Positions 1-64,000 of a DNA stretch of 64,000 nt are shown one piece after another. The number at the start of each line of letters is the position of its first letter. Within the stretch, counting starts at the first letter, position 1. A program made the translations under genes and the position numbers. The stretch is from assembly GCF_008704795.1 (NCBI RefSeq), contig NZ_CP023690.1, positions 8,256,501-8,320,500 of the forward strand, written 5' to 3'. This DNA is from Streptomyces spectabilis (GTDB lineage Bacteria > Actinomycetota > Actinomycetes > Streptomycetales > Streptomycetaceae). The notes under the pieces were generated by a model. It saw only the letters and a program-made list of their open reading frames with translations. It searched no databases and was not told the origin of the DNA.

Positions 1-3000
1 CCGGCAAGGTCGTGTGGGTGTTCCCCGGGCAGGGCTCGCAGTGGGTCGGCATGGGCCGCGAACTCCTCGACTCCTCACCGGTGTTCGCCCAGCGCGTCGA
101 GGAGTGCGCTGCTGCCCTGGAGCGGTGGGTGGACTGGTCCCTCGTCGACGTACTACGAGGTGACGCCGAGCCCGAGTTCCTTGAGCGAGTGGACGTGGTG
201 CAGCCCGCGAGTTTCGCGGTGATGGTGGGTCTGGCGGCGGTCTGGGCATCGGTCGGGGTCGAACCGGACGCGGTGCTCGGCCACTCCCAGGGCGAGATCG
301 CGGCCGCGTGCGTGGCGGGCGCCCTGTCCCTTGCGGACGCGGCCCGGGTGGTGGCCTTGCGCAGTCAGGCCATCGCGGCGCGCCTCGCCGGGCGCGGCGG
401 CATGGCATCGGTCGCGCTGAGTGAGAGCGAGGCGGCCGGACGTCTGGCGCCCTGGTCGGACCGGGTCGGGATCGCGGCTGTCAACGGGCCCTCCTCCGTC
501 GTGGTCGCGGGCGACGCCCAAGCCCTGGACGAGGCGCTGGAGGCGCTGGACGACCAGGGCGTCCGCATCCGGCGCGTCGCCGTGGACTACGCCTCGCACA
601 CCCGCCACGTCGAGGACGTCCGCGACACCCTCGCCGAGGTCCTTGCCGGGATCACCGCGCAGGCACCGACGGTGCCGTTCCACTCCACCGTGACCGGTGG
701 CCGGGTGGAGGACGCCGGGGCCCTGGACGGCGCGTACTGGTACCGCAACCTGCGCGAGCCCGTGCGGTTCGGCCCGGCCGTCGCCGACCTGCTCGGCCAG
801 GGGCACACGGTGTTCGTCGAGATCAGCGCCCACCCCGTACTGGTCCAGCCGATCACCGAGGCCGTCGACGCCGCCGACGCCGACGTGGTGGTGACCGGAA
901 CCCTGCGGCGCGAGGACGGCGGCCCCCGGCGCCTCCTCACCTCGATGGCCGAGCTGTTCGTCCGCGGCACCCCGCTGGACTGGGCCGGGACGCTGCCCAC
1001 GGGAGCCACCTCGCGGCGCGTCGACCTGCCGACGTACGCCTTCGACCACCAGCACTACTGGATCCGGATGGGCGCCTCCGCCACGGACTCCGCGGCGCTG
1101 GGCCTCGCCGGAGCCGACCACCCGCTCCTCGGCGCGGTCGTACCGCTCCCGCAGTCCGACGGACTGGTCTTCACCTCACGCCTCTCGCTGCGCTCGCACC
1201 CCTGGCTCGCCGACCACGCCATCGGCGGCGTGGTCCTCGTCCCCGGCACGGTGTACGTCGACCTTGCCGTGCGCGCGGGCGACGAGTTCGGCCACGGCCT
1301 CCTGGAGGAACTCGTCATCGAGGCGCCGCTGGTGCTGCCCGACAGCGGCGGGGTGCGGCTCCAGGTCGCGGTCAGCGGTCCGGGCGCGACGGGTTCGCGG
1401 ACCGTGGACGTGTACTCCCGGCGCGAGGACGACGACGCCTGGACGCGGCACGCCACCGGCCTCCTGGCGGCCTCGCCCGCGGTGCCCGGACCCGGGCGCG
1501 AGTTCGACTTCACGGCCTGGCCGCCGCCCGGCGCGGAGCCGGTCCCGGTGACGGACTTCTACGCCGACCTGGTCGAGCGCGGCTACGCGTACGGGCCGGC
1601 GTTCCAGGGCCTGCGCGCCGTGTGGCGGCGCGGCGACGAGGTCTTCGCCGAGGCCGCGCTGTCCGAGGACCAGCGGGAGGAGGCAGGCGGGTTCGGCATC
1701 CACCCGGCGCTCCTCGACGCGGCCCTCCACACGAACGCCTTCGCCCGCCCCGACGACGACCGCAAGGTGCTGCCGTTCGCGTGGAACGGGCTGCTGCTGC
1801 ACGCCGTGGGCGCCTCCGCGCTGCGTGTGCGCGTGGCCCCGTGCGGCCCCGACGCGCTGTCGTTCCACGCCGCCGACGACACCGGCGGCATGGTCCTCAC
1901 GATGGACTCCCTGGTGTCGCTGCCGGTCTCCGTCGACCAGCTGGACGCGGCGGCGGACAGGAGCCGGGACGACGCACTGTTCGGCGTGGAGTGGACCGAG
2001 CTGCCCCTGGTGCGGGGGGACGCGCCGACCTGGGCGCCGGTGGCCACCGCCGACGACGTGACGGCCCTCGCTGGCAGCGCGACCGCCCCGCCCGTGGCCG
2101 TCCTGGAGGCTTTCGGCGGCGACGGTGAGAACCGTGAGGCCACGGCGCTCGCCCTGACCTCCCGGGTCCTGGGAGTGGTGCAGGCGTGGCTTGCCGGGGT
2201 GACCTCCGACGAGTCGCGGCTGGTGGTGGTGACCCGGGGTGCGGTGCCTGCGGGCGGCGGTGCGGTGACCGACCCGGCGGGTGCGGCGGTGTGGGGTCTG
2301 GTGCGTGCCGCGCAGGCGGAGAACCCGGACCGGTTCCTCCTCCTGGACACCGACCCCGCGACGGACGGACCTTTGACTCCCGCTGTCGGCGCGACCCTTG
2401 TCAGCGACGAGCCGCAGGTCGCGGTGCGTGGGGGGACCCTCTCCGTGCCCAGGCTCGCTCGTGTCTCTGTTGGGGTGGCGGGGGCGGGGAACGTATTCGG
2501 TGCTGGAAAGAGCGTTCTACTTACTGGTGGAACAGGTTCCCTGGGGGGCCTGGTGGCCCGCCATCTGGTCGTGCGGCACGGTGTACGGCATCTGGTGCTT
2601 GCCAGTCGCCGGGGTGCGGATGCCGAGGGTGTTGCCGGGCTGGTGGCCGAACTCGCCGAGCAGGGTGCGACGGTGTCGGTGGTGGCGTGTGACGTCTCCG
2701 ACCGCGAGCAGGTCCGGTCCCTGCTGGCATCGGTCCCGGGCGAGCACAGCCTGAGCGGGATCGTGCACCTGGCCGGAGTGCTCGACGACGGAGTGATCGG
2801 AACCCTGACCCCGGAGCGCCTCGCCGGAGTGTTCGCGCCGAAGGTGGACGCGGTGCGCCATCTCGACGAGCTGACCCGTGAACTGGGCATGGAACTCGAC
2901 GCGTTCGTCGTGTTCTCGTCCGCCGCCGCGCTCATGGGGTCGGCGGGGCAGGGCAACTACGCCGCCGCGAACGCGTACCTCGACGGGCTCATGTCCGCCC

Positions 3001-6000
3001 GCCGGGCCGCGGGCCTGCCCGGCATCTCACTGGCCTGGGGCCTGTGGGAGCAGGCCGCGGGCATGACCGCGCACCTCAGCAGCGTCGACCAGGCGCGCAT
3101 GAGCCGCGGCGGCGTCCTCGCGATGACCCCGGCCGAGGGCCTGGCCGCCTTCGACGTCGGCCTGCACACGGGCCAGGCGCTCCTCGTGCCGATCAAGCTG
3201 GACCTGCGCACGCTGTGGACCCAGGCGGCGGCGGGCGGCGGGGTGCCGCACCTGCTGCGTGGCCTCGTCCGCGCGGGCCGACGCGTGGCGCGGGCCGCGG
3301 CCGGGGACAGTGGCGGCCTGGCCCGCCGCCTCGCCGGGCTGCCCCGGGCCGAGCAGGAGGACCTTCTGCTGTCCCTCGTCCAGGGCGAGGCGGGCGGGGT
3401 GCTCGGTTTCAGCGGCCCCGAACTGTCCCAGGGCACAAGGGGGTTCAGCGACATCGGGTTCGACTCCCTGACCGCGGTCGAGCTGCGGAACCGGCTGAGC
3501 GCGGCGACCGGCGTGAAACTGCCCGCCACCCTGATCTTCGACTACCCGACCCCCGTGGCGCTCGCCCGCCATCTGCGCGAGGAGCTGAGTGAGACGGCGG
3601 ACGGCGCCACCCCCTCTGCCGCGCCCGTCGTCGTGGATCCTGATGAGCCGATTGCGATCGTGGGGATGGCGTGCCGTCTGCCGGGCGGGGTGACGGACCC
3701 GGAGGGTTTGTGGCGGTTGGTGCGTGAGGGCCGTGAGGGTATGTCGGGCTTTCCTGAGGACCGGGGCTGGGACTTGGAGGGCCTGTTCGACTCGGACCCT
3801 GACAACGCCGGTACGTCGTACGCCAGTCAGGGCGGCTTCCTCCAGGAGGCGGGGCTCTTCGACGCCGGGTTCTTCGGCATCTCACCGCGTGAAGCCCTCG
3901 CCATGGACCCCCAGCAGCGGCTGCTCCTCGAAGCCTCCTGGGAGGCCCTGGAGCGGGCCGGAATCGACCCGACCGCGACACGCGGCGGAGACATCGGCGT
4001 CTTCTCCGGCGTCTCCATCCACGACTACCTGGAATCCCTCAGCAACATGCCCGCCGAGCTCGAAGGCTTCGTCACCACCGCCACGGCGGGCAGTGTCGCG
4101 TCGGGCCGGGTGTCGTACGCCTTCGGTTTCGAGGGTCCCGCGGTGACGGTGGACACGGCGTGCTCGTCGTCCCTGGTGGCGATCCATCTGGCCGCGCAGG
4201 CGCTGAGGCAGGGGGAGTGCTCGATGGCCCTTGCCGGGGGCGTCGCCGTGATGGGATCCCCGATCGGCGTCCTCGGCATGTCGCGGCAGCGCGGCCTCGC
4301 CGCCGACGGCCGGTGCAAGGCGTACGCGGACGGCGCGGACGGCACGGTGCTGTCCGAGGGCGTGGGACTCGTGGTCCTTGAGCGCCTCTCGGTGGCGCGC
4401 GAGCGCGGGCACCGCGTCCTCGCGGTCATCCGGGGCAGCGCGGTGAACCAGGACGGTGCCTCGAACGGTCTCACTGCCCCGAACGGGCCCTCGCAGCAGC
4501 GCGTGATCCGCAAGGCGCTGGCCAACGCGGGCCTCTCGTCGTCCGACGTGGACGTGGTGGAGGGCCACGGCACCGGAACCACCCTGGGCGATCCGATCGA
4601 GACCCAGGCGCTCCTGGCGACGTACGGGCAGGGGCGGGACCCCGAACAGCCGCTGTGGCTGGGCTCGTTGAAGTCGAACGTCGGACACACGCAGGCCGCT
4701 GCCGGTGTGTCCAGCGTGATCAAGATGGTGCAGGCGCTACGCCACGAGGTCATGCCACCCACGCTGCACGCCCAGGAGCCCACCCACCAGGTGGACTGGT
4801 CGGCGGGTGCGGTGGAGCTGTTGACCGAGGGCCGGGCGTGGCCGCGTGGCGGGCGTGCGCGGCGGGTGGGGGTGTCGTCGTTCGGGATCAGTGGGACGAA
4901 TGCGCATCTGATTCTGGAGGAGGGGCTTGAGGAGCCGGTGGTGGAGGGGCCGGTGTGGGTGGGTGTGGTGCCGTTGGTGGTGTCGGCGCGTAGTGCGGGT
5001 TCGTTGGCGGGTCAGGCTGGTCGGCTTGTGTCGTATGTGGAGTCGGGTGCTGGTGGTGTCTCGTTGGCGGGGGCGTTGGTGTCGGGGCGGGCGGTTCTTG
5101 GTGAGCGTGCGGTGGTGGTGGCCGACTCGTCTGCGGAGGCTCTGGCCGGGCTGCGGGCGTTGGCCCGGGGCGAGGACGCGGCTGGGGTGGTGTCCGGCAG
5201 GGCTGCGGCTTCTGGCGTGCCGGGCAAGGTGGTGTGGGTGTTCCCCGGGCAGGGCTCGCAGTGGGTCGGCATGGGCCGTGAACTCCTCGACTCCTCACCG
5301 GTGTTTGCCCAGCGCGTCGGGGAGTGTGCCACCGCCCTGGAGCGGTGGGTGGACTGGTCCCTCGTCGACGTACTACGAGGTGACGCCGAGCCCGAGTTCC
5401 TTGAGCGGGTGGACGTGGTGCAGCCCGCGAGTTTCGCGGTGATGGTGGGGTTGGCGGCGGTCTGGGCGTCCGTGGGAGTGAAGCCGGATGCGGTGCTCGG
5501 TCACTCGCAGGGGGAGATCGCGGCCGCGTGCGTGGCGGGTGCGCTGTCGCTTGAGGACGCGGCCCGAGTGGTGGCGTTGCGGAGCCGCGCCATTGCTGCG
5601 GAGCTGGCCGGGCGTGGGGGCATGGCGTCCGTTGCTTTGAGCGCGGGTGAGGCAGCCGCGCGGCTTGAGAGGTGGGCGGATCGGGTCGAGGTCGCGGCCG
5701 TCAACGGGCCGTCGTCCGTGGTGGTCGCGGGCGATGCCGAGGCCTTGGACGAGGTTCTACAGGTGTTCGCTGAGGACGGGGTGAGGGTGCGGCGGGTGGC
5801 GGTGGACTACGCCTCGCACACCCGTCACGTGGAGGACATCCAAGGCCTCCTCGCGGAGGCGTTGGCTGGGATTGTCGCCCAGGCGCCGAGGGTGCCGTTC
5901 TATTCGACCGTGACCGGTGGCTGGGTGGAGGGCGCCGGGGTCCTGAACGGCGAGTATTGGTATCGCAATCTGCGTGGTCAGGTGGGCTTCGGCCCGGCCG

Positions 6001-9000
6001 TGGCCGAGCTGCTCGCGCAGGGGCACGGGGTGTTCGTGGAGGTCAGCGCCCACCCCGTCCTGGTCCAGCCGGTGACCGAGGCTGTGGACGAGAGCGGTGT
6101 CGACGCCGTCGTGACCGGGTCGCTGCGCCGGGATGAAGGGGGCCTGCGGCGGCTGCTGACCTCGATGGCCGAGCTGTTCGTGCGGGGTGTGGCCGTGGAC
6201 TGGGAGGCCGTGCTGCCCGCTGGGGCAGGGGCCGGGTCGGCGCGCCCGGAGCTGCCGACGTACGCCTTCGACCACCAGCACTACTGGCTCAAGCCAGCCG
6301 CGCAAGCCACTGACGCGGCCTCTCTGGGGCAGGCGACGGCGGATCACCCGTTGCTGGGTGCGGTGGTGCGGCTGCCGCAGTCCGACGGCCTGGTCTTCAC
6401 CTCACGTCTGTCGTTGCGGACGCATGCCTGGCTGGCCGACCATGCGGTGAGTGGAGTCGTACTGGTCCCGGGTACCGCCCTCGTGGAGCTGGCGGTGCGG
6501 GCCGGTGACGAGGCCGGGTGCGGGGCGCTGGACAACCTCGTGATCGGGACGCCGTTGGTGGTGCCCGAGCGTGGTGGGGTCCGGGTGCAGGTCGCGGTGG
6601 GCGGACCGGGGGAGAACGGTGCGCGCACGGTGGAGGTGTACTCCCAGCGCGAGGAAGCCGAGGACGAGGCTGACGCGGACGTGTGGACGCGGCACGCCAC
6701 CGGCCTCCTGTCGGCGGCCGACCGGCCCGGTGACAGCGGCACACGCTTCGACTTCACGGCCTGGCCGCCGCCCGGTGCCGACCCGGTCGGGATCGGGGAG
6801 TTCTACGCCGACCTCGCCGAGCGGGGCTACGCGTACGGTCCGGCGTTCCGGGGCCTGCGGGCGGTGTGGCGGCGCGGCGACGAGGTGTTCGCAGAGGTCG
6901 CGCTGCCGGAAGAGCAGCACAAGGAAGCGGGTGGCTTCGGCATTCATCCCGCCCTCCTCGACGCGGCCCTGCACGCGGGGGAGTCGGGCGCCGCGGCCGA
7001 GGACGGCAAGGCGCCGCGGCAACCGCTCGACTGGGGCGGCTTCGTGCTGCACGCCGCGGGCGCATCGGCGCTGCGGGTTCGGCTGGTGCCCGGCGGGCCC
7101 GACGCCATGGCGTTGGAGGCGGCGGACGAAGCAGGCGGCCTGGTGGTGACGGCGGACTCACTGACGTGGCGGGAGGTGTCCGTCGACGGGCTGGGGGCGG
7201 CGGACACGCTGGTGGCCCACTCGCTGTTCGGCGTCGAGTGGACCGAGTTGCCTCCGGTGCAGGGGGTTGGTTCGGCTCTGTCGTGGATGCCGGTGGTTGC
7301 TGCTGATGAGGTGGCGGTGTTGGTGGAGGAGGTGGCGGAGGGCGCGGGTGTGCCGTCGGCGGCGGTGTTGGAGGCCGTCGGGGGTGAGGGTGAGGGTGCG
7401 GTGCTTGCGTTGTCCTCGCAGGTGTTGGGGGTGGTGCAGGCGTGGTTGGCCGGGGTGGGGCTTGAGGAGTCGCGGCTGGTGGTGGTGACCCGGGGTGCGG
7501 TGCCTGCGGGTGAGGGCGCGGTGGTGGCGGATCCGGCGGCGGCCGCGGTGTGGGGTCTGGTGCGGGCCGCGCAGTCGGAGAATCCGGACCGGATCGTCCT
7601 GCTGGACCTCGACCCGACTGCTGCCGGTGTCGAGGTGGGTTCCGTACTGGATTCGGTGCTGGGCGCGGTCCTCGCCACCGACGAGCCCCAGATCGCGGTG
7701 CGCGGAGCGGCCTTCTCGGCCCCCCGGCTCGTCCGCGTACCGGCTCAAGTACCGGACAGTCAGGCGGTGTTCACGTCGGAGGGAACCGTCCTCATCACCG
7801 GCGGCACCGGGTCGCTCGGTGGTCTCGTGGCCCGGCACCTGGTCACCCGGTACGGCGTACGGCGGCTGCTCCTCGCCAGCCGACGGGGTCAGAGCGCCGA
7901 GGGTGCGACGGAGCTGGTGGCCGAGCTGACCGGTCTTGGCGCGACGGTGTCGGTCGTCGCGTGTGACGTCTCCGACCGCGACCAGGTGAAGGCGCTTCTG
8001 GCGACCGTGCCGGACGACCACGACCACCGGCTCACCGGCATCGTGCACACGGCGGGCGTGCTGGACGCCGGTGTCATCGGGGCGCTGACTCCGGAGCGGC
8101 TTGAGCGGGTGTTCGCGCCGAAGGCGGAGGCGGCGCGGCACCTCGACGGGCTGACCCGTGAACTGGGCCTGGATCTGGACGCGTTCGTCGTCTACTCGTC
8201 CGTGTCCGGTGTCTTCATGGGTGCGGGCAGCGGCAGCTACGCGGCCGCCAACGCCTTCCTGGACGGCCTGATGGCCAACCGGCGGGCGGCAGGACTGCAC
8301 GGCCTGTCGCTGGCCTGGGGCCTGTGGGCGCAGACCAGCGGCATGGCCGCCAACACCGACGACCTCACCAGGAACCGGATGAACCGCCGGGGCGGACTGC
8401 AGGCGATGGCGCTGAAGGAGGGCATGGAGCTGTTCGACGCCGCCGTGGGGTCCCGGGAGTCCTTGCTGGTGCCGGCCAGGCTCGACCTGCGCGGCGTACG
8501 GGCCGACGCGGCGGCCGGCGGCGGGGTGCCGCACATGTTGCGGGGCCTCGTACGCGCCGGTCGGCAGTCAGCGCAGGCGGCGGACGGTGGTGACAAGCGG
8601 CGCCGCCTTGCCGACCGGCTCACCGGACTGGCACCGGGGGAACAGGAAGAACTGCTCCTCGACCTGGTCCGGGGGAGGGCCGCGATCGTGCTCGGCCACG
8701 CCGGGCCGTCGGGTGTGCGGGCGGACTTGGCGTTCAACGAGGTCGGGTTCGACTCGCTCACGGCGGTGGAGTTGCGCAACCGGCTGCGCGAGGCGACCGG
8801 CCTGAAGCTGCCCGCCACGCTGATCTTCGACCATCCGAACCCGCTGGCCCTCGCCCGCCACCTCCACCGTGAACTGCTCCCGGACGACGGCGCGAGCGGC
8901 CAGGAGCTGGACGAGGCGCGGCTGCGGCGCGCGCTCGCGTCCCTCCCACTGGCCCGCTTCCGCGCGGCCGGACTGATGGACGCCCTGGTCGAGCTGGCCG

Positions 9001-9125
9001 CACTCGGCGACGGAGACGGCGAACCGGACACCGGCGCGTCCGACGAGGCCTACGAAGCCGAGGAGAAGCGGGCGATCGCCGAGCTGGACGTCGACGATCT
9101 CGTGCACCTGGCGCTCGGCGACTGA
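1..9125 (+). CDS. Type I modular PKS, 5'-truncated (two modules, rifamycin module 4-5 equivalents)
   Basis: The frame is already open at base 3, so the gene begins left of the window; 3040 codons are visible. Domain order: AT (1 to about 1060, GHSQG near 279, YASH 588-599), DH (about 1117-1960, HAIGGVVLVP intact), KR (about 2495-3050, TGGTGSLG, Tyr at 2958, LDD motif), ACP (Ser at 3465), KS (about 3646-4917, active Cys codon 4161), AT (about 5222-6200, GHSQG/YASH), DH (HAVSGVVLVP), KR (TGGTGSLG, Tyr 8238, LDA), ACP (Ser 8754), then an acidic C-terminal docking region ending SELDVDDL-like. Both AT signatures indicate methylmalonyl-CoA. The two-module end followed by a 2-1-2 module split suggests modules 4 and 5 of a ten-module ansamycin line. 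The numbering is inferred; the domains are seen directly. Confidence 0.95.
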   Translation, partial: GKVVWVFPGQGSQWVGMGRELLDSSPVFAQRVEECAAALERWVDWSLVDVLRGDAEPEFLERVDVVQPASFAVMVGLAAVWASVGVEPDAVLGHSQGEIAAACVAGALSLADAARVVALRSQAIAARLAGRGGMASVALSESEAAGRLAPWSDRVGIAAVNGPSSVVVAGDAQALDEALEALDDQGVRIRRVAVDYASHTRHVEDVRDTLAEVLAGITAQAPTVPFHSTVTGGRVEDAGALDGAYWYRNLREPVRFGPAVADLLGQGHTVFVEISAHPVLVQPITEAVDAADADVVVTGTLRREDGGPRRLLTSMAELFVRGTPLDWAGTLPTGATSRRVDLPTYAFDHQHYWIRMGASATDSAALGLAGADHPLLGAVVPLPQSDGLVFTSRLSLRSHPWLADHAIGGVVLVPGTVYVDLAVRAGDEFGHGLLEELVIEAPLVLPDSGGVRLQVAVSGPGATGSRTVDVYSRREDDDAWTRHATGLLAASPAVPGPGREFDFTAWPPPGAEPVPVTDFYADLVERGYAYGPAFQGLRAVWRRGDEVFAEAALSEDQREEAGGFGIHPALLDAALHTNAFARPDDDRKVLPFAWNGLLLHAVGASALRVRVAPCGPDALSFHAADDTGGMVLTMDSLVSLPVSVDQLDAAADRSRDDALFGVEWTELPLVRGDAPTWAPVATADDVTALAGSATAPPVAVLEAFGGDGENREATALALTSRVLGVVQAWLAGVTSDESRLVVVTRGAVPAGGGAVTDPAGAAVWGLVRAAQAENPDRFLLLDTDPATDGPLTPAVGATLVSDEPQVAVRGGTLSVPRLARVSVGVAGAGNVFGAGKSVLLTGGTGSLGGLVARHLVVRHGVRHLVLASRRGADAEGVAGLVAELAEQGATVSVVACDVSDREQVRSLLASVPGEHSLSGIVHLAGVLDDGVIGTLTPERLAGVFAPKVDAVRHLDELTRELGMELDAFVVFSSAAALMGSAGQGNYAAANAYLDGLMSARRAAGLPGISLAWGLWEQAAGMTAHLSSVDQARMSRGGVLAMTPAEGLAAFDVGLHTGQALLVPIKLDLRTLWTQAAAGGGVPHLLRGLVRAGRRVARAAAGDSGGLARRLAGLPRAEQEDLLLSLVQGEAGGVLGFSGPELSQGTRGFSDIGFDSLTAVELRNRLSAATGVKLPATLIFDYPTPVALARHLREELSETADGATPSAAPVVVDPDEPIAIVGMACRLPGGVTDPEGLWRLVREGREGMSGFPEDRGWDLEGLFDSDPDNAGTSYASQGGFLQEAGLFDAGFFGISPREALAMDPQQRLLLEASWEALERAGIDPTATRGGDIGVFSGVSIHDYLESLSNMPAELEGFVTTATAGSVASGRVSYAFGFEGPAVTVDTACSSSLVAIHLAAQALRQGECSMALAGGVAVMGSPIGVLGMSRQRGLAADGRCKAYADGADGTVLSEGVGLVVLERLSVARERGHRVLAVIRGSAVNQDGASNGLTAPNGPSQQRVIRKALANAGLSSSDVDVVEGHGTGTTLGDPIETQALLATYGQGRDPEQPLWLGSLKSNVGHTQAAAGVSSVIKMVQALRHEVMPPTLHAQEPTHQVDWSAGAVELLTEGRAWPRGGRARRVGVSSFGISGTNAHLILEEGLEEPVVEGPVWVGVVPLVVSARSAGSLAGQAGRLVSYVESGAGGVSLAGALVSGRAVLGERAVVVADSSAEALAGLRALARGEDAAGVVSGRAAASGVPGKVVWVFPGQGSQWVGMGRELLDSSPVFAQRVGECATALERWVDWSLVDVLRGDAEPEFLERVDVVQPASFAVMVGLAAVWASVGVKPDAVLGHSQGEIAAACVAGALSLEDAARVVALRSRAIAAELAGRGGMASVALSAGEAAARLERWADRVEVAAVNGPSSVVVAGDAEALDEVLQVFAEDGVRVRRVAVDYASHTRHVEDIQGLLAEALAGIVAQAPRVPFYSTVTGGWVEGAGVLNGEYWYRNLRGQVGFGPAVAELLAQGHGVFVEVSAHPVLVQPVTEAVDESGVDAVVTGSLRRDEGGLRRLLTSMAELFVRGVAVDWEAVLPAGAGAGSARPELPTYAFDHQHYWLKPAAQATDAASLGQATADHPLLGAVVRLPQSDGLVFTSRLSLRTHAWLADHAVSGVVLVPGTALVELAVRAGDEAGCGALDNLVIGTPLVVPERGGVRVQVAVGGPGENGARTVEVYSQREEAEDEADADVWTRHATGLLSAADRPGDSGTRFDFTAWPPPGADPVGIGEFYADLAERGYAYGPAFRGLRAVWRRGDEVFAEVALPEEQHKEAGGFGIHPALLDAALHAGESGAAAEDGKAPRQPLDWGGFVLHAAGASALRVRLVPGGPDAMALEAADEAGGLVVTADSLTWREVSVDGLGAADTLVAHSLFGVEWTELPPVQGVGSALSWMPVVAADEVAVLVEEVAEGAGVPSAAVLEAVGGEGEGAVLALSSQVLGVVQAWLAGVGLEESRLVVVTRGAVPAGEGAVVADPAAAAVWGLVRAAQSENPDRIVLLDLDPTAAGVEVGSVLDSVLGAVLATDEPQIAVRGAAFSAPRLVRVPAQVPDSQAVFTSEGTVLITGGTGSLGGLVARHLVTRYGVRRLLLASRRGQSAEGATELVAELTGLGATVSVVACDVSDRDQVKALLATVPDDHDHRLTGIVHTAGVLDAGVIGALTPERLERVFAPKAEAARHLDGLTRELGLDLDAFVVYSSVSGVFMGAGSGSYAAANAFLDGLMANRRAAGLHGLSLAWGLWAQTSGMAANTDDLTRNRMNRRGGLQAMALKEGMELFDAAVGSRESLLVPARLDLRGVRADAAAGGGVPHMLRGLVRAGRQSAQAADGGDKRRRLADRLTGLAPGEQEELLLDLVRGRAAIVLGHAGPSGVRADLAFNEVGFDSLTAVELRNRLREATGLKLPATLIFDHPNPLALARHLHRELLPDDGASGQELDEARLRRALASLPLARFRAAGLMDALVELAALGDGDGEPDTGASDEAYEAEEKRAIAELDVDDLVHLALGD
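2471..2578 (+). repeat. 108-bp segment of KR identical to 30073-30180
   Basis: This piece of the first KR, covering the nucleotide-binding loop, matches bases 30073-30180 of the module-9-like KR exactly, including codons unusual for the region (CTA, CTT, ACT, GTT, AAG run). Similarity extends upstream with few differences to about 2400/30000. It points to recent duplication or gene conversion between the two modules whose KRs both carry an LDD motif. Confidence 0.85.
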
Positions 9126-9161
9126 AGACCTTCGAAACCGCTGGCTGATTGGGGAACTCAA

Positions 9162-12100
9162 GTGAGCGCGTCGTATGAAACAGTCGTCCAGGCGCTACGG
9201 AAGTCGCTGGAGGAAGTCGGCTCGCTGAAGCAGCAGAACCGCCGTCTCCGCGACGCCTCCCGCGAGCCGGTGGCGATCGTGGGGATGGCGTGCCGGTTGC
9301 CGGGCGGAGTGGCGGGCCCGGAGGATCTGTGGCGGCTGGTGTCCGAGGGCCGGGACGCGGTGTCGGGCTTCCCCGAGGACCGGGGCTGGGGCCTGGAGGG
9401 CCTCTTCGACACGGAGCCCGAGAGCGCGGGTACGTCGTACACGCGGCGGGGAGGTTTCCTGCATGAGGCGGGCCTCTTCGACGCCGGGTTCTTCGGCATC
9501 TCGCCGCGTGAGGCCCTCGCCATGGACCCGCAGCAGCGGCTGCTGCTCGAAACCTCCTGGGAGGCGCTGGAGGCGGCCGGGATCGACCCGGGTTCGGTGA
9601 AGGGCGCCGATGTCGGGGTGTTCTCCGGGGTGTTCACACAGGGGTACGTCGCCCCGGGAGCCAGTGTGGTGACGCCGGAGGTGGAAGGCTTCGCGGGCAC
9701 CGGCGGCTCGACGAGTGTGGCGTCGGGCCGGGTGTCGTATGTGCTCGGTTTCGAGGGTCCTGCGGTGACGGTGGACACGGCGTGTTCGTCGTCGCTTGTG
9801 GCGATGCACCTGGCGGCGCAGGCGCTGCGGCAGGGTGAGTGCTCGATGGCCCTGGCCGGTGGTGCGACGGTGATGGCGACGCCCGGCGCCTTCGTGGAGT
9901 TCTCCCGGCAGCGGGGTCTGGCGCCTGACGGGCGGTGCAAGGCGTTCTCGTCGTCGGCCGACGGCACGGGCTGGGCCGAGGGTGTGGGTGTGGTGGTCCT
10001 GGAGCGTCTATCGGTGGCGCGGGAGCGTGGTCACCGGGTCCTGGCCGTGCTGCGGGGCAGCGCGGTGAACCAGGACGGCGCCTCCAACGGCCTGACCGCC
10101 CCGAACGGCCCCGCGCAACAGCGGGTGATCCGCGGAGCCCTGGCGAACGCGGGCCTCTCCCCGGCCGATGTGGACGCGGTGGAGGGACACGGGACCGGCA
10201 CGACCTTGGGTGACCCGATCGAGGCGCAGGCGCTGCTCGCGACGTACGGGCGCAACCGTGAACCGGAACAGCCCTTGTGGCTCGGCTCGTTGAAGTCCAA
10301 CATCGGTCACGCTCAGGCGGCCGCCGGTGTGGCCGGTGTGATCAAGATGGTCCTGGCGCTGCGGCACGGGCTCCTCCCGGCGACCCTGCATGTGGCCGAG
10401 CCTACGGGCGAGGTGGACTGGTCCGAGGGCGCGGTGGAGCTGCTGACCGAGGCGCGGGAGTGGCCGCGCGTCGGGCGCCCGCGCCGCGCCGGGGTGTCCG
10501 CCTTCGGCATGAGCGGGACGAACGCGCATCTGATTCTGGAGGAGGCGCCCGAGGGGCCGGTGTCGGAGGGGCCGGTTTCGGTGGGCGTGGTGCCGCTGAT
10601 GGTGTCGGCGCGGAGCCGGGCATCGCTGGCGGGCCAGGCGGAGCGGCTGGCTGCGCGTCTGGAGTCCGACGGCGACGACGGGGTGTCGCTGGCCTCGGTC
10701 GCCGGGGCGTTGGTGTCGGGGCGGGCGGTTCTTGGTGAGCGTGCGGTGGTGGTGGCCGACTCGTCTGCGGAGGCTCTGGCCGGGCTGCGGGCGTTGGCCC
10801 GGGGGGAGGGTGATCCGCATTTGGTGTCCGGCAGTGCTGTTTCGGGTGGGCTGGGCAAGGTGGTGTGGGTGTTCCCGGGGCAGGGTTCGCAGTGGGTGGG
10901 GATGGGGCGTGAACTGCTCGACTGCTCAGAGGTGTTCGCTGAGCGGGTGGGGGAGTGTGCTGCTGCCCTGGGGCGGTGGGTGGATTGGTCGCTGGTGGAT
11001 GTATTGCGGGGTGAGGTCGAGCCCGGCCTGTTGGAGCGGGTGGATGTGGTGCAGCCCGCGAGTTTCGCGGTGATGGTGGGGTTGGCGGCGGTGTGGGCGT
11101 CCGTGGGAGTGAAGCCGGATGCGGTGCTCGGTCACTCGCAGGGGGAGATCGCGGCCGCTTGTGTGGCCGGTGCGTTGTCCCTTGAGGACGCGGCTCGGGT
11201 GGTGGCCTTGCGCAGCCAGGCCATCGCGGCGCGGCTCGCTGGACGTGGGGGCATGGCGTCGGTGGCGCTGAGCGAGGGCGAGGCGGCCGGTCGTCTGGAG
11301 GCCTGGTCGGACCGGGTTGAGGTCGCGGCCGTCAACGGGCCGTCGTCCGTGGTGATCGCGGGCGATGCCGAGGCCCTGGACGAGGTGCTCCAGGTGCTCT
11401 CCGATGACGGGGTGAGGGTGCGGCGCGTGGCGGTGGACTACGCCTCCCACACCCGCCACGTGGAGGACATCCGCGACACCCTCGCCGAAGCCCTGGCCGA
11501 GGTGAGTGCGAAAGCTCCGGCGGTGCCGTTCTACTCGACTGCCACGGGTAGTTGGGTGGAGGACGCCGGGGTCTTGGGCGGCGAGTATTGGTACCGCAAC
11601 CTTCGGGGTCAGGTGGGCTTCGGGCCGGCCGTGGCCGAGCTGCTCGCGCGGGGCCATGGTGTGTTCGTGGAGGTCAGCGCCCACCCCGTCCTGGTCCAGC
11701 CGGTGACCGAGGCTGTGGACGAGAGCGGTGTCGACGCCGTCGTGACCGGGTCGCTGCGCCGCGACGAAGGGGGCCTGCGGCGACTGCTGACCTCCATGGC
11801 CGAGCTGTTCGTACGGGGCGTGGCCGTGGACTGGGCGGCCGTGCTGCCTGCTGGGGCAGGGGCCGGGTCGGCGCGCCCGGAGTTGCCGACGTACGCCTTC
11901 GACCACCAGCACTACTGGCTCAAGCCGGCCGCGCAAGCCACTGACGCGGCCTCTCTGGGGCAGGCGACGGCGGATCACCCGTTGCTGGGTGCGGTGGTGC
12001 GGCTGCCGCAGTCCGACGGCCTGGTCTTCACCTCACGTCTGTCGTTGCGGACGCATGCCTGGCTGGTCGACCACCGAGTGGGCGATGCGGTGCTCGTACC

Positions 12101-15100
12101 GGGCACCGGTCTGGTGGAGCTGGCGGTGCGGGCCGGTGACGAAGCCGGGTGCGGGGTTCTCGAAGAGCTGGTGGTCGAGGCGCCGCTGGTGGTGCCCGAG
12201 CACGGTGGTGTGCGGGTGCAGGTGTCGCTGGGAGGCCCGGGGGAGAACGGTGCGCGCACGGTAGAGGTGTACTCCCAGCGCGAGGACACCAGCGACGAGG
12301 CTGACGTATGGACGCGACACGCCACCGGCCTCCTCTCGGCAGAGGCACGGCCGGGTGGCAACGGCGGCGTCGACTTCACCGTCTGGCCGCCGCGCGGCGC
12401 GCAACCGGTCGAGGTGGGGGGCTTCTACGAAGCGCTGGCCGAGCGAGGCTATGGCTATGGCCCGGCGTTCCAGGGTGTGCGGGCGGTGTGGCGGCGTGGC
12501 GATGAGGTGTTCGCGGAGGTTGGGCTGGCGGAGGAGCAGCGTAAGGAGGCGGGTCGGTACGGCATTCACCCCGCGCTCCTGGACGCGGCGCTTCAGGCGG
12601 GCACGATCGGCGCGGCGGCGGATCCGACGGGGGAGGTCTCTGGGGAGCCGGTGTTGGCCTTCGCGTGGAACGGCCTGGTGCTGCATGCGGCCGGTGCTTC
12701 GGCGCTGCGGGTGCGTGTCGTGCCCAGTGGGCCGGACGCGCTGTCGGTCGAGGCGGCGGACGAGACCGGTGGCCTGGTCGTGACGATGGACTCGCTGGTG
12801 TCCCGTCCGGTGTCCACGGAGCAGTTGGGGGCGGCGACGGACACCACGGTCACCCAATCGCTGTTCCAGCTGGAGTGGGCCGAGTTGCCGTCGCCGCAAG
12901 TGCTGGAGCCGACCCCGCTGTGGGTGCCGGTGGCCACCGCGGAGGAGGTGGTGGCCCTGGCCGGAAGCGCCGACGTCCCGGCGGTTGGGGTCCTGGAGGT
13001 TGTCGGAGGCGATGAGGAGGACGCGGTACTGGCCCTCACCTCCCAGGTGCTGGCGGTATTGCAGGCGTGGTTGGCGGAGGCGGCTCTTGAGGAGTCGCGG
13101 TTGGTGGTGGTGACGCGGGGTGCGGTGCCTGCGGGCGGTGGAGCGGTGACCGACCCGGCGGGAGCGGCGGTGTGGGGTCTGGTGCGGGCCGCGCAGTCCG
13201 AGAACCCGGACCGGATCGTCCTGCTGGACACCGACCCCACAGAGGACGGTGCTCCGGGCGCGGTCCTGGGCGCGGTCCTGGCCAGCGGCGAGCCCCAGAT
13301 CGCCGTGCGCGGGGCGACCCTCTCCGTGCCCCGGCTCGGCCGTGTCGCCGGTCATGTCACGGACGGTCCCGCGGTGTTCGGGCCGGAGGGTACCGTCCTG
13401 GTCTCGGGCGCCGGATCGTTGGGCGCGCTGGTGGCCCGCCATCTCGTCACCCGGCACGGGGTGCGCAGCCTGGTGCTCGCCAGTCGGCGTGGCGTGGACG
13501 CGGACGGCGTGCCGGAGTTGGTGGCCGAGCTGACCGGGCTGGGCGCGACGGTGTCGGTCGTCGCGTGTGACGTCTCCGACCGCGAGCAGGTGAAGGCTCT
13601 GGTGGAGTCCGTACCGGAGGGGCACGAGCACCGGTTGACGGGTGTCGTCCACACGGCGGGCGTTTTCGACGACGGGCTGATCGCGGCGCTGTCCCGGGAG
13701 CGGCTGAAAGGGGTGTTCGCGCCGAAGGTGGAGGCGGTGCGGCACCTCGACGAGCTGACGCGCGACCTGGACCTCGACGCGTTCATCGTGTTCTCGTCCG
13801 TGGCGGGCCTGTCCGGCGGCGCGGGCCAGGGCAGCTACGCGGCGGCCAACGCCTTCCTGGACGGCCTGATGGCCAGCCGCCGGGCTGCGGGCCTGCCCGG
13901 CCTGTCGCTGGCGTGGGGCCTGTGGGAGGAGAGCCTCGGCATGGCCGGGCACCTCAGCAGCGTCGACAGGGCGCGGGCGAGCCGCGGTGGCGTGCAGGCG
14001 ATCGCGGCGGCCGAGGGCATGGCGCTGTTCGACGCCGCCGCGGGGTCCGGGCAGTCGCTGCTGGTGCCCGTCAAACTGGACCTGCGTGGACTGCGCGCCG
14101 ACACGGCGAACGGCGGGGTGGTGCCCCCTCTGCTGCGCGGCCTCGTACGAGCGGGCCGTCACCTCGCGCGGGCGGCGGACACCAGCGACGAGCACCGGCG
14201 ACTGTCCGCCCGCATCGCCGGGCTCGCGGCGGCCGAACAGGAGGCCTTCCTCCTGGAGCTGGTCCGCACCGAGGCCGCGGTCGTGCTCGGGCACACCGGG
14301 CCGGGGGGCGTACAGACGGAGATCGCGTTCAGGGACGCGGGGTTCGACTCGCTCACGGCGGTGGAGCTGCGCAACCGGCTGCGCGAGGCCACCGGCCTGA
14401 AGCTGCCCGCCACGCTCGTCTTCGACCACCCGACCCCACTCGCCCTGGCCCGCCATCTGCGCGACGCACTCGGCGACGTGTCACCCGAGTCCGCACCCCC
14501 GACCGCCGTGGTGGCCGACACGGGTGAGCCGATCGCGATCGTGTCGATGGCGTGCCGGTATCCGGGTGGTGTGTCGTCGCCGGACGAGCTGTGGAGGCTG
14601 GTGGCCGACGGCGTCGACGCGGTCTCCGACTTCCCGGACGACCGGGGCTGGGATCTGGAGGGGCTGTTCGACCCGGATCCCGACCATGCCGGTACGTCGT
14701 ACACGAGGCAGGGCGGTTTCCTGCGCGGGGCAGGTCTCTTCGACGCCGGGTTCTTCGGCATCTCACCGCGTGAGGCCCTCGCCATGGATCCGCAGCAGCG
14801 GCTGCTCCTGGAGACCTCGTGGGAGGCCCTGGAAGCGGCCGGGATCGACCCGGGCTCGCTGAAGGGCACCGACGTCGGGGTCTTCACCGGTGTGGCGAGT
14901 CAGGGCTACGGCACCGGAGTGATCGCCCCGGAAGTGGAAGGCTTCGCGGGCACGGGGCTCGCGGGCAGCGTCGCGTCGGGCCGGGTGTCGTACGCCTTCG
15001 GCTTCGAAGGCCCGGCCGTGTCGGTCGACACCGCGTGCTCGTCCTCGCTCGTGGCGATGCACCTGGCCGCACAGGCGCTGCGGCAGGGCGAGTGCTCGAT

Positions 15101-18100
15101 GGCTCTGGCCGGTGGCGCCATGGTGATGGCCACGCCCGGAGCCTTCATGGCCTTCTCCCGGCAGCGCGGCCTGGCCGACGACGGCCGGTGCAAGGCGTTC
15201 GCGGACGGCGCCGACGGCATGGGGCTCGCGGAGGGGGTCGGCGTCGTACTCCTTGAGCGCCTGTCGATGGCACGCGAGCGCGGGCACCGGATCCTGGCCG
15301 TACTGCGGGGCAGCGCGGTGAACCAGGACGGTGCCTCCAACGGCCTGACCGCCCCCAACGGCCCCGCGCAGCAGCGAGTGATCCGCCGGGCCCTGGACAC
15401 GGCGCGACTCACCCCCGCGGACGTGGACGTCGTGGAGGGCCACGGCACCGGGACGGCCTTGGGTGACCCGATCGAGGCGCAGGCGCTGCTCGCGACGTAC
15501 GGGCAGGGCCGGGACCCGGAACAGCCGCTGTGGCTCGGCTCGTTGAAGTCCAACATCGGGCACACCCAGGCCGCCGCCGGCGTGGCCAGCGTCATCAAGA
15601 TGGTGCAGGCACTGCGCCACGGTGTCCTGCCGCCCACGCTGCACGCACAGGCTCCCACGACGGAAGTGGACTGGTCGGTGGGTGCGGTGGAGCTGTTGAC
15701 GGAGGCGCGGGAGTGGCCGCGCGGTGGGCGTGTGCGGCGGGCGGGTGTGTCGTCGTTCGGTGTGAGTGGGACGAATGTGCATCTGATTCTGGAGGAGGCG
15801 CCTGAGGAGTCGGCCGTTGAGGAGTCGGTCGTTAGGGAGTCGCTGCCGGTGGGTGTGGTGCCGTTGGTGGTGTCGGCGCGCAGTGCCGTTTCGCTGGCGG
15901 GTCAGGCCGGTCGGCTCGCGTCGTACGTGGAGTCCGGTGCCGGTGGCGTCACGCTGGCGGGTGTTGCCGGGGCGTTGGTGTCGGGGCGTGGGGTGTTCGG
16001 CGAGCGTGCGGTGGTGGTGGCCGGATCGGACGAGGAGGCACTGGCCGGGCTGACGGCGTTGGCGCGGGGTGCGAGTGACCTGAACCTGGTGTCAGGAAGC
16101 GGGGGTTCGAGCGCACCCGGCAAGGTGGTGTGGGTGTTCCCGGGGCAGGGTTCGCAGTGGGTGGGGATGGGCCGTGAGCTGCTCGATTCTTCGCTGGTGT
16201 TCGCTGAGCGGGTGGGGGAGTGCGCGGCCGCCTTGGCGCGGTGGGTGGACTGGGACCTCGTCGACGTACTCCGGGGTGAGGTCGAGCCGGAGTTCCTTGA
16301 GCGGGTGGATGTGGTGCAGCCCGCGAGTTTCGCGGTGATGGTGGGGTTGGCGGCGGTGTGGGCATCCATGGGAGTGATCCCGGATGCGGTACTGGGCCAT
16401 TCACAGGGGGAGATCGCGGCCGCGTGTGTGGCCGGTGCGCTGTCGCTTGAGGATGCGGCGCGGGTGGTGGCGTTGCGGAGCCAGGCCATCGCGGCGCGGC
16501 TCGCTGGACGTGGGGGCATGGCGTCGGTGGCGCTGAGTGAGGAGGAGGTGGCCGGGCGTCTTGGGCCCTGGTCGGGTCGGGTTGAGGTCGCGGCCGTCAA
16601 TGGTCCGTCTTCCGTGGTGGTCGCGGGCGACGCCGAGGCTCTGGACGAGGTTCTACAGGTGCTCGCTGAGGACGGGGTGCGGGTGCGGCGCGTGGCCGTG
16701 GACTACGCCTCCCACACTCGCCACGTCGAGGACATCCGCGACACCCTCGCCGAAGCCCTGGCCGGGGTGAGTGCGAAAGCCCCGGTGGTGCCGTTCTACT
16801 CGACTGTCACGGGCAGTTGGGTGGAGGACGCCGGGGTGCTGGACGCCCGGTACTGGTATCGGAATCTGCGGGGCCAGGTGCGGTTCGGCCCGGCGGTGGC
16901 TGATCTGCTCGCGCAGGGCTACGGGGTGTTCGTGGAGGTCAGCGCCCACCCCGTCCTGGTCCAGCCGATCACCGAGATCGTCGACGACGCCGACAGTGCG
17001 GCGGTGGTGACCGGGTCGCTGCGGCGCGACGAAGGGGGCCTGCGGCGGCTGCTGACCTCGATGGCGGAGCTGTTCGTGCGGGGCGTGGCCGTGGACTGGT
17101 CCGCGATCGTGCCCGCGGGGACCGGATCAGAGTTTGCGGCGCTGCCCACGTACGCCTTCGACCACCAGCACTACTGGCTCAAGCCGGGTGAGTCGGCATC
17201 CGACGCGGCCTCGCTGGGGCAGACGGCGGCGGATCACCCGCTCCTTGGCGCGGTGGTGCGGCTGCCGCAGTCGGACGGCCTGGTCTTCACCTCACGGTTG
17301 TCTCTGCGGACGCAGCCCTGGCTCGCCGACCATGCGATCGGGGGTGTGGTGATCCTGCCGGGCACGGGACTCGTGGAGCTGGCGGTGCGAGCCGGTGACG
17401 AGACCGGGTGCGGGGTTCTGGAAGAGCTGGTGATCGAGGCACCGCTGGTGGTGCCCGAGCACGGCGGCGTACGGGTGCAGGTCGCGGTGGGCGGACCCGG
17501 CGAGACCGGCGCGCGGACGGTGGAGGTGTACTCCCAGCGCGAGGACGACGGCGGCGCCGACACATGGACGCGGCACGCCACCGGCTCGCTGTCGGCCACG
17601 GCCCGGTCGGACGCCGCTGGCACCGGCACCGGCTTTGACTTCGCCGCCTGGCCGCCGCCGGGAGCGCAGCCCGTCGACATCGGGGACCTCTACGGCGGCC
17701 TGGTCGAGCACGGCTACGGCTACGGTCCGGCGTTCCAGGGTGTGCGGGCGGTGTGGCGGCGTGGCGATGAGGTGTTCGCGGAGGTTGGGCTGGCGGAGGA
17801 GCAGCGTAAGGAGGCGGGCCGGTACGGCATTCACCCCGCGCTCCTGGACGCGGCCCTTCAAGCCGGGACCTTCGGCGCTGCGGCGGCCCCGACGGCGGAG
17901 GCCTCTGGAGAGCCGGTGTTGGCCTTCGCGTGGAACGGCCTGGTGCTGCATGCGGCCGGTGCCTCGGCGCTGCGGGTGCGTGTCGTGCCCAGTGGGCCGG
18001 ACGCGCTGTCGGTCGAGGCGGCGGACGAGACCGGTGGCCTGGTCGTGACGATGGACTCGCTGGTGTCCCGTCCGGTGTCGACGGAGCAGTTGGGGGCATC

Positions 18101-20054
18101 GACGGAAGCCACGGTCGCCAACTCGCTCTTCCATGTGGAGTGGACCGAGTTGCCTCCGGTGCAGGGGGTTGGTTCGGCTCTGTCGTGGATGCCGGTGGTT
18201 GCTGCTGATGAGGTGGCGGTGTTGGTGGAGGAGGTGGCGGAGGGTGCGGTTGTGCCGTCGGCGGCGGTGTTGGAGGCCTTCGGTAGTGACCGACAGGACG
18301 CGGTGTTTGCCTTGTCTTCGGGTGTGTTGGGGGTGGTGCAGGCGTGGTTGGCCGGGGTGACCTCCGAGGAGTCGCGGCTGGTGGTGGTGACCCGGGGTGC
18401 GGTGCCTGCGGGCGGTGGAGCGGTGACCGACCCGGCGGGTGCGGCGGTGTGGGGTCTGGTGCGGGCCGCGCAGTCGGAGAATCCGGACCGGATCGTCTTG
18501 CTGGACCTTGACCCGACTGCTGCCGGTGTCGAGGTGGGTTCCGTACTGGATTCGGTGCTGGGCGCGGTGCTCGCCACCGACGAGCCCCAGATCGCCCTCC
18601 GCGGCACCACCCTGTCCGTGCCTCGGCTCGCCCGCGCGACGGATCAAGCGCCGGACGAGGCGGCGGTGTTCGGGCCGGAGGGTACCGTCCTGGTCTCGGG
18701 TGGCGGGTCGTTGGGCGCGCTGGTGGCCCGCCATCTCGTCACCCGGCACGGGGTGCGCAGCCTGGTGCTTGCCAGTCGGCGGGGTGTGGAAGCGGACGGC
18801 GTACCGGAGTTGGTGGCCGAGCTGACCGAGCGGGGCGCGGCGGTGTCGGCGGTGGCGTGCGACGTGTCCGACCGTGACCAGGTGAGGGACCTGCTGGCGG
18901 CCGTGCCGGGCGATCGTGAGCGTCGGCTGACGGGTGTCGTCCACACGGCGGGTGTGTTCGATGCCGGTGTGGTCGGGGCGTTGACTCCGGAGCGGCTGAA
19001 GGGGGTGTTCGCGCCGAAGGTGGAGGCGGTGCGGCATCTCGACGAGCTGACGCGCGGCCTGGATCTGAAGGCGTTCGTCGTCTATTCGTCGGCGTCGTCC
19101 GTGTTCATGGGGGCGGGCAGTGGTGGTTACGCGGCGGCGAACGCGTTCCTGGACGGGCTGATGGCGCACCGGCGGGCGGCGGGTCTGCCCGGCCTCTCGC
19201 TGGCCTGGGGCCCGTGGGAGCAGACCACCGGCATGGCGGACACCATCGACGACCTCACCAGGACTCGGATGAGCCGACGTGAGGGACGCGGGGGAGTCCT
19301 GGCGCTCAAGTCCGGTGAGGGCATGGAGCTGTTCGACGCCGCTGTGGCGTCCGGGCGGCCGCTGCTGGTCCCGGTCAAGCTGGACTTGCGGGAGGCGCGT
19401 GCGGACGCGGCGGCCGGGGGCGGGACGCCGCCCCTGCTGCGCGGCCTCGTCCGCGCGTCCCGGCAACCGGCGCGGGCGTCGGCAGGCGCCGACGGCGATC
19501 GCCAGCGGCTGTCCGACCGTCTGACCGGGCTGCCCGCGGCGGAGCGTACGAAGTTCCTGCTGGACCTCGTACGCACTCAGGCCGCGGTCGTGCTCGGGCA
19601 CACCGGCCCGGGGAGCGTACGGGCGGACACGGCGTTCAACGAAGCCGGGTTCGACTCGCTCACGGCGGTGGAGCTGCGCAACCGGCTGCGCGGGGCGACC
19701 GGTCTGAAGCTGCCCGCCACCCTGGTCTTCGACCACCCGACCCCGCTCGCCCTGGCGGCCTACCTGCTCGACGAACTCGCTGTCGGCGGCGCGTCCCCCG
19801 CCGACCCGGTCCTTGCCGGGCTCGCCGGACTGGAGGCGGCCATCGAGACGGCGGCGGGCGACGCGGAGGCCCGCGACCGGATCACCGTACGCCTGCGGGA
19901 ACTCCTGAAGGCGGCAGAGGCGGCAGAGGCGGCGGAGGTGACCGAAGTGGCGGGACGCCGGAACGAGGCACCGGACTCCGTGGACGGCGCCGACGACGAT
20001 CTCGAAACCGCGAGCGACGAGGAGCTGTTCGCGATCTTCGACCGGCTCGACTGA
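9162..20054 (+). CDS. Type I modular PKS, two modules (rifamycin module 6-7 equivalents)
   Basis: 3630 residues from GTG 9162, chosen for the GGGGAA ribosome site at 9151 and the immediate N-terminal coiled-coil docking helix before the first KS. Module one: KS (Cys codon 9783), AT (GHSQG, YASH), DH with [10 protein letters not shown] (Gly to Asp in HxxxGxxxxP), KR (SGAGSLG loop, Tyr 13836, FDD), ACP (Ser 14349). Module two: KS (Cys 15036), AT (GHSQG, YASH), DH ([10 protein letters not shown]), KR (SGGGSLG loop, FDA), ACP (Ser 19656). The C-terminus is an acidic docking domain with an Ala-Glu repeat near 19911-19937. Both ATs predict methylmalonyl-CoA, so both modules add propionate units. 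It follows the previous PKS by 36 bp and is presumably co-transcribed. In rifamycin these modules lie on RifB and RifC; here they are fused. Confidence 0.95.
14526..14806 (+). repeat. 281-bp KS segment identical to 20350-20630
   Basis: The N-terminal part of the second KS of this protein is base-for-base identical to the start of the KS in the next protein (offset 5824). Divergence begins sharply at the ends. This is a signature of gene conversion or recent module duplication, and also a place where short-read assembly could collapse. Confidence 0.85.
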
Positions 20055-20072
20055 ACAGGGCTCGGCTCCGGG

Positions 20073-20180
20073 ACGCGACCGAGCGGACCCGACCGGGCAG
20101 ACCCGACCGAGCAGGACCCGACCGAGCAGGACCCGACCGAGCGGGACCCGACTGAACACGGCTCGACCGAGCAGCACCCG
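20073..20180 (+). repeat. Tandem 15-bp minisatellite between PKS genes
   Basis: About seven imperfect head-to-tail copies of the unit acccgaccgagcagg fill the gap between two PKS genes (20055-20250). The unit length is a multiple of three and, read in the frame of the preceding PKS beyond its TGA, encodes DPTEQ-like pentapeptides. No promoter or terminator is evident. The gap probably leaves the PKS operon intact. Confidence 0.85.
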
Positions 20181-20250
20181 TACGGCACGTCGACCGACCG
20201 ACCCGCATCCACAGCAAGCGCACGCATCGAATTCCTGGGAGCTGAATTCA

Positions 20251-23200
20251 GTGGCTGACGAGGTACAACTCCGCGACTACCTCAAGAGGGCCATCGCCGA
20301 CGCCCGCGACGCCCGCAAGCGTCTGCGCGAGGTCGAGGACCAGGCGCGGGAGCCGATCGCGATCGTGTCGATGGCGTGCCGGTATCCGGGTGGTGTGTCG
20401 TCGCCGGACGAGCTGTGGAGGCTGGTGGCCGACGGCGTCGACGCGGTCTCCGACTTCCCGGACGACCGGGGCTGGGATCTGGAGGGGCTGTTCGACCCGG
20501 ATCCCGACCATGCCGGTACGTCGTACACGAGGCAGGGCGGTTTCCTGCGCGGGGCAGGTCTCTTCGACGCCGGGTTCTTCGGCATCTCACCGCGTGAGGC
20601 CCTCGCCATGGATCCGCAGCAGCGGCTGCTTCTTGAGACCTCGTGGGAGGCGCTTGAGCACGCGGGCATCGATCCGCTGTCGCTGAAGGGCACCGACGTC
20701 GGGGTGTTCTCCGGCGTTTCCAGTCAGGGCTACGGGGCCGGTGCCGGGGTGGTGACACCGGAGTCGGAGGGCTTCGCGGGCACGGGCGCGACACCCAGCG
20801 TGGCGTCGGGTCGGGTGTCGTACGTGTTCGGCTTCGAGGGTCCCGCGGTGACGGTGGACACGGCGTGCTCGTCCTCGCTGGTCGCGATCCATCTGGCCGC
20901 GCAGGCGCTGCGGCACGGCGACTGTTCGATGGCTCTGGCCGGTGGCGCGATGGTGATGGCCACGCCCGGCAACTTCGTGGCGTTCTCCCGGCAGCGGGGC
21001 CTGGCCACGGACGGGCGGTGCAAGGCGTTCGCGGACGGCGCCGACGGCATGGGCCTTGCCGAGGGCGCGGGCGTGGTCGTGCTCGAACGCCTCTCGATGG
21101 CCCGGGAGCGCGGCCACCGCGTCCTCGCGGTCCTCCGGGGCAGCGCGGTGAACCAGGACGGCGCCTCCAACGGCCTGACCGCCCCCAACGGTCCCTCGCA
21201 GCAGCGGGTGATCCGCCGGGCCCTGGCGAACGCGGGCCTCTCCCCGTCCGACGTGGACGCGGTGGAGGGCCACGGCACGGGAACGGCCCTGGGCGACCCC
21301 ATCGAGGCCCAGGCGCTCCTCGCCACATACGGGCGCGACAGGGACGCCCACCAACCCCTGTGGCTCGGCTCGTTGAAGTCGAACATCGGTCATACGCAGG
21401 CCGCCGCCGGCGTGGGCAGCGTGATCAAGATGGTGCAGGCGCTGCGGCACGGCGTCCTGCCGCCCACGCTCCACGTCCAGGAGCCCACGACCGAGGTCGA
21501 CTGGTCGACGGGCGCGGTCGAGCTCCTGACGGAGGCGCGCGCATGGCCGCGCGCCGCGCACCCACGCCGGGCTGGGGTGTCCTCGTTCGGTGTGAGCGGG
21601 ACCAACGCTCATCTGATCCTTGAGGAGGTGCCCGAGGAGCCGGTTTCGGAGGAGCCGGTGTGGGTGGGTGTGGCGCCGTTGGTGCTGTCGGCACGGAGCC
21701 GTGCGGCACTCTCGGGGCAGGCCGCGCGCCTCGCGGCGTACGTCGAGGCCACCGAGGGGGTGCCGTTGGCCGGTGTGGCCGGGGCGTTGGTGTCGGGCCG
21801 GGCGTTGCTGGACGATCGCGCGGTGGTGGTGGCGGGTTCGGCCGAGGACGCGCTCACCGGGCTGCGGGCGCTGGCGCGGGGCGAGAGCGTCCCGGACGTC
21901 GTGTCGGGGAGCGTCGCCGGTTCCGGTGACCCGGGCAAGGTGGTGTGGGTGTTCCCGGGTCAGGGTTCGCAGTGGGTGGGGATGGGCCGTGAGCTGCTCG
22001 ACTGCTCGCCGGTGTTCGCCGAGCGGGTGGGGGAGTGCGCGGCCGCTTTGGAGCGGTGGGTGGACTGGTCGCTGGTCGACGTACTGCGGGGTGAGGTCGA
22101 GCCCGAGTTGCTTGAGCGGGTGGATGTGGTGCAGCCCGCGAGTTTCGCGGTGATGGTGGGTCTGGCGGCGGTCTGGGCGTCGGTCGGGGTCGAAGCGGAC
22201 GCGGTGCTGGGGCATTCGCAGGGTGAGATTGCGGCGGCCTGTGTGGCGGGTGCGCTGTCCCTTGAGGACGCGGCTCGGGTGGTGGCGTTGCGCAGCCAGG
22301 CCATCGCGGCGCGGCTCGCTGGTCGTGGGGGCATGGCGTCGGTGGCGCTGAGCGAGGAGGAGGCGGCCGGTCGTCTGGGGCCCTGGTCGGACCGGGTCGA
22401 GGTCGCGGCCGTCAACGGGCCGTCGTCCGTGGTGGTCGCCGGTGATGCCCAGGCCTTGGACGAGGTCCTCCAGGTGCTCTCCGATGACGGCGTGCGGGTC
22501 CGGCGCGTGGCCGTGGACTACGCCTCGCACACCCGCCACGTCGAGGACATCCGCGACGCCCTTGCCGAAGCCCTGGCCGGGGTCAACCCGAAAGCCCCGG
22601 TGGTGCCGTTCTACTCCACCGTCACCGGTGGTTGGGTGGAGGACGCCGGGATGCTGGACGCCCGGTATTGGTACCGCAACCTCCGGGGCCAGGTGCGGTT
22701 CGGCCCGGCCGTGGCCGAGCTGCTCGCGCAGGGCCATGGCGTGTTCGTGGAGGTCAGCGCCCACCCCGTACTGGTCCAGCCCGTCACCGAAATCGTCGAC
22801 GGGACGGACACCGCCACCGAAGTGGTGGTCGCGGGCACGCTGCGGCGTGAGGAGGGCGGCCTGCGGCGGCTGCTGACCTCGATGGCGGAGCTGTTCGTGC
22901 GGGGTGTGGCCGTGGACTGGGCGGCCGTGCTGCCCGCCGGGGCCGGAGCCGGGGCCGGGGCTGGGACCGCGCGTGTGGAGTTGCCGACGTACGCCTTCGA
23001 CCACCACCACTACTGGCTCAAGCCGGACGAGACAGCAACCGACGCGGCCTCGCTGGGGCAGACGGCGGCCGATCATCCCCTCCTTGGCGCGGTGGTGCGG
23101 CTGCCGCACGCCGACGGCCTGGTCTTCACGTCCCGCCTTTCGCTCCGCTCCCACCCCTGGCTCGCCGATCACGCCGTCGGGGATACGGTCATCTTTCCCG

Positions 23201-25830
23201 GTACGGGACTCGTGGAGCTGGCGGTGCGAGCCGGGGACGAGACCGGGTGCGGGACTCTGGAAGAGCTGGTGGTCGAGGCGCCGCTGGTGGTGCCCGAGCA
23301 CGGCGGCGTACGGGTGCAGGTCGCGGTGGGCGCACCGGGAGAGACCGGCGCGCGCACACTCGAAGTGCACTCCCAACACGAGGGCGACGCCGGCGCCGAC
23401 ACATGGACACGGCATGCCACCGGACTCCTGACGGCATCGCAAGCGACACCCCTGCCGGGGGAGGAGCAGGGGTACGACTTCGCCGCCTGGCCGCCGCCCG
23501 GCGCGCGGAAGGTCGAGGTGGAGCCGGGCGGCTTCTACGACGGCCTGGCCGCACGCGGTTTCGGCTACGGTCCCGCGTTCCAGGGCGTGCGGGCAGCGTG
23601 GCGGCGCGGCGACGAGGTGTTCGCGGAGGTCGGGCTGGCGGAGGAGCAGCGTAAGGAGGCGGGCCGGTACGGCATCCACCCCGCGCTCCTGGACGCGGCC
23701 CTTCAGGTCGGGACGTTCGCCGCCGCGGCGGACCCGACGGCGGAGGACTCCGGGCAACCGACCCTCGCGTTCGCGTGGAACGGCCTGGTGCTGCACGCCG
23801 CCGGTGCCGCGGCGCTGCGCGTACGGGTCGCCCCGTGCGGCTCCGACGCGCTGTCCGTGCAAGCCGCCGACGAGACCGGTGGCTTGGTGGTGACGCTGGA
23901 CTCGCTGGTGTCCCGGCCGGTGTCGGCGGAGCAGTTGGGGGCGGCGACGGAGGCCACGGTCGCCAACTCGCTCTTCCACGTGGACTGGACCGAGCTGCCC
24001 CCGGCCCCGGTGGGGGAGCCCGCGCCGACGTGGAAGACCGTGGCCACCGCGGAGGAGGTGGTGGCCCTGGCCGGAAGCGCCGACGTCCCGGTGGTGGGCG
24101 TCTTGGAGGTTGTCGGTGGCGATGAGGTGGACGCGGTACTGGCCCTGACCACCCGGGTGTTGGGGGTGGTGCAGGCGTGGTTGGCGGAGGCGGATCTTGA
24201 GGAGTCGCGGTTGGTGGTGGTGACGCGGGGTGCGGTGGCTGCGGGCGGTGGAGCGGTGACCGACCCGGCGGGAGCGGCGGTGTGGGGTCTGGTGCGTGCC
24301 GCGCAGTCCGAGAACCCGGACCGGATCGTCCTGGTGGATACCGACCCCACGGAGGACGGCGTTCCGGGCGCGGTCCTGGGCGCGGTCCTGGCCAGCGGCG
24401 AGCCCCAGATCGCCGTGCGCGGGGCGACTCTCTCCGTGCCTCGGCTCGCCCGCGTGCCGGATCGAGTGCCGGACAGGGCGCCGGTGTTCGGGCCGGAGGG
24501 TACCGTCCTGGTCTCGGGTGGCGGGTCGTTGGGCGCGCTGGTGGCCCGCCATCTCGTCACCCGGCACGGGGTGCGCAGCTTGGTGCTTGCCAGTCGGCGG
24601 GGTGTGGAAGCGGACGGCGTGCCGGAGTTGGTGGCCGAGCTGACCGGGTTGGGCGCGGCGGTGTCGGTCGTCGCGTGTGACGTCTCCGACCGTGAGCAGG
24701 TGAAGGCCCTGTTGGGGTCCGTACCGGAGGGGCACGAGCACCGGTTGACGGGTGTCGTCCACACGGCGGGTGTGTTCGATGCCGGTGTGGTCGGGGCGTT
24801 GACTCCGGAGCGGCTGAAGGGGGTGTTCGCGCCGAAGGTGGAGGCGGTGCGGCATCTCGACGAGCTGACGCGCGGCCTGGATCTGAAGGCGTTCGTCGTC
24901 TATTCGTCGGCGTCGTCCGTGTTCATGGGGGCGGGCAGTGGTGGTTACGCGGCGGCGAACGCGTTCCTGGACGGGCTGATGGCGCACCGGAGGGCGGCGG
25001 GTCTGCCCGGCCTCTCGCTGGCCTGGGGTACCTGGGAGCACGCCACCCACATGACCACCCACCTCAGCACGGCCGACCAGGAGCGGATGAGCCGGCGCGC
25101 GAACCGTACCGGTGTCGTGGGGATCAAGCCCGCCGAAGGCATGGAGCTGTTCGACGCCGCCGTGGCGTCCGGGCGGGCGCTGCTCGTGCCGGTCAAGCTG
25201 GACCTCCAGGGCGTACGGGCCGGTGCTGCGGGCGGCGGCGGGGTACCGGCCCTGCTGCGTGGCCTCGTGCCCGCGGCCCGGCAGCAGGCGCGGGCGACGT
25301 CCGCGAGCGAGGGCGAGCTGGTCCGCCGCCTGGCCGGGCTCGCCGAGGCGGAGCAGGAGGCCCTGCTGCTCGACCTGGTGCGTACGCAGGCCGCCGTCGT
25401 GCTCGGGCACAGCGGGCCGGGCGGCGTACGGGCGGACACGGCGTTCAAGGACGTCGGATTCGACTCGCTCACCTCGGTGGAGCTGCGCAATCGGCTGCGC
25501 GAGGCGACCGGCCTGAAGCTGCCCGCCACGCTCGTCTTCGACCAGCCGAACCCGCTGGTCCTCGCCCGCCATCTGCGCGACGAACTGGGCGTCGGCGACG
25601 ACGTGCTCGCCCGCGTGCACGCGGGCATCGAGGACGTGGAGGCGCTGATCGGTGGGCTGCCCCTCGACGCGGCCATGAAGTCCGCTGTCGCGCTCCGCCT
25701 TCAGGGCCTGGTGGCCAGGTGCAACGGAGTGCTCGGGCAGCCGGACGCCGCCACGGTCGCGGACCAGCTGGAATCCGCCTCGGCCGACGAAGTCCTCGAC
25801 TTCATCGACGACGAACTGGGGCTTGTCTGA
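20251..25830 (+). CDS. Type I modular PKS, single module (rifamycin module 8 equivalent)
   Basis: 1859 residues from GTG 20251, with GGGAGC upstream and an N-terminal docking helix rich in Arg/Lys/Asp just before the KS. Domains: KS (Cys codon 20866), AT (GHSQG, YASH: methylmalonyl-CoA), DH with [10 protein letters not shown] (Gly to Asp, probably impaired), KR (SGGGSLG loop, FDA, SxxxY region GSGGY), ACP (Ser 25465) and a C-terminal docking region. A one-module protein just before a bimodular terminal protein is the arrangement of RifD in rifamycin synthesis. The expected product is a hydroxyl at that carbon, that is, KR without dehydration. The first 281 bp of its KS are identical to the preceding module's KS. 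Confidence 0.95.
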
Positions 25831-25882
25831 GCCCGGGTTCGAGGCTCCGAGGCGCCATCCAACCTTCGTGAGGACTGAACAC

Positions 25883-28800
25883 ATGGCCACGGACGAAAAG
25901 CTCCTCAAGTACCTCAAGCGCGTCACGACGGAACTGCACCAGCTGCGGAAACAGGGATCGGCGCACGCGGGCGAGCCGGTGGCGATCGTGGGGATGGCCT
26001 GTCGGCTGCCGGGCGGGGTGACGGGCCCCGAGGATCTATGGCGCCTGGTGTCCGAGGGACGCGACGCGGTGTCGGGCTTCCCCGACGACCGGGGCTGGGA
26101 GTTGGAGGGGTTGTTCGACCCGGACCCCGACAACCCGGGTACGTCCTACACCGACCAGGGTGGCTTCCTGCGCGGGGCGGGGCTCTTCGACGCCGGGTTC
26201 TTCGGCATCTCGCCGCGTGAGGCCCTTGCGATGGATCCGCAGCAGCGGCTGCTTCTTGAGACCTCGTGGGAGGCGCTTGAGCACGCGGGTATCGATCCGC
26301 TGTCGCTGAAGGGCACCGACGTCGGGGTGTTCTCCGGAGTGTCCAGCCAGGGCTACGGCGCCGGTGCCGGGGTCGTCGCCCCGGAGCTGGAGAGCTTCAC
26401 CGGCACGGGCGTCGCGGGCAGCGTCGCGTCGGGCCGGGTGTCGTACGTGTTCGGTTTCGAGGGGCCCGCGGTGACGGTGGACACGGCGTGCTCCTCCTCG
26501 CTGGTCGCGATCCACCTGGCCGCGCAGGCGCTGCGGCAGGGCGAGTGCTCGATGGCCCTCGCCGGAGGCGCGATGGTCATGTCGACGCCCGGCACCTTCG
26601 TGGCGTTCTCCCGGCAACGCGGCATGGCCTCCGACGGCCGGTGCAAGGCGTACGCCGAAGGCGCCGACGGCATGGGACTCGCCGAGGGCGCGGGCGTCGT
26701 GGCCCTGGAGCGCCTCTCGGTCGCTCGGGAGCGCGGCCACCGCGTCCTGGCGGTCATCCGCGGCAGCGCGGTGAACCAGGACGGCGCCTCCAACGGCCTC
26801 ACCGCCCCCAACGGCCCCTCGCAGGAGCGGGTGATCCGCCGGGCCCTCGCCGGGGCCGGACTGGTCTCGGCGGACGTCGACGTCGTGGAGGGCCACGGCA
26901 CCGGCACGGCCCTGGGCGACCCGATCGAGGCCCAGGCACTCCTCGCGACGTACGGGCAGGGACGGAACCCGCAACAGCCCCTGTGGCTCGGCTCCTTGAA
27001 GTCCAACATCGGGCACACCCAGGCCGCCGCCGGGGTGGCAAGCGTCATCAAGATGGTGCAGGCGCTGCGGCACGGCATCATGCCTCCCACGCTCCACGTC
27101 CAGGAGCCCACCACCGAGGTCGACTGGTCGACGGGCGCGGTCGAGCTGCTGGCCGAGGCCAGGGACTGGCGGCGCGACGACCGCCCGCGCCGGGCCGGGA
27201 TCTCCTCGTTCGGGATCAGTGGAACCAACGCCCATCTGATCCTGGAGGAAGCACCCGCCGACGCGACCGGGCCGGTCCCGGCGCAGCGCGTGGAGCCCGG
27301 GGGCGCGGTGCCGCTGGTCGTCTCGGCGAGCAGCGCCGGGGCACTGGCGGGCCAGGCCGCGCGCCTCGCCGCGTACGGGGAGACCCGGTGGCCCGACGCC
27401 GACGGCCCGCCCCTGGCGGGTGTCGCCGGGGCACTCCTGTCGGACCGGGCCCTGCTCGACGAGCGTGCCGTGGTGGTCGCCCGCACCCACGAGGAGGCGC
27501 TGGCAGGGCTCGGCGCGCTCGCGCGGGGCGAGAGCGCCGCCGGTGTGGTGTCCGGCCGGGTCGCCGGTTCGGGCGTGCCGGGCAAGGTCGTGTGGGTGTT
27601 CCCCGGGCAGGGCTCGCAGCGGGTGGGCACGGGACGCGAACTGTACGACCGGCACCCGCTGTTCGCGGAGGCCTTCGACGAGGCCTGCGCGCACCTGGAC
27701 GCGTGCCTCGCCGGCCGGGTCGACCATCCGGTGCGCGACGTCGTCCTCGGCACGGTGGCGGGCAGCGCCGACCTGCTGAACCAGACGGTGTTCACCCAGG
27801 CGGGCCTCTTCGCCGTCGAGAGCGCCCTCGCCCGCCTCGTGGAGTCCTGGGGCGTACGCCCGGACGCGGTGATCGGCCACTCGATCGGCGAGGTCACCGC
27901 CGCGTACGTCGCGGGCGCGCTGACACTGCCGGACGCGGCCCGCCTCGTCGCGGCCAGGGGGCGGCTCATGCAGGCGCTGCCGCCGGGCGGCGCCATGGTC
28001 GCGGTGGTCGCGAGCGAGGAGGAGGCCGCCGCGCTCCTGGGCGAGGGCGTGGAGGTCGCGGCCGTCAACGGCCCGTCCGCCCTCGTGCTCACCGGCGACG
28101 AGGACGCCGTCCTCGCCGCGGCGGGCCTGCTGCGGGAACGGGGGCACAAGACGAAGCGCCTCACGGTCTCGCACGCGTTCCACTCGTCGCGGATGGAGCC
28201 CATGCTGGCCGACTTCACCGCCGAGCTGGCCGATGTGGCGTGGCGGCGGCCCGCGATCCCGGTGATCTCGAACGTGACCGGGCGGCTCGCCGAGCCCGGC
28301 CAACTCGCCGATCCCCGGTACTGGGCCGAGCACGTGCGCAGCCCGGTGCGGTTCGCCGAGGGCATCGCCGCCGCCGTGGAGTTCGGCGGCGCGCTGTTCG
28401 TGGAACTGGGCCCTGGCGCGGCCCTGACCGGCCTGGTCGAGGAGACGGCCACCGCCACCACCAGGGTGACCTGCGTCGCGGCCCTGCGCGACGGGCGCCC
28501 CGAGGAGCGGACGCTCCTCACCTCGCTGGCCGAGCTGTTCGTGCGCGGCGTGGCCGTGGACTGGGCGCGCCTGCTGCCCGCCGGAGCCACGTCCGCGCAC
28601 CTCGACCTGCCGACGTACGCCTTCGACCACCGGCACTACTGGCTACAGCCCGGAGAGTCGGCCACGGACGCCGTGTCGCTGGGGCAGACGGCGGCGGAGC
28701 ATCCGCTGCTCGGCGCGGTGGTGCGGCTGCCGCAGTCCGACGGCCTCGTCCTCACCTCACGGCTCTCGCTCCGCTCACATCCGTGGCTCGCCGACCACAC

Positions 28801-31800
28801 GGTCGGTGGCGTGGTACTCCTCCCGGGCACCGGCCTCGTGGAACTCGCGGTGCGCGCCGGTGACGAAGCCGGGTGCGGGGCCCTCGAAGAACTCGTGGTC
28901 GAGGCGCCCCTGGTGGTGCCCGCGCGCGGCGCGGCGCGGGTGCAGGTAGCAGTGGGCGCACCCGGTACGACGGGCGCTCGCCCGGTCGAGGTCTACTCCC
29001 AGCGCGAGGACGACGACGCCGCCGACACCTGGACGCGACACGCCACCGGCCTCCTGTCGGCCACCGCCCCGACCCAGGACCACCACGGCTTCGACTTCGC
29101 CGCCTGGCCGCCGCGCGGAGCACAGCCGATGGACGTGCGCCCCGGCGACTTCTACGACGGACTGACCGAACGCGGCTACGGCTACGGACCGGCCTTCCGC
29201 GGCCTGCGAGCGGTATGGCGGCGCGGCGAGGAGCTCTTCGCGGAGGTCGCCCTGCCCGAGGAGCAGCGCAAGGACGCCGACAGGTTCGGCATCCACCCCG
29301 CGCTCCTGGACGCGGCCCTGCACGCCGGGATGCTCGCCGCCACCGCGGACACGGCCGCGAAGGGCCCAGACCAGCCCGTGCTGCCGTTCGCGTGGAACGG
29401 CCTGGTGCTGCACGCCGCCGGTGCCGCGACACTCCGCGTACGCCTGACGCCCGGCGGGCCCGGTGCCGTGTCCCTCACGGCGGCGGACGAGACCGGTGGC
29501 CTGGTCGTGACGATGGACTCGCTGGTGTCACGGCCGGTGTCCGCCGGGCAGTTGGAGAGCGCGGCGGACGCGGCGGTCACCGACGCGCTGTTCGCCGTGG
29601 AGTGGACCGAGCTGCCCCTGGCGCGGGGGGACGCGCCGACCTGGGCCCCGGTGGCCACCGCCGACGACGTGGCGGCCCTCGCCGGGAGCGCCGAGCCGTC
29701 GACGGTGGCCGTCCTGGAAGCCGTGGGCGGTACGGGCGCCGACGCGGCGCTCGCCGTGACCTCCCGGGTCCTGGGCGTCGTACAGGCGTGGCTGGCCACG
29801 GCCGGGCTTGAGGAGTCGCGTCTGGTGGTGGTGACCCGGGGTGCGGTGCCTGCGGGCGGCGGTGCGGTGACCGACCCGGCGGGTGCGGCGGTGTGGGGTC
29901 TGGTGCGTGCCGCGCAGGCGGAGAACCCGGACCGGTTCCTCCTCCTGGACGCCGACCCCGCGGCCGAAGGCACGCCGGACGCGGCCTTGGGAGCGGCACT
30001 CGCCGACGGAGCCCCAGAGGTCGCGGTGCGTGGGGGGACTCTCTCCGTGCCCAGGCTCGCTCGTGTCTCGGCTGGGGTGGCGGGGGCGGGGAACGTATTC
30101 GGTGCTGGAAAGAGCGTTCTACTTACTGGTGGAACAGGTTCCCTGGGGGGCCTGGTGGCCCGCCATCTGGTCGTGCGGCATGGCGTACGGCATCTGGTGC
30201 TCGCCGGTCGCCGGGGCGCCGATGCCGAGGGTGTGGCCGGGCTGGTGGCCGAACTCGCCGAGCAGGGCGCGACGGTGTCGGTGGTGGCGTGTGACGTCTC
30301 CGACCGCGACCAGGTGAAGGCCCTGCTGACATCGGTCCCGGACGAGCACCCTCTGACAGGCGTCGTCCACACCGCAGGGGTGCTGGACGACGGGGTGATC
30401 GGAGCGCTGACTCCGGAGCGCTTTGAGCGGGTGTTCGCGCCGAAGGTGGACGCGGTGCGCCATCTCGACGAGCTGACCCGTGAACTGGGCCTGGACCTGG
30501 ACGCGTTCATCGTCTACTCCTCCGCGTCAGGGGTCTTCGGATCGGCAGGTCAGGGCAACTACGCGGCGGCGAACGCCTACCTCGACGGGCTGATGGCCCA
30601 CCGAAGGGCCGCCGGTCTGCCCGGCCTCTCGTTGGCCTGGGGTCTGTGGGAGCAGACCGCGGGCATGACCGCGCACCTGGACGAGGTGGACCAGGCACGC
30701 GCGAACCGTGGCGGCGTGCTGGCCATCACGCCCGCCGAAGGCATGGAGCTGTTCGACGCCGCGGCGGCGTCCGGGCACGCCCTGTTGGTCCCGATCAAGC
30801 TGGACCTGCGGGCGGCGCGCGCCGGTGCGGCATCCGGCGGGGCGGTTCCCCACCTGCTGCGCGGCCTCGTACGGACGGGTCGGCAGCAGGCGCGGGCCGC
30901 CTCCTCCGGCGGCGGCGAACTGACCCGCCGCCTGGCCGGACTCACCGAGGCGGAGCAGGATGCCCTGCTGCTGGACCTGGTCCGCACCCAGGCCGCGGTC
31001 GTGCTCGGGCACACCGGCCCCGGGGGCGTGCGACCGGACACGGCGTTCAACGAAGCCGGTTTCGACTCGCTCACCTCGGTGGAACTGCGCAACCGGCTGC
31101 GGGAGGCGACCGCGCTCAAGGTCCCCGCCACCCTCGTCTTCGACTACCCGACCCCGGAAGCGCTCGCCCGCTACCTGCGCGAGGAATTGGCCGAGACGGC
31201 GGACGGAGCCGTCGCCTCCGCCGCGCCCGTCGTCGTGGATCCTGATGAGCCGATTGCGATCGTGGGGATGGCGTGCCGTCTTCCGGGTGGGGTGGTGGAC
31301 CCGGAGGGTTTGTGGCGGTTGGTGTGTGAGGGTCGTGAGGGTATGTCGGGGTTTCCTGAGGACCGGGGCTGGGACTTGGAGGGCTTGTTCGACTCGGACC
31401 CTGCCAACGCCGGTACGTCATACGCCAGTCAGGGCGGCTTCCTCCAGGGGGCGGGGCTCTTCGACGCCGGGTTCTTCGGCATCTCACCGCGCGAGGCCCT
31501 TGCCATGGACCCGCAGCAACGGCTGCTCCTGGAGACCTCGTGGGAGGCGCTTGAGCAGGCGGGCATCGATCCGCTGTCGCTGAAGGGAACGGACGTCGGG
31601 GTGTTCTCCGGCGTTTCCACCCAGGGCTATGGGATGGGCGCGGCCGCACAGGACGTGGAGGGCTATACGGGCACCGGATCGGCGCCGAGTGTGGCGTCGG
31701 GCCGGGTGTCGTACGCCTTCGGTTTCGAGGGTCCTGCGGTGACGGTGGACACGGCGTGCTCGTCGTCGCTGGTGGCGATGCACCTGGCAGCGCAGGCGCT

Positions 31801-34800
31801 GAGGCAGGGGGAGTGCTCGATGGCCCTCGCCGGGGGCGTCGCCGTGATGGCGACACCTGGGGCCTTCGTGGAGTTCTCGCGCCAACGAGGCCTGTCCACG
31901 GACGGGCGTTGCAAGTCCTACGCCGCGGGGGCCGACGGCACCGGCTGGTCCGAGGGCGTCGGCCTGGTGGTCCTTGAGCGCCTCTCGGCGGCGCGGGAGC
32001 GCGGCCACCGCGTCCTCGCGGTGCTCCGGGGCAGCGCGGTCAACCAGGACGGCGCCTCCAACGGCCTGACCGCCCCGAACGGCCCCTCGCAGCAGCGCGT
32101 GATCCGCAAGGCGCTGGCCAACGCGGGTCTGTCCCCGTCCGATGTGGACGTGGTGGAGGGCCACGGCACCGGGACGGTCCTCGGCGACCCGATCGAGGCG
32201 CAGGCGCTCCTGGCGACGTACGGGCAGGGGCGGGACCCCGAACAGCCCTTGTGGCTGGGCTCGTTGAAGTCGAACATCGGTCATGCGCAGGCGGCCGCCG
32301 GCGCGGCCGGTGTCATCAAGATGGTGCTTGCGCTGCGGCACGGTGTCATGCCTCCGACCCTGCATGTGGATGAGCCCACGGCCGAGGTGGACTGGTCGGC
32401 GGGTGCGGTGGAGCTGTTGACCGAGGGCCGGGAGTGGTCGCGGAACGGGCGTCCGCGTCGGGCTGGGGTGTCGTCGTTCGGGATCAGTGGGACGAATGCG
32501 CATCTGATTCTGGAGGAGGGCCTTGAGGAGCCGGTGGTGGAGGGGCCGGTGTGGGCGGGTGTGGTGCCGTTGGTGGTGTCGGCGCGTAGTGCGGGTTCGT
32601 TGGTGGGTCAGGCTGATCGGCTTGTGTCGTATGTGGAGTCGGGTGCGGGTGGTGTCTCGTTGGCGGGGGCGTTGGTGTCGGGGCGGGCGGTTCTTGGTGA
32701 GCGTGCGGTGGTGGTGGCCGACTCGTCTGCGGAGGCTCTGGCCGGGCTGCGGGCGTTGGCCCGGGGTGAGGACGCGGCTGGGGTGGTGTCCGGCAGGGCT
32801 GCGGCTTCTGGCGTGCCGGGCAAGGTGGTGTGGGTGTTCCCGGGGCAGGGTTCGCAGTGGGTGGGGATGGGGCGTGAACTGCTCGACTGCTCGCCGGTGT
32901 TCGCCGAGCGGGTCGGGGAGTGCGCGGCGGCGTTGGAGCCGTTGGTGGACTGGTCGCTGGTCGACGTATTGCGGGGTGAGGTCGAGCCCGGCCTGTTGGA
33001 GCGGGTGGATGTGGTGCAGCCCGCGAGTTTCGCGGTGATGGTGGGGTTGGCGGCGGTCTGGGCGTCCGTGGGAGTGAAGCCGGATGCGGTGCTCGGTCAC
33101 TCGCAGGGGGAGATCGCGGCCGCTTGTGTGGCGGGCGCGTTGTCCCTTGAGGACGCGGCGCGGGTGGTGGCCTTGCGCAGCCAGGCCATCGCGGCGCGGC
33201 TCGCTGGTCGTGGGGGCATGGCGTCGGTGGCGCTGAGCGAGGGCGAGGCGGCCGGTCGTCTGGAGGTCTGGTCGGACCGGGTTGAGGTCGCGGCCGTCAA
33301 CGGGCCGTCCTCCGTGGTGGTCGCCGGTGATGCCGAGGCCTTGGACGAGGTCCTCCAGGTGCTCTCCGATGACGGGGTGAGGGTGCGGCGCGTGGCCGTG
33401 GATTACGCCTCCCACACCCGCCACGTGGAGGACATCCGCGACACCCTCGCCGAAGCCCTGGCCGAGGTCAGCGCAAAGGCTCCCACGGTGCCGTTCTACT
33501 CGACTGTGACCGGTGGCTGGGTGGAGGACGCCGGAGTCCTGGACGGTGAGTACTGGTATCGCAATCTGCGCGGCCAGGTGGGCTTCGGCCCGGCGGTCGT
33601 GGAGCTGCTGGGCCAGGGCCACGGCGTGTTCGTGGAGGTCAGCGCCCACCCCGTACTGGTCCAGCCGATCACCGAGATCGTCGACGACGCCGACAGCGTG
33701 GCGGTGGTGACCGGGTCGCTGCGGCGTGAAGAGGGCGGCCTGCGCAGGCTGTTGGCGTCGGCGGCCGAGCTGTTCGTCAGAGGAGTGGACGTGGAGTGGG
33801 CGGGCGCGCTGCCCGCCGGGGCCGGGGCCCAGTTGGCGCGCGCGGACCTGCCGACGTACGCCTTCGACCACCGGCACTACTGGCTCAAGCCGGCCGAGTC
33901 GGCCACCGACGCGGCGTCGCTGGGACTCGCGGGGGCTGCACACCCGCTGCTGGGCGCGGTGGTGCGGCTGCCGCAGTCCGACGGCCTGGTCTTCACCTCA
34001 CGTCTGTCGTTGCGGACGCACCCCTGGCTGGCCGACCACGCGGTGAGTGGAGTCGTACTGGTCCCGGGCACCGGACTTGTGGAGCTTGCGGTGCGGGCCG
34101 GTGACGAGGCCGGGTGCGGGGTTCTCGAAGAGCTGGTGATCGAGGCGCCTTTGGTGGTGCCCGAGCGTGGTGGGGTGCGGGTGCAGGTCGCGGTGGGCGG
34201 GCCCGGGGAGACGGGTGGGCGGACCGTGGAGGTGTACTCCCAGCGCGAGGACGCCGACGACGGTGGCGCGGACGCGTGGACGCGGCACGCCACCGGACTC
34301 CTCGCGGCCAGCGGCCGACCCGGTGGTGCCCGCGGCGGCTACGACTTCGCGGCCTGGCCGCCGCCCGGAGCGGAGCCGGTGGACATCGGCGACGGCTACG
34401 GCCTGCTCGCCCGGGGCGGCTACGGCTACGGCCCCGCGTTCCGGGGCGTGCGGGCGGTGTGGCGGCGCGGCGACGAGGTGTTCGCGGAGGTCGCGCTGCC
34501 CGAGGAGCAGCGCGGGGAAGCGGGCAGGTTCGGCATCCACCCCGCGCTCCTCGACGCGGCCCTGCACTCGACCATGCTGAACGCCGTGGCGGCGCTCACG
34601 GCGGCCACCGACAGCGCCTCCGGCGGTGAGGACGGACTTGAGCTGCGGCTGCCGTTCGCCTGGAACGGGCTCGAACTGCACGCGGCAGGCGCCTCGGCGC
34701 TGCGGGTTCGCGTGGCGAGGCCCGAGCGCGACGCCCTGTCCCTGGAGGCGGTGGACGAGGCCGGTGGCCTGGTCGTGACGCTGGACTCGCTGGTGGGTCG

Positions 34801-36529
34801 GGTGGTGTCCGCCGAACAGTTGGAGACGGCGTCGGGCACGGCGCGCGTCGACTCGCTGTTCCGGGTGGAGTGGACCGAGCTGCCCCCGGTGCGGGAGGTG
34901 CGGCGCTCGCCGTCGTGGGTGGCGGTGGCCACCGCGGAAGAGGTGGCGACACTGGCCGACGACGTGGAGTCGGGCACGGCGGCGGCCCCGGCGTTGGCGG
35001 TGATGGACGCCGTCGGCGGCGACGAGGAGGCCGCGGCGCTGTCCTTGGCCTCCCGGGTCCTCGACGTGGTGCAGTGCTGGCTGGCCGGGGCCGGCCTTGA
35101 GGAGTCGCGGCTGTTGGTGGTGACCCGGGGCGCGGTGCCCGCGGGCGACGGAGCGGTGACCGACCCGGCGGGAGCGGCGGTGTGGGGCCTGGTGCGCGCC
35201 GCGCAGGCGGAGAACCCGGACCGGATCGTCCTGCTCGACACCGACACCCAAACCGATATGGAACATGCTTTGGGCACCGTCCTCGTCAGCGGTGAGCCAC
35301 AGCTGGCGGTGCGCGGCACGCGCTTCTCCGTGCCCCGCCTCGCCCGCGTCACCGGCCAAGTCCCGCACGCCCCCGTGGCGTTCGGGCCGGACGGTACGGT
35401 CCTGATCTCGGGCGCGGGATCGCTGGGGGCGCTCGCGGCCCGGCACCTGGTCACCCGGTACGGCGTACGACGGCTGCTGCTCGCCAGTCGCAGGGGAGCG
35501 GACGCCGAGGGCGTGCCGGAGCTGGTGGCCGAGCTGACCGGGCAGGGCGCGACGGTGTCGGTCGTAGCGTGTGACCTGTCCGACCGCGACCAGGTCAAGG
35601 CCCTGCTGGCGGCCGTGCCGGACGGCCGCGAACATCGGCTCACCGGGATCGTCCACACGGCGGGCGTGACGGACGACGGCGTGATCGGGGCGCTGACTCC
35701 GGAGCGCCTTGAGCGGGTGTTCGCGCCGAAGGCGGAGGCGGTGCGGCATCTGGACGACCTGACGCGCGGCCTGGATCTGGACGCGTTCGTCGTCTACTCG
35801 TCCGTGTCGGGCGTCTTCATGGGCGCGGGCAGCGGCAGCTATGCCGCGGCCAACGCCTTCCTCGACGGCCTCATGGCCAACCGGCGGGCGGCGGGCCTGC
35901 CCGCGCTCTCGCTGGCCTGGGGGCTGTGGGAGCAGAGCACCGGCATGGCCGCCCGCACGGACGACCTCACCAAGAGCCGGATGAGCCGACGCGGCGGTCT
36001 GACGGCGATGAGCCCGACGGAGGGCATGGAGCTGTTCGACGCCGCCGTCGGGTCCGGGCAGACGCTCCTCGTCCCGGCCAGGCTCGACCTGCGCGGCGTG
36101 CGGGCCGGTGCGGCGGCCGGCGGCGGGGTGCCGCACCTGCTGCGCGGCCTCGTACGCGCCGGCCGGCACCTGGCGCACGCGGCGGGCGGAGGAGACGAGG
36201 ACCGGCGGCCCGCCGAGCGGCTCGCCGCACTGCCCGCCGCCGAGCAGGCGCAGCTGCTGCTCGACCTGGTGCGGTCGCAGGTGGCCGCGGTCCTCGGCCA
36301 CGGCACGACGTACCACATCGACGCCGACCAGGGGCTCTTCGAGATCGGCTTCGACTCCCTCACGGCCATCGAGCTCCGCAACCGGCTGCGCGCCCTCACC
36401 GAGCGGAAACTCGCTCCCAGCCTCGTCTTCGACCACCCGACGCCAGGAGCGCTCGCCGCGCACCTGCACGCGCTGCTGTGCGGCGCACAGGCAGCGGCCC
36501 CGGCAGCGACCTCCGCAGGAACCCGGTGA
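25883..36529 (+). CDS. Terminal type I modular PKS, two modules (rifamycin module 9-10 equivalents)
   Basis: Start placed at ATG 25883, giving MATDEKLLKYLKRVTTELHQ, a typical docking helix, with GTGAGGA seven bases upstream; 3548 residues. Module one: KS (Cys 26489), AT with GHSIG and HAFH (malonyl-CoA), DH (HTVGGVVLLP), KR (TGGTGSLG, LDD), ACP (Ser 31067). Module two: KS (Cys 31757), AT GHSQG/YASH (methylmalonyl-CoA), DH (HAVSGVVLVP), KR (SGAGSLG, TDD), ACP (Ser 36356). There is no thioesterase or C-terminal docking domain, so this is the end of the line. An acetate unit followed by a propionate unit with two active DHs would give the conserved ansamycin diene next to the amide (inference from RifE). 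Release is by the amide synthase immediately downstream. Confidence 0.95.
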   Translation: MATDEKLLKYLKRVTTELHQLRKQGSAHAGEPVAIVGMACRLPGGVTGPEDLWRLVSEGRDAVSGFPDDRGWELEGLFDPDPDNPGTSYTDQGGFLRGAGLFDAGFFGISPREALAMDPQQRLLLETSWEALEHAGIDPLSLKGTDVGVFSGVSSQGYGAGAGVVAPELESFTGTGVAGSVASGRVSYVFGFEGPAVTVDTACSSSLVAIHLAAQALRQGECSMALAGGAMVMSTPGTFVAFSRQRGMASDGRCKAYAEGADGMGLAEGAGVVALERLSVARERGHRVLAVIRGSAVNQDGASNGLTAPNGPSQERVIRRALAGAGLVSADVDVVEGHGTGTALGDPIEAQALLATYGQGRNPQQPLWLGSLKSNIGHTQAAAGVASVIKMVQALRHGIMPPTLHVQEPTTEVDWSTGAVELLAEARDWRRDDRPRRAGISSFGISGTNAHLILEEAPADATGPVPAQRVEPGGAVPLVVSASSAGALAGQAARLAAYGETRWPDADGPPLAGVAGALLSDRALLDERAVVVARTHEEALAGLGALARGESAAGVVSGRVAGSGVPGKVVWVFPGQGSQRVGTGRELYDRHPLFAEAFDEACAHLDACLAGRVDHPVRDVVLGTVAGSADLLNQTVFTQAGLFAVESALARLVESWGVRPDAVIGHSIGEVTAAYVAGALTLPDAARLVAARGRLMQALPPGGAMVAVVASEEEAAALLGEGVEVAAVNGPSALVLTGDEDAVLAAAGLLRERGHKTKRLTVSHAFHSSRMEPMLADFTAELADVAWRRPAIPVISNVTGRLAEPGQLADPRYWAEHVRSPVRFAEGIAAAVEFGGALFVELGPGAALTGLVEETATATTRVTCVAALRDGRPEERTLLTSLAELFVRGVAVDWARLLPAGATSAHLDLPTYAFDHRHYWLQPGESATDAVSLGQTAAEHPLLGAVVRLPQSDGLVLTSRLSLRSHPWLADHTVGGVVLLPGTGLVELAVRAGDEAGCGALEELVVEAPLVVPARGAARVQVAVGAPGTTGARPVEVYSQREDDDAADTWTRHATGLLSATAPTQDHHGFDFAAWPPRGAQPMDVRPGDFYDGLTERGYGYGPAFRGLRAVWRRGEELFAEVALPEEQRKDADRFGIHPALLDAALHAGMLAATADTAAKGPDQPVLPFAWNGLVLHAAGAATLRVRLTPGGPGAVSLTAADETGGLVVTMDSLVSRPVSAGQLESAADAAVTDALFAVEWTELPLARGDAPTWAPVATADDVAALAGSAEPSTVAVLEAVGGTGADAALAVTSRVLGVVQAWLATAGLEESRLVVVTRGAVPAGGGAVTDPAGAAVWGLVRAAQAENPDRFLLLDADPAAEGTPDAALGAALADGAPEVAVRGGTLSVPRLARVSAGVAGAGNVFGAGKSVLLTGGTGSLGGLVARHLVVRHGVRHLVLAGRRGADAEGVAGLVAELAEQGATVSVVACDVSDRDQVKALLTSVPDEHPLTGVVHTAGVLDDGVIGALTPERFERVFAPKVDAVRHLDELTRELGLDLDAFIVYSSASGVFGSAGQGNYAAANAYLDGLMAHRRAAGLPGLSLAWGLWEQTAGMTAHLDEVDQARANRGGVLAITPAEGMELFDAAAASGHALLVPIKLDLRAARAGAASGGAVPHLLRGLVRTGRQQARAASSGGGELTRRLAGLTEAEQDALLLDLVRTQAAVVLGHTGPGGVRPDTAFNEAGFDSLTSVELRNRLREATALKVPATLVFDYPTPEALARYLREELAETADGAVASAAPVVVDPDEPIAIVGMACRLPGGVVDPEGLWRLVCEGREGMSGFPEDRGWDLEGLFDSDPANAGTSYASQGGFLQGAGLFDAGFFGISPREALAMDPQQRLLLETSWEALEQAGIDPLSLKGTDVGVFSGVSTQGYGMGAAAQDVEGYTGTGSAPSVASGRVSYAFGFEGPAVTVDTACSSSLVAMHLAAQALRQGECSMALAGGVAVMATPGAFVEFSRQRGLSTDGRCKSYAAGADGTGWSEGVGLVVLERLSAARERGHRVLAVLRGSAVNQDGASNGLTAPNGPSQQRVIRKALANAGLSPSDVDVVEGHGTGTVLGDPIEAQALLATYGQGRDPEQPLWLGSLKSNIGHAQAAAGAAGVIKMVLALRHGVMPPTLHVDEPTAEVDWSAGAVELLTEGREWSRNGRPRRAGVSSFGISGTNAHLILEEGLEEPVVEGPVWAGVVPLVVSARSAGSLVGQADRLVSYVESGAGGVSLAGALVSGRAVLGERAVVVADSSAEALAGLRALARGEDAAGVVSGRAAASGVPGKVVWVFPGQGSQWVGMGRELLDCSPVFAERVGECAAALEPLVDWSLVDVLRGEVEPGLLERVDVVQPASFAVMVGLAAVWASVGVKPDAVLGHSQGEIAAACVAGALSLEDAARVVALRSQAIAARLAGRGGMASVALSEGEAAGRLEVWSDRVEVAAVNGPSSVVVAGDAEALDEVLQVLSDDGVRVRRVAVDYASHTRHVEDIRDTLAEALAEVSAKAPTVPFYSTVTGGWVEDAGVLDGEYWYRNLRGQVGFGPAVVELLGQGHGVFVEVSAHPVLVQPITEIVDDADSVAVVTGSLRREEGGLRRLLASAAELFVRGVDVEWAGALPAGAGAQLARADLPTYAFDHRHYWLKPAESATDAASLGLAGAAHPLLGAVVRLPQSDGLVFTSRLSLRTHPWLADHAVSGVVLVPGTGLVELAVRAGDEAGCGVLEELVIEAPLVVPERGGVRVQVAVGGPGETGGRTVEVYSQREDADDGGADAWTRHATGLLAASGRPGGARGGYDFAAWPPPGAEPVDIGDGYGLLARGGYGYGPAFRGVRAVWRRGDEVFAEVALPEEQRGEAGRFGIHPALLDAALHSTMLNAVAALTAATDSASGGEDGLELRLPFAWNGLELHAAGASALRVRVARPERDALSLEAVDEAGGLVVTLDSLVGRVVSAEQLETASGTARVDSLFRVEWTELPPVREVRRSPSWVAVATAEEVATLADDVESGTAAAPALAVMDAVGGDEEAAALSLASRVLDVVQCWLAGAGLEESRLLVVTRGAVPAGDGAVTDPAGAAVWGLVRAAQAENPDRIVLLDTDTQTDMEHALGTVLVSGEPQLAVRGTRFSVPRLARVTGQVPHAPVAFGPDGTVLISGAGSLGALAARHLVTRYGVRRLLLASRRGADAEGVPELVAELTGQGATVSVVACDLSDRDQVKALLAAVPDGREHRLTGIVHTAGVTDDGVIGALTPERLERVFAPKAEAVRHLDDLTRGLDLDAFVVYSSVSGVFMGAGSGSYAAANAFLDGLMANRRAAGLPALSLAWGLWEQSTGMAARTDDLTKSRMSRRGGLTAMSPTEGMELFDAAVGSGQTLLVPARLDLRGVRAGAAAGGGVPHLLRGLVRAGRHLAHAAGGGDEDRRPAERLAALPAAEQAQLLLDLVRSQVAAVLGHGTTYHIDADQGLFEIGFDSLTAIELRNRLRALTERKLAPSLVFDHPTPGALAAHLHALLCGAQAAAPAATSAGTR
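30073..30180 (+). repeat. 108-bp segment of KR identical to 2471-2578
   Basis: Partner copy of the KR patch in the first PKS. The flanks on the right diverge at once (cacg versus catg), which gives a sharp boundary. The start of the following KS (about 31229) also closely matches the KS start at about 3629. The 4/5 and 9/10 module junctions therefore seem to share ancestry. Confidence 0.85.
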
Positions 36530-36587
36530 TCCCGGTGCCCCGGGCCATCACGACGTGAATCCCCAGCGAGCAGAAAGAGGCGACGAC

Positions 36588-37439
36588 GTGTTCGACGTGG
36601 GCAACTACCTCCAGCGGATCGGCTGCGGCACAGAGACCGGCGTGGACGCCGGGACGCTGCGGAAGCTGCACAAGAACCACCTCATGGCGATCCCGTACAA
36701 CGGCGCGGCGCAGGACCTCCGCGACGGCATCCGGCTCGTCGACCTCGACGAGGACGCCATGTTCGAGACGAGCGTCGTCGACGGGCACGGCGGCACCTGC
36801 TTCCAGCTCGCTCGGCTCTTCCACCGGCTGCTCGGCGAACTCGGCTACGACGTCACGCTGATGGCGGGCAGCACCGCCGAAGGCCGCGAGAACTTCGGGC
36901 TCGACGTGGAGCACATGTTCAGCCGGGTCGCCCTGGACGGCGAGGAGTGGCTCGTCGACGTCGGCTACCCGGGCCCCAACTACATCGAGCCGCTGCGGAT
37001 CACCGACGCGGTGCAGAGCCAGTACGGCTGCCAGTACCGCCTCGTCGAGAACGGGCCCGGGTTCGCCCTCCAGCGCCGGGGGCGGGTCAGCCGGTGGAGC
37101 GTCGTCTACACCTTCACGACCACGCCCCGCCGGTGGAGCGACTGGAAGGAGCTGGAGGAGTACCTCAACCGGGAGTACGCGGCCGCCCCCACGGCGTCCG
37201 ACGCGTGCCCGATCGCCCGCGGAACGGACCGCATCTTCGGGGAGATCGAGGCGGCCACCGGGGCCCACGGGGGCCAGGACGTCCTGTGCGGCCGCACCTT
37301 CGACAACGGCCAGGTCGTGCTGAAGGGACGGCGCTACCTGACGGTCCGCGACGGCCGTGAAGAGGTGCGCACGATCAAGGACGACGACGAGCACCGCGAC
37401 CTGGTCTTCCGCATCCTGTCCGGCGACTGGGCGACATGA
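36588..37439 (+). CDS. rifF: Ansamycin amide synthase (arylamine N-acetyltransferase family)
   Basis: 283 residues from GTG 36588, preceded by AGAAAGAGG at 36572-36580; an in-frame GTG at 36555 lacks a ribosome site. It belongs to the NAT superfamily: the triad is visible as Cys71 in GGTCF, His109 in EHMF and Asp124 in VDVGYP, at nearly the positions of classic NAT enzymes. RifF-type enzymes take the finished chain from the last ACP and close the macrolactam on the AHBA amine, replacing a thioesterase. The location directly after the last PKS, and the ATGA overlap with the next gene, fit that role. It is cytosolic and probably part of the PKS transcript. Confidence 0.95.
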   Translation: MFDVGNYLQRIGCGTETGVDAGTLRKLHKNHLMAIPYNGAAQDLRDGIRLVDLDEDAMFETSVVDGHGGTCFQLARLFHRLLGELGYDVTLMAGSTAEGRENFGLDVEHMFSRVALDGEEWLVDVGYPGPNYIEPLRITDAVQSQYGCQYRLVENGPGFALQRRGRVSRWSVVYTFTTTPRRWSDWKELEEYLNREYAAAPTASDACPIARGTDRIFGEIEAATGAHGGQDVLCGRTFDNGQVVLKGRRYLTVRDGREEVRTIKDDDEHRDLVFRILSGDWAT

Positions 37440-38497
37440 TGGCCACCGTGGTGCTGCGTCTCGACGGTCACGCGTACGACGTGCTGATCGGCCCGGGCGT
37501 GCGCGCGTCGCTCGCCGACGTGGTGCGGCGCCTCGGCGCCCGGCGGGCCGTCGTCGTGTCGGCGCGCCCCGAGGAGTGGGTGCCCGACACCGGCGTGGAG
37601 ACCCTGCTGCTGCGGGCCAGGGACGGCGAGCGGGACAAGACCCTCGCCACCGTGGAGTCGCTGTGCGGTGAGTTCGTGCGGTTCGGGCTCACCAGGTCGG
37701 ACGTCGTCGTGTCCTGCGGCGGCGGCACGACGACCGACGTGGTCGGCCTCGCGGCCGCGCTGTACCACCGGGGCGTGCCCGTGGTCCACCTGCCCACGTC
37801 GCTGCTCGCCCAGGTCGACGCCAGTGTCGGCGGCAAGACGGCGGTGAACCTGCCGGCCGGGAAGAACCTCGTCGGCGCGTACTGGCAGCCCAGCGCGGTG
37901 CTGTGCGACACGGACTACCTCGCGACCCTGCCGCGCCGGGAACTCCGCAACGGCCTGGGAGAGATCGCCCGCTGCCACTTCATCGGCGCGGCCGACCTGC
38001 GCGGCCTTCCGCTCGTGGAACAGATCACGGCCAGCGTGACCCTCAAGGCCCGTGTCGTGGAGGCGGACGAGCGGGACACCGGCGTGCGGCACGTCCTCAA
38101 CTACGGCCACACGCTGGGCCACGCCCTGGAGAAGGCGACCGGCTACGCCCTGCGCCACGGCGAGGCGGTGGCCGTCGGAACGGTCTTCACGGGGCGCCTC
38201 GCCGGTGCCCTGGGGCGCATCGGCCCGGCGCGGGTGGCGGAACACCACGACGTCGTCGCGTACTACGGCCTGCCCGCCGCACTGCCCGCAGAGGTCGAAC
38301 CCGAGGCCCTGCTCAGGCTGATGCGGCACGACAAGAAGGCCATCACGGGTCTCGCGTTCGTCCTGGACGGCCCGGCCGGCGCGGAGCTGGTGAGCGACGT
38401 GCCGCCCGAGGCGGTCGCGCGCGTCCTGGAGGAGATGCCGCGGGCGCCCCTCGCCGACCTCGTCGGGGACGCCACCACCCACGTGGCCCGGACGTGA
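37436..38497 (+). CDS. rifG: Aminodehydroquinate synthase (AHBA pathway)
   Basis: 353 residues, starting at ATG 37436 inside the stop of the amide synthase gene. A dehydroquinate synthase fold is evident from SCGGGTTTDVVG, the LPTSLLAQVDASVGGK NAD/phosphate region with PAGKNLVGAY, and the metal ligands in NYGHTLGHALE and RHGEAVAVG. RifG-type enzymes cyclise aminoDAHP to aminodehydroquinate. As a member of the AHBA set rather than primary shikimate metabolism, it is tightly packed between rifF and rifH homologues with overlapping starts and stops, so translational coupling is likely. Confidence 0.93.
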   Translation: MMATVVLRLDGHAYDVLIGPGVRASLADVVRRLGARRAVVVSARPEEWVPDTGVETLLLRARDGERDKTLATVESLCGEFVRFGLTRSDVVVSCGGGTTTDVVGLAAALYHRGVPVVHLPTSLLAQVDASVGGKTAVNLPAGKNLVGAYWQPSAVLCDTDYLATLPRRELRNGLGEIARCHFIGAADLRGLPLVEQITASVTLKARVVEADERDTGVRHVLNYGHTLGHALEKATGYALRHGEAVAVGTVFTGRLAGALGRIGPARVAEHHDVVAYYGLPAALPAEVEPEALLRLMRHDKKAITGLAFVLDGPAGAELVSDVPPEAVARVLEEMPRAPLADLVGDATTHVART

Positions 38498-39765
38498 GCC
38501 GCGCGCACCGCCTCCTGGCCGGCGAACTGGCGGCGGCCCTGGCGAGACCGGCCGCCCAGCAGCCGGACTGGCCGGACCCGGAGCGGGCACGAGCCGTGGT
38601 GGCGTCCCTGAGCCGGGCCGCCCCGCTCGTGACGCCCGCCGAGACCGCGCGCCTCGCGGACCGGCTCGCCGCGGTCGCGCGCGGCGAGGCGTTCCTGCTC
38701 CAGGGCGGGGACTGCGCCGAAGCCTTCGCCGAGAACACCGAAGCCCACCAGCGGGCCAACCTGACCGTGCTCGCCGACATGGCCGCGCTCCTCGCCCGCC
38801 GCACCGGACGGCCGGTCGTCGAAGTCGCCCGGATGGCCGGGCAGTACGCCAAGCCGCGCTCCCGGCCCCTCGACGCGCGGGGTCTTCCCGTCTACCGCGG
38901 CGACCTGGTCAACTCGATCGAGCCCACGCCCGCGGCCCGCACCCCTGACCCCGCCCGGATGCTGCGGGCCCGCGCCGACGCCGCGCGCGCGATGGCCGTG
39001 GTGCGGGACTTCCGCCCCGGCACGCGGCCGCCGCCCGGCGAGAGCGGCCGCTACGTCAGCCACGAGGCGCTCGTGCTCGACTACGAGCGGTCCTCGCTGC
39101 GCGTGGACACCAGCGGGCCGGAGCCCCGTCTGGCCAGCGGCCTCGGACACTTCCTGTGGATCGGCGAGCGCACCCGCGACCCCGACGGGGCGCACATCGC
39201 GTTCGCGGCCCTCCTCGCCAACCCGATCGGCCTCAAGATCGGCCCCCGTACCACCCCGGAGCAGGCCGTCGACTACGTGCGCAGGCTCGACCCGCACGGC
39301 GAACCGGGACGCCTCACCCTGATCAGCCGCATGGGGCACACCAGGATCCGTGCCGTCCTGCCCGCGATCGTGGAGAAGGTCACCGCCTCGGGACACCAGG
39401 TGATCTGGCAGTGCGACCCCATGCACGGCAACACGTACACCGCGGCGAACGGCTACAAGACCCGCGAGGTCCGGCACGTCCTCGACGAGATCGCCGGGTT
39501 CTTCGCCGTGCACCGGCGCCTCGGCACGCACCCCGGCGGCCTGCACGTCGAGTTGACGGGCGACGACGTCACGGAGTGCGTCGGCGGCGCCGGTGGCCTC
39601 ACCGCGGCCGACCTGCCCGCCCGCTACCGCACGGCCTGCGACCCCCGCCTCAACGCGGAGCAGTCGAGGGAACTCGCCACCGCCGTCGCGGACCTCGCGG
39701 CGGCCGGTGTGACGGACGGAACGGACAGAACGAACAGAACGAACAGAGAGGTGAGGCTGCGATGA
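38494..39765 (+). CDS. rifH: AminoDAHP synthase (class II DAHP synthase family)
   Basis: 423 residues from GTG 38494, which overlaps the stop of the rifG homologue (GTGA). It is a plant-type class II DAHP synthase: FLLQGGDCAEAF, VEVARMAGQYAKPRS, GDLVNSIEP, NPIGLKIGPRTTPEQ and WQCDPMHGNTY are all present. RifH makes aminoDAHP (or DAHP) from an iminoerythrose phosphate or erythrose phosphate plus phosphoenolpyruvate, the entry to the aminoshikimate branch. The C-terminus ends in a short Thr-Asp/Asn-Arg repeat (encoded by gaacagaacgaacagaacg-like DNA at about 39716-39750) that looks like a tandem-repeat extension outside the catalytic fold. The longer open frame to the left is not used: it would overlap rifG by 590 bp. 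Confidence 0.93.
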   Translation: MSRAHRLLAGELAAALARPAAQQPDWPDPERARAVVASLSRAAPLVTPAETARLADRLAAVARGEAFLLQGGDCAEAFAENTEAHQRANLTVLADMAALLARRTGRPVVEVARMAGQYAKPRSRPLDARGLPVYRGDLVNSIEPTPAARTPDPARMLRARADAARAMAVVRDFRPGTRPPPGESGRYVSHEALVLDYERSSLRVDTSGPEPRLASGLGHFLWIGERTRDPDGAHIAFAALLANPIGLKIGPRTTPEQAVDYVRRLDPHGEPGRLTLISRMGHTRIRAVLPAIVEKVTASGHQVIWQCDPMHGNTYTAANGYKTREVRHVLDEIAGFFAVHRRLGTHPGGLHVELTGDDVTECVGGAGGLTAADLPARYRTACDPRLNAEQSRELATAVADLAAAGVTDGTDRTNRTNREVRLR

Positions 39766-40574
39766 CCGGACACCCTCCCGGCACGCCCATCAAAGGCACC
39801 ACCCGGCTGTACGCCGTCCTGGGAGACCCCGTCGCCCAGGTCCAGGCGCCCGCCCTGATGAATCCGCTCTTCGCACGCCTCGGCATGGACGCCGTGCTCG
39901 TGCCGGTGCACGCCCGGCCGCCGCACCTCGACGCCGTCGTGCGCGGCCTGCGGGGGATCGACAACCTCGACGGCATGTTCGTCACCGTGCCCCACAAGGT
40001 GGCCGTACGCCGGCTCGCCGACCGGTGCGGCCCGACCGCGGACATCGTCGGCAGCGCGAACGTGCTGCGCCGGGAGGCCGACGGCGCCTGGCTCGCCGAG
40101 AACTTCGACGGCTCGGGCTTCGTCACGGGGCTCGTCGCGGCCGGACACCGGCCCAAGGGCGCCCACGTGGCGCTCGTCGGGACGGGCGGCGCGGGCAGCG
40201 CCATCGCCGCGGCCCTCCTCGCCGCGGGCGTCGACCGCCTGTCCGCGTACGACACGGACACCGCGAAGCTCGGCGCCCTCGTCGCCCGCCTCGACGCCCA
40301 CTGGCCCGGCCGGGTCCGCGCGCTGGACGGACCGCACCTGCGGGACGTCGACATCGCCGTCAACGCGACCCCGCTCGGCCTGCGCCCCGACGACCCGCTG
40401 CCCTTCTCGCCGGACGGACTGCCGCCGGGCGGCGTGGTGGCCGACATCGTGATGAAGCCCCGCGAGACGAGGCTCCTGCGCGAGGCGGCCGCCCTGGGCC
40501 ACCCCGTCCACCACGGCATTCACATGCTCGAAGGCCAACTGGACGCCTACCAGGCCTTCTTCGGGCTTTCCTGA
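39762..40574 (+). CDS. rifI: Aminoshikimate/quinate dehydrogenase-like protein
   Basis: 270 residues from ATG 39762 overlapping the rifH stop. It belongs to the shikimate dehydrogenase family: N-terminal substrate domain (LYAVLGDPVAQVQAP, FVTVPHK), Rossmann loop LVGTGGAGSAIA and NATPLGL. RifI in the rifamycin cluster is a shikimate/aminoquinate dehydrogenase homologue considered accessory, because AHBA forms without it. The first conserved substrate motif reads VAQVQAP where shikimate dehydrogenases usually have a Ser pair, consistent with an amino substrate (inference). It closes the first AHBA block; a 167-bp gap with a likely promoter follows. Confidence 0.9.
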   Translation: MTGHPPGTPIKGTTRLYAVLGDPVAQVQAPALMNPLFARLGMDAVLVPVHARPPHLDAVVRGLRGIDNLDGMFVTVPHKVAVRRLADRCGPTADIVGSANVLRREADGAWLAENFDGSGFVTGLVAAGHRPKGAHVALVGTGGAGSAIAAALLAAGVDRLSAYDTDTAKLGALVARLDAHWPGRVRALDGPHLRDVDIAVNATPLGLRPDDPLPFSPDGLPPGGVVADIVMKPRETRLLREAAALGHPVHHGIHMLEGQLDAYQAFFGLS

Positions 40575-40591
40575 GGCCCGGCCCGGTGCAG

Positions 40592-40652
40592 GACCGAGGG
40601 CGCGCCGACTACCTGACCGAGGGATGCGGGGGCGTCGCCAGGCCTCTACTTT
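40592..40652 (+). promoter_or_regulatory. Candidate activator-dependent promoter of the AHBA synthase operon
   Basis: Two copies of GACCGAGGG lie at 40592-40600 and 40615-40623, 23 bp apart, roughly two helical turns. The second is part of ACTACCTGACCGAGGGATGC (40608-40627), which resembles the boxes before the two P450 genes and the methyltransferases. A -10-like TACTTT lies at 40647-40652, 24 nt from the GAGG core. No good -35 is present, as expected for an activated promoter. This is the weakest of the four copies. Confidence 0.45.
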
Positions 40653-40741
40653 GGACCTGTTGGTCATCTTTTCTCCCCTCCGCGGCACGCGGCCCCGACT
40701 GTCCCGCACCCCGCGTCGAGCCGATCCATGGTTGGAGAAAC

Positions 40742-41902
40742 ATGAACGTGCGACAGACGCCGGAATTCCCCGCGTGGCCGCAGTACGACGAGACGGAGCG
40801 CGAAGGTCTCGTCCGCGCCCTCGAACAGGGCCAGTGGTGGCGGATGGGCGGCAGCGAAGTCGAGTCCTTCGAGCGGGAGTTCGCCGACCACCACGGCGCC
40901 GCCCACGCCCTCGCGGTCACCAACGGGACGCACGCGCTCGAACTCGCCCTGCAGTGCATGGGCGTCGGCCCCGGCACCGAGGTCGTCGTCCCGGCCTTCA
41001 CCTTCATCTCCTCCTCCCAGGCGGCCCAGCGGCTCGGCGCGGTCGCGGTCCCGGTGGACGTCGACGAGGACACGTACTCCATCGACGTGGCGGCGACCGC
41101 CGCCGCCGTGACGCCGAGGACCCGGGTGATCATGCCCGTGCACATGGCGGGCTTCATGGCCGACATGGACGCCCTCGCCAAGCTGTCCGCCGACACGGGC
41201 GTCCCGCTGCTCCAGGACGCCGCGCACGCCCACGGCGCCCGGTGGCGCGGCAGGCGCGTCGGCGAACTCGGCTCCGTCGCCGCGTTCAGCTTCCAGAACG
41301 GCAAGCTCATGACCGCGGGCGAGGGCGGTGCCGTCCTCTTCCCCGACACGGAGATGTACGAGACGGCGTTCCTGCGGCACAGCTGCGGGCGGCCCCGCAC
41401 CGACCGCCGGTACCTGCACGAGATCGCCGGATCCAATCTGCGCCTCAACGAGTTCTCGGCGGCCGTGCTCCGCGCCCAACTGGGCCGCCTCGAACAGCAG
41501 GTGACCACCCGGCAACGGCGCTGGGCGCTCCTGTCCGGACTCCTCGGCGCGATCGACGGAGTGGTCCCGCAGCGCGGCGACGAGCGCACCGACTTCCCCT
41601 CGCACTACATGGCGATGTTCCGCGTCCCCGGCATCGGCGAGGAGCAGCGCAACGCGCTCGTCGACCGGCTCGTGGAGGCGGGCGTCCCGGCGTTCGCGGG
41701 CTTCCGCGCGATCTACCGCACCGACGCCTTCTGGGAGATCGGCGCGCCCGACGAGACGCCCGACGAGGTCGCCGAGCGCTGCCCGCGCACGGAGGCCATC
41801 AGCCGGGACTGCGTCTGGCTCCACCACCGGGTGCTGCTCGCCGCCGAGCAGGCCCAGCACGAGACCGCCGCGATCGTCGCGGACGCTGTGGCCGCCATAT
41901 GA
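40742..41902 (+). CDS. rifK: AHBA synthase (PLP enzyme, DegT/DnrJ/EryC1 family)
   Basis: 386 residues from ATG 40742, with GGAGAA just upstream. It is a PLP-dependent sugar-aminotransferase-like fold with the Schiff-base lysine at residue 188 in FQNGKLMTAGEGGA, the same number as in the characterised AHBA synthase. VTNGTHALELAL, PAFTFISSSQAAQRLG and LQDAAHAHGA are also conserved. It aromatises aminodehydroshikimate to 3-amino-5-hydroxybenzoic acid, the PKS starter, and in complex with the RifL type it may also transaminate the sugar precursor. This is the diagnostic gene of ansamycin and mitomycin-type pathways. It heads an rifK-L-M-N block with ATGA overlaps. Confidence 0.97.
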   Translation: MNVRQTPEFPAWPQYDETEREGLVRALEQGQWWRMGGSEVESFEREFADHHGAAHALAVTNGTHALELALQCMGVGPGTEVVVPAFTFISSSQAAQRLGAVAVPVDVDEDTYSIDVAATAAAVTPRTRVIMPVHMAGFMADMDALAKLSADTGVPLLQDAAHAHGARWRGRRVGELGSVAAFSFQNGKLMTAGEGGAVLFPDTEMYETAFLRHSCGRPRTDRRYLHEIAGSNLRLNEFSAAVLRAQLGRLEQQVTTRQRRWALLSGLLGAIDGVVPQRGDERTDFPSHYMAMFRVPGIGEEQRNALVDRLVEAGVPAFAGFRAIYRTDAFWEIGAPDETPDEVAERCPRTEAISRDCVWLHHRVLLAAEQAQHETAAIVADAVAAI

Positions 41903-43002
41903 GCGTCAGGACGGCCGTCGTCGGGCTCGGCTGGGCGGGCCGTGAGCTCTGGCTGCCGCGGCTGCGCGCGCACGCCGACTTCGACGTGGTGGCCGCCGTC
42001 GACACCGAACCCGCGGCGCGGGCCGCCTTCGACGCCGCCCTCGGCGTTCCCGTGCACCCGACGGCGGGCGCCCTCACCGCCGAGGACGTCGACCTCGCCG
42101 TCGTCGCCGTGCCCAACCATCTGCACGCCGAGGTGGCGGGAGCCCTCCTCGGCAGGGGCGTGCCCGTCTTCCTGGAGAAGCCGGTCTGTCTGACCGCCGC
42201 CGAGGCCGACGTCCTTGAAGCCGCCGAACGCGACGGCGGCGCCACGCTCCTCGCGGGCAGTGCCGCCCCGCACCGCGGTGACGTGGCGGCCCTCGCGGGC
42301 CTGGTGCCGGACCTCGGCCACGTCCGGCACGCCGACCTCTCCTGGATCAGGGCGCGCGGCGTCCCCCGGGCGGGCGGCTGGTTCACCCGGCGCGACGAGG
42401 CCGGTGGCGGCGTGCTGTTCGACCTCGGCTGGCACCTCTTCGACACGCTCGCCTCGCTGCTCGGCCCGGTCCCCTTCACCCAGGTCGTCGGCGTCACGTC
42501 GAGCGACTTCGTCAACGCCGCCGCCTGGGGCGCGGCCTGGCGCCGTGACCGGCCGGAGGCCGCAGGCGCCCCCGGCGACGTCGAGGACACCGCGCGGGGC
42601 TTCCTCGTCCGCGCCGACGGGATCTCCGTGTCGCTGCGCGCGGGATGGGCGTCGCACGAGGCCCTGGACGTCACCCGCGTCCAGCTCGTGGGCAGCGCGG
42701 GCACCGCCGAGCTGCGGTGCACGTTCGGCTTCAGCCCCAACCGCCACCCCGCGTCGGTCCTGACACTGACTCGTGAAGGCACCACCACGGCGGTCCCCGT
42801 GCCGGACGAGCCGATCGGCGACGAGTACCGGCGGCAGCTCGACGGCCTCGCCGCCGCCCTGAAGGAACCGGGCAGCCGCGGCAGGGCCGTCGGCGAGGCC
42901 CGCACGACGGTCCGCGTCATCGAGGACTTCTACGCCTCGGCCCGTTCCGCACCCGCGCGGAACGACGTGCCCGCCGGGCGGTGGACGGGGGAGAACCCAT
43001 GA
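41899..43002 (+). CDS. rifL: NAD(P)-dependent oxidoreductase, Gfo/Idh/MocA family (aminosugar branch)
   Basis: 367 residues from ATG 41899, overlapping the rifK stop by four bases. N-terminal Rossmann motif VVGLGWAG and the family EKP motif in FLEKPVCLT are visible; the C-terminal half carries GGGVLFDLGWHLFD. RifL homologues oxidise UDP-glucose at C3 so that RifK can transaminate it towards UDP-kanosamine (established for the rifamycin family). Overlap with both neighbours suggests translational coupling and fixed stoichiometry with the RifK homologue. Confidence 0.92.
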   Translation: MSVRTAVVGLGWAGRELWLPRLRAHADFDVVAAVDTEPAARAAFDAALGVPVHPTAGALTAEDVDLAVVAVPNHLHAEVAGALLGRGVPVFLEKPVCLTAAEADVLEAAERDGGATLLAGSAAPHRGDVAALAGLVPDLGHVRHADLSWIRARGVPRAGGWFTRRDEAGGGVLFDLGWHLFDTLASLLGPVPFTQVVGVTSSDFVNAAAWGAAWRRDRPEAAGAPGDVEDTARGFLVRADGISVSLRAGWASHEALDVTRVQLVGSAGTAELRCTFGFSPNRHPASVLTLTREGTTTAVPVPDEPIGDEYRRQLDGLAAALKEPGSRGRAVGEARTTVRVIEDFYASARSAPARNDVPAGRWTGENP

Positions 43003-43733
43003 CATCAGCGGTATCGGGAGAGCCGTCCGACGTACTGGACGAGGAGCACGCGAAAGGCCGGGGAGAGAGGACCGCGGCGACGCTCGCGCCCGTCAGGCGC
43101 GCCGTGGTCTTCGACCTGGACGGCGTCATCGTCGACAGCTTCGCCGTGATGAACGAGGCGTTCGCCCTCGCCTACAAGGAGGTCGTCGGCGAGGGCCCGG
43201 CCCCGTTCGACGAGTACCGGCGCCACCTGGGGCGCTACTTCCCGGACATCATGCGGATCATGGGCCTGCCCCTGGAGATGGAGGAGCCGTTCGTCCGCGA
43301 GAGCTACCGCCTCGCCCCCAAGGTGCCGGTCTTCGAGGGCGTCGTCGAACTGCTCCTGACCCTGCGCGTACGCGGGATCAAGCTCGCGGTGGCCACCGGC
43401 AAGAGCGGGCCGCGAGCGCGCTCCCTGCTGGAACAACTGGGCCTCCTGCCGTTCTTCGCCCATGTGCTCGGCTCGGACGAGGTGCCCCGGCCGAAGCCCG
43501 CGCCCGACATCGTGGAGCACGCCCTGCGCCTGCTCGGGGTGAGGGCCGACGAGGCCCTCATGGTGGGCGACGCGCCGACCGACCTCGCCAGCGCCCAGGG
43601 CGCCGGAGTGGCCGCGATCGCCGCGCTGTGGGCCGTGGACGACGCGGACGAACTGCTCGCCGCCCGGCCGGACGCCGTCCTGCGCCGCCCGGCCGACCTG
43701 CTGGACCTGTGCCCGCCCGTGCCGGGCGCCTGA
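42999..43733 (+). CDS. rifM: HAD-superfamily phosphatase (AHBA pathway)
   Basis: 244 residues from ATG 42999 (GGGGAGAA ribosome site at 42987; ATG overlaps the rifL stop). HAD motifs: nucleophile region VFDLDGVIVDSF, motif II VATGKSG, motif III KPAPDIVEHA and the acidic pair in VGDAPTDLASAQ. It resembles phosphoglycolate phosphatases. RifM-type enzymes act in kanosamine supply, hydrolysing the UDP-aminosugar or a phosphorylated intermediate. The first 30 residues before the motif are a low-complexity extension. Confidence 0.9.
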   Translation: MTSAVSGEPSDVLDEEHAKGRGERTAATLAPVRRAVVFDLDGVIVDSFAVMNEAFALAYKEVVGEGPAPFDEYRRHLGRYFPDIMRIMGLPLEMEEPFVRESYRLAPKVPVFEGVVELLLTLRVRGIKLAVATGKSGPRARSLLEQLGLLPFFAHVLGSDEVPRPKPAPDIVEHALRLLGVRADEALMVGDAPTDLASAQGAGVAAIAALWAVDDADELLAARPDAVLRRPADLLDLCPPVPGA

Positions 43734-43748
43734 GGAAGGGCCCGCGGT

Positions 43749-44723
43749 ATGGAGAGCGCCCCGGCCGGGGAGAGCGCCCTGTACCTGGGTGTCGACATCG
43801 GGGGCACCAAGGTCGCCTTCCGGGCGGAGACCGACGCGGAGTGCGTCCACGAGAGCGCGTTCGCGTGGCACCCGCGGCACAGCGCCGCCCGAGACCTACG
43901 CCAACTGGCCGACACCGTCGACGAGTTGCGGGCGCGCCTCGGTGTCCCCTTCCGGGTGGTGGGCGTCGCGATGCCCGCGACGGTCGACCCGGACGGGCAC
44001 GTCCGCGCCTGGCCGGGCAGACCGGAGTGGACCGGCACGGACCTCGGCGCGGCCCTGCGCCCGCTGTTCCCCGGAGCGGCCCTCGCCTGGGCGGACGACG
44101 GCGACCTCGGCGCGCTCGCGGAGTCCAGGGCCTCGGGCTGCGACGACCTGCTCTACCTCGGCGTGGGTACGGGCGTCGGCGGCGGCCTCGTCCTGGGGGG
44201 CGAGCCGTGCCCCGGGCCGGGCCGCGGCTCCTTCGAGGCCGGGCACATGGTCGTCGAGCTGAGCGGCCCGCGGTGCGACTGCGGCCGCAGGGGCTGCCTC
44301 CAGGCGCTGGCCTCGGGCCCCGCGACACTGCGCCGCGCGCACCGGCTGCGGGGGAGCGCGGTCACCTTCGACGACCTGCTCACGGCCTGGGGCGACGGGC
44401 GGCCGTGGGCCGTCACCGCGCTGCGCAGGACCTGCCGGGCCCTGGCCGCCGCGGCGGTGGGCGTCCAGGAGCTGCTCCGGCCGCGCCTCGTACGCGTCGG
44501 CGGCGGCTTCGCGAGCGGCATCCCCGGATTCGCCGGCCTCGTCGCCGACCACGTCACGGAACTGGCCCGCCCCGGCCTGCCCCCGCTCCCGGTGGAGCGG
44601 GCCGCGCTCGGCGGCCTTTCCTCCTTGCACGGCGCGGTGTCGCTGGCCCGCCTGATCGCACCACGCCCCTTTCCGGATTCCGCGGAGCGTCGGGAGAACA
44701 GCCGGGAATCCTTATCAGGTTGA
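43749..44723 (+). CDS. rifN: ROK-family kanosamine kinase
   Basis: 324 residues from ATG 43749, preceded by GAGGAAGGG at 43732-43740. ROK hallmarks: N-terminal phosphate loop DIGGTKVAF, and a zinc-type motif CDCGRRGCLQ after EAGHMVVE-like sequence. RifN phosphorylates kanosamine at O6, feeding the aminoDAHP step. The third codon from the end is TTA (44712-44714), the rare leucine codon read by the bldA tRNA in Streptomyces; it also lies inside the conserved promoter box of the following P450. The C-terminal ten residues are hydrophilic and outside the fold, so the TTA may be tolerated for regulatory reasons. Confidence 0.92.
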   Translation: MESAPAGESALYLGVDIGGTKVAFRAETDAECVHESAFAWHPRHSAARDLRQLADTVDELRARLGVPFRVVGVAMPATVDPDGHVRAWPGRPEWTGTDLGAALRPLFPGAALAWADDGDLGALAESRASGCDDLLYLGVGTGVGGGLVLGGEPCPGPGRGSFEAGHMVVELSGPRCDCGRRGCLQALASGPATLRRAHRLRGSAVTFDDLLTAWGDGRPWAVTALRRTCRALAAAAVGVQELLRPRLVRVGGGFASGIPGFAGLVADHVTELARPGLPPLPVERAALGGLSSLHGAVSLARLIAPRPFPDSAERRENSRESLSG

Positions 44724-44756
44724 GGGGTGCTCAACCAGTTATGGCTGGCCTATCGT
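44710..44756 (+). promoter_or_regulatory. Conserved box plus -10, promoter of first P450
   Basis: CCTTATCAGGTTGAGGGG (44710-44727) overlaps the end of the rifN homologue. After the TTGAGG core comes a 25-nt spacer and then TATCGT (44751-44756). The same box and spacing occur at 48002-48048, and with a 26-nt spacer on the minus strand at 51610-51656. Transcription would start near 44763, giving a leader of about 215 nt. Confidence 0.6.
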
Positions 44757-44760
44757 CCGG

Positions 44761-44866
44761 CGTATCGGCGAAGCACGGAGGATCGGCGGAGCACGGCGTA
44801 TCGGCGAGCACGGCGTATCGGCGGAGCACGGGGAATCGCCGGAGCACGGAGAAGTGGAGCACGGAG
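44761..44866 (+). repeat. Tandem 17-19-bp repeat in the leader of the first P450
   Basis: Five to six imperfect copies of cgtatcggcggagcacgg lie between the predicted start of transcription and the P450 gene. Copies differ by single-base changes and 1-2-base indels. Open frames across it encode only repeat peptides and are not credible genes. Confidence 0.8.
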
Positions 44867-44977
44867 AAATACCGGACGCCGGTCATTCGCCGCCCCGTAC
44901 GGCAGAGCCCGTCCCTGTTCCTGTCGCCCGCCGGTGGGTCAGCAGGTCACTTTCCTCGACGCAGAAGGGGTACCCCC

Positions 44978-46222
44978 ATGACAGCCACCGCCGAGAACGC
45001 GACCGAGCCGATCGACCTGCTCTCGCCGGACCTGACCGCCGACCCCTTCGCGATGTACGCGCGGATGCGCGAGCAGGCGCCGGTCCTGGCCGGCACGGTC
45101 CTCGGGTCACCGATGTGGCTCGTCACCGGCTACGACGACGTGCGTCTCGTCCTCACCGACCCGCGGTTCGTCACCGACCCGGCCTCCGTACGGGGCGAGA
45201 GCCCCGACGGCGGGCACGCCATCCTGAAGAAGCTCAACATCCCGTCCGACGTGGAGGACCTCATCGCCAAGGCGATGATGAACCTCGACGGCGCCCCGCA
45301 CGCCCGGCTGCGCAAGCTGGTCTCCCGCGCGTTCACCGCGCGACGGGTGGCCGAGATGCGCCCGCGCGTCGAGGAGCTGACCGCGCGGCTGCTCGACGGC
45401 ATGGCCGAAGCGGGCCGCGACGGCACGCCCGTCGACCTCGTCGAGTCGTTCTGCTACCCGGTGCCGATCGCCGTGATCTGCGAGCTGGTCGGCATCGACG
45501 AGGCGGACCGGCCGCAGTGGTCGGGGTGGGGGCGGGTGCTGTCCCTGATGCAGGTCGAGCACCTCCCCACCATCCTGCGCGAGTGCTCGGCACACGTCAC
45601 GGACGTGATCCGGCGCCGCCGCGCCGAGCCGCGCGACGACCTGATCTCCGCGCTGATCCAGGCCCAGGAGGACGACGGCGACCGGCTCTCCGACCGGGAG
45701 ATGGTCACCCTCGTCTTCACCATGGTGACCGCAGGCCACGAGTCGACGACGTACCTCCTCGGGAACTCCGTGCTCGCCCTCCTGGAACGCCCCGACCAGC
45801 TCGCCCTGCTGCGCGAGGACCCGTCCCGCTGGCAGCCCGCGGTGCGCGAACTCATGCGTCTGGGCCCCTCCCAGTTCGCGCAGCCCCGGTACGCGGCGCA
45901 GGACGTCGAGCTGAGCGGCGTGCGGATCCCCGCGGGCTCGGCGGTCACCCCGCTGCTCCTGGCCGCGAACACCGACCCGCGCAAGTACGCAGACCCCGAG
46001 CGCCTCGACGTCCACCGGGGCGCCGGGAGCCACGTCGGCTTCGGGATGGGGGTGCACCACTGCCTGGGCGCGCCGCTGGCCTATCTGGAGGCGGAGGTCG
46101 CGCTTCGGGCGCTGTTCGACCGGTTCCCCGGGATGTCCCTCGCGGTGCCGCGCGAGGAGATCCCGTGGGCGCTGCGGCCCGGCTTCACCCGGGTCGCGGA
46201 GCTTCCGCTGCGCCTCGCCTGA
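44978..46222 (+). CDS. Cytochrome P450 (ansamycin tailoring), paralogue 1
   Basis: 414 residues from ATG 44978 with AGAAGGGG upstream. This is a bacterial class I P450: I-helix AGHESTTYLL, ExxR as ELMR, and heme loop GFGMGVHHCLG with Cys362. There is no membrane anchor or fused reductase, so it needs a ferredoxin; one is encoded at 51758-51955. It shares its first 20 residues almost exactly with the P450 at 48160 and is similar throughout, showing duplication. In rifamycin and streptovaricin pathways such P450s oxidise ansa-chain methyls or carbons, or form ring bridges; the site here cannot be told. It converges with the flavin hydroxylase gene 29 bp away. Confidence 0.93.
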   Translation: MTATAENATEPIDLLSPDLTADPFAMYARMREQAPVLAGTVLGSPMWLVTGYDDVRLVLTDPRFVTDPASVRGESPDGGHAILKKLNIPSDVEDLIAKAMMNLDGAPHARLRKLVSRAFTARRVAEMRPRVEELTARLLDGMAEAGRDGTPVDLVESFCYPVPIAVICELVGIDEADRPQWSGWGRVLSLMQVEHLPTILRECSAHVTDVIRRRRAEPRDDLISALIQAQEDDGDRLSDREMVTLVFTMVTAGHESTTYLLGNSVLALLERPDQLALLREDPSRWQPAVRELMRLGPSQFAQPRYAAQDVELSGVRIPAGSAVTPLLLAANTDPRKYADPERLDVHRGAGSHVGFGMGVHHCLGAPLAYLEAEVALRALFDRFPGMSLAVPREEIPWALRPGFTRVAELPLRLA

Positions 46223-46251
46223 CCGCCCGCGGCGGATCGTGCGACGGCCCG

Positions 46252-47898
46252 TCAGACGGCCCCGCGCGGTGCGCCGGCCGGGACCGGTGCGCGCAGCTGG
46301 TCCCGCAGGTCGTCGAGCAGCTCCCGGGTGCCGTCGGGCCCGCTCGCGGCGCCGAAGACGTGGTAGTCCGGGCGGACCAGCAGGGCCGTCGCCCCGAACC
46401 GGGCGAGATACGGCCGGTAGACGTCATCGGTGTCCACCACCTCGACGACGCCGGGCGCCGCGGCGTCCACGGCCAAGGGCGCGTCCTTCGCCGCGGCTCC
46501 GGGTGGCACCAGCCGCACCACGTGGGCCGTAAGACCGTCGAGGAAGGAGAGCCGCTCCGCGTCGAGCGCGGCCCGCGGGTCATCCGTGGTCAGCAGCACG
46601 AAACCGCGGCCCACGACGTCGTCGAAGAGCCCGCAGGAGCCGTCCCGGTCCACGCGCCCTTGCGGGACGACCGCGCCCGCGGGTGCCTGTCCCGCGGACC
46701 GCTGGTGCAGCAGCCCGCCCGGGAGCGGCCTCGCGGGCTCCGGCCCCGACGGCGCGCGCCCGCGCCGGCCCGCCAGCACGGTCGCGTCCCGCTCGGCGGC
46801 GGCCACGGGGTCCGTCACACAGATCAGCCGGCCCAGCTGGACCGACGCCAGGATCGCCTCCCTGGCCTGCGCGCGGCGCTCCTCCGCATAGCTGTCCAGG
46901 AGCGACGGGGCCGCCCGCCCGCGCAGCGCCAGATCCAGCTTCCACGCCAGATTGGCCACGTCCCGGATGCCGGAGCACATGCCCTGCCCGGCGAACGGCG
47001 GCATGAGATGGGCCGCGTCCCCGGCGAGGAGGACGCGGCCCACGCGCCACCGGTCGGCCCAACTGGCCTGGAAGATGTACGTGGTGCTGCGCAGCAGCGT
47101 CGCGGTGTCGGGGGTGACGCCGAACGGGGCGAGCAGCCGCCAGGCCGCCGCGTCCCCGCTCAGCTCGGCGGCGCTCTCGCCCGGCAGGCGCATGAACTCC
47201 CAGCGCCGCCGCCCGGGGCCGCTGCCCACCAGGGTCGTGGGCCTGGCCGGGTCGCAGAGCTGCACGTTGGTCGGGGTGAACGCGCGCGGCTCGCGCAGTT
47301 CGACGTCGCAGAGCAGCCACTCGTAGGAGAACCCGAGGTCGGTGACGGGCACGTCGAGGTGGTCGCGCACGAAGCTGTTGGCGCCGTCGCAGCCCACGAC
47401 CCACCGTGCGGACAGGACGCGGGTGGTGCCGTCGCCGGTGGCCGCCGTCACCTCCACCCGCCGCTCGCCGTCGGCGATCCCCACAGCCTCGTGGCCGCGC
47501 AGGACCGTGACCCCGAGCGCCGCGGCCCTGGCCGCGATCAGCTCCTCCAGGGCGGGCTGGTGCATCGTGCTGGCGTCCGGCCAGCCGTAGGGGCCCGCCG
47601 TGGTGAAGGGGATGTCGAGGAGCGCCGCGCCCGCGGCGGTCCGCCACTGGTAGCCGTTGGCCGCCTCGGTGATCCGGCCGAGGTCCGGGCCGATGCCGGC
47701 GGCGGCGAGGAGCCGGGCCGTCTCCCCGTCGAAGCTGGTCGCCCGGGGGAGCGGATACGGCCGGCGGCGGCGCTCGAGCACGGTCACGCGCAGGCCGCGC
47801 TGGGCGAGCAGCACCGAAAGCACGGCACCGACCGGTCCGTTGCCCACGACGACGACATCCGCGTCCGTGGGGTCCGAAGGCACTTCGAAATGCGTCAA
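46252..47898 (-). CDS. FAD-dependent aromatic monooxygenase (MhpA / Rif-Orf19-like)
   Basis: Class A flavin hydroxylase: GxGxxG in VVVGNGPVGAVLSVLLAQRG, the DG motif GCDGANSFVRDHL, and the GD motif LAGDAAHLMPPFAGQGM. The C-terminal third is a thioredoxin-like domain typical of phenol and 3-(3-hydroxyphenyl)propionate hydroxylases. TTG 47898 is preferred (548 residues) because GTGAGG lies six bases upstream; GTG 47910 would add four residues but has no ribosome site. Rif-Orf19 is the homologue in rifamycin. By analogy this enzyme hydroxylates the AHBA-derived ring during chain growth so the naphthoquinone can close (inference). A strong sigma-70-like promoter precedes it. Confidence 0.9.
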   Translation of the reverse strand: MTHFEVPSDPTDADVVVVGNGPVGAVLSVLLAQRGLRVTVLERRRRPYPLPRATSFDGETARLLAAAGIGPDLGRITEAANGYQWRTAAGAALLDIPFTTAGPYGWPDASTMHQPALEELIAARAAALGVTVLRGHEAVGIADGERRVEVTAATGDGTTRVLSARWVVGCDGANSFVRDHLDVPVTDLGFSYEWLLCDVELREPRAFTPTNVQLCDPARPTTLVGSGPGRRRWEFMRLPGESAAELSGDAAAWRLLAPFGVTPDTATLLRSTTYIFQASWADRWRVGRVLLAGDAAHLMPPFAGQGMCSGIRDVANLAWKLDLALRGRAAPSLLDSYAEERRAQAREAILASVQLGRLICVTDPVAAAERDATVLAGRRGRAPSGPEPARPLPGGLLHQRSAGQAPAGAVVPQGRVDRDGSCGLFDDVVGRGFVLLTTDDPRAALDAERLSFLDGLTAHVVRLVPPGAAAKDAPLAVDAAAPGVVEVVDTDDVYRPYLARFGATALLVRPDYHVFGAASGPDGTRELLDDLRDQLRAPVPAGAPRGAV

Positions 47899-47956
47899 GG
47901 AAAACCTCACAGATACGCACTGCTGGAAGAGCTGAATTCCACCGTGCCGGAAATCG

Positions 47957-47990
47957 CTGGAACAGTATTCCAGGGCGCGAAACGTGTCAA
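47957..47990 (-). promoter_or_regulatory. Sigma-70-type promoter with palindromic operator for the monooxygenase
   Basis: On the minus strand TTGACA (47985-47990) is followed by a 17-bp spacer and TACTGT (47962-47967). A perfect palindrome CTGGAACAGTATTCCAG (47957-47973) covers the -10. The leader would be about 57 nt. The overlap suggests repression by a dimeric regulator not identified here. Confidence 0.6.
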
Positions 47991-48001
47991 GAAGCGGAAA
48001 A

Positions 48002-48048
48002 CCTTACCAGGTTGAGGGATACGCCACCGGCTATTCCTGCCCTAGCCT
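48002..48048 (+). promoter_or_regulatory. Conserved box plus -10, promoter of second P450
   Basis: CCTTACCAGGTTGAGGGAT starting at 48003, followed 25 nt after TTGAGG by TAGCCT (48043-48048). It matches the box before the first P450 in sequence and spacing, although the surrounding DNA differs, so selection rather than simple duplication seems responsible. It lies only 12 bp from the -35 of the divergent monooxygenase promoter. Confidence 0.6.
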
Positions 48049-48159
48049 GCCGAAGAGTCGTGTCAAGGGCCGTACGGACCCGGGAACTTCAAAGTCCGGG
48101 TCCGCCGTGCCCTATTCAGCTCCGCCGCCGCGAAATCCTCGACGCCGAAGGGGAGACCC

Positions 48160-49413
48160 ATGACAGCCACCGCCGAGAACGCGACCGAGCCGGTCGACCT
48201 GCTCTCGCCGGATCTGATCGCCGACCCGTTCGCCGCGTACGCGCGGATGCGTGAGCAGGCGCCGACCCTGACCGGCTCGATCATGGGCGGACGCCCGATG
48301 TGGCTGGTCACCCGCTACGAGGACGTCCGCCAGGTGCTCACCGACCCACGCTTCCACAACAACCCGGCGTCGGTGCCCGACGCCCCGGACACCCGTACGA
48401 CGATCATGCGCCAGCTCAATCTGCCGACCGACCTGGTCGACTACCTCGAAGACAAGCTCATGCAGATCGACGGCGCCGACCACCGCCGCCTGCGCGGCCT
48501 TGTCTCGAAGGCGTTCACGGCACGCCGGGTGGCCCGGCTCCGCCCCCGGGTCGAGGAGATCACCACGTCGCTGCTCGACGCGATGGCCGACGCGGGCCGC
48601 GACGGCGCGCCCGTCGACCTGTTGACGGCGTTCTGCTATCCGCTCCCGTTCACCGTGATCTGCGAGCTCGTCGGGATCGACGAGGCCGACCGCGCGCCCT
48701 GGTTCGAGTGGGGGCACTGCCTGTCCTCGCCCACGGAGCACCGCGAGCGCCTCCCGCGGGTCATGCGCGAGTGCGTCGACCACATGCTGGAGGCGATCGC
48801 GCGGCGGCGCGCCGAGCCGCGCGACGACCTGATCTCCGCGCTCGTCGAGGCCCAGGAGGACGACGGCGACCGGCTCTCCGAGCGGGAGATGGTCACCCTG
48901 GTCTTCACCCTGGTGATCACCGGGCACGAGACGACGACGCACCTGCTCGCCAACTCGGTGCTCGCCCTCCTGGAGAACCCGGACCAACTGGCCCTCGTCC
49001 GGGCCGACCCGTCCCGGTGGCCGCAGGCGGTGAACGAGCTGATGCGGCTCGGCCCGACCCAGTGGGGACTGCCCCGGCACCCGTCGCAGGACGTCGAGCT
49101 CGGCGGCGTGACGATCCCCGCGGGCGCCACCGTCATGCCGCTGATCCTGCCCGCGAACACCGACCCGCGCCGGTACGACGACCCCGAGCGCCTCGACATC
49201 GGCCGCGAGACCGGGCAGAGCCACCTCGGCTTCGGACAGGGGGCGCACTACTGCCTCGGAGCTCCGCTGGCGCTCCAGGAGGCGGAGGTGGCGCTGCACG
49301 CGCTGTTCGAGCGGTTCCCCGGGATGTCCCTCGCGGTGCCGCGCGAGGAGATCGTCTGGACGCTGCGCCCCGGCGTCACCCGCGTCGAGAAGCTCCCGCT
49401 GCGCCTCGCCTGA
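48160..49413 (+). CDS. Cytochrome P450 (ansamycin tailoring), paralogue 2
   Basis: 417 residues from ATG 48160 with GAAGGGGAG just upstream. P450 marks: I-helix TGHETTTHLL, ExxR as ELMR, heme loop GFGQGAHYCLG with Cys365. The N-terminus MTATAENATEPVDLLSPDL matches paralogue 1 almost residue for residue, but the substrate-contact B-C region (about residues 60-105) differs clearly, so the two probably act on different positions of the ansamycin. It has its own copy of the conserved promoter box and ends at a strong bidirectional terminator. Confidence 0.93.
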   Translation: MTATAENATEPVDLLSPDLIADPFAAYARMREQAPTLTGSIMGGRPMWLVTRYEDVRQVLTDPRFHNNPASVPDAPDTRTTIMRQLNLPTDLVDYLEDKLMQIDGADHRRLRGLVSKAFTARRVARLRPRVEEITTSLLDAMADAGRDGAPVDLLTAFCYPLPFTVICELVGIDEADRAPWFEWGHCLSSPTEHRERLPRVMRECVDHMLEAIARRRAEPRDDLISALVEAQEDDGDRLSEREMVTLVFTLVITGHETTTHLLANSVLALLENPDQLALVRADPSRWPQAVNELMRLGPTQWGLPRHPSQDVELGGVTIPAGATVMPLILPANTDPRRYDDPERLDIGRETGQSHLGFGQGAHYCLGAPLALQEAEVALHALFERFPGMSLAVPREEIVWTLRPGVTRVEKLPLRLA

Positions 49414-49418
49414 GCGCG

Positions 49419-49479
49419 CGTACGCCCGTACTCCCTCGCCCTCCCGGAGATCCCGGGGGCGAGGGAGTACGGGCGTACG
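49419..49479. terminator. Bidirectional terminator, perfect 22-bp stem
   Basis: Arms 49419-49440 and 49458-49479 are exactly complementary around a 17-nt loop. It lies between the converging ends of the second P450 and the O-methyltransferase gene, so it can serve both strands. No long T tract follows, as is common in Streptomyces. Confidence 0.85.
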
Positions 49480-49518
49480 GTGCGTGGGATCAGGGCGCGT
49501 CGACGGCGCCCGGCACGG

Positions 49519-50586
49519 TCAGGCGACCTTCGTCGCGCACAGGATGCCGTGGGCGATCAGGGCCCCCGGCATGGTGGTGAGGTCCTGCGCGACCGTCCTG
49601 GTGACCCGGAACCCGGCCTCCTCCAGCCACTTCCGGTACGTCGACAGCTTCTGCGGCCCGCCCTGGCCCATGGTGCAGCCGAGGAAGTAGGCGGGGAAGA
49701 TGTCGACGCCGACGCTGCTGGGCTCCCCGATGTCCTCGGGGTAGACCGGCACCAGGATGTTGACCTTCCCGCCGACCTCCAGGGCCTCGCTCACGCCGTT
49801 GAGGATCGTGCGCACGTCGTCCTTGTCGAACATGTCGAGGAAGTGCTTGATCAGGACGACGTCGAACCCCTTGGGGACGCTGCGGAAGACGTCGCCGCCG
49901 ATGAAGGAGCAGTGTTCCGCCACACCTTGGGCCCGGAAGTTCTCCAGGCACTCGTCCTCCTTCTCGGGCAGGTCGAACGTCGTCACGCGCAGGCCGGGCG
50001 ACGCCTTCAGACGGTAGGTCAGGATCGCGCCGAGCCCGGTGTTCCCGGCCAGGTCGAGCACCTGCGAGCCGGGCGGTATGTGGATGTTGCGGAAGAACCA
50101 GGGGTCCATGTGGGCGGTGACGTCGTCCATCATCGTCGCCCAGGACTCGCGCAGGTCCTGGTGCTCGGCCACGGCCTCGTACAGGTTCCCCTCGAATCCG
50201 TACAGCTTGTCCAGGCCGACGATGCCGCCGGTCCTGACGCTGTCGGTGAGGTAGAACAGCTGCCGGAGCATGACCACCTTGATCATGTTCAGGACGGGGA
50301 GCACCCGCTGGAGATCGGCTTCGGACACGTCCGCGAACGCGTCGAGGGAGTAGCCGCCGGACGCCTTGTCGAAGGCGACGAAACCCTCCTTGACGGGCAG
50401 GTGCAGGAGTTGCTCCACGGCGTCCGGCTTGGCGCCGACGGCCTCGCCGAGCTGGGCCGCGGTCATGCCGGGCCGCTTGCGCAGCGCGTCGACGATGCCG
50501 AGCTCGAAACAGGACAGCAGGATCATGAACCGCGAGGGCCCCACCATGTACTCGCGCAGGCGCGTGAACGTGGCCACTGCATTCAT
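49519..50586 (-). CDS. SAM-dependent O-methyltransferase-like protein (family 2)
   Basis: 355 residues from ATG 50586, with GAAGGA ten bases upstream; a TTG nine bases earlier is too close to that site. N-terminal winged-helix dimerisation region (residues about 15-95), then a Rossmann SAM fold with VLDLAGNTGLGA, TTFDLP and FIGGDVF. At the catalytic position, where plant-type O-methyltransferases have LHDW, this protein reads FLDMFD, so the general-base His is replaced. It may methylate a phenol or acid by proximity, or be a non-methylating relative. It shares an operon with the upstream methyltransferase (66-bp gap). Confidence 0.85.
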   Translation of the reverse strand: MNAVATFTRLREYMVGPSRFMILLSCFELGIVDALRKRPGMTAAQLGEAVGAKPDAVEQLLHLPVKEGFVAFDKASGGYSLDAFADVSEADLQRVLPVLNMIKVVMLRQLFYLTDSVRTGGIVGLDKLYGFEGNLYEAVAEHQDLRESWATMMDDVTAHMDPWFFRNIHIPPGSQVLDLAGNTGLGAILTYRLKASPGLRVTTFDLPEKEDECLENFRAQGVAEHCSFIGGDVFRSVPKGFDVVLIKHFLDMFDKDDVRTILNGVSEALEVGGKVNILVPVYPEDIGEPSSVGVDIFPAYFLGCTMGQGGPQKLSTYRKWLEEAGFRVTRTVAQDLTTMPGALIAHGILCATKVA

Positions 50587-50652
50587 CGCACTCAATTCCT
50601 TCGGGTTCGCCGGGTCGGGTTCGCTGGGCCGACTTCGCCGGATCGGCAGGGC

Positions 50653-51456
50653 TCACTCGGGGCGCCGGGCGACGATCCTGGCGTGGTGGAGACCGGCCTT
50701 GCCCGCGGCGAACGCCGCCAGCAGCACCTCGTCCACGAACTCGTCGACGCGCTCGCCCAGCGCGTCGGCCTGCGTGGCGAAGCCCATCAGCTTGTACCGC
50801 CTGCGCATCTCGGCCAGCTCCGCGTCGGACGGCAGGGAGCCGTTCCCGCCCAGGGCGTGCACGATCGCCGGGTCGTAGTCGACCAGTTCGAGGCCCGCGT
50901 CCCGGAGCACCTCCGCCACCTCCTCTGCCGGGTAGTCCCGCATCGCGGGCGGCGCCGAGGCCAGCAGGCCCTTCCACTTCGCGCTGCCAGAGACCTCGCG
51001 CACGATCCCGAACATCCCCGCGCCGTCGCCGCGCGGCTGGGCGCCGGACCACTGGAGTACGAGATGGCCGCCCGGGCGCAGCGCACGGGCCATCCGGCGC
51101 AGCGGCTCCTCGGCCCCGGTCAGCCAGTGCAGCACCCAGGAGGAGTGGATCAGGTCGAACCGGCCGCGCGGCAGCTCCAGTTGCTCGGCCGGGCACACCT
51201 CGGCCCGCACGGAGAGCCCGGCGCACCGCTGCCGCGTGGCCGCCACCATGGACGGGGAGGCGTCGCTGGCCCACACCTCGAAGCCCCGCTCCGCGACGGC
51301 CCGCGCGACCTCCCCGGTGCCGCAGCCGATCTCGGCGAAGGTGCCGCCCTTCTCCAGGGCGCCGCCAGCGCGTTCGAGCGCGGCCAGGGCCGTCTTGATG
51401 TGGGGCGCGTTCACCTGCGCGTAGTCCTCGGCCAGCCAGGCGTTGACTGCGGTCAT
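50653..51456 (-). CDS. Class I SAM methyltransferase (Rif-Orf14-like size and type)
   Basis: 267 residues from ATG 51456, chosen because AGAGAGGA lies just upstream and the sequence before it is low-complexity. SAM motif FAEIGCGTGEVARAVA, acidic loop ASDASPSMV, and SSWVLHWL followed by the RALRPGGHLVLQW strand are typical of trans-aconitate or ubiE-like methyltransferases. Length and type resemble the rifamycin 27-O-methyltransferase (272 residues), but the same fold also makes methyl esters, so the acceptor is unknown. It is the first gene of a two-gene minus-strand operon headed by the conserved box at 51637-51656. Confidence 0.88.
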   Translation of the reverse strand: MTAVNAWLAEDYAQVNAPHIKTALAALERAGGALEKGGTFAEIGCGTGEVARAVAERGFEVWASDASPSMVAATRQRCAGLSVRAEVCPAEQLELPRGRFDLIHSSWVLHWLTGAEEPLRRMARALRPGGHLVLQWSGAQPRGDGAGMFGIVREVSGSAKWKGLLASAPPAMRDYPAEEVAEVLRDAGLELVDYDPAIVHALGGNGSLPSDAELAEMRRRYKLMGFATQADALGERVDEFVDEVLLAAFAAGKAGLHHARIVARRPE

Positions 51457-51609
51457 CGACGAAGTCCTCTCTCTGCCGGGAAGACCGCGGCGGCCCGAGC
51501 GCGAGCCGAACGGCACACCGCACTCGCGCGACACCGCGGTCATGAGCGCCCGGGACGCCGGAAGGGATGAGCGCGCGGGCCCGTTCCTGGAACCGTTCCG
51601 CGGCTTCGC

Positions 51610-51656
51610 AGCCTAGGACGGCCCCGACCGCACTTGGCATCCCTCGACCTGATAGG
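51610..51656 (-). promoter_or_regulatory. Conserved box plus -10, promoter of methyltransferase operon
   Basis: On the minus strand CCTATCAGGTCGAGGGATGC (51637-51656) is followed 26 nt after TCGAGG by TAGGCT (51610-51615). It matches the P450 boxes at most positions. The predicted leader is about 147 nt. Confidence 0.58.
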
Positions 51657-51689
51657 CCGCGCTGCCCGGAGAGGTGCGGCTGATTCCGT

Positions 51690-51766
51690 CAGTTCGTTCC
51701 GTCAGTTCGTTCCGTCAGTTCGTTCCGTCGTTCATTCCGGCGGTTCATTCGGTCGGTTCATTCGGT
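51690..51766. repeat. Tandem 13-bp repeat after the ferredoxin gene
   Basis: Three exact copies of cagttcgttccgt (51690-51728), then a degenerate 12-mer and two copies of cggttcattcggt. The last copy runs into the final codons of the ferredoxin gene. The GTTCGTTC core also occurs, inverted, in the 3' end of the rifH homologue. Confidence 0.85.
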
Positions 51767-51955
51767 CAGGGAGAGGGCTTGGCCCGGGCAGTTGTCGACG
51801 GCCTCGCGGGCCCCGCGCTCCAGGAGTTCGCCCTCGGGTTCGGCGTTGAGGACGACGACCGTGCCCTCGTCCTCGCTCTGGTCGAACAGGTCCGGTTCGG
51901 TGAAAACGCACTGGCCGGAGCCGACGCATTTGTCGGCGTCCGCGATGATCCTCAT
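51758..51955 (-). CDS. Ferredoxin, 3Fe-4S type, likely P450 partner
   Basis: 65 residues from ATG 51955, with GCGGAGGCG seven bases upstream. Cysteines form CVGSGQC and CPGQA, the three-ligand pattern of Streptomyces 3Fe-4S ferredoxins that feed P450s. The protein is acidic. It is the only electron carrier in the window and is presumably shared by both P450s; a ferredoxin reductase is not present and would come from elsewhere in the genome. It is separated from the methyltransferases by a tandem repeat and from luxR by a palindrome-rich gap. Confidence 0.92.
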   Translation of the reverse strand: MRIIADADKCVGSGQCVFTEPDLFDQSEDEGTVVVLNAEPEGELLERGAREAVDNCPGQALSLTE

Positions 51956-51999
51956 GGGGATTCGCCTCCGCGGCACGGTGAATTGCCTCGTAGAATGTC

Positions 52000-52025
52000 C
52001 CGGCTCGCAGCCGGGTAACGTTACC
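52000..52025. promoter_or_regulatory. Palindromes upstream of the ferredoxin gene
   Basis: A perfect 12-bp palindrome GGTAACGTTACC (52014-52025) touches a 7-bp inverted repeat CCCGGCT/AGCCGGG (52000-52016). They lie about 45-70 bp before the ferredoxin start and just after the luxR stop. The first looks like an operator; the second may end luxR transcription. Confidence 0.5.
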
Positions 52026-52052
52026 ACTGGACGTCGAACTACGGTTCCTGGC

Positions 52053-53351
52053 TCAGTAGTCGGCGCTCGAAATCCGGCTCCAGGTACGGGTGAGTTCGAC
52101 GCGTGAGGCCACGTTCATCTTGCGGAAGATCTTCTTGAGGTGGAATGCCACCGTGTGCCCGGAGATGAAGAGGCGCTCGCCGACCTGGGAGTTCGTGAAG
52201 CCCTGGCTCACCAGCTCGGCGACGGCCACCTCCGAATTGGTGAGGGAGCCGATCTTCACGCTGTCATGGGTGGCGTACTGCGGATAGCGGCCGCGCCGCA
52301 CACCGAGTGACCGGAGCCTGCTCACGACCCGGCGGGCATCGCGCGGGGCCGAGGACTTCGAGTATCCGTCCACCGCCCGTTCGAGGACGTCCACCGCCCG
52401 GTCACGCTCCTGAAGCGTGTCCGCGAGCAGTTTTCCGGCGTCTTCGTAGGCGGACGCGGCCGCCCACAGATCCCGGTGCGCCTCGGCCGCGGCGACCAGG
52501 AATTCCGGATTCTCCGCCAGGAGACCCTCGGCGTGCGTTCCCGCCGCTTCCACGGACCGGACGCCGCTGTTGCGCGCGGCGAGTTCGGACGCCTCGGCGG
52601 CCACCCGCTTGGCGAGGACCTCGTCGCCGAGCTGCCGCGCGGCCCGGACGAGCCAGGCGGCGGCGGCCGGCTGCGCGGCCAGGAGCTCCAGGATGAGCTG
52701 GTCGTCCGTGATGATGCCGACGACGAGGTGGGCGGCGCTCGTCGCACCGCCCTGCACCTCCAGGAGCTGGGCCGCCGCCCAGGCGCACTGGCTGGGGCGG
52801 TGGACCGTCTGCCCGAGCAGGGCGTCGTCCCGGAGCTGGTTCGCGAAGTCCGAGCTCACGCTCATGTTGCCCTGCCTGAGGGCGCTGAGCGCCATCACGG
52901 CGTGCGCCTCGGGGAGCAGACAGGTGAGGCCGAGCTGCTGTGCCTCGCGCACCCCCTTCTCCGCCAGGTCGACCGCGGTGTCGATGTCCCCCTGGGTGAA
53001 GGCGAGTTCCGCCGCGCACGTCAGTGAGGCCGCCCTCAGGCCGCCGGATTTCGTGGTGGCGGCCGTCAGTTCCGCCACGCCCGCGAGCACGCGTGCTCCG
53101 GCCGCCGGTTCGCGGATTCTCACCAGGAGCGCCGAGTGCCAGATCCTGGCGAGGCCCACGCATTTCCCCGAGCACTCCGGTGCTGTTTTCCCGGCTCTTT
53201 CCGCGAGGCGCAGGCCTTCTGTGAGATCGCCGCGCGACCAGGCGGAAAAGGAGAGTGTGGCGAGCCGAACGGTTTCGCAGGAGCTGTTCTCGCAGGCTCC
53301 CATGACGTAAAGGGATGGCGGCAGCTGCAGGCGGAACGGTGAATCGAGCAT
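52053..53351 (-). CDS. LuxR-type transcriptional regulator, probable cluster regulator
   Basis: 432 residues from ATG 53351, with AGGAG six bases upstream; the longer open frame is not needed. The C-terminal 65 residues form a LuxR helix-turn-helix: LTNSEVAVAELVSQGFTNSQ followed by GERLFISGHTVAFHLKKIF. The first 350 residues are alpha-helical with TPR-like periodicity (repeated GD/QGD and ALAEKG patterns) and contain no Walker A or B motif, so this is a short form of the LAL-type regulators with the ATPase lost. Its place between the tailoring genes and a response regulator makes it a good candidate to bind the conserved box, but nothing in the sequence proves that. Confidence 0.88.
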   Translation of the reverse strand: MLDSPFRLQLPPSLYVMGACENSSCETVRLATLSFSAWSRGDLTEGLRLAERAGKTAPECSGKCVGLARIWHSALLVRIREPAAGARVLAGVAELTAATTKSGGLRAASLTCAAELAFTQGDIDTAVDLAEKGVREAQQLGLTCLLPEAHAVMALSALRQGNMSVSSDFANQLRDDALLGQTVHRPSQCAWAAAQLLEVQGGATSAAHLVVGIITDDQLILELLAAQPAAAAWLVRAARQLGDEVLAKRVAAEASELAARNSGVRSVEAAGTHAEGLLAENPEFLVAAAEAHRDLWAAASAYEDAGKLLADTLQERDRAVDVLERAVDGYSKSSAPRDARRVVSRLRSLGVRRGRYPQYATHDSVKIGSLTNSEVAVAELVSQGFTNSQVGERLFISGHTVAFHLKKIFRKMNVASRVELTRTWSRISSADY

Positions 53352-54421
53352 CACATCTCCTGTCAGTGGATCATCACTAACGCCTGGTGGTCCGCGCGCG
53401 GTTCCGGCAGCACCGATCACGGGGGCGTGCGCGAGCGCGGTTGTCGTGATGGCGGACAGGCGCGCAAGGGGGCGCGCGCCACCGCTATATGACGCCTCGT
53501 CGACTACCGCGTGGCGCCGGCTTCGCCGACCGAAGGCGGGCAGACATGCCGCAGCGGCGGCACGAGTCGGTGCCGATGAGACGGAACTGGCGGGAAGGGG
53601 GCGGGGGCTCAAGTTGCATCTGACATGTTCCGATGATCCAACGTTAAGCCCCGCAAGTGCAGGAGCACTTCAGCGGAGGTGAAGCATAATTTCAAAGCTG
53701 TGGCGGGCGCGCGGAGGTGTCGCTTGCGATTTGACCGATTTTGCAGCGATCTTCCGGGGGCCTGGCATTCCCGTGGCCAATTCCTTGCCGTGGCCAGTTT
53801 CTTACCTTAGCGGCAGTGCGCGGACTTACGGGCGAGTAACCCGTGCATTCGCGCCTGCTTGGCTGTGACTCGTCATGTTGCGGGGCGGCCGGATCGCGTG
53901 GCGGCAGGGGCTTTCGGGGTCTTTGCAGGATGATCTTGGTGTGGCACGGTGGGTGCCTGCGCGAGCGCGCCCGGGTGTGCCGCTCGGGCGAAGTGGGCTG
54001 GTGGGGCGGGCAGTTCGGCCCGGCCGGGGCGGCGGGTGATTCAGGTGCGGGCCTTGCGGCAGCCGGGTGCGGAGCGACCGTCCAGGACGGAGTGGACCTT
54101 GTGCGAGAAGTGGCCCGCGAGTCGGTCGGGGGAGCGGCCTCCCGCTTCGGCGCGGCAGGGCCCGGTGATCACCGGGGGCTCTGTCCGGCCCGGCGGCAAC
54201 GGCGTCACCACTCGTATCCAGGGTTCCTTCCGCGCCGGCGGCGACAACTGCCGCGCATCTCCCGCCAGTTCACTCAAGCAAAATTCAAGCCGGAACAACA
54301 GCTACCGTTTCGGCGCGATATCAGCCGGGTAGGTCTTCAGGTCGGATCAATGGGGGGCGGGTAGTTCAGATCGAGGCAAGAGGAGCCGGGCAGGTCATCA
54401 GTATTTCTGGAGGGAAGCGCT
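53352..54421. other. 1.07-kb gap without a credible gene
   Basis: It separates luxR from the response regulator. Short open frames here (for example 53446-53682 and 53843-54364 on the plus strand) have no ribosome site, biased composition and no recognisable fold. The part from about 53620 to 53860 is richer in A and T than its surroundings. It holds overlapping inverted repeats: AAGTGC/GCACTT at 53655-53670 and CTTCA/TGAAG at 53668-53684. Promoters for both flanking regulators probably lie here. Confidence 0.6.
53655..53684. promoter_or_regulatory. Two overlapping inverted repeats
   Basis: AAGTGCAGGAGCACTT (perfect 6-bp arms) is followed directly by CTTCAGCGGAGGTGAAG (5-bp arms), sharing CTT. 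They lie about 300 bp before luxR in the AT-richer stretch. Possible regulator sites. Confidence 0.4.
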
Positions 54422-55153
54422 TTGGGAAAGCCATCCACACGCGTTCTGCTGGTAAGCAATGATGCGCGTCTGAGCACTGCCTTGCACCACCCACCGCTCC
54501 CTGCGAAGTACTTCGTCATCTCGGTGCCGACCAGCGCCCAGGCCCTGGAGAACTTCGGCGATTTCGATCTGTTGCTGCTCGACTCCTCCACCCCGGGCAT
54601 GGACAGTCGCGAGGTCTGCAAAAGAATCCGCGACCAGGCGTCGGTGCCCATCATCATCCTCGGCCCCTGCGTCAATGAGATCGACCGGGTCCTCGCGCTC
54701 AACGCCGGAGCGGACTACTGCGTGGTGAAATCGGACTCGCTCCACGAATTGCAGGCGAGCATGGACGCCGTCATGCGCCGCTCGTATCCCTGTCCGGTCG
54801 GCCAGAATTCTCCGGGGGCAGCCGCTCAGGCCGGTGAGGTCCTGGTCGCGGGGCCGCTGCGCCTCAATCCGCGCAACCGGGACGTGACCTTGCACGGACG
54901 GCCGGTGCGGCTGACCCCCAAGGAGTTCGACCTGCTCGCCATGCTGATGGAGGACCCCGAAACGCTGCACACCCGCAAGGCCATCATCGCCCGGGTGTGG
55001 AACGAGCACTGGTTCGGCTCGACGCGGACGCTGGACGTGCACATCGGGGCGCTGCGGCAGAAGCTCGGTTCCTACGACTGGATCGAGACCAAACGCGGGA
55101 TCGGATTCCGGCTCGGCACCGTGCCGTCACCCGGCGCGCGCGACTCGCCGTAG
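54422..55153 (+). CDS. Orphan OmpR/PhoB-family response regulator
   Basis: 243 residues from TTG 54422, fixed by GGAGGGA at 54409-54415. N-terminal receiver (residues about 8-115) with the phospho-acceptor Asp in LLLLDSSTPG and Lys in CVVKSDS; the usual early acidic pair reads SNDA, so one acid is missing and phosphorylation may be weak. The C-terminal winged helix (about 145-235) has LTPKEFDLLAML, TLDVHIGALRQKLG and the wing IETKRGIGFRL. No histidine kinase gene is nearby. It is a possible pathway regulator and a second candidate for the conserved box. Confidence 0.88.
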   Translation: MGKPSTRVLLVSNDARLSTALHHPPLPAKYFVISVPTSAQALENFGDFDLLLLDSSTPGMDSREVCKRIRDQASVPIIILGPCVNEIDRVLALNAGADYCVVKSDSLHELQASMDAVMRRSYPCPVGQNSPGAAAQAGEVLVAGPLRLNPRNRDVTLHGRPVRLTPKEFDLLAMLMEDPETLHTRKAIIARVWNEHWFGSTRTLDVHIGALRQKLGSYDWIETKRGIGFRLGTVPSPGARDSP

Positions 55154-55185
55154 CCGCGCGGGACCCGCCGCGGTCGCGGGCGTCG

Positions 55186-55674
55186 CTACGGCGTCCGCCC
55201 GCCGACCTCGCCGTTCGCGGAGTGCGGGCTGTGCCGCGGTGCCGCGGCGAGGTGCAACAGGGCCCGGGCGGCCAGGCGGTAGCCGAAGGCCCCCAGGCCG
55301 ACCACGACCCCGCTCGCCAGCGGAGCGATCACCGACTCGTGGCGGAATCGCTCGCGGGCCCACACGTTGCTGAGATGCACCTCGACCCACGGCGGCGCGT
55401 AGCTCGCCAGCGCGTCGCGCAGGCTCCATCCCGCGATCATGAGGGCGCCCGGATTGACGATGGCCCCGACCGTGCTCTCGCCGTGCCGGTGAATCGCGCC
55501 GACGAGGTCCCCTTCCCCGTCGTGCTGGACGGAGAGGACCTCCCATCCCTGGGCACGTACTTCCTCGGCGACCGCCGCCTCGATGTCGGCGAGCGTGTCG
55601 GTGCCGTATATCTCGGGCTCACGCCGGCCCAGAACGCCCAGGTTGGGTCCGTTCAGGAGAAGCACGACACTCAA
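55186..55674 (-). CDS. rifJ: Type II dehydroquinase (aminodehydroquinate dehydratase)
   Basis: 162 residues from TTG 55674, chosen because GCGAGG lies six bases upstream and it gives the standard start LSVVLLLNGPNLGVLGRREP; a longer reading adds an unconserved leader. Type II dehydroquinase motifs are complete: NGPNLGVLGRREPEIYG with the catalytic Tyr, NPGALMIAG, EVHLSN with the catalytic His, and RHESVIAPLASG. It converts aminodehydroquinate to aminodehydroshikimate, the missing step between the rifG and rifK homologues. In the rifamycin cluster rifJ also lies far from the other AHBA genes. It converges with the response regulator gene 32 bp away. Confidence 0.93.
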   Translation of the reverse strand: MSVVLLLNGPNLGVLGRREPEIYGTDTLADIEAAVAEEVRAQGWEVLSVQHDGEGDLVGAIHRHGESTVGAIVNPGALMIAGWSLRDALASYAPPWVEVHLSNVWARERFRHESVIAPLASGVVVGLGAFGYRLAARALLHLAAAPRHSPHSANGEVGGRTP

Positions 55675-56214
55675 GGTGCACCTCGCAATTCCTTGCAATA
55701 CCTTCGGGATGCGGACGACCGGCGAACCGTGGGGCGCCCCCATAATCCCGACACCGGGCACGGCGCGCCATCATCAGAATTGATAGTTCCGGTGGCGCGC
55801 GGGCGGCGGCCGTACGCCCCGGCACGAGGAGCGGCGACTCTACTAGCATTGGTAGACCTGATGCTGAGGGCAGATGTGGGCGCCGGTACCTATACCCCTG
55901 CCCGTACCCGCCGCGTACGCTGGCGACAGTTCCTTGAGGGAGCGGGGGTTGGGGGTGCGGCGCGGAACGGCGCGGAACGGCTTTCCGTACGGAAAAGATC
56001 TCCTCGTTGCGGAGTCGTTCGCGAGCCACCGGACGGCGTGAGTCACCGGACAGCGGCAGAATTCGAGGTCGGGAATGGCGGAAGCCGACTGAATGAGCCG
56101 AGAGGCGACCGTGTTTCCGTTGATCCGAGGTTTCCCCCTGCCGCAACCACCCTCCCGGAACCCCAAGTTCAGCGCCACAACCGGAACCGCTGGCCCCGAA
56201 GGTGAGGATGAACC
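55675..56214. other. 540-bp intergenic region with interleaved inverted repeats
   Basis: It lies between the divergent rifJ homologue and a DUF5988-like gene. No coding frame is credible. At 55839-55865 two inverted repeats interlock: TCTAC/GTAGA (55839-55856) and AGCAT/ATGCT (55845-55865), a plausible operator. Distance from both genes (165 and 350 bp) leaves the controlled promoter unclear. Confidence 0.5.
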
Positions 56215-56439
56215 ATGGTCGACCACGGCACTCCCAACGTGTTCCTCAGCGGCGGCTCTCGCTCGTTGATCACGGACGAGGACCGACTGCACTATCTGCC
56301 GGACCCCAGCGTGGACAAGGTCAAGGTGCTGTGCGGCAACCGCTACGAACACTTCGAGGCCAGCACCGACACGACCCGCGTCGACGACCGTGAACTGCGT
56401 GTCTTCGTATGGACCCAGCGCACGTACGTCGCGGAGTGA
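56215..56439 (+). CDS. Small DUF5988-like protein
   Basis: 74 residues from ATG 56215, with AGGTGAGG at 56200-56207. The sequence runs NVFLSGGSRSLITDEDRLHY, then LPDPSVDKVKVLCGNRYEHF, and ends VFVWTQRTYVAE. This resembles the small Streptomyces family DUF5988, often seen near polyketide or peptide clusters and of unknown function. It is soluble, beta-rich and has one Cys. It is transcribed alone: a promoter-sized gap precedes it and a clear terminator follows. Confidence 0.75.
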   Translation: MVDHGTPNVFLSGGSRSLITDEDRLHYLPDPSVDKVKVLCGNRYEHFEASTDTTRVDDRELRVFVWTQRTYVAE

Positions 56440-56441
56440 GA

Positions 56442-56484
56442 CGGCGGGCCCTCCACCCGGCAGGACGCGGGGGAGGGCCCGCCG
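56442..56484 (+). terminator. Terminator after the DUF5988-like gene
   Basis: Perfect 13-bp stem: CGGCGGGCCCTCC at 56442-56454 pairs with 56472-56484 around a 17-nt loop, starting two bases after the stop codon. Confidence 0.8.
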
Positions 56485-56593
56485 TATGCCGTGGCCGCTT
56501 GTCCGGGCAGGCGGCGGTGTGCCAGATTTCGATGTGCGCACGCGCGCACATTCTGTGACCGATCTGTGTACATCAGGCTAGTGAAGGGACGCA

Positions 56594-58474
56594 ATGAGCA
56601 CCGAGACGCTGGAGTTTCAGGCGGAAGCGCGGCAGCTCCTGCAGTTGATGGTCCACTCGATCTACTCGAACAAGGACATCTTCCTGCGCGAGCTGATCTC
56701 CAACGCCTCCGACGCCTTGGACAAACGGCGCCTCGCCGGCCTCACCGACGACGCGCTGCGCGCCGACGACCTGCACATCGAGATCGAGGCGGACGCCGAG
56801 GCCCGCACTCTCACCGTGCGGGACAACGGCATCGGCATGTCGCGCGAGGACGTGGTGGGGCTCATCGGCACCATCGCCCGGTCCGGCACGGCCGAGACCC
56901 TGCGCCGCCTCAAGGAGAACAAGAACAACGGGAACAACGGGAACGACGGGAACAAGGAGCAGAAGGAGAACGCGGCGTCGGCCGAGCTGATCGGCCAGTT
57001 CGGCGTCGGCTTCTACTCCGTGTTCATGGTCGCCGACAAGGTCGGCCTGGTCACCCGCAAGGCCGGTACGGAACAGGGCGTCCGCTGGGAGTCGGACGGC
57101 GACGGCACGTACACCATCGAGACCGTCGAGGACGCGCCGGAAGGCACCTCGGTGACCGTCCACCTGCGGCCCGCGGACGAAGAGGACGCGCTGTACGACT
57201 ACGCCGACGACCGGAAGATCCGGGAGATCGTCAAGCGGTACTCGGACTTCATCTCGTTCCCCATCCGGATGGGCGACGAGACCCTCAACTCGATGAAGGC
57301 GCTCTGGGCGCGGCCCCGGTCCGAGGTCAACGACGAGGAGTACCGCGAGTTCTACCGGCACATCAGCCACGACTGGACGGACCCGCTCGACGTCATCCAG
57401 ATGCGGGCGGAGGGCACCTTCGAGTACGAGGCGCTGCTCTTCATCCCGTCGCGCGCCCCGCACGACCTCTTCCAGCGCGACGCCCGTCACGGCGTCCAGC
57501 TGTACGTCAAGCGCGTGTTCATCATGGATGACACCCGCGAGCTGCTGCCCGACCACCTCCGCTTCGTCAAGGGAGTCGTGGACGCGGCCGATCTGTCGCT
57601 CAACATCTCCCGGGAGATCCTCCAGCAGGACCGGCACATCCAGCTGATCCGCCGCCGCCTCGCGAAGAAGGTCCTGTCCACGGTCAAGGACCTCATGAAG
57701 AACGACGCCGAGAAGTACCGCACGTTCTGGCGCGAGTTCGGCCCCGCCGTCAAGGAGGGCCTGCTCGACCGGTCCGAGGACCACAAGGCGATCCTCGACA
57801 TCGCGTCCTTCGGCTCCACCGCGGGCGAGGAGCCCACGAGCCTGGCCGACTACGTCTCCCGGATGAAGGACGGCCAGGACAAGATCTACTTCATGACCGG
57901 CGAGAGCCGCGCGCAGGTCGAGAACTCCCCGCACCTGGAGGCCTTCCGGGCCAAGGAGTACGAGGTCCTGCTGCTCACCGACCCGGTGGACGAGATCTGG
58001 GTCGAGGGAGTGGCGGAGTACGAGGGCAAGGAGTTCCAGTCCGTCACGCGGGGCGCGGTCGACCTGCCTGCCGACGAGGAGCTGTCGGAGGAGGAGTCCG
58101 GGAGCTACGCGCCGCTGCTCGGCTGGCTCAAGGAGACCCTCGACGACGTGAAGGACGTCCGGCTCACGACCCGTCTGACCAGCTCGCCCGCGTGCCTCGT
58201 CAGCGACGCCGAGGGGCTGACGCCGACGCTGGAGAAGATGTACAAGGCGATGGGCCAGGAGGTCCCCGCGGTCAAGCGCATCCTGGAGCTGAACCCCGAG
58301 CACCCGCTGGTCACCGGGCTCAGGACCGCGCACGAGCAGCGCGCCGACGCCCCGGAGCTGACCGAGACGGCCGAGCTCCTGTACGGCACCGCCCTGCTCG
58401 CGGAAGGGGGCGACCTCGCGGACCCGGCGCGCTTCGCCAAGCTGCTCGCTGACCGCCTCGCCAGGACGGTGTGA
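56594..58474 (+). CDS. htpG: Hsp90-family chaperone HtpG
   Basis: 626 residues from ATG 56594, with GAAGGGA upstream. GHKL ATPase motifs are intact: ELISNASDALDKRR, DNGIGMSREDV and GQFGVGFYSVFMVADK; the middle domain has LSLNISREILQQD with the catalytic Arg. There is no MEEVD tail, as expected for bacteria. An Asn/Gly/Lys-rich insert at about residues 109-122 (NKNNGNNGNDGNKEQKEN), encoded by a tandem repeat of aacaacggg type at 56919-56965, sits in the lid segment before the second glycine loop. Hsp90 is the target of benzoquinone ansamycins but not of the naphthalenic class predicted here, so the neighbourhood may be chance. Confidence 0.97.
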   Translation: MSTETLEFQAEARQLLQLMVHSIYSNKDIFLRELISNASDALDKRRLAGLTDDALRADDLHIEIEADAEARTLTVRDNGIGMSREDVVGLIGTIARSGTAETLRRLKENKNNGNNGNDGNKEQKENAASAELIGQFGVGFYSVFMVADKVGLVTRKAGTEQGVRWESDGDGTYTIETVEDAPEGTSVTVHLRPADEEDALYDYADDRKIREIVKRYSDFISFPIRMGDETLNSMKALWARPRSEVNDEEYREFYRHISHDWTDPLDVIQMRAEGTFEYEALLFIPSRAPHDLFQRDARHGVQLYVKRVFIMDDTRELLPDHLRFVKGVVDAADLSLNISREILQQDRHIQLIRRRLAKKVLSTVKDLMKNDAEKYRTFWREFGPAVKEGLLDRSEDHKAILDIASFGSTAGEEPTSLADYVSRMKDGQDKIYFMTGESRAQVENSPHLEAFRAKEYEVLLLTDPVDEIWVEGVAEYEGKEFQSVTRGAVDLPADEELSEEESGSYAPLLGWLKETLDDVKDVRLTTRLTSSPACLVSDAEGLTPTLEKMYKAMGQEVPAVKRILELNPEHPLVTGLRTAHEQRADAPELTETAELLYGTALLAEGGDLADPARFAKLLADRLARTV

Positions 58475-58630
58475 CCCACCCGTAGGGGGGCAAGGAGTAC
58501 GGACGAGGGGTGCGGGCGAGGGGTGCGGGCCTTCATGAGGCGTTAACTGTACGTAGCTAGATCGTACTTGACCGTAATTGTCAGAGGGTGATTGGCTGCT
58601 TGCTCCCCGTCATCGACGCGAGAGCAAGCC

Positions 58631-60046
58631 ATGACCTCTGAGAGCTCAGACCTGCTCGCACCCCTCGATCTCGCCTTCTGGAGCATCGAGTCCGCCGAAC
58701 ACCCCATGCATCTGGGGGCCTTGGGCGTCTTCACGGCCGACTCGCCCTCGGCCGCCGCGCACGCCGCCGAACTGCTCGCCGCGCGCGCCGCCGCCGTGCC
58801 GGGCCTGCGCCTGCGCATCCGGCGGGTGCTGCTGCCCCTCGGCGGCGCCGCGCGGCACCCCGCGCCCGGCTTCGACCCGCTGGACCACGTGCGGCTCGCC
58901 GCGCCCGTACGGGACTTCCACGCGGCGGCGGGCGCCCTGCTGCAGCAGCCGCTCGACCGGGACCGGCCGCCGTGGGAGGCGCACGTCCTGCCCGGCGCGG
59001 ACGGCGGGTCCTTCGCCGTGCTCTTCAAGTTCCACCACGCGCTCGCGGACGGACTGCGGGCGCTCACGCTCGCGGCCGCGGTCATGGACCCGGCCGCGAG
59101 CACCGCGCCCACGGCCGTACGCGCCGCCCACCCGCGGGAGCACCCCCAGGAGCACCCGCCGTGGTGGCGGGCCCTCGACCCGCGGGAGCTGCCGGGCCTC
59201 GTCGCCGCCGTGCCCGGCCGTGCCGCGTCGGCCGCCCTCGCCGCCGTCGGTGACGCCGGCCGGGCGCTCGGCATCGGCGCGGCGGTGGCCCGCGCGACCT
59301 GGGGGACCCGCTCCTCCGCCGCCCTCACCTCACGGCCCACCGGCACGCGCCGCACCGCGGGCGTCCTGCTCGACCTCGACGACGTGCACCGCGTGCGCAA
59401 GACCGCGGGCGGCACCGTCAACGACGTCCTGATCACCGTCGTCGCCGGGGCGCTGCGGCGCTGGCTCGACGAGCGCGGCGACGGCAGCGACGGCGTCGCG
59501 CCGCGCGCCCTCGTCCCCGTGTCGCGCCGCCGCCCGCGCGCCGCTCACCCCCAGGGCAACCGCCTCTCCGGCTATCTGGTCCGGCTGCCCGTCGACGACC
59601 CCGCCCCGCTGGCGCGCCTGGCCGCGGTGCGCGCCGCCATGGACCGCAACAAGGACGCGGGACCCACGCGCGGCGCGGGCGCCGTCGCGCTGCTCGCCGA
59701 CCACGTGCCCTCGCTCGGGCACCGCGTCGGCGGCCGGTCCCTCGCCCACGCCGCCCGGCTGCTCTTCGACGTCCTGGTCACCAGCGTGCCCCTGCCGAGC
59801 CTCGGCCTGGCCCTGGGCGGCTGCCCGCTCACCGAGGTCTACCCCTTCGCCCCGCTCGCGCACGGCCAGGCCCTCGCCGTCGCGGTCTCCACCTACCGGG
59901 GGCGCGTCCACTACGGCCTGGTCGCCGACGCGGCGGCGGTGCCGGACCTGGAGCGGCTCGCGGCCTGCGTGCGCGCGGAGCTCGCCGGGCTCGTGGCCGC
60001 CTGCGACGACCGGACGAGTTTGATACCGGACCCCCGCGCTACGTAA
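58631..60046 (+). CDS. Wax ester synthase / diacylglycerol acyltransferase (WS/DGAT)
   Basis: 471 residues from ATG 58631; the ribosome site is weak (GAGAGCAAG). The typical start LAPLDLAFWSIESAEHPMHLG and the catalytic HHxxxDG as HHALADG (about residue 137) are present, with the C-terminal DUF1298 part containing PVSRR and GNRLSGYLVRLPV. It transfers acyl groups from acyl-CoA to alcohols or diacylglycerol for storage lipid, at the membrane face. It lies beyond the terminator-bounded part of the cluster and is probably unrelated, although the fold could also acylate a small-molecule hydroxyl. Confidence 0.9.
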   Translation: MTSESSDLLAPLDLAFWSIESAEHPMHLGALGVFTADSPSAAAHAAELLAARAAAVPGLRLRIRRVLLPLGGAARHPAPGFDPLDHVRLAAPVRDFHAAAGALLQQPLDRDRPPWEAHVLPGADGGSFAVLFKFHHALADGLRALTLAAAVMDPAASTAPTAVRAAHPREHPQEHPPWWRALDPRELPGLVAAVPGRAASAALAAVGDAGRALGIGAAVARATWGTRSSAALTSRPTGTRRTAGVLLDLDDVHRVRKTAGGTVNDVLITVVAGALRRWLDERGDGSDGVAPRALVPVSRRRPRAAHPQGNRLSGYLVRLPVDDPAPLARLAAVRAAMDRNKDAGPTRGAGAVALLADHVPSLGHRVGGRSLAHAARLLFDVLVTSVPLPSLGLALGGCPLTEVYPFAPLAHGQALAVAVSTYRGRVHYGLVADAAAVPDLERLAACVRAELAGLVAACDDRTSLIPDPRAT

Positions 60047-60121
60047 AGTTCCGCTTTTGGAGTATCCGCGGTCGATCCCAGGCGAGCCGCGGCACGAGCG
60101 CGATGAGGAACGACAGCGGCG

Positions 60122-61630
60122 ATGACGGTCACAGACGAGAGCCAGCAGGAGGGCACCGGCGCCGTCGCCGGCGTCGAAGCGTACGGTCCGGGCATCGACC
60201 CCGAGCGTCTCGCCGTCTGCCTCAGCGTGCTCGAGGAGCTCGACGAGCTGGACGTCGACCACCCCGACGCGATCACGGTGCGCCGCGCCACGGCCGGGAT
60301 CTACCGCACCGTGAAGCAGCGCCGCCGCCAGGAGCGCCGGGCCGCGAAGACCGCCCACGACAAGGCCGTCACCGAAGCCACCGCCACCGGCTCCGCGCAG
60401 CGCATCGACGACGAGACGGAGGGCATCCTGCCGTCGTCGGTCACCGAGGCGGGCAAGATCGCGGGGATACTCCAGCGCCCCCGCTCCTGCTACACCTGCA
60501 AGACGCGGTACGTGGAGGTCGACTACTTCTACCACCAGCTCTGTCCCGAGTGCGCCTCCCTGAACCGCTCCAAGCGCGACGCCCGCGCGGACCTCACCGG
60601 CAAGAGCGCGCTGCTCACCGGCGGCCGCGCCAAGATCGGCATGTACATCGCGCTGCGGCTGCTGCGTGACGGTGCCCACACCACGATCACCACGCGCTTC
60701 CCCAAGGACGCCATCCGCCGGTTCAAGGCCATGGAGGACTCCGCGGACTGGATCGACCGCCTCGAAGTCGTCGGCATCGACCTGCGCGACCCGGCCCAGG
60801 CCGTGGCCCTGGCCGAGCAGGTCGCCGAGCGCGGCCCGCTGGACATCCTGATCAACAACGCCACCCAGACCGTGCGCCGGCTGCCCTCCGCCTACGCCGC
60901 GCTCGTCGAGGGCGAGAGCGCCCCGCTGCCCGCCGGCGAGCTGCCCGCCCACCACGTGATCGGCGCCTTCAACTCCGGCGCGGTGGACGGCCTCGCCGCG
61001 CTGCCCCTCGGGGCCACCGGGCTCGACGCGCAGAAGGTCGCCGACCTCGCCCTGGTCGCGGGCAACGCCAGCGTCGAGCGGCACCGCGACGGCAGCGCCA
61101 TCGACGCGGGCGGCCTGGTGCCGGACGTCGTGGACAGCAACACCTGGGTGCAGTCCATCGAGCAGATCTCCCCCGTGGAGCTGCTTGAGACGCAGCTGTG
61201 CAACTACACGGCGCCGTTCATCCTCATCAGCAAGCTGCGCGAGGTGATGGCCGAGGCCGCGCGCAAGGCGGCGAGCAAGCGCGCGTACGTCGTCAACGTC
61301 TCGGCGATGGAGGGCGTGTTCGGCCGCGGCTACAAGGGCGCGGGCCACCCCAACACCAACGCCGCGAAGGCCGCGATGAACATGGTGACGCGGACCAGCG
61401 CCCAGGAGATGTTCCAGACCGACGGCATCCTCATGACCTCGGTCGACACCGGCTGGATCACCGACGAGCGCCCCCACTACGACAAGCTGCGCCTGGCCGA
61501 GGAGGGCTTCCACGCCCCGCTCGACCTGGTCGACGGCGCGGCCCGCGTCTACGACCCGGTCGTGCGCGGCGAGGCGGGCGACGACGTGTACGGCGTCTTC
61601 CTGAAGGACTACGCGCCCGGCAAGTGGTGA
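60122..61630 (+). CDS. Atypical short-chain dehydrogenase with zinc-ribbon-like segment
   Basis: 502 residues from ATG 60122 (GAGGAACG upstream). Residues about 1-115 are a charged helical extension. A CYTC...CPEC pair (about 121-142) could bind zinc. The SDR domain follows with nucleotide loop TGGRAKIGMYIALRL, NNAT, and Ser in NVSAMEG. Where SDRs have YxxxK this one has HPNTNAAK, so Thr stands at the Tyr position. The family occurs widely in Streptomyces; its substrate is unknown to me. It stands alone, 75 bp after WS/DGAT and before a stem-loop. Confidence 0.85.
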   Translation: MTVTDESQQEGTGAVAGVEAYGPGIDPERLAVCLSVLEELDELDVDHPDAITVRRATAGIYRTVKQRRRQERRAAKTAHDKAVTEATATGSAQRIDDETEGILPSSVTEAGKIAGILQRPRSCYTCKTRYVEVDYFYHQLCPECASLNRSKRDARADLTGKSALLTGGRAKIGMYIALRLLRDGAHTTITTRFPKDAIRRFKAMEDSADWIDRLEVVGIDLRDPAQAVALAEQVAERGPLDILINNATQTVRRLPSAYAALVEGESAPLPAGELPAHHVIGAFNSGAVDGLAALPLGATGLDAQKVADLALVAGNASVERHRDGSAIDAGGLVPDVVDSNTWVQSIEQISPVELLETQLCNYTAPFILISKLREVMAEAARKAASKRAYVVNVSAMEGVFGRGYKGAGHPNTNAAKAAMNMVTRTSAQEMFQTDGILMTSVDTGWITDERPHYDKLRLAEEGFHAPLDLVDGAARVYDPVVRGEAGDDVYGVFLKDYAPGKW

Positions 61631-61640
61631 CCTCCCGTGC

Positions 61641-61682
61641 GCGGGCGCACCCTCGGCCGGGAGGCCGAGAGAGCGCGCCCGC
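61641..61682 (+). terminator. Nested stem-loops after the SDR gene
   Basis: An inner hairpin CTCGGCC/GGCCGAG is enclosed by GCGGGCGC/GCGCCCGC arms (61641-61648 and about 61674-61682). Probable terminator of the SDR transcript. The rest of the 341-bp gap to 61971 shows no recognisable gene; the promoter of the small peptide gene must lie there. Confidence 0.55.
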
Positions 61683-61971
61683 CCGGAAGTCAAGAGCCGC
61701 GCGCCCGTCCGGGAGGTGACGCGGCGTCCGCCCGCAGGCGGATGTCCGGAAGTCACCCCTTAGGTCTAGCGCTATCGAGCAGACTCCCGCTCATTTGGTT
61801 AATCTGGTGCGAACGGACGGCTGGAAGGCATCCACCACCGCCTCGCGGCCGTCCAGGGACAGGCTCGCCACCACGGCCGCGATCCCGCCCGCATCCGGCG
61901 CCACCGCGACCGCGAAGACAGCGAAAGCAATGAGCATCGTTTGTCCGTTACGCGACACAGAGGAGTGCGCG

Positions 61972-62142
61972 GTGACACCAGATCTGACGAAGCAGGAGAA
62001 GCCGGCCGAAGCCGGCGGTGAGCGGGCGGGCCGCCCGAAGCAGCTCCGCAACCTGGAGGCCTGGGCCAAGGCGGCCCCGATCCGTCTCGCCGGCTACGAG
62101 GACGACCTCGCCGAGCCGCACATCCTGCCGGGTATCGACTGA
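61972..62142 (+). CDS. 56-residue small protein, function unknown
   Basis: GTG 61972, with AGAGGAG at 61959-61965. The peptide has a charged, Ala/Glu/Lys-rich first half and a distinctive tail APIRLAGYEDDLAEPHILPG ending in ID. It is not hydrophobic enough for a membrane or secreted protein and has no Cys. The leader-plus-tail shape is reminiscent of modified-peptide precursors, but no maturation enzyme is adjacent, so the function is left open. Good ribosome site, a close perfect terminator and high coding bias support a real gene. Confidence 0.7.
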   Translation: MTPDLTKQEKPAEAGGERAGRPKQLRNLEAWAKAAPIRLAGYEDDLAEPHILPGID

Positions 62143-62165
62143 CGGTATCCGCCCGCACGCACCAC

Positions 62166-62197
62166 ACACCCCGCGCCGTCCCCACGGCGCGGGGTGT
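62166..62197 (+). terminator. Rho-independent terminator after the small protein gene
   Basis: ACACCCCGCGCCG (62166-62178) pairs perfectly with 62185-62197 around a 6-nt loop and is followed by TT. One of the clearest terminators in the window. Confidence 0.88.
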
Positions 62198-62275
62198 TTG
62201 TCGACGCCGCACGTTCCCGGCCGTCTCGGGCCCCGCCCGGGGTCGCGTCCCGGGGCGCGCCCGGGCCGTGCACGA

Positions 62276-62333
62276 CTTTCCCAAAGAAACTCTGCAAAAA
62301 CTCTTTTGGAAAGTGGCGACGGCGACCTACGCT
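62276..62333 (+). promoter_or_regulatory. Promoter and operator of a leaderless arsR gene
   Basis: An inverted repeat CTTTCCCAAAGA (62276-62287) / TCTTTTGGAAAG (62302-62313) has 11 of 12 positions paired, in an AT-rich island. The right arm contains the -35 TTGGAA (62306-62311); after 16 bp comes -10 TACGCT (62328-62333). Transcription would begin at about 62340, the A of the ATG. Binding of the gene's own product here would block the promoter. Confidence 0.65.
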
Positions 62334-62339
62334 GCCCAT

Positions 62340-63110
62340 ATGGCTGACGAAAACCGGGTCCTCGACCCCGAGCGGGACGCCGCCGCCCTCAAGGCCCTCA
62401 CCCACCCCCTGCGCATCACTCTGCTCGGCCTGCTGCGCGCGGACGGCCCCGCCACGGCGAGCGAGCTCGCCGTGAAGACCGGTGAGTCGTCCGCCTCCAC
62501 CAGCTACCACCTGCGGGTCCTGGCGAAGTACGGGTTCGTGGCCGAGGCCGAGCACCGCGACGGACGCGAGCGGCGCTGGCGCCCGGTGCACGCGGTCACC
62601 AGCTGGAACAACGAGGAGATGGACGCCTCGCCGGCGGGCCGCGCCTTCATGAGCCGCATGGCCCGGCGCCAGCTCGACCATCTGCACCGCTCCCTGGCCC
62701 GGTACGAGCGGGACCTGGACGCCGGGCGCATCGGGCCCGAGTGGCGCCGGCACGCCGGGATCACCGACCTCATGCCGCGCCTGACGGCCGACTCCCTCGC
62801 CGAGCTGTGGCAGGCCTTCGAGGGGAAGCTGGCGGAGCTGACGGAGCGGGACGCCGAGGACCCGCGGGCGGAGCAGGTCGTGGTCTTCGCCGCGACCCTG
62901 CCGGTGGCGGCGCGGATGCCGGGGGAGTACGACCCGCTCGCGGCACCCGGCGAAGGCGACGAGCCCGGCGGGGCGGAGCGAAGCACCGCTTCCGGAGGCG
63001 GGCCCGCGGGGCCGGAGGAACCCGGCGCGGACGGACCGGACGGGCCCGGCGTCCCCCACGGCCACGACGGCCCCGGCGGGCACCGCAACGTCAGCTGGGG
63101 TGCGTCGTGA
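62340..63110 (+). CDS. ArsR-family winged-helix regulator
   Basis: 256 residues from ATG 62340. No ribosome site precedes it, and the predicted transcript starts at the ATG, so it is probably leaderless. Residues about 12-85 form an ArsR-type HTH: LKALTHPLRITLLGLLRADG, ASELAVKTGESSASTSYHLR, then the wing GRERRWRPV. The middle is helical. The last 60 residues are a Gly/Pro/Glu-rich low-complexity tail, probably disordered. There is no metal-binding Cys motif, so it likely senses something other than metal. Its stop overlaps the start of an MFS transporter, the usual regulator-pump pairing. Confidence 0.88.
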   Translation: MADENRVLDPERDAAALKALTHPLRITLLGLLRADGPATASELAVKTGESSASTSYHLRVLAKYGFVAEAEHRDGRERRWRPVHAVTSWNNEEMDASPAGRAFMSRMARRQLDHLHRSLARYERDLDAGRIGPEWRRHAGITDLMPRLTADSLAELWQAFEGKLAELTERDAEDPRAEQVVVFAATLPVAARMPGEYDPLAAPGEGDEPGGAERSTASGGGPAGPEEPGADGPDGPGVPHGHDGPGGHRNVSWGAS

Positions 63111-64000
63111 CGGTCCGGCAGCCCCTCGCCCCCCGCGTCGCCCGGCGCCGGTACGTGATCGCCAGCGGACTGTTCTGGCTGCCGATGGGCCTCGCCATCG
63201 CCCCCATGGTCCCGCTGATGACCGAGCGGGGACTCGCCCTCGCGGCGGTCGCGGGATGCATAGCCGCACACTCGCTCACCGCCGCGCTGCTCGAACTGCC
63301 CACCGGCGGACTCGCGGACGTCCTCGGCCGCCGGACTGTACTCGCCGCCGCGGGCGCGCTCGACGCGGTGGCGCTCACCCTGCACGCGCTCGGCACCACC
63401 GCCTGGGTGCTCGCCCTCGCCATGGCCCTCAAGGGAGCGGGCCGCGCCCTGTCCAGCGGCCCCGCGGAGGCCTGGTACGTCGACACCGTGCAGGCGAGCG
63501 CGGGACCCGACGCCGAGCTGCGCACCGGCCTGGCGCGCGGCGCCACCGCCACCTCCGTCGCCCTGGCGGTCGGCACCCTCGTCGGCGGCGCGCTGCCCTG
63601 GCTCCTCGGGCTCGGCCCCGACCTCGGCGGCCGCCTCGACGAGGCCACGTCGGGGCTCGTCCTGCCGCTGTCCGTACCGGCGCTGCTCGGCGTGGCCGTC
63701 GCGCTCGCCTTCATCGTGTACGTGCTGACGGCGCTGCCCGAGCCGCCACGGCCCCGCGCCACCCTGCGCGGCGTGCTGCGCGAGGTCCCGGGCGCCATCG
63801 CCGCCGGGATCCGCCTGGGCGGCAGCGACGCCCTGGTGCGCCGGGTCGTGCTCAGCGCGGGCGCGGCGGGCAGCGCCCTGGTCACCGTCGAACTGCTCAC
63901 CCCGGGCCGCGCCGCAGACCTGACCGGCGCGGCGGAGTCGGGCGCGGTGGTCTTCGCGGGACTCGCCTGCGGCGGATTCCTGTGCTCGGCCCTCGGCAGC
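63107..64000 (+). CDS. MFS transporter, 3'-truncated by window edge
   Basis: The frame from GTG 63107 (GTGA overlap with the arsR stop) stays open to the end of the window; 298 codons are visible. Hydrophobic helices are evident, the loop 2-3 motif reads PTGGLADVLGRRTVLAAAG (MFS motif A type), and GRALSSGPAEAWYVD follows. It resembles drug or metabolite exporters of the major facilitator superfamily in the inner membrane, presumably co-transcribed with and controlled by the ArsR protein. Whether it exports the ansamycin cannot be said. Confidence 0.85.
   Translation, partial: MTVRQPLAPRVARRRYVIASGLFWLPMGLAIAPMVPLMTERGLALAAVAGCIAAHSLTAALLELPTGGLADVLGRRTVLAAAGALDAVALTLHALGTTAWVLALAMALKGAGRALSSGPAEAWYVDTVQASAGPDAELRTGLARGATATSVALAVGTLVGGALPWLLGLGPDLGGRLDEATSGLVLPLSVPALLGVAVALAFIVYVLTALPEPPRPRATLRGVLREVPGAIAAGIRLGGSDALVRRVVLSAGAAGSALVTVELLTPGRAADLTGAAESGAVVFAGLACGGFLCSALGS

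Follow-up and report, generated by a model that had tools for sequence, protein, structure and literature searches.

The closest described counterpart of the system reported here is the RifZ regulon of the rifamycin cluster in Amycolatopsis mediterranei, RifZ being the protein also designated Rif-Orf36 and AMED_0655. In 2017, Li et al. reportedly defined for that cluster the RifZ motif CTACC-N8-GGATG. Excerpts of a separate source describe RifZ as protecting part of the promoter of rifK in A. mediterranei, with a measured -10 element TAGCCT and a transcription start at -79 (PMC7062684). In the chaxamycin cluster, as described in passages of PMC4551226, CxmY, a RifZ-like LuxR gene, lies beside the divergent gene CxmZ for an atypical OmpR-type response regulator, an arrangement similar to the one found here; those passages describe no binding sites for the pair. 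GdmRI and GdmRII, of the AHBA-derived geldanamycin cluster, are likewise activators with a LuxR-type helix-turn-helix, but excerpts of PMC6784220 describe them as LAL proteins that carry a Walker motif at the N-terminus, whereas in the 433 residues of the LuxR protein considered here GerE is the only domain recognized. Among the matches listed from open-licence literature, no description was found of the present box or of an activator for the streptovaricin cluster, nor did the text of the box motif match anything in that literature. What is new is a streptovaricin-type cluster as, very probably, a further example of the known RifZ-type switch.

The window, a stretch of 64,000 nucleotides from Streptomyces spectabilis, contains part of a cluster that is, judged from its genes, of the streptovaricin type. 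It is so called because one P450 (L021:16592-17797), which aligns over 1-401 with 6m4p/6m4q and agrees at about 381 of 401 positions counted by eye, is about 95% identical to StvP2. Sections of PMC7481197 give the streptovaricin cluster the StvP2 P450, five P450 genes and three methyltransferase genes; the present cluster has five P450 genes, one of which (L021:19373) was named from its own sequence, and three methyltransferase genes.

Several features recall the RifZ regulon: a putative LuxR-type activator encoded within the AHBA cluster, boxes with the RifZ motif before cluster operons, a TAGCCT -10 and a predicted box position as at rifK, and predicted targets that comprise the rifK promoter plus further operons. 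The differences are that the cluster is of streptovaricin type and in another genus, that the A. rifamycinica relative of the regulator is just 42% identical over a full-length match, that individual sites carry variant half-sites, and that no strict GlnR site, only one relaxed match, was found before the regulator gene. Features of the window are listed in Table 1.

Table 1. Boxes, -10-like hexamers and associated genes, in window coordinates.
Feature	Position	Strand	Remark
RifZ-type box before AHBA operon (rifK-like gene)	40609..40627	+	pattern match, exact to RifZ motif
-10-like hexamer TACTTT	40647..40652	+	38 nt after box start
AHBA synthase gene (rifK-like)	40742..41902	+	starts 133 nt downstream of box start
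RifZ-type box before first P450 gene	44712..44730	+	pattern match
-10-like hexamer TATCGT	44751..44756	+	39 nt after box start
First P450 gene	44978..46222	+	
RifZ-type box before second P450 gene	48004..48022	+	pattern match
-10-like hexamer TAGCCT	48043..48048	+	39 nt after box start
Second P450 gene	48160..49413	+	69% identical to first P450
RifZ-type box before two methyltransferase genes	51637..51655	-	pattern match
-10-like hexamer TAGGCT	51610..51615	-	40 nt after box start
Methyltransferase gene, first after box	50653..51459	-	
O-methyltransferase gene, second after box	49519..50586	-	putatively co-transcribed with first
Gene for RifZ-type LuxR (GerE) activator, proposed to bind the box	52053..53354	-	
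Gene for OmpR-type response regulator, rejected as the protein that binds the box	54422..55153	+	

The box is confirmed as real. All four sites of an earlier note on this DNA are present (44710-44726, 48002-48018, 51641-51656 on the minus strand, and the rifK site from 40609), although the second starts at 48002 and not at 48003 as given there. The rifK copy, which that note called weaker, is instead an exact fit to the RifZ motif CTACC-N8-GGATG and not degenerate; the sites at 51655 and 48004 depart from this motif by one and two mismatches, and half-site variants seen at single sites are TTAYC and GGGTG, GGATA, GAGTG or GGATT. Across the 9.81-Mb genome, the pattern YTAYCWGRYYGRGGRRTNC, which covers all sites, matches perfectly six times, always in C1:8232768-8308155 and within 75 kb of one cluster: besides the original four sites, there are two to the left of the window. 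Even scatter over the genome, which the earlier note had set against its own proposal, is thus not what the perfect matches exhibit. For CCTTAYCAGGTTGAGGG with up to three mismatches the window holds three matches where 0.11 were expected, a number reached by none of 100 shuffles. A pattern built from the original four sites finds perfectly, genome-wide, only those four, a partly circular test; stronger is its one 1-mismatch match, immediately left of the window, which is the fifth site, and a matrix from the five sites then found the sixth, with TAGCCT at +38. At up to two mismatches in the whole genome, the four-site pattern shows no excess over its reversal (338 against 326), and near matches to the six-site pattern are common (153 against 56 for the reversed pattern).

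Simpler forms of the signal were rejected. The short core CAGGTYGAGGG was judged unspecific and dropped because its matches with two mismatches spread over the window, 136 against 66 expected, and the half-sites alone are unspecific as well, since CTACC-N8-GGATG with two mismatches matches 23 times in the window, below the 46 expected. An inverted repeat, GGTTGAG-N5-CTCAACC, was discarded as operator; it is present at the 44712 site, absent from the other five, and altered in the sister genome G425. At 44712, the box and the stop codon of the ORF just upstream (43749-44723) overlap.

The fixed spacing between box and hexamer asserted by the earlier note was borne out: at the four window sites the box starts 38, 39, 39 and 40 nt before TACTTT, TATCGT, TAGCCT and TAGGCT, in one register. 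The offset is 38-40 nt at all six sites of the genome, one of the two outside the window having CACCCT and not TANNNT. Computation thus establishes the box, its spacing and its confinement to the cluster. Box and -10 are placed as at the measured A. mediterranei rifK promoter; with the same geometry, the predicted start is also -79 for both A. kentuckyensis and M. halophytica, and -32, not -79, for A. rifamycinica. Lying roughly at the -35 position, at tight spacing to the -10, the box could also be an unusual -35 element for an alternative sigma factor that works without an activator. Its roughly 18 conserved positions are long for a -35 element, however, its presence tracks a LuxR-type gene, and excerpts of PMC7062684 describe the partial protection of the A. 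mediterranei rifK promoter by RifZ; we regard the sigma factor explanation as highly improbable.

The surroundings of the sites, said earlier to be unrelated, do lack flank likeness in most site pairs, but not in the P450 pair or in the comparison of the 48004 site with that at L021:15769. The latter two have upstream sequence in common (0 of 300 shuffles as high), and the two P450 genes are paralogues, 69% identical, with spacers that agree at 11 of 18 bases, all of which would suit a functionless relic of duplicated promoter DNA. Against a relic stand the absence of flank likeness in most pairs, the recurrence of the same box and spacing in many genera, and the sister genome G425, which keeps all six sites, with 108 of 114 box bases conserved versus 222 of 360 upstream. 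We regard a relic as extremely improbable.

Matrix searches of 80 AHBA loci gave 82 hits; ten controls with permuted columns gave 7-17, and the mirror image gave 10. The box followed by TANNNT at 38-40 occurs at 28 of the 30 AHBA loci from genomes with a RifZ-type gene and at none of the 50 others; counted by matrix hit, TANNNT stands at that distance after 58 of 62 in the 30 loci versus 0 of 20 in the 50. The strict pattern is found in 28/30 RifZ-type genomes and 1/18 others (reversed pattern, 0/50). Among 392 genomes of the genus, the box is present in all 13 that have a RifZ-type as well as an AHBA-synthase gene versus 6 of the remaining 379 (0/4 with the RifZ-type gene only, 2/24 with AHBA synthase only, 4/351 with neither), co-occurrence counts being inflated by shared descent of clusters. 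Conservation of the box and its co-occurrence with the regulator are computationally established. Three loci (L031, L034, L053) have no box near the AHBA synthase gene, with a RifZ-type gene in the genome, and two RifZ-type genomes (G011, G029) have no strict pattern match anywhere. One A. rifamycinica match on another contig and one distant match in G239 were read as chance.

This co-occurrence of boxes with RifZ-type LuxR genes, which extends over seven genera, supports the dedicated activator of a cluster regulon that had been proposed earlier with two candidates, the LuxR protein and the OmpR-type response regulator. The evidence favours the former. The response regulator gene adjoins the cluster and is divergent from the LuxR gene, like CxmZ beside CxmY in the passages of PMC4551226, and its product might bind the boxes while the LuxR protein has another role. 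A close counterpart (92%) is found, however, only in G425 among 123 loci compared, which include 80 AHBA loci, none longer than 21 kb, and 42 regulator loci with flanks of at most 1.5 kb. The matches listed from 38 other genomes are scattered, at 34-47% identity, and 28 of those 38 genomes carry the strict box pattern. The response regulator, not being present wherever boxes are, was rejected, and its binding of the boxes is exceedingly improbable.

The LuxR protein is, on sequence evidence judged via the A. rifamycinica protein, a RifZ relative encoded in the AHBA cluster; the two have 42 of 60 residues in common in the DNA-binding stretch, and the genome has no second regulator of RifZ type. 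Pfam recognizes only the GerE domain in it, and no N-terminal Walker ATP-binding region of the LAL, GdmR type. Its predicted structure is a helical solenoid plus a helix-turn-helix, for which a fold search returned MalT (domain III) and Rap/AimR; no ligand is claimed.

We predict with high confidence that the cluster's own RifZ-type LuxR activator has its operator in the box, a class II site that would add to the RifZ regulon. The GerE helix-turn-helix domain would bind CTAYC-N8-GGATG (family consensus CTAYCAGRYYGRGGGATGY), probably as a dimer. The centre of the box falls where a -35 element would be, about 42 nt upstream of the predicted start of transcription, so that the activator, once bound, would bring RNA polymerase to the TANNNT -10, which is class II activation. 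What we infer for the S. spectabilis strain is that the protein binds, dimerises and activates, how far the operons extend and where transcription starts. Predicted targets in the window are the rifK-like AHBA operon, the two P450 genes and the methyltransferase gene pair; those to its left would be two units, in which a methyltransferase gene precedes the StvP2-like P450 and a P450 gene precedes the polyketide synthase. No convincing box was found upstream of the FAD monooxygenase, PapA-type acyltransferase, ferredoxin-like, LuxR and dehydroquinase genes, the best score before these five being 12.8, at 55786 on the minus strand, without a -10.

From sequence alone, the streptovaricin-type cluster thereby gains a likely activator and six target promoters, and a motif described in a rifamycin producer becomes a low-noise, testable marker for many ansamycin clusters. 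In Actinomadura, according to excerpts of PMC12114206, a rifamycin-like cluster yielded more of its products when its LuxR gene was overexpressed, so that silent relatives could be activated with the marker as a guide. More broadly, we think it rather likely that CTAYC-N8-GGATR with TANNNT 38-40 nt on is one regulatory code, which AHBA clusters in at least seven actinobacterial genera inherited along with the RifZ-type gene. It would be specific enough to mark cluster promoters, tie scattered contigs of one cluster together and name the activators of silent naphthalenic ansamycin clusters, activators that may cross-act. Strict-pattern matches in genomes without the RifZ-type gene were read as chance, the hexamer standing at 38-40 in 0 of 6; at sites on contigs apart from the AHBA synthase and regulator genes, it does so in 15 of 16.

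All four boxes that the earlier note had placed before -10-like hexamers were recovered, in one register and 38-40 nt from box start to hexamer. Matches to its 17-mer far exceed chance in the window; the short core CAGGTYGAGGG shows no specificity there.

Boxes in the window and the hexamers they precede
Box	Start	Strand	Distance from box start to hexamer (nt)	Hexamer
CTACCTGACCGAGGGATGC	40609	+	38	TACTTT
TTATCAGGTTGAGGGGTGC	44712	+	39	TATCGT
TTACCAGGTTGAGGGATAC	48004	+	39	TAGCCT
CTATCAGGTCGAGGGATGC	51655	-	40	TAGGCT

The window spans C1:8256501-8320500. Across its 9.81-Mb contig, the pattern from these four sites has four perfect matches, the same four, a partly circular result because those sites defined the pattern. 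One of the one-mismatch matches, TTACCAGGTTGAGGAGTGC, is found 23.7 kb to the left of the window, and a five-site matrix found a sixth site, CTACCAGGTTGGGGGATTC, whose start is 38 nt before TAGCCT. The cluster regulon proposed in the earlier note is supported by the perfect matches to the six-site pattern, six in the genome and all inside C1:8232768-8308155; nine one-mismatch matches fall outside that stretch, and at two mismatches or fewer there are 153 matches vs 56 for the reversed pattern, so that only good matches are specific. Of the two sites left of the window, both in L021, one precedes a methyltransferase gene (L021:15858) followed by a StvP2-like P450, with CACCCT in place of TANNNT; the other precedes a P450 gene (L021:19373, assigned from sequence) and, behind it, an open frame of 5715 codons, presumably a polyketide synthase. 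Several cluster units have no detectable box of their own, and none convincing was found for the FAD monooxygenase (46252-47901, -), the dehydroquinase (55189-55674, -) or the PapA-type acyltransferase (L021:17884-19170, -).

The cluster is streptovaricin-type. The product of L021:16592-17797 aligns over 401 residues, about 381 identical (counted by eye), with 6m4p/6m4q, structures deposited as StvP2 according to passages of PMC7481197, which also give the streptovaricin cluster five P450 and three methyltransferase genes, the numbers found in this region. A passage of PMC9396898 places the streptovaricin cluster of S. spectabilis KCTC 9218T at 8.10-8.20 Mb.

The best 80 of 134 AHBA loci found were compared. 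At score 14 the six-site matrix gave 82 matches, vs 7-17 in ten controls with permuted columns and 10 with the mirrored matrix; TANNNT followed at 38-40 nt after 58 of 62 matches in the 30 loci of genomes with a RifZ-type regulator, and after none of 20 in the 50 others. Those others include L061, L085 and L093, second loci of regulator-bearing genomes, L090, whose genome has a partial relative, and L080, whose genome lay outside the regulator search. Three genomes have two AHBA synthase loci each (L061/L072 in G038, L047/L085 in G024, L046/L093 in G023), with box and -10 element at one only. At score 12, 59 box-plus-hexamer sites occur in 28/30 RifZ-type loci, representing seven genera (Streptomyces, Kitasatospora, Actinacidiphila, Actinomadura, Amycolatopsis, Micromonospora and Frankia), and in 0/50 others. 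Such a site is no more than 300 nt from the AHBA synthase gene in 25 of the 30 and at 321 nt in L046; the L028 site is just below threshold, and none was found near the gene in L031, L034 and L053 at score 12. By eye, this gene begins some 50 nt past its neighbour in both L034 and L053. The strict pattern CTAYCARRBYRRGGGATR hits 28/30 RifZ-type genomes (78 sites), our own genome and its sister G425, and 1/18 others (reversed, 0/50 genomes), a count not independent because the pattern was written after seeing those matches.

A genus sample (n=392) is more independent, though it shares at least nine genomes with the first set, judged by matching places. Its protein searches scored four candidates in each genome, with cut-offs of E <= 1e-150 for AHBA synthase and 1e-55 for RifZ-type proteins, the latter set once the list had been seen. 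The box occurs in 13/13 genomes with both genes, 0/4 with the regulator only, 2/24 with AHBA synthase only and 4/351 with neither, co-occurrence counts that are inflated by shared descent; the reversed pattern gave one match. Eight genomes with weaker RifZ-like matches, classed as without regulator, have the box in 0/8. Among 24 box regions retrieved, TANNNT stands at 38-40 nt at 15/16 sites on contigs apart from AHBA synthase and regulator genes, at both sites on contigs with such genes (L208, L224) and at 0/6 in genomes without the regulator; it is absent at the distant G239 site.

The LuxR protein has 433 residues and a GerE domain, and its predicted model includes a helical solenoid, for which MalT domain III is the best structural match, level with Rap proteins. 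Its own genome holds no near second copy (next match 2.3e-8). Among 48 genomes behind 50 AHBA loci, with 36 candidates scored in most, 37 yield a match at E <= 1e-20, and in 30 a relative reaches E <= 5e-50; the 28 genomes behind the remaining loci, two already searched, added a single strong match, partial, in S. samsunensis (G064). Identity to the A. rifamycinica relative is 42% overall, with 42/60 residues shared in the DNA-binding stretch. Four genomes have RifZ-like genes 36-39% identical (L150, L154, L156 and L157, from G088, G424, G422 and G464) but neither a close AHBA synthase nor the box; these genes may act on different clusters through a different motif.

CTACC-N8-GGATG, which we take to be the RifZ motif, matches the 40609 box exactly and forms the core of the family consensus. 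All six sites recur in G425, whose regulator is 93% identical; summed identities are 108/114 for the box, 92/114 for the spacer, 43/48 for the -10 zone, 222/360 upstream and 288/384 downstream, a comparison tilted toward the box because it was anchored on matrix matches. Placing the hexamer at -12 to -7 would put the centre of the box at about -42, the position used by LuxR-type class II activators. By the same arithmetic the predicted start is -79 in A. kentuckyensis and M. halophytica, both with TAGCCT, and -77 and -78 in two further Amycolatopsis, but -32 in A. rifamycinica. For the A. mediterranei rifK promoter, passages of PMC7062684 report RifZ and GlnR acting at separate sites, a -10 of TAGCCT and a start at -79.

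The OmpR-type response regulator has a close counterpart in G425 only, among loci compared (regulator loci with flanks of at most 1.5 kb); in 38 genomes, the matches listed are 34-47% identical. It reads S12-N13-D14 where response regulators usually have an acidic pair, one member of which is missing. A similar departure is reported for CxmZ of the chaxamycin cluster in PMC4551226. The response regulator and LuxR genes diverge across a 1,067-nt gap (53355-54421), and we speculate that the former may act on the latter. A perfect 12-bp palindrome, GGTAACGTTACC (52014-52025, by eye), between the LuxR gene and a small ferredoxin-like ORF, is possibly the operator of another regulator. Just past the cluster lies an Hsp90 (HtpG) gene (56594-58474, +).
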